Of a stretch of 64,000 nt of DNA, positions 1-64,000 are shown in pieces. Origin of the DNA: Larus michahellis (lineage: Eukaryota > Chordata > Aves > Charadriiformes > Laridae). A program made the position numbers and the translations under genes. How positions within the stretch are numbered: the stretch's first letter is position 1; each line of letters begins with the position of its first letter. The notes under the pieces are model-generated. The model was not told the DNA's origin and ran no database searches. It was given only the letters and a program-made list of their open reading frames with translations. The stretch is taken from positions 17,395,378 to 17,459,377 of the forward strand of contig NC_133906.1 in NCBI RefSeq assembly GCF_964199755.1, read 5' to 3'.

Positions 1-3000
1 CAGCTCTGCAGCAGGGAAGTGATCTAACGTGTAGCTCCAGGAGAAGCTGCTGGGTTTTAGTATTTAATTATTTTGGCTGTGTTGGTGTTTCGCCCAATAC
101 TATGTTGTCCCCCCTCCCTCCAAACCTGGTGTCCTAAGGAAAGTATTTTGTTGATTCAGAGAATAGGGAAATTTCCACACTTAACTAATAGCTAAATTTA
201 TTCATTCATTTTGTATTTTTTAACTACCAATAAAAAAAGGAATATTAGCACCTATAATAGCCTCATGATTAAAGTGTACTGTATAAATTCAGTGAAGGGT
301 TTTCTTCCTGCGCTAGAGACTGTCCTTAGCCAAAATTCTTCAAATAAATAATGATCTCCTATACAAAACATTCAGCAATGAGGACATTTAATATCTTGGA
401 AATGTATAACAGGTAGCAAAAGGAAGACTATGTACAACTGTAATTGGAAATTGTATGAGGTCATTTACTGTTATGTAAGTACAATTCGTGCCTAAGGTTT
501 GATGCAAGAAATAAGAAAATTACAGAGACTGATTCTAAAAGCTTCATGCAACCATTTTATTGTTATTCAAAATAATTAAACTGAGTTACTAATTTACAAA
601 AAGTAAACAATAAATCACTCATTCTGGCTCACAAATATCAAAAGTAAGGTCATGGGAATGATAAACAAAGTTTGCAACGTCTTCCAGTAACGTAGCAAAT
701 GGACTTTATATTCAAGAAGCCTCCATAACTTCCCCCAATTACACAGATAGCTGATAGCTGTCTGAAAGCATACGGTTTGTGTAAAGACTGCATATACCAT
801 ATGCACATATCACTTCACTTGCCACTGAAACAGTTGTGTCATGGGTGGAATGTGGCAACTCTACCCACACACAGTAATGTGATACAACAGATGAAGATAG
901 TGGAAAGCCGTGAAACTGCATGGAGAAATTTAAGTAGATTGAGTCCATCTCTACTTCAATGGGAATTAGATCAGGCCCCAAATGAGAATTTATGCATGAC
1001 AGCTGGATTAACATACATACTTCCTCAAAGATAGTACCTTTATAAGCTGAAGAGTTCCATAGTGTCACACTGGAGCATTAGTTCATTTTTTATTAAGAGA
1101 GAAACCATCATTTTGTAATTCATGGTAATTTCCTCCAGGACATAGGTCTCCTTAGTTATCTCTTTTGTGTCTTGATCCTACTTCATTTGCAAGGTATGAG
1201 ACTGCAGCAGGGACAGCTTAGTGTATATTTGAGTTATAGCCCCCGTATATTCTGGTTCATGAGTAGGAAACCGTGCAAGCGTAAGAGACCCAATTAAGTT
1301 AAAAGTTCAGCAGTCTTCCATTTCAGTGAACTATCAGGCATCAAATGATTACAGTATTATTGCATTTTTTTACACATGAAAAACTGCACGCTGTGGTTTT
1401 TTTTAAAGCCATGCCCAAGTGGCAGTATCCTGCTTGTCTGATCCGCGCTGTGAAATCCTGGCTCTCCTGAAGGCTGGAGCTTCCGAGCCGTCGTATGAAC
1501 CTACATCAGCCATGCAGTGCCACGGCAGGGGGAAGCTTTACAACGCAGGAGCACAGATGGGATCAGCTTGCAAGTAAATATGTTTCTGTTGCTAGAGAAA
1601 AGCGTAGAGAGCAACAATGAATAAAGATGAAAAATAAGACGCTGACAGAAGAACGGAAAAATCCCCCCAAAAGGGTACAAAGAGAAGAGGATATGGTAGA
1701 AAGGACCAAAAACCTGGATGGGTAGTTTGGGCACCTGGCTTTCCACTAATGAGAATCCTTACATCTTACATCAATAATGCCATTATTTGGCATTTAACCT
1801 CTCAGTTGTGACTCCATAACTGGGCATTCAAGTATTTCATAGCAATTTTCACTATTCACTCACAGACATAAAAGCTCTTCCCATGAAAGGCAAAGCCTTG
1901 TGCTCCTTTTGCGGTGCTTTGAATGCAGCCAGGAGCTCTGCCCGTGTAATGAATGCATGCAGGTCGTACCTTTTACTTTTTCTTCCGTATCATTAACTTT
2001 GTTTTAATACGAAAAGAAGGTCATCTTCTTGGAGAAATGTAGCCAAGAGTTGGAGAGGTGATTCTAGAGACAAAAATTTCTAAGAATCAGCCTGCATTTA
2101 AAAAATGACAATGAGGAAAACAACATCATGATTCATAATTCCACCTTCTTAACAGTGTTCAGCTTTTAATATTTGATTAGGACAAGTAAGAATTATGGTA
2201 TTCTTAGATCTATTACTTCACAACTACAGTATAGCACAAATGCGCACACTAGAAAATATTAATGATTAAATGCTCCATAGACCTGCAAGCTTGTGGTAGA
2301 GAACAAGTTTCAATACACATTTTGAACTGTTACAATCCTGAAAACAGATCAAATATCTAAATAATTATAACAGTCATCTAAACATGGCATACAAGCACCT
2401 AAGGTGGTAGCAGCGTTAAGTAGTAGGCAAAAAGGAGTTAAAAATTCTTCTCTCACTATGGCGGTCTTCATACTAAATGCAGATATTTCTAGGAAGCAAG
2501 CTTTTGATAATATTCAACTTCAAGTACTTAGACCATTTTTGTATAACAATGCATACTAAAGTAACACTAAGGCTTCAAAGCCCTCACCTACAAATTGTGC
2601 CATCCCAGGATTAAAATTCCTTAATTCAGCTCTGTTGCGGATATGCATAAGGGGAGTTTTCAATTATCTTTTTACATACAAGTCTTTTGGAAACTAGTGA
2701 ACTTCATTCCATGCAGAGGAAAGCAGGAATATTAATTGCCTCAATGCTTTTTGTATGGGGCTTTCACTGTAGTTTTAATGCTCAATAAACATCAAAAATT
2801 TATCTTTACTATCCAACTGTGACAGAAGATGCTCTTACATTCACCCAGTAGATGGAGAACAGGCCATAAAACACAAGGCTGAAGTCATTAAGCATGCAAT
2901 GATTTCAGATGTGCAATATGAGTGCTCCTAGTCCTCATTTTTCAGAGTACCTGTCATTTTAGGAATACCCCATGTTCAGAGCAGTGGTCCCACTGATCTC

Positions 3001-5387
3001 CATAGCCATGGAAGCTATCCTGCAGTTCGGATCCTTCTCTCTCTACCTGGACAGATTGGAAATGTTGACCATAATTGAACTCTGCCCTCCAGTTTGGGAT
3101 CCCTCTCCTCCTCCCAGTTACTCCCATCTTTCCTCCTCATTATCGCCCCTGTTTTGCCATAACCCTGCTCTCCTCCCCTGCTTCATTTCTTGCCTCCAGT
3201 TGCATTGAGTTTTTTTCACATTTCCTGGGCACAGAAAGCAGGGGAGTGGAGAGCACTGAGCCTTGCCGTGTTCGCCTCTTCTGCAGTCCCAGACATGAGA
3301 GCTTTCACAAGCCACGACAGCTCTGTACCTGCTCTCTCTCCGGATGGGGCGATGTCTCTTCAGCTCACCCATCACATATGAGCCGTGCAGCATGAAGGAG
3401 ACATCTTTTACGACAAAGAATTTAGAAGTCAAACAAGCCTCTACTGTACAACTGTATATAGATATTTCCAAAGAGCACAGCTTCACCAAATTTGGTGATT
3501 TAAACGAAGCAAAAAGCACCACAGCTCAGCCAAAAAGGCAACTCTCTACCACAAGTTTCACATCCCTCTGTCATGGAGGCAACAGGACCTCAAACAAGCT
3601 GTGAGCGCTGGTGAGATGGACCGAGTCCCCGAGTCCTCCCAGGTGCCCTCCCCAGCTCCGGCCTGGGATGCCGGCATGAAAAGGGAAGAGGGCAGCGGTG
3701 CTACGAGTTTCTAAATTACTCACAACAAATACTTCTGGCTCCAGGTATAAGGTCAGGAAGGTTGTTTAGCATTCACCTTCGTTTTGTGGGACACATGGTT
3801 GTGTGTCACAAGCAAGGTTTGGCCCAACTGGAGCCTTATTCCACAGCACAAACAGGTATTTCTGTTTTAGGGCTAAGGAATGAAAACTTAAGCTCAGAGT
3901 ATGGTAAATTTAACATTGTGTTTTAAAAAGTGACTAATTTCTGCTCTAATCTAATTGTCTTTCACGGCAGTACTGTCCCAAACTCAGGACAACGACACTC
4001 CGTGCCACATGGCAGCTCCTCAGACGTATGGAAACTGCCATGGGCAGGTAAAAGATTAATGGAAAAGGCTCTTTTTTGATTGATGAATCTGTGACCTTGA
4101 GCAACAAGAGCGCTTGCACCAAGTATATCTGCCATGCGAGACAGACAAAATGAGAGAGGCTCATATTACACTCTCAGATCTCATTAAGCACCCAGACCAG
4201 AAACACCGATACTGGCACTGGCCATCTGCTCCGCTGTTTGCCTGGTTACAGGTCTGATAACACTTACAGGGAGCAAAAGTTAATCATACGTACAGATGAG
4301 CCGCAGCACTTCTGCACAGGAAATTCAGTGGAGCATAACAGTTTCTAAAAAAAACCCACCCACATACCTGTTTTTACTTCGTTCTGTTGTTTCAAACCAC
4401 ACAGGCAAGCTGGCAGTTCAAAGAAAAATTGTTGACATAAAAGGCCATAACATTAGATTCTTCAAATATTGTTGCTGTTTTTATAAATAACCTGCAAAGT
4501 TATCAGAAAGTTAATTAACTTGAAATGTGCCAAATTGCTGGGATCTCCTGTAAGTTTATGGAAGGGGCAACAACACAGAATTATTTTTTAATTGCTTTTA
4601 AATTATTTCCTCTAATGTTTACCTCAGTTATTTGAGAATTACTAGTATTTTCTGCCATTTGTGCTCCACTTGCAGCGAAGGCCCTCACCAGCAGACCTTT
4701 CCAAGTCTACCGTAATATTACCCCAGCACTCATCCCCGAGGAATGAAGTTTCCCTGCAAGCATTTTTCGAGACTTGTGATCAGCTGAATTTTCTTTGCTG
4801 AGCAGCAATTTTTGGAAAATCCTGCAACGTATTCAAAGACTTTCCTACTGCTTTTGGAGAATTGGCTCTGAGCGAAATGATATAGTCTATTGAGGCCATA
4901 TCTGACCTAGAAAGTATTAACTGAAGAATGTGCGGGACAGCTGGTTATCGGAAAGAACAGACCCGCAGCGCAGGGGAATGACATGCAGAGCTACTCGAGT
5001 TCGTTCTGAATGACTGTCAGCCCTCCAGAGCCAGCCAAGCCTGGGAAGCAGATACAGAGCTTCTGCCAGAGCCGTGCCGCATCCCATATCGGAGTGAGCT
5101 CAGATATCTCTAGCACAGGACTGCGCCATGCGGCGAGGAGATAGTTTATCATCCAAGAGCATTTCAGATACGCCATATGACAAGGTTGAACAGAAATCTG
5201 AAGTATAGTAGGATTATTTCCAACAAAGTGCCAAAGGGCTCAGCCTTTCAATGGAGGATGTTCTGTGATTGGCTTTGGTACACAGCGTGCCATGTTTTTC
5301 AAAGCACTGGTCTTGATGGTCACTGTTGTCGGTGTTCCTCAGAAGCACGACCAGGTACCATCCTGTTTTAAATCATGTTCAGTTACC
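1..5387. other. Upstream intergenic DNA, no supported gene
   Basis: AT-rich sequence with only short chance reading frames on both strands, none with recognisable protein similarity or paired splice sites. A short stretch near 935-985 (spaced 'tcaatgggaattagatcagg'-type sequence) resembles old dispersed amniote repeat remnants, but I cannot name the family. A weak CTCF-like word (ccagtagatgg) lies near 2846. Human GFPT2 lies upstream of CNOT6 as I recall, but I saw no GFPT2 exon here. Confidence 0.6.
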
Positions 5388-5580
5388 GTGAGGGTGGTGA
5401 GCCCCTGGCCCAGGTTGCCCAGAGAAGCTGTGGCTGCCCCATCCCTGGAGGGGTTCAAGGCCAGGCTGGACGGGGCTTGGAGCAACCTGGGCTGGTGGGA
5501 GGTGTCCCTGCCCAGGGCAGGGGGGTGGGACTAGATGATATTTAAGGTCCCTTCCAACTCTAACCATTCTGTGATTCTAC
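5388..5580 (+). mobile_element. CR1 LINE 3' fragment
   Basis: This is a 5'-truncated chicken-repeat-1 (CR1) non-LTR retrotransposon in plus orientation. It shows the family's conserved 3' words in order: 'ggttgcccagagaagctgtg', 'tccctggaggggttcaaggc', 'ggtgtccctgcccagggcag', 'gatgat', 'ggtcccttccaactctaacc', then the terminal 'attctgtgattct' octamer. Such 3' stubs are the usual avian form. It lies about 1 kb upstream of the CNOT6 CpG island and keeps no complete coding capacity. Confidence 0.93.
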
Positions 5581-6399
5581 AGTTCCATGAAAAGAGAATG
5601 TCTTGTTGCACAAGGTCAGTGCCATTTATATCCAGCTACACATCCAGTTATACCTAAAGAGATGAGCCTTCAATTCTTTCTCAGCTTTCCCAGTTCAGGA
5701 ATCAGGTTGTGTATCTGGGATAACGTCTTTTTCTTTACTATTCCTTTTGATGAAGTGGTACGTACCAAGCACACGTTTGCCGCCACATCACCACTGTTTG
5801 AACATTTTAACTCTCCGAAAATCAGAGGAAATTCTTCATTTGGAAGTCATTATTTACAATTTTGGCCAGTAACACACCACGGATGGCACTTCTCCACCAT
5901 CACCACACCTAGCAACTCTCGTCTTACTGTAAAGTCTTGTTGCACAGGGACAGTAATAACAACACTTTACAAGATTGTCCCTTATTTTCCCAAATATCTT
6001 GGGGATGCGTCCATTAATTGGTTCAAGGGACAAAACGATGTGAACCGTAACCCGAGTTTCACAAAGGTGCTGATGGCCATGCTGGTGGCCATTCCACCGT
6101 AAACGCTGTTTGTGCAAATGTCACAGCAAAGGATCCGGGGCGCTATTTTGCTATTAAGTACTAAAAGATACCCTCTTCCCTAAAAAAGCGTTCAGCGCAC
6201 CATCCACGTTTCACCCGAGCGCATCCTCTGCCAGTTTGAGCTCCCGATTCGGAGTTCTGCAGGAGAATTTAAAGTTTTGGTTTGGGTTTTTTTGTGGTTT
6301 TGTTTTGTTTTGTTTTTTTTTTCAAAAAAGAGTGACTATTTTAATCAGGCTCACCAGCCACTATTTTAACTAGCCGTCCCGCGCTCCTGCTAGAAACCG
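5581..6399. other. Upstream flank of the CpG island
   Basis: Unique sequence of moderate GC. A 171-codon open frame (5587-6102, plus) looks like chance: it starts just beyond a CR1 element and shows no domain. A T-rich tract (about 6290-6322) sits at the edge of the CpG island. I see nothing else I can support. Confidence 0.5.
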
Positions 6400-6599
6400 T
6401 TTCCCCCCCACCACCACCCCGCGACGCCCCATTTCCACGGGGGTTTTTTTGCGAGGCGGCTGACACCGTCACCCACTTCTCCGCCTTCCCCCCCCGCGAT
6501 TCCTACGGGGACACCCCAAAACCCAGCTCCAAACGCCATTTACCACCCACACGGCCCCTCTGTCCCCCCCACCCCAGGGTAGCCCTGAGGTCGCCGCGG

Positions 6600-6681
6600 C
6601 CTCCTGCCCAGGCCGCCCGCACTCCGCGCACGCTCCGCGGCCGCGGAGCGTGCGCGGAGTGCGGGCGGCCTGGGCAGGAGG
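6600..6681. repeat. 82-bp perfect palindrome (41-bp arms, no spacer)
   Basis: Bases 6600-6640 are exactly reverse-complemented by 6641-6681, with the centre at ccgcgg|ccgcgg. The first mismatch is 6599 against 6682. The arms are very GC-rich. The palindrome sits immediately upstream of the GGA repeat and probable exon 1. It could be a real cruciform-forming element or a fold-back artefact of library preparation or assembly in GC-rich DNA. Confidence 0.97.
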
Positions 6682-6911
6682 GGCGGAGGGAAAGGAGGAG
6701 GAGGAGGAGGAGGAGGAGGAGGAGGGCTGGCCCGGCCCGCCCGCAGCCGCCGCCGCCGCCAGCGCCGCCATGATGCTTGTTTGCTTTCAATGAGTGTGAG
6801 GAGGAGGAGGCGGGGGGGAGCCGCTCTCCCGTCCGGCCCGCGGCAGGAAACAAAGAGCCAGGCAGGCGGCGGAGCGAGGGCGGCGGGGGGACGGGGATGC
6901 TGCAGCCACAG
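6682..6911 (+). other. CNOT6: Probable CNOT6 non-coding exon 1 (5' boundary unknown)
   Basis: The stretch ends at a consensus donor, ccacag|gtaggg, with GT at 6912-6913. The next convincing acceptor with coding sequence is at 21797-21798, two bases before the CNOT6 ATG, so exon 1 should be untranslated. It carries ATGs at 6770 (context gccgccATGA), 6773, 6790 and 6897. The 6770 frame is in phase with CNOT6 but stops after 7 codons. The 6790 and 6897 frames would run out of frame across the CNOT6 start. The left boundary is arbitrary because the transcription start is not visible, and other first exons are possible. Confidence 0.6.
6694..6724 (+). repeat. (GGA)n triplet microsatellite
   Basis: About ten near-perfect GGA/AGG triplets sit between the palindrome and the GCC-rich stretch that precedes the first upstream ATG. 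It may lie in the core promoter or 5' UTR. Purine triplet tracts of this kind vary in length. Confidence 0.9.
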
Positions 6912-7046
6912 GTAGGGGCGGGGTGGAGGGGAAATTTGGGGAAGGGGGGGGGTTTCTCTCATTTTGGGGGGGGTGGTGGGGAGGGAAGCAGTACTTACGC
7001 CGGGGGGGGTGTACCGCTGTGTGTGTGGGGGGGAGCTTCCCTCAGA

Positions 7047-7136
7047 GTTTGGGGGTGTCATGGAGGGGGGGGGGACAGGCCGCACCGTGTGGTTTGGGGG
7101 TGTCATGGGGGGAGGGGGGACAGGCCCCTCTGGGCG
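7047..7136 (+). repeat. 45-bp G-rich tandem duplication
   Basis: Two copies of a unit starting 'gtttgggggtgtcatgg' and containing a long G-run followed by 'acaggc' begin at 7047 and 7092. It lies at the start of intron 1 within the CpG island. Similar G-runs flank it on both sides. Confidence 0.85.
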
Positions 7137-7150
7137 TGAGGTGGCTCCGC

Positions 7151-7169
7151 GGGGGGGGGGGGGGGGGGG
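7151..7169 (+). repeat. Poly(G)19 tract
   Basis: Nineteen uninterrupted G residues in the first intron. With the G-runs across 6912-7270 this makes the plus strand strongly G-quadruplex-prone. Run length is likely to be imprecise in sequencing data. Confidence 0.95.
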
Positions 7170-7817
7170 AAGAAGCGCTGGGCCCCGGGCGGTTGTTGCT
7201 GCGGGGACGCCCCCGGGAGGAGGCTCCGCGGCCCCGGGGAAGGAGGCTGGGGGGGGAAATGTCTGGTATGAAGGCGGGGAAAAGGGGGGCTCCGCCGCCG
7301 GAGGCCGGTAAACACCCACCCGGTGTGCGGGAGGGAGCCGGGCCGGGCGGCGCCGCGCAAGGAGCCCGGGCGCATTTGCATCGGGAAGGCAATTAAGCGA
7401 AATTAGTATAATGGCATCTGGAAGCCTGAAGTTGTTTTTTTTGTTGTTGTTGGTTGGGGGGGTGGGTGGGTGTTGTTTTTTTTTATTTTTTTTTTTTATT
7501 CGCTGTGCAATTGAGTTTAAAATAATTAAACAAAGGCAGAGGGAAATGACATCAATCTGGTAATTGCCCGTCCAGCCTCAGCGCACGGCTTCCCCGCCCC
7601 AGCGCCGTCGCCTCCCCGGAGGCCGCCGTGCCTGCCGGGGCGCGTACCGAGGGCCGGCAGCGCTGCCTGTCAGCGGAGCGCCCCTCTGGGGCCGCCGGGA
7701 CGCGCCCGCCCCGCTGCGCTGCGCTCCGCCCCGCCGGCAGCCGCGGCCTCGCCGGGGCCTGGAGCGGCCCTGGCTCGTTCCGGCGGAGGGAAACGGCGAG
7801 ACCGGAGCGGGGGAGTG

Positions 7818-7877
7818 ATTGGCAGCCCCGGCGGCCAATAGGAGGGCGCGGGGGGGCGGGCCGCGCGCCGGCACGTG
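7818..7877. promoter_or_regulatory. Second promoter-like cluster: CCAAT pair, GC box, E-box
   Basis: Inverted CCAAT (attgg, 7818-7822), direct CCAAT (7835-7839), GC box (ggggcggg, 7853-7860) and CACGTG E-box (7872-7877) lie within 60 bp. These are the classic NF-Y, SP1 and USF/MYC/TFE3-type motifs, with spacing typical of a TATA-less promoter. It lies 0.9 kb inside intron 1 relative to the proposed exon 1. It could drive an alternative CNOT6 first exon (a weak donor, gggcag|gtgtag, follows at 8031) or an antisense transcript. Confidence 0.6.
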
Positions 7878-8307
7878 AGGCCGGGGGCCAGGCGCATGCA
7901 GGGATAAACAGAGGGGAATTGGGGCGGGCGGGCCCCGGGGGGGCAGAGAAACTGCGGTGCGGACAGCAATTACTCTCTAATTGAGCTGATTAGGAGGGGA
8001 TTTTTTTAGTTGCGCGTGTTGGTCTCGGGCAGGTGTAGAGGGACTGAGCACCTGAGCTGGGTGCAGGACGTGGCCTGGAGGAGAGGGGGGTGGTAGCTCC
8101 TGGACACCGCGGTCTGCCATCGTCCCTGCAGGGCAGCTTCCCTCGTTTACAGTTCTATAGAGAATTTTAAACCTGGGATCAGCCAAGGCTTTAGAAAAGC
8201 ACATATCTATACACCTGTCTCTGTCTTGATATACAAGTATATTGTGAACACGTATTTTATCAGCAGTTTTTCCACAAACATTAAAAATTCATATGAAACC
8301 TACTTTG

Positions 8308-8395
8308 CTTTGTGTAATACAAGATACATCTTCAGAACAAATACAGTAATACTTTGTGTAATGCAAGAAATATATTCAGAACAAATACAGTAAAA
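8308..8395 (+). repeat. 44-bp tandem duplication in intron 1
   Basis: Two imperfect copies of a 44-bp unit (ctttgtgtaat...cagtaa) are at 8308-8351 and 8352-8395, with only a few substitutions between them. This is a simple local duplication. Confidence 0.92.
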
Positions 8396-9177
8396 CAGGG
8401 GGTTTGTTGTGTTTTACTTTAATACAGATATCTGTGTTTCCACAAATGCGTAGAAAATTGTATTACTGGAAATATAACTTCACAGGCGGGTATTTGCTTT
8501 GTAACCAGAGTTGCAGATCTGCTGGTTTTTTCGTTTGATTTCTGGGGCTTATTTTCTTAATCTAGATTTCACCACAATGGGTAACTAATTCAAAATTCAA
8601 GGGATTAAGAAATACCTGTGGTATTTGTCTGGCTTAAATACAAAGATGTGCAAGCGTTGACTGGTAATTGTATTGTATCTCGCATTTTTTTTCATTCTAG
8701 AGCAGGTCTCGTAATTGGGAATTTATCAACATTTCCACTGGGGTAATTTTACAGGATTATCCGCCCTCTGTTCTTCCTGCTGGTTCATCTGGACTCTGTG
8801 GAGTTTGCTGCTAGCAATGAAGCCTTCTGTGGGGGTTTATTCATGCTATTACTGAAATGCAGCCCTTCGCATTTGGATTAACTCTTTGTTCACTTTTCAC
8901 CTGAATCGCTTGGATCAGTCCATTTATAAAAAGGATACTACCATGCATCTCTTTTCTGTTTGCATTTTGAAGTTGAACTCTGAATACAGTCTTGATGTGT
9001 TCAGGCTGTTCACTTTGCTTGAATTTTAGAGGAAGAACTGAAATATAAAGATAGATGAGACTGTAATACTGCATGGGCAGGTAAATACTTTTGACATTTT
9101 ATATATGAAGACTTGAAAACATGCTACGAAGGGTCACAAATTGAATAAGTGTGGTACCTTTCAAGGTAAAAATCTTT

Positions 9178-9220
9178 AGGGTCAGGCTGTACTAGATATT
9201 AGGAAGACGTTCTTCTAAGC
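9178..9220 (+). mobile_element. Possible degraded CR1 remnant
   Basis: The words 'ggtcaggctgtactagatat' and 'taggaagacgttctt' resemble the CR1 segment that precedes the 'agggtggtgaggcactgg' part of the 3' end. The following sequence has diverged too far to confirm the family. Confidence 0.35.
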
Positions 9221-12200
9221 AAGTGCAGTGTTCGTGATGGAAAACACTGTTTTTAAGATGGGGTAGAGCACTCCCAAGATTGAGCAAACTAAAAATTGTT
9301 TCCCAACTGACAACTATTTTTTAAAGCATGGCAGTGTACATAAAAATGGTCCTGTTAATCAGTCATCAGAAAGCTAAGTATTTTTGTTTCTAGCACAGTG
9401 TATCTTATTATTTGGATCACCACTGTGCACAGGCAGCTGGCTGGTGAACCAGAATTCCACCGTCCAGTTGTGCAGCACCTGCTGCAGAGGCCCTGGTTCT
9501 GTTCGTTAACAGAATATTGAGGTTTAAAATTATTCTCTTGTTTTATCATGCAGTTTTGGCTGTACACATGTATATGTGCAGTCCGTAACATTACATCCCT
9601 GGCCCAAGTGGGGCCACGTTAAGTGAGGATTATGCATAGAGTGTATCTTTATCAGTGAAGATGCCTTCGGAATTGACAGAATATACAAGAATTGTCACTT
9701 ATTTCCATAGGACTTTTTGCTAGGAGAAATGTCTAGTGCTAAAAGGCTTCAGTTGTGTCTGATGAGTTTGAAAAAATACCACTGACCTTAAAACCCCCCA
9801 AGAATAATCTCAACAGACACTACTTCTAGAGTTTAGTCCTACGTGCATGAGATGGAGGTTGACCCTTGCCCTGTTGCATACAATATATCTGGTTTGTTTT
9901 TTTTTTTCTGTTTGTATATTGGGATTTTTGCACGCCTTCTGGTGCCACAATACTTTACTGGTACATTATTGAATCCAGTCTAAATTTAGACTTATTCATG
10001 GTGTAATTTTGAAAGCTGTATACATGAATTGCTCAAACTGAGTCACTGCAGGGTTTCATCTGTTTTGTATTCCCTCTTCAGTGTTGGTGCTTCACACTTG
10101 GAAGTGTGATTATTGTACAATATCCTGCAAGATTATTAGCATTGTATTAAGTGACATAATTTATGCTCCTGCATTGAAATTGGGTCGTAGAAGTCCACTC
10201 AGCAGGGAAGCTTGGCATAAGCTTGGGGACCTGCACTCACAGATTCTACATTGAGCAATTTCTGCAGTTGAAGTCTTTACGAGTTTACAAATGCTTAGGC
10301 AGGTCCTGTAGAAAAAGCTGTTTAAATGCTTAACATGTACTTTTGAGCTACTAATTACACTTCCAAGATGGTGCTCATTTGGAAAAAAAAAAAAATTGGC
10401 AACAACTCAGATTTTCTCTTTTGTAAGCCTGCAACACGAATCCTTTTGTTAATGCCTCAGAGGGCTTTTTTTAAGTGAAGGAATCAAGGAGGGACTAGGA
10501 GCAGAAAATATATACATGGTTGTTTACTTTAGAAGTAAAATACTTGCTGTTAGGCTTCTTATTTATGCTATAATGGAGCTCTGCAGGAATATTTATTTTT
10601 TTTTAGCCTGGGAAAGCCATTAGGTGTGTTATTGAGGCTGCCATCAAGATGTTGTGATCAGAGCCCAGGTATTTTGATGGCTCTCTTGAGCGTTTTAGTT
10701 CACGTTCCTGATATGCAACATATGCAACCTTTGTTTTGCAAGTTAAGCAGCTTCCTACATTAAGCCTCTCCTAAAGATATTGTACCATTTTACAATACCA
10801 GTATCTCCAAGGCCTCCTTCAGCTCTTAGAGCTCCCTACTTTCCTTAGCAAGGCAGCAGTTTCACTCTGAAGACTGGGAGTTTCTAGAACATGCTGAAGA
10901 AATCTGCGTGATAGTTCATGTCGTTAGGGTACGACATCTTGCCATAGTTAGGAGAAGTAGTAGTATATACCATAATTTGGTATCTGTATATCACAAATAA
11001 CCTGTGCAGCCTTACTGCCTGAGCTATTTTGGAGTACATTGATGAGTGAGACGTGGATGCTGCAAGTTGATCTGACTTAAATGGTGCTCCACAAAAGTGT
11101 CTCTCTGCATACGTAAGTTCACAGAGTGGGAATCTTTAAGCACTGACTGCGCTTCACAGACAGATCCTTTCATGTGCTTTTTGGAACAAAAACCACGTTG
11201 AAGTGACACCTACAAAGACAGGACGGCTTGAAACTAAACTAAAACACAGATAAGTTTGAGTGTGGTCTGATGTATATCACCTGTCAGAACAAGGAGGTGG
11301 CATCATAATGGCTAAACAATAAAAAGTATTATGATGTTTTATGCCCAACTTTGACCATTATCACTTCTTAATATTCTTCTGAAGAAGTTTTAGCAGTTGT
11401 CCACCCAACTGACAAGCTTTGCCTGACAAAGCAAAGGTCCTGTGGACTCTAGTTTCAGTGCTGCCTTAATCACAATTGATCTATAAATAGAGAAGTATTT
11501 TCAGGGATGAGAGTTCTTAGGAACAAGTTATCTGTGTGAGGAATAATTAAAACTAGAAAGGACTCCTGGCTTTGCTGAGCATGAAAGATCCACCTCTGGA
11601 GGTTTGAGAACCATTTTTACAATAATTATTGGTAATGGCATAGGTGCTTTCTGTGTAGGGAGCAGTAGGCTTGATCACCCCGTGGTTTCTTCTGGTGTAC
11701 TATGTCAGGACATTTCTCCGGTGGCAGAACTTGGAAAGCTGGTATATTGGTTGCTTATTAACTCCACATAATCTACGTCAGTACAACTGTCTGAGTAATG
11801 CTGAAAACCAACCAGTGTCGCAGCTGGAGTGGTGGTACTTTTTTTTTTTTAAACCACCAGCAATAAACCCCAATTTCTTACCTGGGTATCATTGTTGGTT
11901 TTCAGCAGTGTCTCACAAACAGCTGCACCAACACGACAGAGGGGGATGATGAAGTGGAATATGAGGACAGGAAAGAAATTTCAAGCTGGCTTTGCTGTGC
12001 AAGAGCGTGGCTGTGGAACAACATTCTCAGGCTTGTTGGTTGAATTTGAAGTAAAAACATTCTATGAATAGTCTAGTTGCTTCTATCAGGATGTGGCTAG
12101 ATGGGTAGAGCGTGAGCTGTGTGAACGAGTTTAGTAACATCCTGAACTTCAGTTAGTTTAGCAACTCTAATATTAACAAGCATTTAAACATCTAGAAGTT

Positions 12201-15200
12201 GGTTTTTCTAGGAAGGCAAAGATTTTTGGATGTGGATACTGACATCTCTTGTCAAGCTCTCCTTCAGCTCTATAGCAGGAATGCTGAAAGTGAGCTCATG
12301 TCCAGACTTCGTTTAAAATAGCTAGGTTGTCTTTTATGTTCTACTGCAAGGCTAAGAAAGAGAAGAAAGTTTTGTGCGATGACTTTATGTTTTTACCCAC
12401 AACAACAGAAGAGTGGTAATTATTCTGCAGATGCATAAAGGAAGATGTGGTAAGGAACATTGTATGTGGTAGTATTTAGAATAGCTTACCGAGTTAGACA
12501 AAGATAAGAAATGATGCAGTAGTTACTGTAAACAAGAATTAGTGTCCCATATATTGTGAAGACTCATAACTAAATTGCCAAATGTGATCATCTGGACACA
12601 ACCAGTGGAGTAAGAGATGGTATTGTGTTAATATTTTGGAGTGTAAGACCATTCTTGTTAGCTTTCTGAAGACGTTTGTAGGTGAAGCTTTTAAGCCTTG
12701 ATCTTACCGACTATTTGCATTTTTAAAACTTGAAGCTAAATGTTTTAAGATGGAACTCTTCCTTTTAAAGTTGATCTTTTCGGTTCCATCTTATTTGTAC
12801 AGTATATAATTATGTAATGCAACTAAATTCTTAGAGTAATTAGTGAACCTGACTGATCTTTTAATGTATTGACATTTCAGACTACACTAAAATAGAAAAT
12901 ACAGAAGTCTGCATGTTGTATAGAACTCATTAGCCAGCCAAAGTGTTTCTAGGGATACCAGTTAAAGGTCAGCCTTTGCTTTGCAATTTGGTTTTGCGTT
13001 AATGTTTGTTTTGCATACAGCAGCCTTCTACTATAGGCATAATTACATACGATTGCTGATAATTAAGAACTATGCTAATCATCTGGACTACATCTATGCT
13101 ACATGGAGAACATTTGAATGTAGTATTTCTAATCATTAGATGTTGTGCAGGGTAAAGGGTGTGAATTTGAGTTCTTTATCACGAGCCAGATAAAACAGAT
13201 CTATCTTTTAGGTCTGTCTAAGAGATGGAGGAGTCCAGGACCTCTGTGCTGAATTGTGCCTCTTGTATTTTGACCATTTTGGAGTTCTCTTTTCAACCCA
13301 AACAGGTCTTTATAGCAACTGAACATGGAAGTGAAAATTGCTTCTTTGCCTTAGTGAAACTATGGTAAATAAGTCTTTCAGGCCTTCCAAGGTTTAGGGG
13401 GTTACATGTACATTCAACATTAAAGTGTGGGGCTGCAGGTTGCTCATTTGATAGGAAATTGTGATTGTGAGTGGAGGGGCGGCAGGTTGGGCAGGAGGAG
13501 GAGTGGAGGTTTGGAAAATGGCAACCTCCCTACCCCCACCACACACCTTGTAACCAGCCAGTTTGTATTTCCAAGAACAAGTAGTTAAGAAGGACAAAGA
13601 AACCTTAATTAAATTTTAAATACCTGCAGATCAAAACTTAATAATATGGTTGTCTTAAAAACACGGATTGACTGACTTTTGGACTTAAAATGTGAAGCCT
13701 GATCTAGTCCTATGTATAGCTCTGTAGTCTAATCAAGTCTTCCTGATTTGAAATCAGCAAATATATCCTTTAACGTTTGTGGCCCAGTTGATCTGAACCA
13801 GGATTCTTTGCTTTTCTTGAGTTTTGGGAGGTTTACGTCTCGTTTTAGTCAGTTTTGGCAAGATTAAGGGTTTTACAGAACTTTTACAGCTTTATAGATT
13901 TTTTTTGAAAGAATATTAAAGCATTTGTCATCTTCTGAGTTTCCTGTAGTAGAACTTACATATGCAAAAATCAAATAACTCATCTGAGTTAGTCATATTC
14001 CAGATATACTCACATGAACTAATGAGTATTGACTTAATTGGTATCTTATATATATTATTACCTAGTTGTGATGCACGTTCCCATCCCACTGCATTATCTA
14101 AGCCTGGAAAAGAGGAAGGGTAACTTGTGGTTTTGTATTGGCAGTCGTGTAAAATTCTAGTTTTAGAAGTCCTCAAAATATGATGAAGCAGCATTACTTC
14201 CCTGATGAAGCCGTTAAATCTTAATATGCTAAGAGCCACTAAAATGTGGTCCTACCAAGTGAAAAAGCACTTGGAATGAGCCAGTTGGCTTTGTGTTGAC
14301 TCAACAGCATTTTTATTTTTTTTAATTTAGATTATTCCAACATTATGCTATAAATTGGGTTAAAGGGATCTCGACACTTTCCCACGTTATGGTTAAGTCC
14401 CTTGGGGGTGGGGAGTGTTTCAGGAGCCATTCCTGGGCTGCTCTGGTTCTGCCTGTGCACACAGCTGCTCCGTGCCATCCCTCCCCGCACTAGCTAAAAG
14501 GAAATTCTTAATTCACAGCATGTATTCTGAAAAATTCAGGTGTTACCCTTTAGCTTGTTTCCCAATCAGATTTTTCTGAGTCTTATTTTTTCAATACTAT
14601 ATACTTACTGTAAAAAAGAAAACTACTTGAACAGCATTTTTAAAATAAAATGCCAAGAGTGTTTGCACTAGTCAACAAATAATAGGTGTTTACACAACAG
14701 ACTTGATATTTACCTAAAAGTAGCATACTAGTAGAAAAAAAAAAATCTTCCTTTACTTGCAACGCTGATGTTTTCTTTGTGTATATTTCAATAGGGCAAT
14801 CTTGTTCACTCCTACAAAGTTAAATGTATGGTTGTACTTCAATAGCTGGGCAAGTCTTCAAACTTCTGTTTATTCAGCATCAAAATATTTGTAGTTTTAG
14901 TATGGATTCCTCTAATTTGAGGAAGCTTTAATTCCTTCAAAGTTTTTTCTTTCAGGTAGTGGCTTGCGCCTGCATTTCTGAACTTCGATTTATCCACTTG
15001 CACAGTTGTGTATTGTAGCAAAATATAACCAGAAGCTATATTTCATAGCAGGGTGCACGTATCCTTCCATATTATGGTGTATACCTGCTAATACTTGGGA
15101 AAACCAGAACTGTGGGTGTATGTTAACATTTATTTTTAAAAAGCCAAAGTTTCAATTTAGTCTATTCCAAATATAACACTGATAGAAATAAGACTGCCAT

Positions 15201-18200
15201 GAAATTTAGAAGGCTTTGTAGGGCCAGCTGGGATGCATTGCGTACTTGCTTCCTTTCCTCATGGCAGTATCTTGCCTATGAATATTTTTTCCATCATTTT
15301 TCAGTATTAAGATCACTATCTAGTTTGTTCCCTGTGCGTGGTGTAGGCTGAGGATAAATACAGTCATTGACTCAGTTCGTCAAGTGTGTAAATTCTGCAG
15401 GGACTGACCTTTATCATAAGCCTGTTTGAAGCTTCTGGTGCTTTTCTGTGAAAAGACAGATGTTGCACCGTGTCATCCCAGGGACAGTGTCCGTTTATGC
15501 AGGGCTGTTGCTTCATTTGCCTGTATTTCAAGCTGAAATGTAATTAAGTTCCTGTAGAAATTTGTAACTTGCTGAATAAAGTGCCACCAGCGACAGGAAG
15601 GTGAAAGCAGTAACCTTGATTCATTTTGGAAAAGCATTTGTTTAAAGAATGGGTAGCGAGTCTTTGAAGTGTGAACGCGCAAGTCTAAGTTCTATAGTAA
15701 AAACTGAAGTACAACACTATGAAATTACCTTAAAGAATTTTTTCCAAGGCATAGTAATCTTTTAGGTGTATTCCTGTTCCCTTTGAAGAGGGTCACTGTT
15801 AGCAATTTCTGTTCATTCTAATAAAGCCTAACAGTAGCCATTAACCCTTTAAATGCAAGTCAACATTTCTGATTAGCCTATACATTGCTAGAACTGCTAC
15901 AACTTTAAATTATCTAAAAGGCAGCGTACTTTGCCTTCAGTTAGGATTTCAGACTTTGCTCAGTGTTACTATTTAACTGATGCATGGGTGAGGGCAGTTG
16001 GAAGCAAGATTTTGCTTCCTGCTCTGGGAGGGGAGATTTCGGGTAGCTGTGGCTGGAGAGACAATTCTGCTGTTGTCCTGATTCCAGGGCCATAAACAGC
16101 TGTGCTGCAAATTCACACATACATCACTGCTGTACAGGAATAATAATACAGGAAGCTCAGCTTCCTCAAGTTTTTAATTTTTTTTCCTCCTTCCCCTTGG
16201 CTTTTGGGCAGTTTAATTCTCCTAACCAGCTCCTTTTGTTACCAGACAGAAGTCAGTGCTGGTGCAGGAGCGGAGTGGAAATACACGGTCCTGGGGAGGA
16301 AGGAACTGCAGCAGGACCAGCTTCGTTCCGCTTCATGCCTGTAAAACCACAGCGCAAGTGGCTGGGGGCAGGGGGTGGGGGGAGGCAAGGAGGATCCTAA
16401 GTTAACTGCGAATTCAAGATGCATCAGTCAATTTGAGAAACACTTCTATTTGTGGGGAAGGTCATTGAAACCCATTTTGAAATGAAACTTTGGATTGCAT
16501 ACAAGAGAGTTTCAAGGGTAAAGGCACAAGGTTACGAATGAATGGTCTGGGATGAGCTTCCAGTATTAGGGTTTGGAGAGAGAAAGAAGTGTCACCTGTA
16601 TGTGGTATCATTTTCTTAGGAAACCTTTGAGCAACTTAATAGTTTATAATTAATAGGAGATTGTGTTCTATCCTGCTGTCTTTCTGCAGTGCAAGAGTCG
16701 TTTATTTGGTAAATAGTACTATACTGCATCAATAAATTGAAAATTACTTAAACTATCTTGTTACTTTATTATATCTAGATTTGTATAGCTTATTCACTGT
16801 TTTTAATTAAAGTAGCAAAAAGTTTGAGTAGTTCTGCACTTGATCAGGTGTGGCACTGCTTTGTTTACCTCCCCCTCCTGGCTGTCTTCTAATCTACATC
16901 AGTTTATTAGTGATAAGTAATACCGAGTAAAGCAGGTGAGGAAAAAAAAAGAGTCAAAAGAAGTCATCAACATGTGTCAAGAAGTTTCAGAAGGGGAGTT
17001 GTAATGCTTCAGCAAAGTCACCTTGAGGTATTTCTAAAGGCACTCACATATTTGTAAGTGGGATTTGTGGATGCTGCTTAGTAAGTATTGAAATAGTTAT
17101 TTCAGAATAGATGATTGGGTCAGATAAAGCTGTATCTGAACATTAACCCACGCTGCTCTCACTTGTTCCTTGTTTTCTATGAAGTTTTAGTATCCATTTT
17201 TTCTTTGCCTAATATAAATTTTGATATAGAAGAAGCTGATGCTTCTAGGAGAGTTTTTATAGCAAATTTGATATCTATGTTTATATTAAAGTTAATACTA
17301 TAAAGGATTGATGGTGAGCTTGGCCTACAGGAGTTGTCTAATGTATTTAGTTTTAAAATAGAGTTAACTTATCTGTGGTATTATAGAAAGCTTCTCAGGA
17401 AATGAAGAACTAATGTTTTTTTCTGTTGGTAGGTTTTGTTGGTTTTTGTTTTTTTTTTTTTTTTTTAAACAAACCTTAACTGCTTGCTCTCAAGAAAATG
17501 GCTCACCTACCTATTTTGATTAAGTAATTCTCCCCACCATCTTCCAATTTCATAAAAATGGCAGAAGGGAAGGACAGGAAAAAAAGGTCACTGGCTTTCC
17601 TGTCCTGTCCCTCAAAGCAGGTTCCCCACACTGTCATCTCTGCATTTCAGAGGTGTTAGTTATTGGTAGTTTACATAGTCACCTGGAACATTAATTACCT
17701 CATAGCCCAGCTTCCACCTTCTAGACACCTATAGCCTAGGAGACTTACCATTTGAAACATCTTGTTGGGGCAATGGGCCAAACTCTCTTCATTCTTCTCC
17801 AGCTGGCAGCGTAGGTAAAGCATGTTGGCCTTCAGGTACCTCCTTTTCTTTTAGGCCACCAGCTCCTCCTGCCATCGTGCCCTGAGTGGTGCTGGGCTAT
17901 AAGTGCTCCTTGGGAGCGGAGGAGCAGCTGTTTCACAGCGCAGGGCTGCTGGTAATCATGGTGTCCTTTGCCTAGGACAGTTCTCTGGAACATCACCCAG
18001 CCTGGGCTCCCCACCTGGCCCCACTCATTGCTTTAACCTGCAGAGACAGGCAGCACTTGGTCCAGGTGCACCTCAACCTGGGAGCATTTGGTGTTGTCTC
18101 CAGTGCTCCTGAGTAAAGCCAGAGCCAGTGCTCCATCATCTACCTGCTGTATTAGCCAGCTTTGTCAGCCCTTTTTCTAACAGGTTGCCCTCACTTGACC

Positions 18201-21200
18201 TTACAACCTTCAGGTTTTTTCTCTTTACGATCCTCACTGTCCTCACCCTGCACCTTTCCCTGAAGGGGCTTGTGTGCCACTGCTCTCTCTTGCCCTGGCC
18301 TTTCCCTCAGTGCAAACATGGGCTTCAAACTGTCTCTACGCTGCAGACTCGAGAGCTAATTCCCTGTGTCAGACCCTTTGCGCCCTTGACCTCGTCGGCC
18401 TGGTTTAGCCCAGTTTTTTTGGGGTAAGAGGTGTAAATTCTGTATTGGGACTAAGTGCCCCAGGGTGGGAATGGGCAGCCAGGCTCCTCTTGAAATCTCA
18501 AGTTCTTCTGTTTTTACAACTATTTAAATAACAATTTTAACAACCTGGTAGTAGTTAAAAATTTCATTTGCATTCAAATGTATTTAAATGTCCTCTTCAT
18601 TAAACTTATATTGTCTGGGGTGTCTTCTGGGCATCCGTGGTCATATCTTTGTTCATAAAGATTTTTCTCCTTTACCAACTACCTTGCTGCATGTGGTGAT
18701 GGCCTGATGGTCAGTGGGGCTTTCCACCATCTGTGTTGGTGTAACTGAAAATTACAGGTGGTGTACGCTCGTTTGAAAATGATCGGCATGATAGCTTAAA
18801 GCTGCAGTTATCAATGGCTTTAAGGTTATTCAACACCATTTTACAGCTTTTACTTAAAATTGCTTTAGCCTGACAAAACTACATCACTTAATCCGATGTT
18901 TGCCTCTGCTTTTATGGTTAACTGTAGCATCTCAGCAGGCTCTAAATTTGGGTTTGGGGAAGTGGAGAAAGGAGGCGAGGCAATGATTTGTAGAAGAGAC
19001 TGATTTTCTTGAACTACTCCGTTCTGTGAAATTGTGAAATGCAGTTCCAGGTATTGCGCTTGTGTTTTATGATGTCCTGTGAAATACGACCCAAATTTAG
19101 CCTTGCCGTCGGCTCCTGGGAAATCTTGAGCTGTGTGTGATGGATAGAGATGGGCTAACGCTTGGTGTGATGGTGTCCTTGGTGTTCTGGTTCGATGTCT
19201 GTGATGCTGTCGGTCAGCAGCAGCTCCTTCAGCCAGGAGGCTCAAGAGCATTTGCTGCTTTTTTTTGCTCCTGTTAATCCTAAACAGCAGAGAATCGTCC
19301 ACTGTGAAATGCAGCAGTGAGAAAGGGAAAAACCATCAGAGGCAAGAACTTTAACAAGAGGGAGAGTAGTGCCATGGATGGACTGGGAGCGCGGGGTCAC
19401 TGGGATCCGGTTTTAAAACCTCTGATTCTTAAATCTCTAATTGTTTTAACACACATTAACAAAACCCACTGAGAAAAGTGTGTCATCCTCCTCTGGTAGT
19501 GAGGAGCGATACGCTGCTGGTACAGGCAAGGCTGTTAATTAGTGCGTGTGATCGAGTGTGCCCTGGGGAACGTTCGTGTTTCTGTACTGAATGAAATTTC
19601 CATCTCTAGTATACCTGCTTCATTTCTAGAAAAATGGAACACGTGTTAATTCAGGGAGCCTCAGGAAGAGAAAGCATCAAATGACTGAGGAAGGCAAATG
19701 TTTCCTGACAAACTGGAGCGTTCCTACGTGGCATTGGTCTTTGTGAATTATATATAATTACATATAGCACTTTCAGAAGAGATGCTCTATACATCACTTT
19801 GCTGTATATTATTGCACTAGTTGCATAGTTATTGTAGGGAGAAGTTATGCTTTTACCTTTGCGGGGGTTATAATCCAGTTTTATCTCCTTTAATTAGCTT
19901 AGTTTGAAGAAGAAAGTGTTACACTTGGTGATTCCAGTACCCTGGGCACTCAAGTGCCTTCATTCTTCAAGGAGCTCCACCCAGCTGCTATTTATAATCT
20001 CATCCTTTTACCCACAATTCACTTTTTAAAGGGGAATTTCTTTTCACTGCAGAAATCTGTTTTTGGCCAGTAGTGGGAGTGGGAAAGGGAAGGAGGAGTG
20101 TGAATTAGTAAAAGAGCTGTTGGCTTAAAGTAAGCGTGTGGTGCCTAAAAGCTTTATTTTAATTAAGATGCATAATTAACTGAAAGTTAAGGGGGGGGGG
20201 AATGTTGGTTTTTTTAACGTGTGGAGTAAATGTTTTCCAGTAAATACAATAAACAGATAATAAGTCTAGTTGAAAGTCCGACTTACTACCAGGGATTCCT
20301 TGTTTATTCCCTATATAATTACAACACTTTTCTGATGTGTTCACTTTGTCTAGCATAAGAAAAAATTAGAAAGCCTTAAAAGACCTGGTAGGTAGGTATG
20401 CTCATGATTTTGACCAGCGTAGCTTCTTTATGGAGTGTTTTTGGCTAGTATTATAGTACTGTTGTAGTGTATTCCATTTCATAATTGCATAATATTGCTT
20501 GTAATCTGTTTGTAAATGTGATTTGAGCCAGCATTGTTTAATTTCTCTGTTTCATATAAATAATTGTACAGATTGTTGTTTGTGCCTTTCTGTATGTGTT
20601 TTGGATGTGGCAGCTTAAGATGGCAAAATCTTTGCTATGAAAGCTCTTAGATATATGTAGGGCAATGCAAAACCTTTAATCTTATTTGTGATAAATGCAA
20701 TTTATATTGGAAGTCCTGTATAGCTTGAAAACATGGGGCTAATTTGTAAATTACTATAGTATTGATTTATTTATTTAAAATCTATGTAAGCTGGTTTTCC
20801 TCTTAAACTGACTGTAAACCAGGTGTATTTCTCCTGGGGCAGAGGAGAGCTGGCTCATGGTGCAGGGAGGGTTATGGTGGCACCAGAGTATGGAGGCAAT
20901 GCCTTTTTTTTTTTTTTCAATCCATTCTCCTCTTTGCAGTGCAACAGAACAAGTACGTTGTGTACAGGAAAGCTGGGAGGAGGGTTTATTTGGAGAGGAA
21001 GGCGTTGTTTTGAAGAGGAATTTTTGCTACTTGTCTCTTACGGTCTATGATGGGGTATGGTAAAAAGAGATAAGAAATTAAAAAATGTTACTTGTAAAGT
21101 TATCAGGAATGACCTGAAAGAAACTGGGAGATAAGGACTTAAATTTCAGTGTTAAACACCTGGCTGAAGAAAGTGATAGAAATGTCTACCTTGGGTACAA

Positions 21201-21800
21201 TGTTTTCAGATTGAAAAGAGTGGAATGAGGCTTGGATTAAAAGCTGTAGTTTTGCAGCCTTTAAAGAATTGAGGATCTTTTTGAAACCTTAATTCTCCTC
21301 TTGGATGCTGAATTGTGTGAAGAGTTGAGAATTGCAGTAAACCTGGAACTGATAGGTAGTCAAGGTTATTAGCAAGTGCTTTCTTTATAGTTTGTACGAG
21401 GGAGAATCAGGTGGTGGTGATCATCGCTTTTTGGAGTGTCACTGTCAGAGAACCAAGAGCCTGCAGTAGGATGGATTCATTTGAAGGACACAGTGGCATA
21501 CCCATGAAAGGCGGCAGGACACAATGTTTGCGTCAGTTTACAGATTTTGTTAAATTATTGGGTGGGGGTTAGGCCATCATCTGCCATTTTAGGAGCATCA
21601 GGCATCTGTGGTGTTCTATTTTATAGCAGTCTTTCCCACTCAGTGAAGTTTGTAAATGGGCACGCATTATCTTAATGTGAAGTTTTGAAAAGTATTTAGA
21701 GCAAACATCCAATATGAAATTTAACTGAAATGGAAATTACCTTTTAAAGAATTCTCAGTATATAATATCTTAATTATTTTTCTTTTTTGTCTCAACAGGA

Positions 21801-21912
21801 ATGCCCAAGGAAAAGTACGATCCACCTGATCCACGGAGGATGTACACAATTATGTCCTCAGAGGAAGCAGCCAACGGAAAGAAATCACACTGGGCAGAGT
21901 TGGAAATAAGTG
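21801..21912 (+). CDS. CNOT6: CNOT6 coding exon 1 (aa 1-37)
   Basis: The acceptor is ctcaacag at 21797-21798; the exon starts at 21799 and the ATG is at 21801. The donor is agtg|gtaag. It encodes MPKEKYDPPD through LEIS and the first base of Gly38 (phase 1). The start is fixed because all three frames of the proposed upstream exon contain stops or run out of frame, and because the family begins MPKEKY. Confidence 0.97.
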
Positions 21913-24900
21913 GTAAGAAACTGAGGAGTGGTCCTGAGTGATGAACTCTCATTTGTCAAGAGGGTGAAGCTGGGGACGACACATAGACACATGCTGTTAC
22001 TTTAAGTAATGTCACAACAGCGTTGTATTGGTCCATGACAGTACAGTTTCCATTGAAGCAGATGTTTTCAGTTTAAAAGCAGTTTTAAGTCTTTGCTCTG
22101 TTCTTGAGATTTTAAAAAAAATTATGAACAAGATGAAAAAGTTCCTCCAAGAACTGTGCTAGCTTTGAGCTAGCACAGTTTGACTTTTGGATGTTTTCCT
22201 GAAAAGAAGATAATACTCAGAATCCATAAACATGAATTCCAGCTGGTGTGGGACACCACTCTCTCTTGATTTGTGGAATAAATTCTGATTTTCCTACATA
22301 AGGTGTGTTTACAAGGAAATTCAAGCAGATATTTTAAGAACTTAAAAATTATTTTGTGATGATGTAAATTTAGGCTGAAATTTTGCTTAAATATGGAGGT
22401 TCTTGAAGAGACGGCAAAAATGGCTATGTGGTATTTCTCAATGACTGTCCAGTAGAGAAATGTAGGGAAGGAGGGGTACAAAGAGAGTTCTTCGAATTGT
22501 AAAAAGTCTTTCCATCCAGATCATTGAATCTGTGTCTTGCTTCAAGTGCCACGTGCCTTAACGTGTGAATAGCATTCTTTACTTGAAGGTTACAGATGCA
22601 GAAACCTAGTGAAACGCTGCTCCAGGAATCAGCGTTATACATCAGCATTAGGCTTGGATATCCACTTGGACATCTGCTGTCTCGGCATAAGGAGATGCAT
22701 TAAGTGATGGCTCTTTGCTTTCATGCCTGGTAATCTCGCTACAGGCTGATTCCAGCTGAGACAGGTGCAGGTAGTGGGGAGGATGGATCAGTGATGCTGA
22801 CTGGAAATCCTTTCAGCTACAAGGGTTTCTTTGATCAGTCACCTGTTTGCATTGTCTGTGGGGAAAGAGGTGTTAATTCAATTTTAAAAATGCAAAGAAC
22901 TACTGATTTGCCCTTAAAACCTTTCAAAAGATTTTTTAATGAGCACTACAGTAGCATGAATCCTTTAAGAACTGTATGAGTTTGCCTTGCAAAATAAAAT
23001 GGGACAATATTTTTGTTTCGTTGATGTTCACGGTGTCTTTTCCTTGCAAAAAACTCGGTCATCTAATACAGAAAGCCACAAATGTTTGAACTGCTCTCAT
23101 TTAAATCACTGAGCTTTTCCACTGCGGGCTTTTTTTATGCTGCTCACTTTCTTATAGCTCACTGGAAATGAAACCTGTATTAAACCTTTTGTTACCAGGG
23201 GCTGAGTCCCAGGTACACACGTGTATCAGCGGAGCTTTCCCCAGGCACTAAATATGACTTCTTTTATTTTGAAGAAAATCATTTAAGGAAAGGAATTATA
23301 ATGTGTATATGTTGGTATAATATTAGACTGTTCTTAATATTGGTGAGTCATGATGGGTTTTCAGAGTCTGTCGCAAGTAACTTTTGGCCTTGGACAAACT
23401 GGTGTTGGTGCTCTCCTTCTAACGCTTTTAGAAGTGCAGTGAGGTGACTTCTGTAGATAAAAAAGGAGCCATTCCTGGGGGGAGGGGGCGGGGAAATATC
23501 TTGGAGAGAAGAAATGTTTTGAAACCTTCTGATGATATCTCACATTCCTTGCATGCGGCGATGTAAAAATCTTGATTCTGTCACACAAATCCATGTTTCC
23601 ACCCTTCAGTTTATACAAAAATCATGCCTTTTTTTTAAATATCTGGCAATAGTTTATGCAGCTTTTAGTTGAATGCCAGATGGAAATCCATGTTCTCAAC
23701 TAAGCTTTTTAGTCACCCTAAATATAGTGCTTCTATCTGTTCTTGGCTGGATTAATGCCATAGAATAAAGATTTTTTGGTTTGAAAGATGTTGCACAGAA
23801 ATAAGGGGCAAACCAAAGAAGCATCTTTCATCTCAAACATAAACTATAATTGAAAAAAAAACCTGTTTCTTATAGCTCTGCTAATTATTGAATTAATGGT
23901 CAGTTAGTAAATATGTCTTGTTTTTTATGAAACTCGAGGAAGACAGGTGTTTAAACCTGAGGTATGGGTTGGAAGAAAACAACCTAAGCATCCCTGGCAA
24001 CACCTTACATTCTGTTATGCATTGCTGAATTTTTTTGATCTGTAGAACTGGTGATTAATGGATTTTTCATTGAATAAAATAGTAATAATAAAAAACACAA
24101 CAAAACCCAAAGCTCTCCCTCAAGTCGTCCCCCCCCACCCCATACATACTTAGAAAATGTATACTTATTACTAAACCTGTATGTTTTAAATGTTCTATTA
24201 TCTTTTGTACCTTCCTTCCACAGGGAAAGTGAGAAGCTTGAGTTCGTCATTGTGGACGCTGACCCATTTGACAGCTTTGCATCTCAGTGACAATTCCTTA
24301 TCCCGTATTCCTTCAGACATTGCCAAGCTTCACAATCTGGTATATCTGGACCTGTCCTCTAATAAAATTCGCAGTTTACCAGCAGAGCTCGGAAACATGG
24401 TGTCACTCAGGTACGTAAATTTTAACAGGAGTTAAAATTATCTTATTATCTTTGTAGCAACAGTTTAAATTTCAGCATGATTTTTATGTTCTAGTAAATG
24501 AAAAGCATAAATAAATTCCCCTTTCCTCACTTCTTTTTATCCGTCTCCTTGAATACTTGGTATAGTCTGTGCAGCTATAGCCATGCTGGCTTTTCTGTGA
24601 TCTCCTGTTCTGATGCGTGGCTGTACAGAATGAGCTTCAAAACTGCTCGGTTTGATAGCAGTCACCCATTTTATATTTTTCCAGGTCGGGTTTCCTCTCT
24701 TACGCGTGTCTTCCCAGACTCTTTTACAAATCTTTATGTGGTGTTTTTCTCTAAGAAATACTGATACACAAAAAATTGCTTTTAATACATAGGTAGGGAA
24801 AAGGTCATATTAAACATTCATAATCACGCTAACTACAATTTTTTCCTCTTTATTCTTCATAAGAACTATTGCTAAGAATATTACTAATTCTGTTTATTTT

Positions 24901-27900
24901 GTAACAACTGCAACTTGTCTAGTATCATCTCCTTCCCACCTCTGCTGTCATGTAACTGTATTCCTGTGCAAACTGGGGAGAAAATGTTCTCACACACCTT
25001 TTTTTCCCCTCAATTTTACAATGCCAAGATGTGCATGGAATGATACTTCGTTTTGGAAGTGAAACATGGATAGTGATGCCTATTTAGATTATAATTAAGG
25101 CTGCAGCATTTCACTTTATAAAAACACTGCCATGTTTATATAAATGATATAAACCATTTATATATTTACAGGCAACGTTCTTTTGCCTTTTACCCAAAGG
25201 AAGAGCCTTATCTTGGTTTATTTGACAGTTACCAGTAATTGTCTTCATTGCTTTTAATTTTGAAGACATTTATGGACAGCTTTCTCAAATCCAGAAAACA
25301 GTGAGTCTACAAGTGATGAGAGTGCTACTAGAAGTAAAGAAGAAGACAGTAGGGAAACGGACTGCCAGCACAGCTTTAATGAAACTGGAAGCAAAGCAAG
25401 TTTGCACATAGAAATATGCATTTTCTTCTACTTTAGAAAAGTCCATTCTGTTAGGGAGGATTAAACTAGCTGATTAAAATTGGTCCTAAAAGCTCAAATT
25501 CCAAAGCAGTTAAGTCTCAACCTTGGAGGCTGAGCAAAGGGACCTTGTTTTTTAGAGCGGAATTGGTAGCTCTGTATTGTAGTGTGTTGTTTTCAGCTGC
25601 GGAGTAGTAACACAAAGCTTTCTTTAGAACAGACTATTTGAATTGAAGGCAGTTATTAGTAACAGGTTTCTTCCCTCCTTTATGCACTCTTCAGGTATTG
25701 TGAGTTGGCAATCCTTAATTTACTGGAACATTCTCAAATTCATCTTTGCACTTCATTAATGTCCCTTCATTTTCATCAGTCTCTTTCCTTTTAAAATATT
25801 GCTGTAAACTTAATGCTCGTGACATGGAGTTAGTTTAGCACGGTGTAGTCATCAGTAGTGTCAAAAGGTGTTTTACCTTCTTCCCAGCACTTTTCCCAGT
25901 TTATTCAGGCTGATCCTATGAAGCTTCAGCTCTTCCAAGTCTGACGTCTCTTCTGAGTAGAGAAGGCTAAATCTTGTGAATGTGAAATGTGTAGGATCAC
26001 ACTAGTTTCCTGTTTGTGACCTGCACATAACGCTTGAGTCCAGATCTCTAGATGTGGAAAGCTAGTGTATTAATCCACCGTACGTTCTCTGTCCCCAGTA
26101 ATTGCAGCTGATCCCTCATTTCTTTTCACTGGGGTGAAAGTGAAGAAAAACCCGTAAGCGCATCCTACGTGATAGCACTCCGTAGGTCTCAGCTGCGATG
26201 GAGTTTTAGGTTTCAGGGTGGCTGTTGCTGCAGACACTTCTCAGAGCTTTTGGGAAGTTGTTCAAACTAGCGGTAATTCAACACTGGGCATTGGCAATAT
26301 CCTGAGCCACAGAAATAATTTGTGCTCTCACACGTGAGAATTGGTACGGGGTCAGCCAGCTCCCACATCTGGAGCTCTGGGTTTAGTCTCTATGGCAAAG
26401 CTTGCCCGAGGCTCCTTCATCTGTCTTTTTCCTCCAGGTACTTGAAGAAGGAGGTGCCAGAGCAGTAAGATTTCTGATCTTTGTGGAAAGAGGAGTAAAA
26501 AAATAAACACTGTAATATGTTATCTTGGAAAGCTCAGCTGTAAACCAGATTCTCTTGATATGCCTGAAAGAACTGGTGGGATTTGCCATGATCCCCTTCA
26601 CTGTGTAGAGGGGGTGGGTTCCACGGGGGCAAATATCATTAGAGAAAACAATTCTTTCATCCAAGAGAGAAAGTGTAATGATACCTGAAAAGTGTAATGA
26701 TACCTACGCCACTGTGCCATTCTTTCAGCTCGGTGTTTCTTTTCGAGAAGAATTTTGTATATCTTTTTGTAATTCATACTTCAACATAATATGTATTTTG
26801 TCTCTGTGTGTGCGTGTGTTTGAGTACAGCAGGTTTCCCTAACTATTGCTGTCAAATCTTTGAGTTCTTCAATATTGTGGTTTGCTAGTATATTGTTTCT
26901 CTTTTAGTTAAACTTTTTGTACTATACTGCTGAAGACATGTGTTGGTCTGTTTTCAGTCCTGTATGATTCTTCTCTGTCTACAGGGAACTACATTTAAAT
27001 AACAACCTGTTACGAGTTTTACCTTTTGAGCTGGGAAAACTGTTCCAGTTACAGACTTTGGGTCTGAAAGGTATTACTACTTTTTCTTGATGTCCGTGCT
27101 TGTTTAATGATCATCGCTTCAGAGATGCAATGGCTGTAGACTGCTAGTTCATAAAATGTTACTGAGTAGTAATCCCAGATGTAGCTACTTACTCCATGTA
27201 AGTAGAGTTTATAAATATTGTTATTTAGAAAAAGAAAACCAGTTTGGCAAAGCTCTTCACACATGAAAAGGTTTGCTTCTCTGTCTGCAGAGTGGAAGCT
27301 TTCCATTGCTTGCACAGGGGTTGGATACAATGCTGCTTTAAGAAATAGCCTGCAGTTAACTGCAGGTGTCCAACTCCAGCCAAAAAGGGAACACGCTTTG
27401 TACTGCTGTAGGGTGTTGTGCTGTTTATGCAAGCAGCAATATAAATCTTTTTCCAAATTTTTTTTTTAACTGTATAGATTCTAGCTATAAAATTGCTGAC
27501 CTCGGGGGAACTTGTATCACGGTATCAGGAGCGCTGAGTGATACAGTACCTCTAAACACTGTTAAGTACCTCTAAACACTGTTAAGTCTCAAAAGTCTGT
27601 TTTTCTCCCTCTTAAAGTCAGATATTACAATGTGCATTGTCCTTGAAAACTTTACAGTCTGCTTATGCGTTTGGCAGATGATAGGCTCTGCTCGGGTGTG
27701 ACTGGCAAATAAACTGATGGTGGATGTTTCACTCGCGTTGAGCAAAGGGAGCAGAGGTGGCTGCTGTGTTTGGCCTCAGCAGCTCTGATGTGTGTTGTAC
27801 CAGCTCTTCCCTACTGGCGGATCCAAGGACCGCGCTTGGGGTGGTCAATCAGAAAACAGACACAGGAGGGAACGTAGTTCCCTTCACTAGAGCTGTTCAC

Positions 27901-30900
27901 GCATCTCGTGTTTTGTGGGATGGAGGGCAGGAGATCTGAAACCTCTCAGTAGTTCGTAGTAGGTGCAGTATCTTTTCTTAGAGATGCCAGCGTTAAACAC
28001 TGATATGTAAGTTCAGATGGTTCTGTATATTTTATTCGGTATTTCTGTAAATCTGTTTGCAGGAAATCCACTTACACAGGATATTCTGAACCTTTATCAG
28101 GAACCAGATGGGACACGAAGGCTACTGAACTATTTGCTTGATAATTTGGCAGGTACTGCAAAAAGAAGTAAGTGATCATTCTTAAAACATATATTTCTGC
28201 TGTGTCAAATAAATGTGATTATCACTTGTTGTATCTCTAAAATGTTCCCGTAGTTTCAACAGAACAACCACCTCCAAGATCTTGGATTATGTTGCAAGAA
28301 CCAGACCGTACAAGACCAACAGGTACTGTAAGACTTTGCCTTTTTTAAAAAAGTTTTTCTCTTAGAAAAGCTGTGTTTCACTATCTGTTTAAAACTTTTT
28401 GATGCTTCAATTAACCAGTCATCTGTGCAGTGCCGACCAGCCAGCTGAAATAGTTCTATCTCAATTGGAACACCTGTTCCAGATTTACCCACCTTTTACT
28501 ATAAAGTAATTTCTTTTTAATTAATGTCCTCCTCACAGGAATTGAAACTGTTGTCCACAATTAGTCAAGTAGTTGAATTATAACAGGCTTAATTGAACAT
28601 TTCTTGAAGAATAAAAAAATGGAAGAACATGAGCGTAACTTCCCAAAAATGTAGAATTTTTTCCTCTTAAGTAACCAGTGTATCATCTTTGTCTCAGCAC
28701 TTTTCTTGCTGTTGGGATTCAGGTCATGTTTAATTGTTTACTCATTTTTTCTGCATGAATTGTCTAAAATATAGCCTCTTCTGTTTACCTGCACACCAAA
28801 AATCTTAGTGTATTTCTCAATTAGTGCAGTGTCTTCTCTTTCAGGACTGATGTTCGTTACTTTCCCCTATTGATTTATTTTTTTAGAGTGGTTGCTTCAG
28901 AGATCGTGATGTTAATGCAGCTTGTCTTTTGCTGTCACCTATTTATTTTCAAAACACTGGACTTTGACCCCGAATCAGCCCAAGATTGTTGCCTCAATTT
29001 GCTAAATCTTCAAACAATTGTCATGAGGTTTTTTTTCCTGAGTTGCACTCCACATTTGAGAGGAGCTCCCAATGAGCCTCCAAGTATTTCATTATTGTAC
29101 TGTAAATTCCTTAGCGTTTCTTAAACAAAAAAACCACAACAAAACAAACCCCCAATCCATGCTGCCATTACCTGTCACATTGCCCCAAACTGTCTCATTA
29201 TCACTCCTGTTCCAAAGGTATACAGAGAGTAGAAGTTTCTTGTCTTTACACATGAATTGTAAGCTTTTTAGAGGTGAAAACATTTGGGGTTTTTACTTTG
29301 CCTGTACTTTTTCATTGTGGGAAGGGATCCTTACCCTGCCTATGGATCTGTTGCTGTTTGTGGTGGTAATAATTGAGGTAGATTTTAAATAATCTATTTG
29401 AAGAGTTTGCAAACCTCTGTATAGCTAGCAAATGTTAAGTGTTCAAATACACTGACCGTGTTTTAGGCTTTTCACAGTTGAGCACCAGTTAGTATAAAGT
29501 ACCTTTGTCTGCTATTTACTGCATTAACTATATAAATCGGGGGGTTGGGGTTTTTTTTCTGGTTAAATGCTAGAAGACAGCTGCCGTAAGTCGTGTAATT
29601 TATCTTCTTAGAAGGACTAACAATTATTTTTTTTAGTATAGATGTATGTGCTGTGTTTTGGTTGAAACAAAGGAAGTGTGAATTGATAAATTTGCAGAAG
29701 ACAGAAATGAAGAACATAATTGTGTGTATATATATATATATATTTCCTGTTAAATATATCAGTGTGTAAGTAAAATTATTGTTCTGCAGCCTTGTTCTCT
29801 GTCATGTGTTACAACGTACTCTGTGACAAATACGCTACCCGGCAGCTGTATGGCTACTGTCCATCTTGGGCATTGAACTGGGAATACAGAAAAAAAGCCA
29901 TTATGCAGGAAATCCTGAGCTGCAACGCTGACATCATAAGTCTTCAGGTAAAATACATACTATTCTTTCTTTTCCTTTTCTATTCCCTTGTGCCAGTTTC
30001 TCCAGATTAAATGTATTTACAGTAAACGGTCTGTTTTCAAAACCTTCTGAAAACAAAAGAAAAAAGAAGTGGTGTTTAGAACGTTATTTGCTGCTTGACA
30101 TCAAAAGAATGCTTTTCAGCCCACACAGTTGGAATGCGAACCAGCAGCTGCTGATCAAAGAAATGTGTGTGGGGGTGTTTTTGTGCCTGCGTGTGCATGT
30201 GGGGCTATAATTGACACATTTTCAAATAAAGGGCTTGAGATAATCATAACTCTGGGGATTACAGAAATTCCTTTATATTTTCTTAAAATAGGGATATTGC
30301 TCTCAAATTTGCATTCTCTGAGGTACTTAATTCTTACAATTTTTTCCCTTAAATCTAATTTGGAAGTGATTTACACTTCTGAAGAATCTAAATAATATCA
30401 ATCTTCTATATTTTGCTAATAGTACATTCACGCTGTGCTGTCTCGTAACTTTATAGGAGGTTGAAACGGAACAGTACTACAGTTTTTTCCTGGTAGAACT
30501 GAAAGAACGTGGCTACAATGGATTCTTCAGTCCAAAATCTAGAGCTAGGACAATGTCAGAACAGGAAAGAAAACATGTTGATGGTTGTGCAATATTTTTC
30601 AAAACAGAAAAGTAAGTGATGTGTTTTGCAAAGCCTTTTATCATCTCTTGCTCTCTTTCACATCGTTTCTCAGGCCAGTCTATACCTCAAACAGTTCGGC
30701 ATCAGTTGCTCTTTTTGTAGCCGTTCAGTGTTTCTTTTGCAGCATTCTTACCATTAGAAAAAATGGTCTGTACAACAGAAGTCATTCTGTGTGTAACTAG
30801 CAATAGCAAATTTTACCCTAAAGTTTTGTTTAAGTTGAAATTTCGTGCTGTTGGAGCAATGCAGATTAGGAGATCACTAAATTACACTTCAGTTGTTGAG

Positions 30901-33900
30901 TGTGCGTGTTCCAACCGTTAGGTGTTAATAATGAAAAATGAAGCAATTGTCTTGTTTTCTTGCCTTTTTTTTTTTTTTTTTTGAGTAAAGGAATTGATAA
31001 TCCTCAAAATTGCTGTAATAAGACCTCAGATGACATTGACTTTTTGGTACATTAGCCTTCTGATAAAGCAAAAGACAAGGCACTTATTATCACTGCTTGC
31101 CTGTGGAAAAATAACAAAACCAAACATTATTTAAGAGTTGCAGCACTTACTGATTGTGTCACACTGTGCTGTATGGACATAAGGGTGATAATTTCCCTTC
31201 CTCCTCTTCCTTCCATTCCTTTGTGTCCATAAGTAAATGTAGGTGCCAGATTTGATACCTTTTGGTTTAGAAAAATTATTTAGTCCCTCTCTCTTAAACC
31301 TGCATCTTTGAACTAGAAACTGGTGCAGAATTAGAAAAAAGCACTCCTTTTCTATAGCTTCTGAATCTCTCTGGAAATAAAATCTTTTAATTGAAACTAA
31401 GGTAGTATAAAATATATAAAAATTGCTAGGAAAAATGTGTGCTTTGATTTCAGTTTAGGATTTTGTGAAATTATATGATTGGTTGAGTTTTTCACACCAT
31501 TAATATGTTTGAGCTTTAATTAAAAGGAGAGTTATCCATAACATTTCTTTTTGTATCTGGCTGCTGAAAAAAAAATACATATGGTGTTTCTCTTTCAGAT
31601 TTACTTTGGTTCAAAAACATACTGTTGAGTTTAATCAACTAGCTATGGCAAACTCAGAAGGTTCAGAAGCGATGCTGAACAGAGTTATGACAAAAGACAA
31701 CATTGGAGTTGCTGTATTGTTAGAACTGCGAAAGGAATTGATAGAAATGTCATGTAAGTCCTATTTAGTTGAATTTTTTAATAGAGTGTATTTTGGAAAT
31801 GAAAAAAAAAAAAGACTTGTTATAGTAAGTCAGAGAAACTAGGTTCTGCAGATGAATAGAACTTTGCACATTGTGTGCTCAGACAAATTTATTTTCAAAG
31901 AGGATTTGGGGAAAAGTCACACTGCTTAAATGGTGAGGATTTTTTTTTCCCACTTATACCTTTTTGCTTAAAAAATACAAAGACTTCAGTTTGAGTGACT
32001 TTTTTGTTTTGTTTTTTTGCTTGAAGTTACATGCAGGTATCAAAGAATCAATTAGTGTTAGTTGTGTGTTTCTGGATCATGTATCTGCATGATTTTAGCT
32101 TGTTGTTTTCTTCACTGTCGTGCTTATACAACCTGTTTGTTCTGCCCTGTTCATTCTTAATTTAGCAAATGTAAATTGGCTTTATAGGTATTGCAGTGGG
32201 TACATACTCAACCTGTGTTATATTTATCCAAATGGTATTTTATTAATTCAGATTCTAACAAACAAGCCTTTTCGGAAGCACTTCTAGCAAGAGAGGTAAT
32301 TTATTATGTGGATAACTTAAAATTCAGAGCTCATTGTCTGATAAGATATGAGCAGTGCCTGTTTACCATCACAATCTGAGGAAAACTGGTTTAATTTTTT
32401 AGAATGACACTATTTGCCTGTAATTAGGATTATCTGTTTTTTATGTTAATTCACAGTATTCTTAGATACATAAGCATTACCTATAACAAGATAGTCTGTC
32501 TGTTAATGGTCTTGAATGCAAAACACAATTATTCCTAGTGCTTTATATCAACTGCAACACTTAGGAGATGTAAGAGGAGTTGTATGACCCTCTTAAATTA
32601 AATGGTATTAACCTCCTTCAGATTATACTGGTATTTTATTTTATTTTTTCCTCCCACAAAACATCTTGTTTAAAATTCAGTAATAGTGTGTTCTGTTGTT
32701 GACCTTGTAAGGTAAATAATTGGTTTTGAATTTTAGCTGGAAAGCCACATCTTGGGATGGAAAAGCAGCTAGTTCTTGTAGCTAATGCACATATGCATTG
32801 GGACCCAGATTATTCCGATGTGAAGCTGGTTCAGACTATGATGTTCCTGTCCGAGGTAAAGAACATTATTGATAAAGCTTCTCGTAGTCTCAAACCTGGT
32901 GTTTCGGGAGAACTTGGAACCATTCCACTTGTACTGTGTGCAGATCTCAATTCTCTACCAGACTCTGGTAAGAGTTCTATTTTTATTTATTTATTTTTTT
33001 ATTTTAGACTGTTTCAAGTGTGTAACAATTTAAATTTAAAGATCTGACTTTTCTAAAGGAGTTTTCACCTTAAAGAATATGTTGTTTGGTGTCATAAGCT
33101 CTAAAAGTACTAAGAAAATAAGGAAGAGAGAAAAGGTAGAACTGTTTGTCTTGAGTGACCTCATTGCCTGTTCATTAGTATAGCTATGTCTGGTCTTTCA
33201 GAGGCATTTTCATTGTTACCTTACAATGCAGGAATGGAAAGGAAGAAAATGTCTTCCAAAAATAGCTGGAAACCTGGTATGTTGCTGATAATTGGATTTT
33301 CTTAATTTTAAGTGTGAGAAGATAGGTTCTTCTCTTTAAAGTTGCCACCGTATAATAATTTCCTGGAGCTCAAATGTTTTAGATCTTCTAAAATTCAGTA
33401 CATCTCCTGCTGGAAAGGGATTCCTCAGACCTCTTTACTAACATACAACTTTTTTTTTTGACTTGGTGGCAACTTTATAAAGTGCAAGAAAAGAACAGAT
33501 ACGGTGATTGCCTTCTGAGCCTTCCTGGGGTACCCACCTGAAGTGCTGAACTCAAGAGCCATCCTTCCTTCTTATTGCTAGTTGTTCAATATAATAATCT
33601 CCATTCCTGATACCCGTTCCTTCCGGTCTCTGCTAGGGTTGACAGGAGCCGTTGCTGCTTAGCAGTACTGGAAATCTCATTCTTTTTGATCCCAGAAAGA
33701 CAAGTATTGCTAGTGGTATTGCAATAGCCAGTTCACGTGTCTGATTGTGTCTTCAGAACAACTAATCGCTTCTTCTACCTTCTGGAACCTTAACACAGCT
33801 ATTCTGAAATGAAGAGGCACGATCATAGTTTTCCAACACACAAATCCTGTCATTTTGGCCTTGCAGCCTCTTTATCTGAAGTGGTGTTACGAAAGTTGGC

Positions 33901-35404
33901 TTTTTTTTTTTTTTTTCCCAACGTTTTAGCTGAAGAACATTGAAAGCCAAGACTTGAGCATAGAGAGGAGGAGAGGAGAGGAGGAAGCTGCCCACCTGGC
34001 AGCTATAGAATTTTACTTCCACTTTTTCCTTCTTCCCCCTCTTATTAATCTTCTCATTTTTTCTAATGAAAGCATGTCTCTCTCTCCTAGGTGACTTTGC
34101 TCTTGACACAAATATACATTGTCTTGCAATATTTTAAAATAACTACTGCTGACTGTATAGTATGTGTGTGTTAAGGTTTTGCTTATATAAAGCATAAAGT
34201 TGCATGTATGACTCAAAGTACCTGCACGTTCTTATTTGCTGAAGGCTTGTTAATACCTTCTTGTGTGGATGTGTCTCCTAATAGGTGTTGTTGAGTACTT
34301 GAGCACTGGTGGAGTGGAAACAAACCACAAAGATTTTAAGGAACTGAGATACAATGAAAGTCTTACTAACTTCAGCTGTAATGGGAAAAATGGAACAACA
34401 AATGGAAGAATTACACATGGTTTCAAGTTGAAGAGTGCCTATGAGAATGGTCTAATGCCTTATACAAATTATACATTTGACTTCAAGGTAAGGACTTGGC
34501 TGGTAGTTTGGAAAAGTTTCCCATTTTGAAGTTTAACTAATGGGATTTGCTGTACAAAATTGTTTAACAAAGAAGTTAACCTGTTTGGGTAGCTAACAGT
34601 GAATTCGCCAAGTTTATATTTAAAACATAGTAAACTAGTGTGCATGACACTTCAGTCTCCTAGAAACCAAATTTTCCTTTTCCTTGTTAGTAATATGTAG
34701 TAGATTAGTAATATGTAATAGATTTGTGAGAGTTGGGATGCTGTTAACCCTCCCTGTAAATAGGAAGATTCTGTATTTTAATACTCCAAGCTAAATGAAA
34801 CAGTACAGCAGGGGCACTTAAGCTGTCAGCTGCAAGGAGATAATCCATGTTGCTACTGGAAAACTCTCAGTGCTCTGTTGCCCAGGGAAGCAAAGATGGT
34901 TGTCTTCCTCTTCAAAATCAGAGGAAAGTGATTTAAAGCTTTGTAGGAGGTTGGAAATTACAACCCACAAAAGCAGAGCAGAAGTGATAGTTTTTCTTTT
35001 GTTTTCCTAATCTGTATTGAGCTCCCCATGGGGTATGGGAAGCAGAAGTCTCCCGAGTCGGTGATGTTGTGTGGAGAAGGAACGGTAGCCTTTCCCTTAC
35101 TTGTAATACTGAGCTCAGCTTTTGTTTGGAACAATAACTTGAGTCAAGAACGTAAACTAATAATCGATTTTTCTTTCTCTTCTTATTTTAGGGTATTATT
35201 GACTACATCTTCTATTCTAAACCTCAGCTAAACATACTTGGCATTCTTGGACCTTTGGATCATCATTGGTTAATAGAGAACAATATAAGTGGTTGTCCAC
35301 ATCCACTTATCCCTTCTGACCACTTCTCACTTTTTGCACAACTGGAGCTTTTGCTGCCTTTCCTGCCTCCTGTAAATGGAATCCATCTCCCTGGCAGGAG
35401 GTAG
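21801..35404 (+). CDS. CNOT6: CNOT6: CCR4-NOT deadenylase subunit 6 (CCR4a), eleven coding exons
   Basis: CNOT6 is a Mg2+-dependent 3'-5' exoribonuclease that removes mRNA poly(A) tails within the CCR4-NOT complex. Joining 21801-21912, 24224-24410, 26985-27070, 28063-28167, 28254-28322, 29790-29947, 30457-30611, 31599-31753, 32737-32967, 34285-34487 and 35192-35404 gives 1674 nt: 557 codons plus TAG, the same length as human CNOT6 as I recall it. Residues 52-130 are leucine-rich repeats, which in this family bind CNOT7/8 (CAF1). Residues about 188-540 are the endonuclease/exonuclease/phosphatase (EEP) domain with E240, D412, N414 and H531 in place. The N-terminus starts MPKEKYDPPDP and lacks the short extension of the CNOT6L paralogue. 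The QEPDRTRPTALFSVMCYN stretch is also CNOT6-type. Every intron is GT-AG and phases match. I see no lesion. Confidence 0.98.
21913..24223 (+). other. CNOT6: CNOT6 intron between coding exons 1 and 2
   Basis: About 2.3 kb of AT-rich intron, gtaag...ccttccacag. It contains one small perfect hairpin at 22152-22180 and no reading frame that I can support. Confidence 0.9.
22152..22180. repeat. Perfect inverted repeat, 13-bp arms, 3-nt loop
   Basis: aactgtgctagct, ttg, then agctagcacagtt forms a perfect 13-bp stem in the intron after CNOT6 coding exon 1. It is too short for a microRNA precursor unless flanking pairing adds to it; only weak extra pairing is visible (ccaag against cttttgg). Confidence 0.9.
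24224..24410 (+). CDS. CNOT6: CNOT6 coding exon 2 (aa 38-100), LRR
   Basis: Acceptor cttccttccacag; donor ctcag|gtacgt. It encodes Gly38 to the first two bases of Arg100, with leucine-rich repeats (LTALHLSDNSLSRIP, LVYLDLSSNKIRSLP, LGNMVSL). This is the LRR part that contacts the CAF1 deadenylase in this family. Confidence 0.98.
24411..26984 (+). other. CNOT6: CNOT6 intron between coding exons 2 and 3
   Basis: A 2.6-kb intron, gtacgt...tgtctacag. Apart from the 19-bp duplication near its 3' end I see no element or coding sequence. Confidence 0.9.
26670..26707 (+). repeat. 19-bp tandem duplication in intron
   Basis: The word 'aaagtgtaatgatacct' occurs twice in direct succession with a 19-bp period, about 300 bp upstream of the LRR exon at 26985. 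Confidence 0.9.
26985..27070 (+). CDS. CNOT6: CNOT6 coding exon 3 (aa 100-129), LRR
   Basis: Acceptor tctctgtctacag; donor tgaaag|gtatta. It completes Arg100 and encodes ELHLNNNLLRVLPFELGKLF and LQTLGLK, ending in the first base of Gly129. It continues the leucine-rich repeats. Confidence 0.98.
27071..28062 (+). other. CNOT6: CNOT6 intron between coding exons 3 and 4
   Basis: A 1-kb intron, gtatta...ctgtttgcag. The exact 20-bp duplication at 27546-27585 is the only element noted. Short open frames near 27049-27469 look like chance. Confidence 0.9.
27546..27585 (+). repeat. Exact 20-bp tandem duplication in intron
   Basis: 'gtacctctaaacactgttaa' is present twice without change in the intron after coding exon 3. 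Perfect identity suggests a recent event or a variable locus. Confidence 0.95.
28063..28167 (+). CDS. CNOT6: CNOT6 coding exon 4 (aa 129-164)
   Basis: Acceptor atctgtttgcag; donor aagaa|gtaagt. It encodes NPLTQDILNLYQEPDGTRRL then LNYLLDNLAGTAKR and the first base of Ile164. It is the end of the LRR cap leading to the linker before the nuclease domain. Confidence 0.98.
28254..28322 (+). CDS. CNOT6: CNOT6 coding exon 5 (aa 164-187), linker
   Basis: A 69-nt exon only 86 bp after the previous one. Acceptor gttcccgtag, donor caacag|gtactg. It encodes STEQPPPRSWIMLQEPDRTR then PT and the first base of Ala187. This linker sequence distinguishes CNOT6 from CNOT6L. The length is a multiple of three, so skipping would keep the frame. 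Confidence 0.97.
28323..29789 (+). other. CNOT6: CNOT6 intron between coding exons 5 and 6
   Basis: A 1.5-kb AT-rich intron, gtactg...gttctgcag. It ends with a TG/TA microsatellite about 50 bp before the next exon. Confidence 0.9.
29721..29743 (+). repeat. (TG)n(TA)n microsatellite
   Basis: A TG then TA dinucleotide run sits close upstream of the CNOT6 acceptor at 29788-29789. Length polymorphism here would fall in the branchpoint region. Confidence 0.92.
29790..29947 (+). CDS. CNOT6: CNOT6 coding exon 6 (aa 187-239), start of EEP domain
   Basis: Acceptor gttctgcag; donor cttcag|gtaaaa. It encodes ALFSVMCYNVLCDKYATRQL and the region to ADIISLQ, the first beta strands of the EEP nuclease fold (MCYNVLCDKYA is the family's N-terminal signature). 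It ends in phase 0 directly before catalytic Glu240. Confidence 0.98.
30457..30611 (+). CDS. CNOT6: CNOT6 coding exon 7 (aa 240-291), catalytic Glu240
   Basis: Acceptor aactttatag; donor agaaaa|gtaagt. The first codon is Glu240 of the QEVE motif, a metal-binding residue of the EEP active site. It continues through the SPKSRARTMSEQERKHVDGC region to the first two bases of Lys291. Confidence 0.98.
30612..31598 (+). other. CNOT6: CNOT6 intron between coding exons 7 and 8
   Basis: A 1-kb intron, gtaagt...tctttcag, with an internal T-run near 30967-30982. I see no other features. Confidence 0.9.
31599..31753 (+). CDS. CNOT6: CNOT6 coding exon 8 (aa 291-343)
   Basis: Acceptor tctctttcag; donor tcat|gtaagt. 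It encodes FTLVQKHTVEFNQLAMANSE through NRVMTKDNIGVAVLLEL and RKELIEMS, core EEP-domain strands conserved between CNOT6 and CNOT6L. Confidence 0.98.
31754..32736 (+). other. CNOT6: CNOT6 intron between coding exons 8 and 9
   Basis: A 1-kb AT-rich intron, gtaagt...gaattttag. I see nothing further in it. Confidence 0.9.
32737..32967 (+). CDS. CNOT6: CNOT6 coding exon 9 (aa 343-420), Asp412/Asn414
   Basis: Acceptor ttgaattttag; donor gactctg|gtaaga. It contains the NAHMHWDPDYSDVKL motif and the catalytic CADLNSLPDSG motif with Asp412 and Asn414. The segment around SLKPGVSGELGTI is more divergent from human CNOT6 as I recall it, in a surface loop. Confidence 0.98.
32968..34284 (+). other. CNOT6: CNOT6 intron between coding exons 9 and 10
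   Basis: A 1.3-kb intron, gtaaga...cctaatag, with a T-run at 33901-33916 and a GGA-rich patch near 33965-33985. No coding sequence recognised. Confidence 0.88.
34285..34487 (+). CDS. CNOT6: CNOT6 coding exon 10 (aa 420-487)
   Basis: Acceptor tctcctaatag; donor ttcaag|gtaagg. It encodes VVEYLSTGGVETNHKDFKEL, then the NFSCNGKNGTTNGRITHGF region and MPYTNYTFDFK, ending in phase 0. Confidence 0.98.
34488..35191 (+). other. CNOT6: CNOT6 last intron
   Basis: A 0.7-kb intron, gtaagg...tcttatttt ag. Nothing further noted. Confidence 0.9.
35192..35404 (+). CDS. CNOT6: CNOT6 last coding exon (aa 488-557), His531
   Basis: Acceptor ctcttattttag. It encodes GIIDYIFYSKPQLNILGILG, the IPSDHFSLFAQLEL motif with catalytic His531, and ends NGIHLPGRR-TAG at 35402-35404. 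The C-terminal sequence matches CNOT6 rather than CNOT6L. Confidence 0.98.
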   Translation, partial: GIIDYIFYSKPQLNILGILGPLDHHWLIENNISGCPHPLIPSDHFSLFAQLELLLPFLPPVNGIHLPGRR

Positions 35405-37451
35405 TCAGTACATTTTAGAGGGCAACCTCAATTTAACTTGTACAATTGTAAAATCTGAATATAGAGGAGTGAGGTATGGCCAACAGGGATTTTTTTCTTA
35501 ATAATCTTAATCTTAAATCTAATTATTTGCTAAAGACATAGTAAAAGCCAGGTGCTATCAACAGACACAATTCTGAGCCCAATGTACTTTGTATACTGTT
35601 CGACAGCGATCGGTGCATTTGCGCCTTTCTTTAATACGTTACAATTAACCTTCCTGTTTCTTTTATCCAACGTGACATTTTCATGCCTTGAAATAGGGAA
35701 TTGTTATACAGTATATTCTCTTTGCACAGTTATCTGTAGCACTACTTTTTTGAGGCCAGTAGGAACATCCACAGAACATTCTTCCGTACTTCACTCCTTC
35801 CTTTTTCAGACTTGTTTGTAAAGTATAGAATTTGAATTTAGCCTTTATTGATTGTATATGAACAACAGAAAACCTGATTTATGAGATTTTGTACTTTAAA
35901 AAAAGAAAAATCAGATTTGGAAAATGATTGTATTGTAAACTAAGGCTAAATTTTTATCTGTTTTCATGTGTTATAAAGGCCAGCTTGTAAAAGAGGTTGT
36001 CACAGGTTTTCTCTGCTAATGATTTGCACTGTTAGGGTTTCGTTAGCCCTTTTGTACTACTTTTTATGTTCAATTGAGAACGTTGCTTTTTAAATCCAAA
36101 CCTATAAGATCTTAATATCTGACAGAGATAACTAAATACGTTCTGTCTATTTCTGATTTAAAAAAAAAAAAGCATAGAGTTCTCACAGAACAGATAAGCT
36201 AAGCAGTGAATATAAGTAGACCTGTATGGATTGAAAGTTATTGCTGATGTGTATACAGTCAGATATTTTTCTCATCTCTAACTTTTGAAGTAAAATTTAG
36301 GGTTACTTGTGTACAGCTTCTTCATTTCTGTTTTAAATACTCGTCCTATCTCCACTGTGCCTGCTTAAATTTGTTCTCAACTAGCACTGCCTGTGCATGC
36401 AGAGAGATCCTGTGCATCCTCTTTTATTTTTTTAAATAATGTTAACACTTGTGAAAATTTTATGAAGATACTTTTGTATAAGCTGTGGCATCTTTTTTTC
36501 CTTTGTGAAGCATTGAATATCACACTTTTTGAACATGTTCAGGTTATGGGTACACAGTTTCTAGCTTCTAATACCCATGCACTGCTTCTTTCAGTGTCAT
36601 TGCACAGTGCCGTCTTTCCCACTAAGAATTACTATCATGTGAACTCTCTTTCGTTTAAGTGTGTTCCTCAGTTTCAGAAAGTATAATTCCTTGAAGAAAA
36701 AAACCCCGACCCTACGTTTTCTATTGATGAAGCAGTGTAAAATAAATGCATTTTCAATACAGGTCCCAAAGACAATTCTTCAGATCATTTTTTTTTTTTT
36801 TAAAGTGACCAAGTCTTATTTTAAAGTGTCAAGCAAGGCTAAAGTCGTAGTGTACCCTCAGTGCCATTTGTGTCATGGAGCCAAGTATGTAACAGCTTAC
36901 AAATTTAACTTGTCTATTTGTATCCTAAAAGGGAGACTTTGTCATCTCCTTAAACTAATACAACTTGAATAATCAATGTAAAAAGAAAAACAAAAAATGG
37001 AGCTAGAGAGCTTGGTCTTAAACAGCTTTTGTTTCAGCTGCGGGCAGGGAAGCAAAAGGACACTGAGCATTAAGAGAAAACTTTCTAAATATTGTGAAAT
37101 TTTATATATAAGAGAGTGGATTGGTAATAATGATTCAAAATTTTATTGAAAAGTAGTCAGCACTTGAGTGTGCTCAAACCGTTCTGTTTGTAAGCTGAAA
37201 GTCAAAACTGCAAACAGTTTGGTTATGTAAAATGTACATTTTAAAATTTCAATAGGAGGAATTTTGATCTTGAATCCTTGTCTGGGACCTGATCTCTTGG
37301 GGTTATTTTGTTTCGGTTTTAGTTGTGAAAACACCAAACATGTCCAGTTTATAATCAGTACATTGAAATGCTGGTAGTATTGCTGTAGTAGACTTAATGC
37401 GTAGTGTTATTTTTTTTCTGTTTGTTTTTTTGGGTTTTTTTGTAAAGTGTG

Positions 37452-37457
37452 AATAAA
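37452..37457 (+). terminator. CNOT6: Poly(A) signal AATAAA, proximal candidate
   Basis: AATAAA is followed within 40 nt by U/GU-rich sequence (tgttttactcatgtttcc, then tgtcttgg), the usual arrangement for cleavage. It would give a 3' UTR of about 2.1 kb. Confidence 0.55.
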
Positions 37458-39252
37458 AGGTGTTTTACTCATGTTTCCTTAATGATGTCTTGGTAATGTA
37501 CATCATGACAATTTCCAGTGGTGATGAGCCAATTTAGCTTGTCGAACTGAGCAAACTGTTTTTCTTTTCTGATTATCTGGATTGTGTAATGAGTCCAGAA
37601 AGCTTTACAGAAGGGGAAGGGAAGCACTTACTCATTTTGTATTTCTTAGAGGGGGATAATTTACTTTAATAGATGCTGGAGCTTGAGTGCACTTGTTAGA
37701 TTCTAAAGGTTTGAGCTTTATCCAATACGTGTTCTCCTGTATTGCTTAGTCTTACAAAAATATTTGAATTTATGACAGCATGTTAAAATATGGCCCCTTG
37801 TGCTTTTGGAGACACAACTGTTCCTGCTTAGTCACCTTACGGTCTAAGGGTCCATTCAAATAACCGTTTCCTCCAGCTTTTATAGTAGTCCATCAGGTCC
37901 CAGTTGAAAACCCACTGAATACATTGAAGACACTCCTTTGACTTCACTGGGTTTTAACTGGGCTGCAGCTGTGACTCGGGGGCTAAAGGAAGGAGAAATA
38001 TTTTGAATATAGGGAAAGATCAGATGGCACCGAAACAGAGCTGAGAGAAACTTTGTCACACAATCTTTCAAAGCAAATATATTCCTGTGTCAAACAAATC
38101 TAACTCAAAAGTCTCAATTTCCAGCTATAACATAGAATAAGGCAATAAACTGTGTCTTCACAAAATCAAAATGTTTGCTTCATAGTTTTTAACACAAAAT
38201 GGTTATTTGCAATATTTTTATTCGAGGTGGTTTTGGGTGTTGCCATAACGTACCTTCAGTGTTCTTGTTGTAAAAGCACATATAGCAAAAGTCACAGAAC
38301 ATCCTTGGGGTTGAAAGGATTTATTTAGGTTAGACCAGGCTTTTTTTCCACTTAAAGTACAGTCAGCCATATCTTGTCTAGTTTTATTTACATTCACCAA
38401 GAATTCTGGGTGTCAGAGTGTAAACTGAAATACACCTTTAACTGAAAGAATCGATTAGAGTACAAGACTAATACCACAAGTTACTGCTTTTAACATAACA
38501 CAAGTAGGGGGGGAAGCATATAAATCGGTGCGTGGTGTAATTATTTTGTCCTTTTAGCAGCTTTAAAAAAAAAAAAAGGTCAATTTGGCTAGCGTTTGAC
38601 AAAACTCACTTTAAGCACATTGTGTGTATGCGTCTTTGATGTAACTTCAGCAGATCTCTCAAGTTGTTCTTTTAGAGCAGAGTTAGAAAATAGTTTAAGG
38701 TTTGCTTTTCCAACCTCACAAAACCTGTGTGAAAGACAAAACAATTACACCGCCATTGGGGAAAAAAACCCAACTAATTACACTGTAAAACTTTAAAAAA
38801 TTCAGTTAACCGCTTAAGTAGCAAGCCTTTTTCATCCAGCCGGACACAGTATTTTTTAGTATGTTAACTGCTATTCTTTTCTTTTGGTTGCATAAATTTG
38901 TAATACTTAAGTGTCTTGGTATGTTTAAGTAGTGTCTAAAATAGAATATCTTAGTCTTTATTCACAGTACTTCTGTATAATGTGTAATGCACTGGACTAA
39001 CTCTTGTTTACCATTCATGTAACAAAAACCAGCACATTATCTGCACTAAGCTCAAAGAATGTTGCATTTGTCTATAGGCAGCTCTTCAATAAGATAAATG
39101 GGAAACTGAATATGGTCTGATGGTAAACAAGGGCTTTTACTGTTCTCTTCAGTGGAACTTTCTTCTTGGTCAAATTTTAACTAGTTAGTATTATATTTAT
39201 ATACAGGGTCTTCTTTTTCTTTACCAATGTATTTTCCTACTCATAGCTGACC

Positions 39253-39258
39253 AATAAA
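39253..39258 (+). terminator. CNOT6: Poly(A) signal AATAAA, distal candidate
   Basis: AATAAA in the context gaccaataaatccaatatctg, followed by a T-rich stretch (cttcttgaag, attttaac). It is the last good plus-strand signal before the sequence turns GC-richer, so it is taken as the distal CNOT6 end. Confidence 0.5.
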
Positions 39259-40248
39259 TCCAATATCTGTTTCAAACCTTCTTGAAGTCTAATTCATATT
39301 TTAACTTAATTCCTAAAGGTTTTTCCTGGAGAGTGGCACGTGCAGCCGGAGTGAGCGAAGTGTGTTAGGGGTAAAATGGATGGATGTAAGAAACTGGAGA
39401 ATCCCAGAAAGACTTCCCTGTGCTTATCGTAACTTTCTAGATCTGCAGATTCAAAAGCTACTTGAATCGCTTGGGTTTGGATTGCGAAGTGAAGACCTGG
39501 TTAGTAATGCCTCCAGAGTTTTGTGGAACACCTGCTTCCAAACCTACTCGCCTCTCAACCCGACGTCTTCATGTCTGGCCATCTTCTGACCTTCCCAAGG
39601 CAGGCAGTCAGATCAGTCGTGCAGGCTCCATGGGTTTTGTCTGTGTCCAGTAGACCTGGCTCGTTCCTTCCTCTTCCCTCCCCACCCCAGAAAGCCCAGA
39701 GTAGACTTGGAGTCTGGCAGCGGGAAAGGGATTCAAAGGTTCCATTAATTTACCATAGAAGGGGAGCAAAGTTAAGATTTCTTTTATCTTCTTTTTTTAG
39801 GAATGAGATTCTGCTAACTCTTGTCCTTAGTTTATTATAATATCATGTTCGTTCTGGGGGGGTTCTTCTACATCAGAGTGTGTAACAATGCAGACGCTTA
39901 TATGATGTTCCCGTTGCTAGCAGCAGAAAACATAAAACATCTGAGCAGGCTTGCTGTGTAAAGCACTGAAGCACAAGACATCTCACTGGCACCCCCGTGT
40001 CTCTTCAGAGCTCGCCTTCAGTGTGTTTGCACCGCTTTGCTTTGAAATAAACGATGTAGTTCAGCGTTTCCGTGAATACCACACACCCCGGAGTGTTCAG
40101 CTTGTTTGTAGTTTTAAAATTTGCTGCCTTGAAGCAGCTGTAAGTCCCCAACAGAGTGATGAGTCCATTGCAGGCTTCAGCAATGATTTCTCTGTGGTTC
40201 CGTCTCAGGTGTGAGATGTTCATCTCTGCCATCACATCTGCGGTCTTG

Positions 40249-40262
40249 CCACTAGATGGTGC
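40249..40262 (+). promoter_or_regulatory. CTCF-like motif (forward)
   Basis: ccactagatggtgc matches the vertebrate CTCF core (CCASYAGRKGGCR) at all but the C in the GGC position. It lies about 1 kb beyond the probable CNOT6 3' end. Occupancy cannot be judged from sequence. Confidence 0.45.
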
Positions 40263-41954
40263 GTGGAACACAGGCTTCGTGTGCAGCGTTAGACTGAACG
40301 TATTTGAGAGTGTCCTCCAGAAAGTTGATCTTGCAGAATTATTCTTAAGAGTATTTGTAGGAATTCAGGCCCAGGAACGAACCTTTTCCAGTGGCAGCAG
40401 CTGGTTTGGTAATGTCCATGCCAATTAAATATTGGCTTTAGAAATCCAGCTATCGTGATGGGAATGAAATTATCTACTTGGTCCTCAATGGTAAAATCAT
40501 TCTGGGGCCTTTGCTAGCTGCATTTAATCTACTTAATGTTATGTTTTAAGATGAGTACAGTTGCCACGTGGTTCCAAATTGGAAGGTTTGAGCTCCTAAG
40601 TAGTATCTGCTAACATGGTGTGCAAGTATTGAGATATCTGTCTGTAGAGAAACTGTGCCAAAATTCACGGAGAGCCTGGAGTCCTCTCCAGAGAGACTAT
40701 ATGGAAAACAGCGTCTCTCGCTCAAAGACAAAGATGTGAGTTGAGCTTGTGCCCCATGGTCCTAAGCCAGGTAGGATAAAATTTGTCTTTCGTTAACTTG
40801 CAGTAAAATAACTACAGCTATTTTAATATAATCAGATACAAAATCGCTCTGGCCAGTTACCGTTACAAGTTACTGTTCCTTCATACCCCCGTGTCCAGTG
40901 GCTCTTGGGTGATAGTACGAAGTTGGTTTGTGCCTTAGGGGGTGGGAATGTCCCAAATCGGTGCAGGCGACTTTGGTATTTCTTTTGTATTGACATGGGT
41001 AGAGAAGAGGAGCCTTAAAACATCGGGAATTGAGTCTGAAGAGAGAGAGGGAAGGAGGAGAAACCAAGAAAAAAGGTAAGTGGAAAGGGCAAGATGATGC
41101 GAGGTTCATCAGGTGACCTTTGGGGAGAAGCTGTACTTCGTTAAAGGGGAGAATTCTGGTTACTTTCTTGCTTTTCATCTTCCCCTTGTAACCCAGAGGC
41201 ACTAATTGTTCGCTCTCTAAATGTTCACTCACTCTGTTTGCATGGAAAGCAGTAAAGCTAATTAAGCTACAGGGACCTTTGGTGCATTTGAATATTTTCT
41301 TATTCCAAAGTAAGCCTAGTATCCTCACAGATTATCAATTTTTAAAAGATAGGAAGGTGTGTTCTGGTTAAATCTTCCTGGCGTGTGAGTGGACAGTATT
41401 AATTTATTTTAAAAATGCTAAATGTTTATTGTAAAAAAAATATACATTAGAGAAAATAAAACCATATATACACTCCTGCTGGATTTTAATGACCACAAAG
41501 ATTTAAGCTTCAGTTTATTGTTCATAGCACACTTTTTTTTTTTTTCTAGTCAGGTTAGTTTAGTTTTTCTATTTATTTTTTCCTAGTTTTTTCTATTTCA
41601 AGGCACAGACTGCTCCCTTTGGGTGCCAGTAGTGAATTAATGGCAGGTTTCCACTGCGGCTAACGGTATTGATAGCTCTTCAGAGGGCGGATTTATTGAT
41701 TTTATTTTCCTTCTTCCTTTTCAAAAAACAGCATACCAGTTAAAATATTGTCTGCTTTTTGGCCTGAAGACCTGAACCATGCTATGTGCTGGTTTTGCTG
41801 ACCCTGGCAGCAAGACGCCACCAAGACGGAGATTAGATGGGGGAAAGCCTAGAGATGCTGAAGGAGCTTTTAACCACCTCCTCCCCTCCCGTCGCTCCCA
41901 GTTACAGCCCTGGGGAGGAGAGCATTGGGAATGGCATGGAGGTTGCTCTCGTGA

Positions 41955-42022
41955 GGGTGAAGGGAAGCATCCTGCTCTCATCCCACGCTCTCCTCAGCGT
42001 GGGGTGAAGGGAAGCATCCTGC
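41955..42022 (+). repeat. Direct repeat of 21 bp, 47-bp spacing
   Basis: The word 'gggtgaagggaagcatcctg' plus C occurs at 41955-41975 and 42002-42022. It is a local duplication in intergenic DNA. Confidence 0.9.
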
Positions 42023-45000
42023 CTGACGCCGCGTCTGGCACTGTGGCGGTCCCCGGGACGGGGCTGTTTCTTCTAACACGTCAGTCACTTTTCTTGTTTA
42101 GCTATTCTCTGCGGTTTTCTGGGCTCTGTGGGGACACGAGCCAGGCTCCAGTGGGATGTGAGAGCGCTTCAGTCAGCGTTGTTGGTGGCGTTGGGGTGCT
42201 TCAAACCCAGCTCTTGTTAGACCTGGGGACTCACGCGCGTGGTGGGACACGTGTGCTGCCATCCGTGGAAGAGCTGCTGCTGAAACCTCAGAAATACGAA
42301 TTACAGGTTACCATGCAAAGGAAGCAAACGGAGATATTAAATATCTGTCTTGGTTCACACCTCTGAAGATTGAGCTTCCTTTGTCTCGGTGTGGTCGTGA
42401 GTTTTCCAGTGAACAGTAGCAACTCTATTCAATAAGAAATCAGAAATCTAGGTGCGTTGCCTGGTGGGAGCGGAGTGAGACAAACGTGCTTATCCTTCAA
42501 CGTGCGTTTTGAGTTTCAGTTTCTCAGTTCATGAGTGTGTTCTTTCCCTTTGCAGTGTTTTTTCAGTGCAGCTGAAGGTTTAGACTTCCTCAGCTGCTCC
42601 CTGAGAGGCCGTACCCCTGTATTAGCGTGGGCTACTCCTGCAAGCACTTGCGCACGTTAAACTAGCAGCATTTCTGGTCTGCGTTTAGGTAACAGACTAC
42701 AGGAAGCACTGGGATCACTCTGGGTAACAATTTCTCCCTTAGGTGGAATCCTTCATCCAGGGAGCAGTGAGGGAGGAGGGAGATGAACAAAAGGTAGAAA
42801 TTTGGGTCTTGGCCCAAGACGGCCAACAGGAAATTTTCTATTAATTCCACTGGGCTTTCACTGGGAAAAACTGATATTCCAGGAGTACGAAAGATGAAGT
42901 TACCACGTGTGCATGCAGAACAGAGTGGCTTCCCTGGGATCTATCCCAACCCACCGAACCCCCACAGGCGGGGAGGGCGAGGGTCTGACCTGCAGCACCA
43001 AACACAGGGATTCGCGGTCCAGTGAGCTGGGTCCGTCCTGAGCCTTCGGTATGGCTGTACAGTTCAATTAAGCTTTCACATCTGACAGTGTGAAAACTCC
43101 GGTTTCATCTAGTTACATCATCTTCAGTAGGGATCCAGCCTTGTCGCTACATTTGTCTTTGTATTACTCATGTCCTGTAGGAACTATTGAAATGAATAAG
43201 GAGAGAGAACCCACCCAGCGCTGCAGCACGTGCTCCTCGTTTGCCACTGCAATTCTTTGCTGCTATGAAAAATCTGGTTCTATATAATTATCTTTTCTTA
43301 CAGGCTTGGGTGATCTTACAAATCCTCTGTCTTGCCCCGAGGAAGAATGACTCCCATTCTACAGAATGCAAAAATAACTCCAAAAGCCAGTAACCTGCTG
43401 AAGGTCCTGGGTGTCCGGACTGCGCAGCGGATGGTGCCTGCGGTCCCCAGCTCAGGCTCCTCGGCCGTTTCTGCTCCCTCGTGTCCTGCAGGTGACCGTC
43501 ACCTCCCGGGAGCTGAAGCGTGCGGGGGGAGCATGACGAGGTGCAATTGCTCCACATTCGGGTAGATCGAAGGGTATGAGAAGGGCAGGTGTCCGTGTCC
43601 TGCCTGGAGTACCTCTCGTGGCAGGTTGAGCAATGTGCCTTCCCTCTGTCAGGTGGGTTGGTCCCTCCTCTGTCCCCAGCGGGAGAAATGTGTGCGGTCT
43701 GGCACTTTCATGGTGATTTTAAAAACACTCTAAGATTCAGAAAGCAGTGGCTCTTGAAATATGTCTGCAAAGGCCCTGAGCCGTAACGATCCGTAAGTGC
43801 TGTCTGTTTTAAGTACAATGGAGCTGAAATAGCTCGGGAGCTCGTGCGGATCGGGATGTAAGTGCTTGTACCAGGAGCAGTAAAATCTTACAGTCCAACT
43901 GTTTAATTATGGTCCAAGCGAGAAACGCTTCTCTAGAAAGAGAAAAAAAAAAAAGATACTTGTGAAAAACCGCCGTGTAAATGTAGCCCTTGATACTGTT
44001 AATGAGAAAGAAAAGGATTCTAATAAATCCTAATTAGAGAGTTCTGTCTGATAGCTGGGCCCTCGCGGCCCTGCCGTGTCTGGGAGTCTGAGAAAGTTGT
44101 CACAGATCGCATTAAGCGTTGCTATTCCTGGAAGAGCAGGCAATAAGGGAAACAGAAAATGCAATACCATTTTGCAAACCCAGTTTGAGCTTCAATTTGA
44201 AGCGAAATTGCTAGAATCAACCAAACGGCATTGGATGCAACAGAATTTGGTGGGGAGGTTTGAGGAGGGTTTGTTTCCTTGGCAATTTGGGCAGCAGTTG
44301 TTTTCATCCTTATTTTCCAATGCCAAAATTTCGAAGGCAGTGGGCATCCCAAATTTCTGCCAAGCCTGATGGGATGATATTTAAAAGTTGACATGTTTTC
44401 CTTTCTATCCCGTATCATTTCCAACGGACTGTAAGAAGAAGGTTTTGTCTTTGGCCGCAGAATCCAAAGATTTCCGCTGCTGGACTGAGATTACCGGTAA
44501 CATTCTGCTGCCAGTGTTAAGTTTAGCGAGACATTTCTCTCTGAATCCTTTTGTTGAAGACAGGGAAATTTAATCAAGTGAACAGATGAGCCTGGAGTGG
44601 GTTTTACTGCCCTTGCTGTCACAGGCGGTGCTCCGTGCCTTCTGGTATATTGAGCCAGGAGCATTTTTACCGTGTCAGAAAAATGTGCAAAGACTACATA
44701 GATTTTTGTCAGTGTCTTTCTAATGAAAAAGAAAATTTTGGAAAAGATCTTACTGAGCGCCTCAGCTGCCAGCTACGACCTCCATGGGAGCTACCTCCAG
44801 GAGCTGCCTCCGTGGAGCAGTTAGTGTGTATTTGCCCGCCTGAAGAGCGACGTCCGTGTTCCACTGGGGTTCTTGCTTTGCTTACCCGCGGCAAGACCCA
44901 ATTTCTTCTCCTCTCTGCAGTGCTAGAATCCACTGCCCCCCGACACTTCCCTGCCATGCTGCCAGTGTTGGCTTTTGGATTCAGCTATCACCCCTGCATG

Positions 45001-45249
45001 TTTTTCTGGTTGATGCTATCCTATTCTTATATAATTAATTTGGTTAATTATGCTTAGAAAAGGGTTTAAAGGGTGGAGACCCAACCAGCTCTCATCTGCA
45101 GCCAGTTTATTGTGCAGCTCATTCTCTTCCTGATAAATGATTTGATCTGAAGCACAGAGGCAGCAGAGAAGTTAAAACGTTCATTTCCTATCTTTAAAAT
45201 TACAAGAGGAGGGTCTCACCACACGCCGTGGCATGGACCGGCGTGCCAT

Positions 45250-45375
45250 TCCCGCCTGGATGCAGTCCTGAGTAATGTCCTCTGGGCAATCCTGCTCTAG
45301 CAGGGGAGTTGGACCAGATGATCTCTAGAGGCCCCTTCCAACTCTGAAGATTCCGTGATTCCGTGATTCCGTGAC
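45250..45375 (+). mobile_element. CR1 LINE 3' fragment
   Basis: Short CR1 3' end in plus orientation with 'cgcctggatgcagtcctgag', 'cctgctctagcaggggagtt', 'ggaccagatgatctctagag', 'ccccttccaactctg', and a terminal repeat read as 'attccgtg' three times rather than the common 'attctgtg'. It belongs to the same general subfamily type as the 49.3-kb copy. Confidence 0.9.
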
Positions 45376-48300
45376 CAGTCTCGGAATTCAATTCTCGGGG
45401 ACCTCCTAGAGCAGGCGATGCTTTATGTATTGTTCTAAGGAAAGAGAAGAGACTTTGCAATAGACCCTGCTATTTGCTTGTTGCTATAAAAAGATTGGGA
45501 AGGGGAGGCTGGGAGGAATGTGTTTTAAATCCAGCTGGTACCAGCTCAGCCCTTCAGGGAAGCACAACACTTAATTTCTCTTGTATTTCTTTGACCCAGT
45601 TAGCATTGCACAAACGCTCCTGATCACAGGACTGTCTAATCCTCTCTTGAATCCTGCTAAATTTCATCTTGTTGACATCCTGCAGCAATTAATTCCAGGA
45701 GCTGACCCTGCACAGCACGAAGGCCTGATGCTTTCTCCTGGAATCCTCTACTTTTAATTTTCCACCCATGCACCCTTGTTCCAACAAACCGGTTTTGAGC
45801 TGAGGCAGCGTTGAGTGTGTGCACAGCAACCAGTGTCCGAGGAGCAGGTTGTGCTGCCGACCCTCGCGGGGGACACCTGCACGTCTGCCGAGCAGCTGGG
45901 ATGTCGCGGCGCCTTGGCCACGCTGCCTGTCCTCTCGTAGCACCTCGCGGAAGCGGGATGGGGGTGTTTCAGGGGGTGCTGGGGCTGAGCTGGGTCTGGG
46001 CGCAGCGGCAGAGCCCCAGCTGCAGCTTCTCCAGCTCGGCCCTACCTGCTCTGCCCGCGCAGGAGACGAAACTTGTTTTGCCATCACTGCCAAACTGCTG
46101 CTAATTGCAGCGTCAGCTGCTCGGACATCCTTGAACTGGGGTCCTGAGTACGGTCTTTCTGGATTCAAAACTGGGAATGATCAAAGCTGTGCTTGTAGTT
46201 GCTTGCCCTAAAGACCGGGAATATTTCTGACTAGGAGCGCTGGCTGGGCTCTGCGCGAGGACCACGCTCAGGTTCCTTTGCTCTTCGTGCAGGTCAGCCT
46301 TAATCTGAAGGACCCGGCTAATCTCACTAATGACGTTTGAATGGCTCATAGGCTCAGCAAGTCGGGGACAGCCGCTCTCCGTGCGTCCGTACAGCACCCG
46401 GCTGAACAGGACCTGGTGGGCAGTTGGCTTTCCTAACCCATAAAAGCCATCTGCCAGCAAACGTCACAACATTTGCTGTGCAGTTTGGTGCTTCTCTAGC
46501 GTGAGCTGAGGGGGAGCGTGACGAGCATCGCGAGCAAAGTTGGTATTTCTCGTGTAATTGCTTTGGAGTCTGGACACTCAAGACGTGGCATCTCCCTTTT
46601 CTGAAGCTGAGCCAGGTAAGCTCCAGCCGATGCTCCATCGAGTGTGCTGGAAAGATATAAGTCTTGCAGCCCGGCACCGCTGGTCTCCTGCACAACACCG
46701 CTTTCTCTCCTGCACATTTGTGACCAAGGGAAAAATAACGGAACGTTCAGCTAAACTCAACTGACTTTTAGTTGTCATATTCCACCATCAGATGAGATGT
46801 GGCAGGCTCCCTGCCGGCTGCTTCTGCTTTCACCTCGCGTGACCGCCCCGCTTTGCAGAACCGAGACTTGCTGATGGCGGAGGGGAAAAGTCGCTGCAAG
46901 TTGTGTGAAGTGCAGGCGGATAAAACGTGGTTAACACACGGTTTTTGCCAAGCTCCCAGCAGGCTGAGGGGCTTTCAGCTAGATTAATTCAAAAGCAAAG
47001 GCAAGAAATGGTTGACAAAATGCCAACACACGCACACAAATAAATAAACCAATAATTTGATTTCCCTCATTGGCTGCTATTAGAAATCTGTGCTTTAAAT
47101 GCAGCAGAAAATTATTCCCGTTACAAGCCCATACCAAAGCACTTAGAGGTTCCCTTTGATTTTAAATGGCATTTGGTCAAACATTATGTAGCAACTAAAT
47201 GGTATTCCAAAAATGCCCAGTTTTCCTACAGCTCCTCACAACAGTCCTCGGAATCGTTGCCTCCAGGAGCATTAATTCCAGGAAGGCTGCGATTACCAGG
47301 AACATTATCTCTGTATTTACACAACATGTATTTTGCATCAGCTCTAGCTCGTGCCAGGCAAATTAAGTTATGCTTGAGAATCCCAGAGCACGGAAAAAGG
47401 CCACGAGCCCAAGATGTGGTGCTTCAGGACTCAGCACCGCTGTCAACTGTGGCCCACATAAGTGATGCCACCCACAAAAACACATGTGGACTCTGGTGAG
47501 CGAGGCAGAGCGCGGTGCTCGAATGATCTGGCTCTTCAAATACAAGCAGAAAAGCTTTCAGCCGTCATTTCAGATTGCTCTTCTGCCTGTGGTTACAGCT
47601 GCAAATGCAAAGTGCTTTGCCATTAATCGCGTTGCTGATGGGACATACGAGGTTTTCATTCAAAGCTGAGGGATTCCTGCTTAGTCACTAAATGCAGTTT
47701 AACTTCATTGTGCACCATTTATCATTACTTTCCACCTAGGAAGGCTCAAAGTTAATTAAAATATGCCCTCAACAAGCAATTAGGCCCAATTGCAGGCACT
47801 TCAGGGCATGGCAAAAGCCTGATGCACCATCCACGAAGCCTCTGCTTTAAGCCCCTGAGTTCTGCCGGGGGCTTGGGTCTGGTCCCCGTAAATTAGGCAC
47901 CATGTTTTCTCTTGGAGCTTTTAGAGTTGGATTTTTTTTGTTAAAACATAAATAGTTGCTTTTATCCTAACTTCAGGCTCACATTTAAAGACCCTTTTTT
48001 AGAAACTGGTTTTGCCAACCTCGCTCGGCGCCTCCTGCATCTCCCGGTTCTTGTGCAGCCCGTCAATCTGCCCCAGCTCGTCTCTGGGCGTTTGTTCCCT
48101 CACCGAGAGCGACCCGCTCGTCACCTACCCCTGTCCGTAATCACGCTGCTGGCTCGTATTTTAGCTTCTGCTCAACATCTGTCTTCCCGGCCGTGGGTGC
48201 TGGCCCAGAGGCCCCTCCTGCGGTGGGTGGGGGTCTCCATGTGCTGCGGCTGCTGCAGGAGTTTCTCAGCTGCTTCTGCATCGTACAGGTCTAATCATCA

Positions 48301-49295
48301 GAAACCATTAACGAGGCTCACGGAGCTTTTTCTTCCTCACCTTTGATTTGACCTGATCGGTATCTTTGCCGCTTAAAAGACAAGCATTTGAGGGAAGAGT
48401 GGGACAGTTCTGTTTCTACCTTTCCGTCTCTGGTTTGTAAATTCTGGTCGTGATTTTCCGTGTCCAACTGCATTTGCTGTTTGCAGCAGTAAAAGGCTGC
48501 ATGATCATGCAAGCAAAATTGCACGTTAGCCCTTGGATTGCTTGTGAACCGGTTGCGAAGGCTGAGACTGAAAGCTGCCGGTGGGATTTGGATACCAATT
48601 CCCCATTCAAATTAATCCAAATCCCTTCGGCAGTTCTGGTGATCTCAATAAATGAGGTTTTTCTGCCAGTGACTTCGAATGCAGAGGCTGCCATGAGATT
48701 GGCCATGGAAGCAGCATGGCTTTTATCTCACTCCGTGACCTAAATTCCTAGATAAGGTATTCTTTATTGTCTGGGAGCCCTTCGGAACAGGCCGTGACTT
48801 CTGCAGGTTTATCCCAACTGCTGATTTCTCAACCACTCTTTTGTATAGAGGAAAAGAGAGGGAGCGCTTCCCAGTGGCCCCAGGTGTGCATCCATGGGGC
48901 AGTACGGACACTAAAGGAGGGAACAGGGAGGAAAGGGCTGTATAACTACATGCCATGTCACCGCGTCCAACGCATCCCGTTTATTTCCCTCTGGTAGGAC
49001 TGCAGGCTCCCTCGGCAGCTCTCGGTCGCCTTCTGGGGACCCGCGGGGCTGTTGCAGCAGCCGACGCCGGCAGCAGCGGGGCGAGGGGCTGCCCCACACA
49101 CCGGCTCCTTGCCCAGCCCGCCCAGAGCGTCCGCGGGAGATGGATGGTGTTACACAGCTGCAAAACTGCCTTATCCCGGGAGCTGTTGCAGCAGTTAATT
49201 GCCCAGCGACTTCACAGGGGCTGACGTGCTCGTTCCCAACAAAGGTGATGGTGGAGAAGGGGAGGGCTGTGCTTTTCAAGATAGGATTTATCGAG
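45376..49295. other. Intergenic DNA between two CR1 copies
   Basis: No supported gene. 45645-45800 vaguely resembles an old reverse-orientation CR1 body fragment, but too weakly to annotate separately. 47.0-47.8 kb is AT-rich with homeodomain-type ATTA words and could be conserved non-coding sequence, which needs alignment to judge. Confidence 0.5.
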
Positions 49296-49592
49296 TCTGG
49301 GGCCAGACTCTTTTCAGTGGTGCCCAGTGACAGGACAAGGGGCAACAGACACAAACTGGAACACGGGGAATTTCATCTCAACGTGAGGAAAAACTTCTTT
49401 ACTTTGGGGGTGGCAGAGCCCTGGCACAGGCTGCCCAGGGAGGTGGGGGAGTCTCCGTCTCTGGAGACATTCCAAACCCGCCTGGACGCGTTCCTGTGCC
49501 ACCTGCTCTGGGTGACCCTGCTCTGGCAGGGGGTTGGACCGGATCATCTCCAGAGCTCCCTTCCAGCCCTGGCCATTCTGTGATTCTGTGAT
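49296..49592 (+). mobile_element. CR1 LINE 3' fragment with ORF2 tail
   Basis: The longest CR1 copy in the window, plus orientation. It starts 'gccagactcttttcagtggt', continues 'gacaggacaaggggcaacag', 'aacttctttactttgggggt', 'ggcacaggctgcccagggag' and 'tggagacattccaaacccgc', and ends 'attctgtgattctgtgatt'. The frame is still open and reads the C-terminal end of CR1 ORF2 (the [19 protein letters not shown] and [20 protein letters not shown] motifs of the region behind the reverse transcriptase). It is 5'-truncated and not autonomous. Confidence 0.95.
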
Positions 49593-49817
49593 TGCCTGGG
49601 TCCTGGGCACAGAAGGCCTGACCCTGGCAAGGCAGAAAAGCTTTGCAAGGCATCGGATGTGTGGGGAAAGGGCCTGGGAGCTGGCTCTGTTGGTGGCCTG
49701 GTGGGATGAGAAGGTGTTTGGGTGGCGAGTCATAAGCTCATGTGCTGTGGACCAGCCCTGCACTGAGAATAGTCACCTGTGGTTCTGCAGTAACGGAAAC
49801 AGCAGCTTGATATAACG

Positions 49818-49823
49818 GTTTTA
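49818..49823 (-). terminator. Minus-strand poly(A) signal (candidate)
   Basis: Plus-strand TTTATT reads AATAAA on the minus strand. It is the first such signal that I found downstream of the 326-codon minus-strand frame, about 2 kb after its stop codon. It may end that transcript. Confidence 0.4.
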
Positions 49824-51784
49824 TTTGTTTTCTCTGTCAAAAGCAGTGATACATGCAGTTGGCACAAGACTTGCTAGGCATTGGTGTCATAAACATTCAC
49901 ACAGAGAGAAACTAAAACGTCAGCAGGGCAATGAGGACAAGCATCATTGAATCCCGGCGTTAACCTGAGAAGGAAGGGAAAGATGCGGAGGCAGAGCAGG
50001 CCGGCACCTCCCTGATCCAGCTCTCTCCATTGGCTCTGACAAATGCTGGAGCCGCCTTCACTTTTGTTCTTGCCACGGGGTTAGTTCAAAAACGAAGACG
50101 AGAAGCAGTTCAGCTCCACAGCGCTAATGAGTTTCAACAGGAGAAGAAATATTTGAGGTAAGAGATGTGGGAATGAGAAGCTTGAATATGCTCACCTTTT
50201 GATCCTCGGGCGTATTTACACTCGTGTTGGTACTGAGCAGAAGTTGCCTTCTGATTTAGTCTGCTTGAGGGTGGTTGAGAAATCGCTTGTGAGCCTTTGT
50301 ATAATTGCAGCTTTCCGGTGGTATTTCCCACCTTAACCGCGGTTGAACAAACAGCCTGGTCCCTCTGCTCTCCTCTGTGCCAAAAAGATGTATTCCCAGT
50401 AGTAGTAGTAATAATCACGCTAGTATTGCTTTGCAGTTTTCTCACCTCCTTCTCTTGTCTGGCTACGGAGAGTGCCGTAGTGCGGTACCAAACGCGGGTG
50501 CGCGCGGCCGTCCTGCCTGCAGCAGACGCTTCTCTGGGTGGAGATGTCTCCGCGCAGCAGCGAGGGATGGCCGTGGCCACGTGCTCACCGCACCACGCTG
50601 GGACCGCGCAGCAGCGCAGGAATGCTTCTCTTCCTACGGGCACCCCGTGCAGCACTAACATCAGCTGCATTGGCTCATACGCGTGGTGTGCTGGGGGGTT
50701 GTAACATGCACGTGTGGGTTTTTCACGTTGCGGTCTCACAGCAGCAGGCGAAGCCCAGACAGCAGCGTTAGCACGGCCAGGTAGGCGAGAACACAGAAGC
50801 ACAGATAGGAAGGGAAACCCAGAAATGATTGTTTTACGTTCGAGTCCCGTGAAGGCCAGCCCGGCGTCCCCAGGCTGTCCCTCAGCCGAAGCTGCTCTCC
50901 GCGTGGTGCCGCTGAGCCTGCGGAGCCCCCGCGAGCTCCTGGGGCTCCCACACCCCCGCAGCACACGCTGGGGGTGCCCACAGTGCACGGCCCGGCTGGT
51001 GCGGGGGCGACGGGGCAGAGACCAGCGCGACACCGGGGTTTTTTAGAGGTGGCATCACAGGTTGTTACAGCTCCAGGAGAGCCGCAGCGCTGGCGCCTGG
51101 CTCTCCTCCTGCCAAGGGTGAATCAAGGAGTGACGGTAACAGGGTTGTGCCAGGGTAAGCAAGAGGAAACCCCCCACCTGGAGGAGTTTTGATATTCTCG
51201 ATGTTGCCCTCTAGCAAATCCTCATAAAAGACTTCTTATATTTTTTTAAAGATATTTCTTTGCGGTACTGCACTAACAGGTGACCTACCCAGGGTCATTC
51301 TGGTGTTGACGGTGATCTATAGCGGGTCTCCTAGTGAACGTATGTGTCACAGAGAGCACACGCAGGATTGTCCAAGCATCGGTCAAAATGTTCCTTTCAG
51401 AATAACTTTACCCAGGTGTGGGCAACATCTGGCTGTTTGGCATTTGCCGGAAAACACCAGTAGTCTGATGTTCCCACAGATCTCTTCTCCTCCAGAGCAG
51501 ATGGGGTTTATATTCTCTGCTTTTCTCCGTGCTCAGGGCAGTTCTGGGCAATAGGTGGGGGGAGATGCTTTATGAGCTGTTGCCTTTCCAGAATGAGAAT
51601 CAGTTGCTGTTTCCTTAGTGGATGAGACTCTGAATTGTGCCTTTGCCCACTGACGGGGGATATGATGGGTCGCTAAAGTCTGCCCGACTTGCATGCACAT
51701 TCAAGCCATGTTTTCTGTGTAAGGACTCCAGGGAGAGCTTCTAGTTATTTCTTGTGAATAAAATTATTCTGAGCAGCTACTTCT

Positions 51785-52765
51785 TCACACTTCAGCAATG
51801 GCTGGGAGCAAACAAGCTTTTACCTTTGCTTCTTTCCAGATGCATCTGTGCTCTGAAATCCAGTTATGGATCACGGCTTTTTTAGCTACCTGGAAGCACT
51901 CAGAGTATCTCTGCTTAGTGGGGACACCCCCCGTTGCATTTTTGTCACATTGAGGAGTTTCTCTCCCTTCTTTTTCATTGGCGCCTGCTGCATTGAACAA
52001 ACAACTCTGCTTCCTTACAGAGCAGCACAAGACTGGGTTTCCCAGCAGCTTCCCTCTGGCTGAGCACGGCGAAGGCTCCTCACCAGCGATGAACACGGAG
52101 CCGTCTTCTTTCTGACTCGGCTTACTTGCTAAAACTGCTCCCTCCTCTCCTCTGGGACACCTCAGCTCTGAGCAGACCACTTCTTTCTGCACTGGTCTTG
52201 GGGAGGGAAGTCTTGGAAAACTGAACACTCGCGGCGAGTTGGGGTTCCCTGTGGCTTTGTCTTTCATGGTTGGGGGATGAAGTTCACTGTTGGGGGAGGA
52301 AGAGCTGCACTGGGAGTAACCGGTGCTGGAGCTTTTACCGTACAAAGAAGCCTTGGAGGAGCAGAGCTTTCCTGCATGGGTGTAAATCTGTGCCAGGGGG
52401 TCCTCTCTGGACCAGAAGTTGGCTTCCGCGGGGGTGACTTTTCTCAGCGGCACCACATTTGAGATGAAATTGGTCAATTTACATTTTGACATTTCCTGCT
52501 GTGAAGGGGACCATGACCTGTCATCAAGGGTCTTCGGGGTTTTTCTGTCCTGAACCTTACGGATGCTTTCAGGAAGGCCCGGGAAGGTGGGTCTGGCGAG
52601 GTGGCAGATGGATTGAGCGTAGTCATCACTGGAGTACGCGTCTGGGCTGGCTGCAGTGCTTCCAGTGCGCTTTGGGTTGCTGGTTGAATCTTCCATCGCT
52701 TCCTCGTGGGTTTCCCGTATGGTTGGGAGAGGCTTTGAAAGATTCAGTCTTATCCGGGGTGCCAT
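51785..52765 (-). CDS. Unrecognised 326-aa protein, probable terminal coding exon
   Basis: I do not recognise this protein. The frame runs from ATG at 52765-52763 (MAPRIRLNLSKPLPTIRETH) to a stop at 51785, ending LLPAIAEV. The ATG lies 2 nt after a good minus-strand acceptor (ctgttctttgcag; AG at 52769-52768) and has an optimal context (gccATGG after splicing). The protein is Ser/Pro/Lys-rich and probably disordered for residues 20-285, with a Ser cluster at 145-158. Residues 98-130 (NFISNVVPLRKVTPAEANFW) and especially the C-terminal 289-326 (helical, with Trp302, Trp310, and EHRCIWKEAKVKACLLPAI) look like conserved short segments. No signal peptide, membrane span or enzyme motif is seen. 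It could be the only coding exon of a two-exon gene, or a chance frame; length, acceptor and Kozak placement favour a gene. Confidence 0.62.
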   Translation of the reverse strand: MAPRIRLNLSKPLPTIRETHEEAMEDSTSNPKRTGSTAASPDAYSSDDYAQSICHLARPTFPGLPESIRKVQDRKTPKTLDDRSWSPSQQEMSKCKLTNFISNVVPLRKVTPAEANFWSREDPLAQIYTHAGKLCSSKASLYGKSSSTGYSQCSSSSPNSELHPPTMKDKATGNPNSPRVFSFPRLPSPRPVQKEVVCSELRCPRGEEGAVLASKPSQKEDGSVFIAGEEPSPCSARGKLLGNPVLCCSVRKQSCLFNAAGANEKEGRETPQCDKNATGGVPTKQRYSECFQVAKKAVIHNWISEHRCIWKEAKVKACLLPAIAEV

Positions 52766-52767
52766 GG

Positions 52768-54463
52768 CTGCAAAGAACAGACCAGACATGATCAGCATGT
52801 GAAAGTCAGGTAAAGAAATTCAGGGCTTGTTTCTGTGGAGTCCGTGCTACCTCAGCCACCTCGTGTTTTCTTCTGGCAAACAGTGGTGTTTAGAGCAACT
52901 GCATTTTTAAAGTTTGCTGGCGGTACTTCTATATCCATGGCTTCATACCCATGTATACAAAAGAAGCCAAGTGATTAAGTGCAGTAGAAAATTAAAGGTT
53001 CGTTAAAGAGATCAGCAGCGGCGCTCCCTTCTGAAGCAGCGCAGGGGGCCGGCAGCCGCAGCAGCGTGGTGCAGGGACGCTGGCTCCTCTCACTGTCCGG
53101 CTGTACCAGCAAGGGACAAACTACTCTCCTTACTCAATACCCCCCCGCGGGTTTGTTCGCTGTAACAGGGCTCTGACTTCACGTAGTGTCCGAACAGGCG
53201 AGAGCTGATCTCAGCAGGAGAGGAGCTGACCTGCCCCCATGGGGACCGTCCCTGAAATAGTGACGTTACAGCTGATCTCTCCCAGAAGCCGTAGGTGACA
53301 GTGTACAAACGTGTTCATTTTTGTCTCTGCCAGTGGTTCACAAACGTAGTTATGGAGTGGTAGAGCCTTCCCTAAATACTTACGTAGAGTCAAAGGGATT
53401 TAATTCATGTCCCTTATATTCAAATAGCTATCCTCAGCTTTTTTTAGGATGGATTTCCATCAAATTTCTCCCACTAATCAAGTAAACCTTTTTGTACAAA
53501 TATTTCCTGTTACAGTGTTTGCAAACTGGACTGATTTTTTCTTTTTCCCCTCTCCAAATACTCTCCCCTGTGCTTTGCTTATCTCCCCGTCTGGCAGAAA
53601 GGACCACATAGTCTGGATCCATTTTTATTTTTTCTTTACTATCCCCCTCCAATGGAATTTGTATGTGGATAATCTGCCGACACAATATAGCTTTGTTGTG
53701 TGACTAAACACGAAAGTGCTTTGCTGGCTATTTTAATGCCTTGCTTGTCATTGCTGGAGATAAATCTGGCTTTGTTGAACCTCCCTGCGAAGCTGCAGCT
53801 CCCGTTCGGAGCACCACGAGCAGCTCGCGCCGAGCCCGGGGCAGAGCTCGGGGGTGCCCATCCCTCCGCAGCCGCTGCTGGCTTTTACTGGTTTCCGTCT
53901 CAGGTGCTATCGGTAAAGTCAGCCAAGCTGGGATTTGCTGGGCTGAGAGCAGGACGTGCTTGTTTTAAAGCTTATGGCCTTTTTATTTCCTTTTTTTTTA
54001 TCCTGTCTGCTCCTTTCTTCTCATTTTTTTAAGCATTAGGGCTTGCTCCTCCGCCTTCCTTCCCGCCCCTTGCCCAAGCTCGGCTCAGTCACCCACCCGT
54101 CCTGCCCCGGCATCGAGGGGGCAGCCGGATGCTTCAGATAATGTCGTGTTAACTTATGATAGCGCTAATCGTTAACTAAGTCCTGTTAACGTGCCCTTCC
54201 TCCGGAAGGAAATTAAATTACCTATTTACAATAAAACTCTTCCGATGAGGTGGCTCGGTGCCAGCCCGGACGCCATCCCCTTCACCGAGGTCACCTTCCC
54301 ACCCACCATCCTGCCGGCACGCAGACAGCGGGACCCCCCCAGCCCCGCGGCCTCCCCTCCTGGCCACGCCTGGAGCATCCTGCACCCATCCTGGCTCCTT
54401 CCCAGCAATATTTGGGAGGCAGCCCGCCTCCAGACCCCAGCTTTGGCGACGGCCTCCCCTTAC
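52768..54463 (-). other. Inferred intron of the minus-strand gene
   Basis: Bounded on the minus strand by a strong donor (gcgcag|gtaagg, GT at 54463-54462) and the acceptor ctttgcag (AG at 52769-52768). The pairing is inferred; other donors are possible. The plus strand here shows only short frames. Confidence 0.4.
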
Positions 54464-55260
54464 CTGCGCTGCTGCCGGGTGCGGAGGGACGGGCGGCCTT
54501 CAGCTCCCGCGTCTCTCCCTCTCCCCGTTTTCAGGGCAGAATATGTGCTGTCTAAAACTAACCCGAGCATCAGGCTCCCTGCCTACAGTCAGCTGATTCC
54601 GCTGCCTGTTTTGTTGCTGTTGCTAAATATAGCCCGCTGGCTGCCTGCCCTGCTGAGAGCCCGCATCTGGCCAACGCCGCGCGGCATCGGCACAGCGAAC
54701 GGGCACCGGGGAGGCAGGGCCACCCTGTCCCCAACGGGACGGTCACACCAAATCCCTGCCGCTCCGCTGCCTTCTTGTATTTCCCCCTGTGTGAAAGGTG
54801 AGCGCGGTGCCGGGGTCGTGCCGCAGGAGGGGCTGCCGGCACTCTGAGCTGGGGGGGTGTGTGAAAAGAGAGGACATAGTACCGTCATATTTCATTGCTG
54901 AACGGTGAATCCTTGCATTTTGAGCTGCTTTTGCTCCTTCTCTGCCTCATTTCACAAGCAACGTTCACGCTGCTTTGGCAGGTTTGCCCAAGAGGGCGGG
55001 GGGGTGCTTGCAGCATCCTAATCGCCGCTCGCCTCCCTCCCCGCTCCCAGTGTTGTGCCGAGCCGTGCACCCAGAGATGCGGTGGCACCGGCAGCCCTGT
55101 CCCCCCTCCGGCTCCCGGCTCCAACACCCCTCTCCCCGCGGCCCCCGGCATCGCCCCGCTGTGTCTCGCTGAGCCGGCGCCCGCCGAGCCAGACCACGGC
55201 AGTGCGTGACGGCAAACTGCTTCGCCAGGAGGAGCGGGCGACCTCGCGGGTCTCTGGGCA
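54464..55260 (-). promoter_or_regulatory. CpG-rich stretch, candidate promoter and 5' exon of the minus-strand gene
   Basis: This stretch is markedly richer in GC and CpG than its flanks and ends on the minus strand in a near-consensus donor (cag|gtaagg). No ATG lies in the 95 nt before that donor on the minus strand, which suits a non-coding first exon. Long open frames on both strands (for example 54191-54847 plus) follow from the low stop frequency in GC-rich DNA. Confidence 0.4.
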
Positions 55261-57170
55261 GCAGGGATTTGTCTTTGTTTTCCGGTTTATTAACACACTG
55301 CAAACTGGTTGCAATCCCAGGACAACCCCAGTATCCCTCTCCTGCAGCATCACGTTGGGTGGGGAGGTGAGTTGTTGTTTTGCAGCAGAACCTCCCTTCT
55401 GCTTTTATTTCCCAGCTCTGACCTCAGAGGGAGCCCCGATGGCTGCTGTTCGTTAGCGGGGAATAGCCACGCTGCCCAACACCCCTGGGTGACCAGGGAC
55501 AGGAGCGTGACTGCCCTTCTGAACCTTGCTGCTCCCCATACGACTCTCCTGAGCTGCTTGGAGGGATGGAAAGAAAAGCAGAAATCCTAGATTAAAAATC
55601 ACTGCTTTTGTTTTAGCACAAATATTCTCAGTGTTGCCAGCGTTCAGGCTGGAATTGGCTCTGGCTGCTGATCTGGTCCCCCAAGCCCACATTCATCATC
55701 CAAGCTCTCTCTTTATCTCCAGTGGAAAGAAATAAGCAGCTCAAAAGACTTGTGCATCCCTTCAGGAGACGGTTCAAAGCAGAGATTATTTGCTTTCTGG
55801 AGACATCCATTGCTTGGCATTTAAATATAAAAGGTGTGCAAGCTTAAGCTGTTTGTCTGGACTTCTGATGCCAAACAGATGAATGTAGCTCAACCTTCAC
55901 GCATTGAATTTGCTAACAGCCATGACCAGCTGGGATCATTCAGTAGTAACAACTTACAGCTTAGATTTCTCCTTCTTGCTTGCAGGCACCATAATTACCG
56001 TTAAATGGAGGAAAAAAAAAACACCTTAGACCCCAGATACTGTAAGCAGCTGCAGTACAAAGCTTGGGAAGCCATTTCATGAGGAAACTCACTGATCTGG
56101 CAAAAAAAATTCCACATGCGATGTGCATGGATACATTCTCTTTATAAAGCTCTTTGAGGTCGTTCCCTTCTCCTGGAAATTCCCTCCTCCCGGCTGGAGA
56201 TGTCTCCTCAACAGCCGCATGGTCCGATGGAGCAAGTAGAACCGTGGCCGTGCAAGGTGCCAGGCTGGCCGTGGCCACCCCCTCTGCGATGGCAGCGGAA
56301 TTAGGAAAACATCATCTCCAGGGCAATTTCAGGCTCGGGGTTGGGTTATCAGATGTCTAACAAGGTTGGGGCCTCTCCTAAAGCTTTTCCATATCGTCAC
56401 CCCTCTGCATGGTTTTGGGGGTGTCACGGCAGCCTCCCCTGGGAGGACGGGGCTGCCGAGACCTTGCACCCGCCCGAGAACTTCTGAAGTGATCAAGGTC
56501 CTCACCAAATGTGGTCAGGTAAGATGTTTCTTTATGAAACTACACTAAAAATCTGGGTTTGCAATAAAAATCCCTCCTATCTATTGAAATTAGTTTCTTT
56601 TAGAAGTTTGGTGTTGCTGTAGGAAAATCACATTTACTCGAATCGCTGTTATTGGAATTACTCAGTAATTACCCAGTATAACTTATTTGTTTTCTATCAT
56701 CTTTTTTACATTGTTGATGATATGAAGATTAAAATATAAATTTAAAAATACCAGATACAGCTTAAAAAGTAGCTATCATTAACCAAATATAAATTACAGG
56801 AATACCTCTTTTTTTTCCTTTATCTCAACCACAGTTCAGTTTCCTCCTTCCTCAAGCGGCTGCTCAAAACACGTTAATTAAAAAAGAAGATGCACCTTTG
56901 AGCGCTGGTTTGTCTCTTCACAAAACTGCTGTAGGTTTCTTCCCAGCCCTTCTGAGGATGGCTCTGGTGAAACCATCCCGGTCTCCTGTACTTATACTCC
57001 CCCGAGAGCGCGGTGAATCAGCATTCCTGAGTGCGTGAGAACCGTAACCAAATGGGATTAATGGCAAAAGAAAACAGCAGCAGCGGCGCCCGAGCTGCCA
57101 AGGAACACACGAGTTATTAATTCTGCAAGGCTTGGTTGATCTAAACACTGCAGAGTTAATTTTTTGTTGC

Positions 57171-57195
57171 TTTGTTTGTTTGTTTGTTTGTTTGC
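57171..57195 (+). repeat. (TTTG)n microsatellite
   Basis: Six tandem TTTG units followed by 'ctagc' and a T-run. Simple sequence in intergenic DNA. Confidence 0.93.
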
Positions 57196-59091
57196 TAGCT
57201 TTTTTTTTTCCGTGCTTCCAGTTTTGGGCAAGCCTTGTGTTCAAACGGCTGAGCAGAGTTGCACAAGTGCAACAGGCAACTCTCCTTTGGGCATTTTTGA
57301 AGCTGGTCGATGCTGGGATAAACAAACCAATTAATCTTTGGGAGCCTTAAATGAATACCGCAGTCAACTCCCATTTTGAGTATTCTCAGGAAAAACACTC
57401 TTAATGCCAAACGGGGGCTGTGGGACGGCAGCAGCGCTGCTGCCGAAAGCCACCGTCCACCTGATGGGGCACGAGCACCGCCAGGGCTGCTTCATAAATA
57501 ACTTCTGCTTCGGAATATTGCAAGGAATATTTATGTGGGGGGAGTGGGAGGGGAGGGAATCATCTCATGCTTTCCAGAGTAATGAATCTGTACAGGAAAG
57601 GTAAAAGAGTACCAGCCCCTCCAGCCCGGTTTGGCAAAGCCATACCCCCGCGGGAGCCGGGGAGCCGCTGGCCCCACTGCCTGGATGGGGTCCGACGCGG
57701 TGGCACCGATGTGACAGCTCAGTGATGCCACGCTGCTGCTCTACTTGTGCCTGCGGTGACACAGCCGAGCCCTGGGCACCGGGGCACGGGCATCACTGCC
57801 TGGGCTGCGGCAGCAAAGTCCCAGTTTGAAAGAAATCCCAGTTTTGGAGCTCCCGCACTGGGAGGCCGTGCCTGCTGCCAAAACCAGGTCAAAAAGACAC
57901 TAAACAGAAGGTCCTTTCCCTTCACTTTGTGATTACAAGGTCTCCAAAGGGACATTTAGGGTGCCAATTTCAAGCATTCCCAGTAACCAGTAGAACTGTA
58001 AATTCACTTTTTTTATAACTTTCTTTTTCTTTTACTTTTTATCAAGCAGTTTTTGGCCTGGTTGGAAGTTCTCTGCCTCTGCCCCTCTCTGCCCTCTGCT
58101 CCTCCTGGAGCAGCCGCAGCGCCCAAAGGCACCGGCATCCCAAAGGGACGGCCACCAGCCCACAGACATGGTCCTGCCACACTCCTGCCACCAGAAACAA
58201 GGCTTTTTGGGTAAACTAGCAAGTATTGTGACTGGCGCATGATTGGAAAATGCTGCCACTTTGCTCCCTTGCTGCGAGACAGTACCTAAACCCATGTCAG
58301 AGCGTGCCAGGAAGGGAGCGGCGTTACTGCCAGGCTTTGCCGTAGCGTCGGCTCTTGCTGGGGACGGATACGGGGTTAGCGTGACCCTGAGCCTCTCCGT
58401 GCCTCGGTGCAGTGAGCTGCTTCTCTCCAGCATGTTTGTCATTAAAAGTTTGGGAAAGGAAAACAGTTTGACCCAATTTCTGCCAGATTCCAGATGATTG
58501 GTTTCGTGTCCTCCAATTACATCCCCCAGCCCGCTAACCTCCAGTGTATTACAGCAAGCAGCCGCTCCGGTACACAGCGAAGATATTCCCGTGAAACATT
58601 AATGAGCTGTTTTCCTATTAACTAGACGGGGCTGGGTTAGAAATGTCGCACCCACAGCTGTTGCCTTGACGGCAGCTCACATGGTAACTGGCTTTCCTGC
58701 GAGAGACGTCCCGGTTGCTGTGCAGACTGCGTTACTGCCGCCCGTCGCCGATTAGCACAAGGCTGGTGTGCAGGAGCTGAGCTCTGCGGCTGGCTGGGAA
58801 CACTGGTGGAGACCTCCGGGGAGGCTCGGAGTGATTTAGGCACTCCGTTTCCTTGGGATTTCAATTAAGCTTGGAGAATGACTCCAGGGAGCCTTTGCTG
58901 GGAGTTTCTAGGCCCTGCTGGTGTCAGGGGTCTGCAGCCTGGCTCTCGTCGTCGCCGGCTCCCGCGGCCGGCAGAGCTCGGTGCCACGTGGGCTTTATTT
59001 TTAAAGTACTTTGGAGTCTCAGAACGTGCAAATGGTGGAGGCTGCTCGCTGGTGACTTCCCGTGGGAATTCAGCCCAGGATATTTATTTGA

Positions 59092-59160
59092 AATAATATA
59101 AATATTTTCATATTTATATATGAATTTATATATATATTGATATTTCATATTTATATTATT
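59092..59160. repeat. AT-rich inverted repeat with nested hairpin
   Basis: aataatataaatat at 59092-59105 is the exact reverse complement of 59147-59160. Inside, tcatat (59108-59113) pairs with atatga (59118-59123). The whole 69 bp is almost entirely A/T within GC-richer flanks. Confidence 0.88.
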
Positions 59161-60637
59161 ACTCTTCTGCACAAAGTTACATTGTACCTTTTTATGCCTG
59201 CGTTTTTCCATACATCATTTTAAATTACAGAAATGCACATCCAGACTCCGACCAAACACCTGACCCTCCCAAAGGGACAGAGCGCTGGTGCAGTTTTTTC
59301 CGTGTGGATGCCCCAGGGAGAGGTTGGGAAGCCGAGCGCTGCCCGCTGTGGCGGGGCTGGCTGAGGACACTGTGCTGCCGTTGTTGAGAGCTTTCTCCTG
59401 CCCGGGGTCCGTGAAAACCCCCCTCCCGCCGGCAGCCCGGGGTGCTGGGTCACTCTCAGCGCTCCCTGATGCCGGAGCCCGGGAGGGTGGCCCTGGGGAC
59501 GCTGGCGGTCGCTGGGAAATCTGTACCAAGGGAAGCAGCGAGCTGTGCAAATGCTGTTACCTATTACAAGTAACAACCTCTTTCCTGCCGGCCAGGCCTC
59601 GCAGAAGAATTGTACATCACTTGTGTAGCTCCTTTCCAACCCCCTCTGGCCGTGCTGGCAGGGGGAAGGGGGTTAAATGCGCCGAGATCCTGATCCACCG
59701 CTCCTCGTGCTGAAAACAAACCCAGACGGACCATGGTCGGAGCACAAACACGCCGTGCAGAGGAGCGGGTGCCTGCTCAGCTCCCGGGAAAGCGGCGTTT
59801 GCTTCCCTCTGCTCTGAAGAGCTCAGTTGCACAGAAGTCCGGCTTTCCTTTTTCATGGGATCTCCATCCTTTAAATACAGAGATCAATTTCCTTTTGGAA
59901 GCTGTCCCGGTCAGTCCTGGAGACCCCCAGTACAGCTCACAAAGGACACAACAATCCGAATAAACCTGCCGTAAATGACTTCTGTAGCATGGGAGATTGT
60001 TTGATCACAAACAACTGCAGGAACATCCCAGTTATTTGCAAACAGAAAAAGGACCCCGTTTTGCTGAATAAATGATTTATTACAAACTGCTCAGCATTTG
60101 GCTGCTAATCCGAGCTGCCGGCTCACCCAAGGCAGGCTCATCTTCCCACAGCTGTTGCATTTCTTTAATAAAAGAGCTTTGCCTGATTAAAAAAATTGCA
60201 AGACCGGTTTAGGATAACCATTAGTGGAAAACCCTGCAACGTTACTGTCCTCTAAACTCTCTGTTATCAGCTGGGCTGTGTCTAGGACCCCTAAGTGATA
60301 GCACACCCAGAAAATAACTTAATTCTGAGCTGTTTTCTGTGGTTTGGGTGGAGGGGCTGACCATGGCTCTGTTTCTCCACTGCTGCTGTCTGTGTTTCTC
60401 TCCGGCAGGCTTCATGCTTGTTCTTCAGCCCCGGGCTGCTGGTAAGGCAGGGACGGCAGTACAACAGCATCTTCCAGCACATCACACTGTGGTGGGGACC
60501 GAGCTGAGTGGGTTTTACTCCATCTGGCCCTTCCGGCCGCCCCGGGACGCAGAGAGCCCTCATCACCAGACGGAGGGATCTTTCCACCCTGGTACCAAAG
60601 TCCAGGCTGTTTCATAACCGTACTTCTTGTACCCTGC

Positions 60638-60650
60638 CACCATCTAGTGG
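60638..60650 (-). promoter_or_regulatory. CTCF-like motif (reverse)
   Basis: Plus-strand caccatctagtgg reads ccactagatggtg on the minus strand, the same 13-base core as the forward motif at 40249. The two face each other across 20 kb that holds the unrecognised minus-strand gene. Confidence 0.45.
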
Positions 60651-61030
60651 TAACTCAGCTGGAAACTCTGCGTCCGGAGATGCGAAGCAGCCTGAGCAGG
60701 TCCTCCATCGCCCGCCTGGCGGGAACCCAAGCTCTGCTCAGGGGTAGCATGGACACGATCTGCAATTTCGTCGTGTAAGGCCGGTGGGAGCACTCTGCTG
60801 ATGAAGCATAAAACCCCACAGATTAACTATGATGAGGTTTCTCCCCCATGTGTCATCCTGCCCTGCTGCTGGCTGTAAGGAGTTTTTAGAAGTGCGCTTG
60901 CACTTGATGTGGTTCTGTGGCTCCATCACTTGGGTCCCTGCTCGGCTTTGGAAAGCTGCAGAGGAGGGAAGGATTGTGGAAGGGTGGTGGGGTGGGATGG
61001 TGGGGGAGCGCAGGAGAGCAATGTGTGCGT

Positions 61031-61060
61031 ACACACACACACACACACGCACACACACAC
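61031..61060 (+). repeat. (AC)n microsatellite
   Basis: Fifteen dinucleotide units with one CG interruption at 61049-61050. Likely polymorphic. Confidence 0.95.
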
Positions 61061-64000
61061 AGAGCTCCAGGCATTCAGCCCCCGGGGGGGCTCTGCACCA
61101 TTTGTTGCCCCCGTGAGCAAAGCCAAGTGCTGAGCCCGCAGCCCCCGGGCAAGTGGCTGGAAATCACCCTGCGCCCTCCCTGCTGTGCGAAGGGGTGCTC
61201 GGATTGGCACAGCACTTTGGAGGAGCTACCTTCTGCCTGGTGTATTTGAAAATAGCCCAAGAAACTACTTTCCTGGCCCACAATTGCTTTTTTTTTTTTT
61301 TTTTTGATTTTTCAGAAAGCACTCAGCAGAGCCAACCGTGAGATTCCCCAGCTGTTTGCTCGTTTCTGCACCACTAAGTTGTGAGTCCTTCTCCCAAGAC
61401 CTGGATATTTGCTCAGGGAGGCTCTGGTTTACCAGCACAAGATCCTTGCTCGGCCCACGCTACTTCTCACTGGTGTTAGTGGGATTGCAAGCGGATTTGG
61501 GCGGGTTCTGCTGGGAAACTCCATCCCTAGCCCGTTCCTCCTGTCTTTGCTGAACCAGCTGCCCCCGGGTAATCCTGCAGCACCGGTGACTGCCCACGAG
61601 CAAGGGATCCCCTTGCACAGGAGGAAGGCGAGTATGCACACACATAAATTAACCCATGCCGTATGTCAAAAAGCTGATCCCCCACAATGCCCGACACCAG
61701 CCCCTGGCAGTCTCAGCAGTGCACTGGCCCATTTGATTTCTTCCCAGGGCCAGAGCTGTGGTTCCCATGAAGACAGAGGGGGTCTCCCCTCAACAACTCT
61801 TCCGGATGGGGTCCTCAGGCACAGAAGAATGAGGTTGCAAATGTTGAGACCCCTTTGGCAGCGCGATGCATGCATTTCGCATTTAGCTTACAGCTTGCTG
61901 CCAGCGTATCACATGTGGTGGGTTTGCTTTTGGGAGGGGAAGTGTGGAGCCAGGCACGGCTTCGTGTTCAGGAACAGGCAAAACACCAGCGTTTGGTGTT
62001 TGTGGATGCTGCAGAAGTAGGGTACTGTACAGACATTGTCTATGCAAACAAGACGGAGCGGTCTCCTTGCAGATTCTGTCTTTTAGGATAATGTTTTCTT
62101 TCCTTCCACTGCCAGAGAGCTCCTGCTTTGATGCTCACACTGCACTCCTCTGGGTAAATGAATCCCAGCTAGTGATGTGCTCGGTGGTGTTTAACCTGCT
62201 GTGATCCGGCACGCTCTGCAGTGCCAGGCTTCCCAGAAGGAATTTGTTATCTGCAATGAGCCCAGAGCTGGGCCACTCGATTCTGGGGGCACAAACATAA
62301 TGCCTTCAACTGGATCAGGCCCCTGGAGCAAGCCCTCCCAGTGCTGTTCCCAAAGCACAGCTTCCCAGGCTCATCCAGCCCCACAGCAGGTACCTGCTTC
62401 CATCTTCAAGCACGCTTGGAGAAAGAGGTGTTAAGCTGTCATGGGCTTTCTGAAGCAGTGACAGTCCTCCAGCAGGCCCCAGGGGATGACCACAATATTT
62501 CCCCTTAAAGATAAGGTAAATTTTTAAGTTAAAAAAATTCTGCCGCGTCCCTTTGCATTTGGCATCACTCCCAGGCCAGGGAAATAGTGCTCAGGAGCTT
62601 TGACACCAGGAGCAGCCAGAGCCACCCCGCAGGGCTGTGTGTCTGTCTGCCGTCCCACATGGGCACCAGTCATTGCCCACGTCTGAAGAATAGAGTGAAA
62701 GGGGCTAAAAAGCTGATGTAGACCAGGAGAGGAAGAGATGGCTCCTGTAATTGTCATCTTTAGGCACTTCAGACAGAGAGAGGAAGACGAGGGGGCGAGG
62801 AGGGATGAGCCCACTGTGGGTGTTTCTCGTGTCTGGGTCTGGATGCGAGACCCCTTCCCACGGCCACTCTAAAAATCTCCAAATCTTTGGGTTGGGAAAG
62901 CAAAAGCCAATTCAATATAACCCTCGTCACAGCTGTAAATCAGATACTGCACGAATTGTCACAGTAAATGAAACCCAGGTCTTGGCTGCTCCGCGGTTTT
63001 ATCAGGGCATTTAAGTAAGTAAATGTCTTTTCCATATTGAAAATGCTGAGGTGGTTCGTTAACTGATTAAAGAACATGTTGGACTTGAATGCACTGCGTG
63101 GTGCTAACTGAATAATCAAGGTAAGCGGGGACCTTTCAAATCCTCAAGCAACAAAATTCAATTAGATGGGAGAGATTCAATTATGCTTTAAAGGGAACCT
63201 GGCTACAAGCGCGCAAGATACGGCAGGAAAATGTATGCAATATAATTTCATGGAAAAGAGCAATTACTTTATCAATAAGACACGCAAAGTGAAATTTGCT
63301 CATCAGTCCTGAATAGAAGCCCAAGTAACGGAGCCTTTTAAGGAGACGATACACGGACCAGGATGGATTTCAGCCGAATGTAAAGGCTGAGAGCCTCAGG
63401 CAGGTTTAAGTGATTTTGATTGATTTCTGTCCAGGTATCAACTGAGGCTTTGGTCCAGTGACTTCATGATATTTGGCCTTGGATAACGGATGTTGTAAGA
63501 AGGATGTAGGACTTTGGCAGTAAGTGTATCCCAATCCCTCTTCATTAAGATAAAGTTTTAGAAATTCAATTGGTTTTGAGCCTGAAGGTGCTGATTCTAT
63601 CTCCCCCAGCATCTCTGCATAACGTTACGTCAATGAAAAAAGCACAGGGAAAAGTCAAACACTTTGCAAAAGAACACAGACATTTGAATTTAATAAATTA
63701 TAAAATTAAAGATTCTAATTTGTATATACATTTTTAATATACAAGAAACGGCTATTTATTGCAATTTCTGTTAAGGCATATGTAAGTGAATGGAAGTTGC
63801 ATATAGATACTCAGATGAACATAGCTAATACTGTGCATTGTAGGTGAGTAAATAAGACATTAAATGCATTACGTAATAAAATAAAACATAAGACCCTTTG
63901 AGTACTGGTAAAGCACCATTTCTAGAATTCTCAAAATATCTGAAAGCATTCTATGGAGATGTTGTGAGACTCTAAATATTGAATGGATATATGAATATAA
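61061..64000. other. Right-end intergenic DNA
   Basis: No supported gene. 61.4-62.4 kb has long but featureless frames in GC-rich DNA. From about 63.0 to 63.6 kb the sequence is AT-balanced, rich in ATTA/TAAT and 'caattaga'-type words and free of repeats, which is how conserved enhancers often look; alignment would be needed. A T-run lies at 61290-61305. Confidence 0.45.

Follow-up and report, generated by a model that had tools for sequence, protein, structure and literature searches.

The 64,000-nucleotide stretch of Larus michahellis DNA analysed here (the window, on contig C15) raises the question of whether a long open reading frame on its minus strand, adjoining CNOT6, belongs to an intact protein gene and, if so, to which family that gene belongs. 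An earlier note had proposed an undescribed two-exon gene on the 3' side of CNOT6 that falls into no recognisable family. The first part of this claim is supported by the sequence signals; the second part did not stand, as a distant match to DEPP1 (C10orf10) was found. The best explanation overall, with a probability of about 0.75, is a real and intact protein gene that is a distant homologue of DEPP1; more tentatively, it may act in a DEPP1-like manner.

The coding exons of CNOT6, the tail-to-tail neighbour of the candidate, were placed at 21801..35401 on the plus strand by tblastn with the human protein (12 matches, 9 of them at 80-100% identity). The candidate is flanked by CNOT6 and, on the other side, by the next recognisable gene in the 3' direction, which lies on the same strand and has a last exon that translates into what looks like a PLAC domain (Pfam: E 0.0012 at 19.9 bits, below the cut-off of 26.4; only chance-level matches in PDB, best E 0.066); we take this neighbour to be a gene of the ADAMTS2/3/14 type. 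FLT4 had been expected near CNOT6; the motif HRDL[AKT][AT]RN of FLT4-like receptor kinases is absent from the 110 kb fetched downstream. The candidate is like SCGB3A1 and FLT4 in position only (3' side of CNOT6 in the human order) but differs from them in that Pfam reports neither family for its protein, in agreement with the earlier note.

The minus strand carries a stop-free frame of 344 codons (51785-52819, stop included), within which the CDS (326 amino acids plus TGA, 51785..52765, minus strand) runs uninterrupted from the ATG at 52765 to the TGA at 51787-51785, just where it had been claimed, and lies entirely in the proposed exon 2. At the acceptor junction (52767..52768, minus strand; the intron ends at 52768 and exon 2 begins at 52767) the sequence reads ttctttgcag/ccATGG, with two exon bases preceding the ATG and, once spliced, G at both -3 and +4. 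Scored with a simple home-made matrix, this acceptor ranks only 104th among 4577 AGs and fourth within 51800-54400, and the donor CAG/GTAAGG (54463..54464, minus strand; exon 1 ends at 54464 and the intron begins at 54463) has the top score among the 2951 minus-strand GTs of the window. The implied intron is 1696 bp long, consistent with the distance of about 1.7 kb noted earlier, and the donor lies, as also noted, at the edge of a CpG-rich stretch (54465..55300; GC 0.636, CpG observed/expected 0.759) that spans the proposed promoter. A putative TATA-like sequence, CTATATTTAG, occurs at 54623..54632 on the minus strand (it also matches the MEF2 consensus) and would set the approximate 5' limit of a non-coding exon 1 (54464..54600, minus strand). 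About 2 kb downstream of the CDS the AATAAA was found again (49820..49825, minus strand); it is the sole minus-strand copy within 49500-51785 and, as the proposed polyadenylation signal, would give a 3' UTR of about 2 kb. The gene would thus start at a TATA-like, CpG-rich promoter with a non-coding first exon, followed by a 1.7-kb intron and a second exon holding the whole CDS, and is probably intact and real. No Rfam family reaches its gathering score in the window, and no Pfam family was found at 0.1 for the stop-free frames 48914-49372 (minus), 58035-58598 (minus) and 61388-62017 (plus) or for one stop-free frame of locus L008.

For the window protein, PF15343 (DEPP) is the sole family reported among 24736 Pfam models at E up to 10, at E 0.034 and 14.7 bits when the full length is searched and at E 0.0026 and 18.3 bits when only residues 1-100 are, both scores missing the curated cut-off of 27 bits. 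The human DEPP1 sequence used in the comparisons (212 residues) is sound for residues 25-212, because these score 322.9 bits against PF15343; residues 1-24, on which the comparison of block 1 below depends, are not covered by the profile and are provisional. A tblastn search of the window with this sequence placed Met1 of DEPP1 on the candidate ATG (E 2e-4), and a repeat with different composition statistics gave no DEPP1 match at 1e-3. The local alignment scored 79 (shuffles: mean 37.1, SD 6.1, 0 of 2000 as high), and the candidate ranked first among the 371 stop-free segments of at least 60 amino acids in the window (runner-up 54). With their start methionines matched, the two proteins, of 326 and 212 residues, share two blocks in collinear order, each of which is significant separately. 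Block 1 (residues 4-24; 52694..52756, minus strand) reads RIRLNLS-KPLPTIRETHEEAM against RSRLLLSVAHLPTIRETTEEML in DEPP1, and none of 200000 shuffles was as good (fitted tail about 1e-6, with DEPP1 residues 1-24 provisional). Block 2 (residues 41-60, PDAYSSDDYAQSICHLARPT; 52586..52645, minus strand) is common to DEPP1 both by Pfam, where profile positions 7-28 align to residues 40-61, and by shuffling (0 of 100000 as good, fitted tail about 2e-5). A basic start, LPTIRETxEE and DDYxxSIxxLAxPT are the motifs held in common. The first 60 residues are therefore a distant DEPP1 match, which overturns the statement that no family could be recognised, and the N-terminus suggests that the DEPP1 family has a second branch, so far without a name.

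Past residue 60 no significant alignment with DEPP1 was obtained (when the remainders of both were aligned, 4540 of 5000 shuffles did as well), and a middle block picked by eye (residues 85-145) failed shuffling (2965 of 5000 as good). The C-terminal tail LLPAIAEV (residues 319-326; 51788..51811, minus strand) may share an LPxIxE pattern with DEPP1, which ends in HLPVIHEL (within its profile-checked part). With both C-termini anchored, the chance probability is 0.0006 to 0.0019 for 8-14 residues, 0.04 for 20 and 0.13 for 27, and without anchoring the C-terminal alignment has no significance (573 of 2000 shuffles as good), so that beyond residue 60 a likeness in the final residues is suggestive only. 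The last 104 residues match no Pfam family, and no PDB chain matches the window protein at E up to 10. The compact, conserved helix that had been seen at residues 289-326 was not confirmed; a single-sequence AlphaFold2 model places a helix at 284-305 with a mean pLDDT of 37.9, and the protein is probably long and mostly disordered.

How firmly does this identify the locus as a gene, and as a relative of DEPP1? That the stretch is non-coding or decayed, with a long frame arisen by chance, seems very improbable. Its codon-position asymmetry is only moderate (equalled in 41 of 1000 shuffles) and a comparable stop-free frame nearby (50134-51042, 302 codons) carries no coding signal (657 of 1000 shuffles reach its asymmetry), both of which would suit such an origin, and because of them frame length alone is not taken as the main evidence. 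Even so, none of 200 simulated 12-kb sequences (first-order Markov) contained a frame of 344 codons (median 189, maximum 331), the frame is accompanied by the best donor of the window and by an acceptor directly before a well-placed ATG, and the protein likeness to DEPP1 starts precisely at that ATG. We also consider it improbable that the gene, though protein-coding, is unrelated to DEPP1 by descent and that its match to DEPP1 reflects chance or convergent short motifs. An unrelated origin would accord with the number of matching residues (only about 40), with scores below the Pfam cut-off and with a remainder of the protein that fails to align, but it has to contend with a pair of blocks that are each significant, keep the same order and are tied to the start codon of either protein, and with an exon layout, predicted for the candidate, as in mouse Depp1: a non-coding exon 1 and an exon 2 with both start and stop codons, the mouse guides cutting in intron 1 and directly past exon 2 (PMC13373476).

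A DEPP1-like gene at this place could be the bird's own DEPP1 or a paralogue of it. In human, DEPP1 is hosted by RASSF4 and neighbours RASSF4 and ALOX5; in the gull, ALOX5 is on contig C10 and the candidate on C15, thus not at the RASSF4/ALOX5 region, and its place beside CNOT6 differs from that of human DEPP1 (near chr10:45.47 Mb; PMC7016973). A relocation of the bird's own DEPP1 from RASSF4/ALOX5 to the neighbourhood of CNOT6, leaving its original place empty, is possible but doubtful. It is consistent with the self-comparison, in which the candidate matched its own genome at 100% with zero internal stops and no second copy better than E 2 (the others, E 2.1 to 4.4 on contigs C2 and C38, were dismissed as chance). 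Within 35 kb on the 5' side of ALOX5 (C10), nothing DEPP-like scored better than E 0.15 (weak matches on C10, E 0.15 and 0.40, were likewise set aside as chance), and the five SARAH-domain loci found in the genome look like RASSF1, 2, 3, 5 and 6, none like RASSF4. A genome-wide PF15343 search detected no true DEPP1, its single match being a stop-containing stretch on contig C25 (locus L001, E 0.38, rejected as chance), but this silence proves little, because the same search also missed the candidate gene; in 14 control genomes PF15343 gave no matches. Furthermore, only about 40 kb near ALOX5 were covered, and a piece of sequence may be missing from the assembly. Against relocation also stand the paired genes of the human CNOT6 and DEPP1 regions (RASGEF1C/RASGEF1A and HNRNPH1/HNRNPF), which would favour an old whole-genome duplicate; nothing on such paralogous pairs was found in the papers searched. 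The corresponding scenario, which we regard as rather unlikely in its full form, is that of a lost DEPP1 twin which arose when genomes were duplicated early in vertebrate history, was retained by birds and perhaps by further sauropsids, disappeared from mammals and, having dropped the PTS2, became a mitochondria-only regulator of stress and autophagy, possibly the only DEPP of birds. Titles and abstract openings of the DEPP1 literature name no DEPP1 paralogue among the matches listed, and nothing on point for an avian DEPP was found among the matches listed.

As a distant DEPP1 homologue, the window protein would join a family in which DEPP1 connects signalling by FOXO3 and HIF with autophagy, with a loss of both mitochondria and peroxisomes and with fat metabolism (PMC11361356, PMC5445297, PMC9223522), is induced by FOXO, HIF or fasting, locates to mitochondria and induces autophagy (PMC11361356, PMC4197242, PMC5445297). 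By analogy, and tentatively, nutrient or oxygen stress would lead to its production, its N-terminus would carry it to mitochondria, and there it would promote autophagic remodelling. The first 12 residues contain three basic and zero acidic residues, and the start of the protein shows only modest amphipathicity. Between 49500 and 58000 there is no strict FOXO site (GTAAACA) and there are six loose ones (RTAAAYA); the counts of FOXO and HRE motifs, which have no chance baseline, were not used as evidence. Unlike DEPP1, in which the loose PTS2 pattern finds RLLLSVAHL at residue 4 (provisional part of the sequence), the candidate has no PTS2 by the strict or loose pattern in its 326 amino acids, and is therefore unlikely to enter peroxisomes directly through PEX7. 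When the N-terminal domain is missing, a human DEPP1 variant is found in the cytosol and fails to induce autophagy, and the PTS2 sits within this domain, which is required for mitochondrial location (PMC11361356); the loss of the PTS2 in the candidate could therefore also mean lost targeting. A diverged second gene with only the N-terminal part of DEPP1 would reveal which part carries the function, and the candidate would show, as an experiment of nature, how DEPP acts when the peroxisome signal is missing, in animals of high fasting and oxygen-use demands.

The frame proposed in the earlier note as a two-exon minus-strand gene 3' of CNOT6 was recovered exactly: it opens with an ATG at 52765, runs for 326 codons and closes with a TGA (51787-51785). 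Its processing signals are likewise as described, with two bases between the acceptor and the ATG, a donor CAG|GTAAGG at 54464|54463 that implies an intron of 1696 bp, and an AATAAA at 49825-49820. The donor ranks first among 2951 minus-strand GTs (simple matrix), and the acceptor is good, not outstanding (rank 104 of 4577). A TATA-like box, CTATATTTAG (54632-54623), precedes the donor by about 160 bp and also fits the MEF2 consensus. A little way 3' of the proposed polyadenylation signal, 49318-49600 (-) resembles, by eye, the 3'-terminal part of an avian CR1 element, and by our own reading there are CR1-like repeat remnants in the window.

Simulating 12 kb with a first-order Markov model 200 times never gave a stop-free run of 344 codons (median 189, maximum 331), and the codon-position asymmetry of the 326-codon frame is moderate (41/1000 shuffles). 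Long open frames do arise by chance here, e.g., a 302-codon stop-free frame at 50134-51042 (-), within the proposed 3' UTR, whose codon positions show no such asymmetry (657 of 1000 shuffles reached its value); because this frame sits nearby, length alone is weak evidence. The own-genome search (1.4 Gb in 616 contigs, the window being 17395378-17459377 of contig C15) returned the predicted protein itself, all 326 residues without stops, and three further matches at E 2.1 to 4.4 (16 candidates scored). Two adjoining 20-base near-copies, 85% alike, lie inside the coding frame at 52263-52302, in the serine-rich middle part.

At the sequence level, the predicted protein resembles DEPP1. PF15343 (DEPP) was the sole one of 24736 Pfam models reported at E <=10, with E 0.034 for the whole protein and E 0.0026 for residues 1-100 (both below the 27-bit cut-off); no Pfam family was found in the last 104 residues. 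The human DEPP1 query scored 322.9 bits against the full PF15343 profile over residues 25-212, a check that covers that part of the query but not residues 1-24. In tblastn against the window it matched at E 2e-4, with its Met1 aligned to the ATG of the frame; a second tblastn with other composition statistics gave no match at 1e-3. The local alignment score of 79 was reached in 0 of 2000 shuffles and places the predicted protein first among 371 stop-free window segments (next 54). The likeness falls into two blocks, residues 4-24 with DEPP1 2-23, in the part of the query outside the profile match (0 of 200000 shuffles, fitted tail about 1e-6), and residues 41-60 with DEPP1 32-51 (0 of 100000, about 2e-5); beyond residue 60 nothing aligned significantly (4540 of 5000 shuffles did as well). 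When anchored, the C-termini (LLPAIAEV and HLPVIHEL in DEPP1) matched with chance values of 0.0006 to 0.0019 for stretches of 8 to 14 residues, 0.04 for 20 and 0.13 for 27, and in free alignment they were not significant (573 of 2000). Among the papers listed, titles and abstract openings name neither an avian DEPP nor a paralogue of DEPP1; public annotation may already carry the gene as 'uncharacterized'.

Mouse Depp1 is reported to have its start codon as well as its stop codon within exon 2, behind intron 1 (PMC13373476), and the sequence signals of the proposed gene fit the same layout. Its predicted non-coding, spliced exon 1 lies at a CpG-rich stretch and, if real, would speak against origin as a retrocopy.

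The predicted protein is most likely DEPP1-like and largely disordered, and we infer that it would be induced by stress and would act at mitochondria. In human cells, full DEPP1 is described in mitochondria with no overlap with peroxisomes, and a variant without the N-terminal domain as cytosolic and unable to induce autophagy (PMC11361356); another study reports that DEPP1 binds PEX7 and places it in both peroxisomes and mitochondria (PMC4197242), and in neuroblastoma cells DEPP is reported as required for FOXO3-driven autophagy (PMC5445297). The N-terminal sequence of DEPP1 is kept in the predicted protein, but its PTS2 is not; since the PTS2 sits inside the N-terminal domain of DEPP1 as published, its loss could weaken targeting. 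Of the first 12 residues three are basic and none is acidic, and their hydrophobic moment is no more than modest. The structure model (pLDDT 37.9) is too poor to use.

The gene could be a DEPP1 paralogue or a moved DEPP1. Human DEPP1 is reported on chromosome 10 near 45.47 Mb (PMC7016973). ALOX5 exons were found on C10, another contig of the gull genome, and in the 35 kb 5' of them the DEPP1 query had no match at E 1 and the predicted protein two non-significant ones (E 0.15 and 0.40). A SARAH-domain search of the genome gave five loci (L031-L035), which look like RASSF1, 2, 3, 5 and 6. None of them resembles RASSF4, the host gene of human DEPP1; RASSF4 may be missing or unassembled, and its absence from these loci would fit either loss of the DEPP1 place or a gap in the assembly.

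Around the proposed gene, the order is GFPT-type exons (-), CNOT6 (+), the gene itself and a PLAC-domain gene on its strand. The GFPT-type exons (17 rows, loci L017-L019) lie upstream and belong, to judge by the gene order, presumably to GFPT2 and not GFPT1. With human CNOT6 as tblastn query, the CNOT6 exons were placed at 21801 to 35401 (+), identity being 80-100% in 9 of the 12 rows. The PLAC domain, as read in the last exon of its gene (L002:4408-5100, -; Pfam E 0.0012, 19.9 bits, below the family cut-off), probably marks an ADAMTS2-like gene, presumably of the ADAMTS2/3/14 kind. It occupies the side where SCGB3A1 or FLT4 had been expected, and no FLT4-kind kinase motif occurs within 110 kb downstream. 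A CpG-rich stretch at 6600-7600 (GC 0.668, CpG observed/expected 0.763), with long proline-rich chance frames, is probably the CNOT6 promoter.
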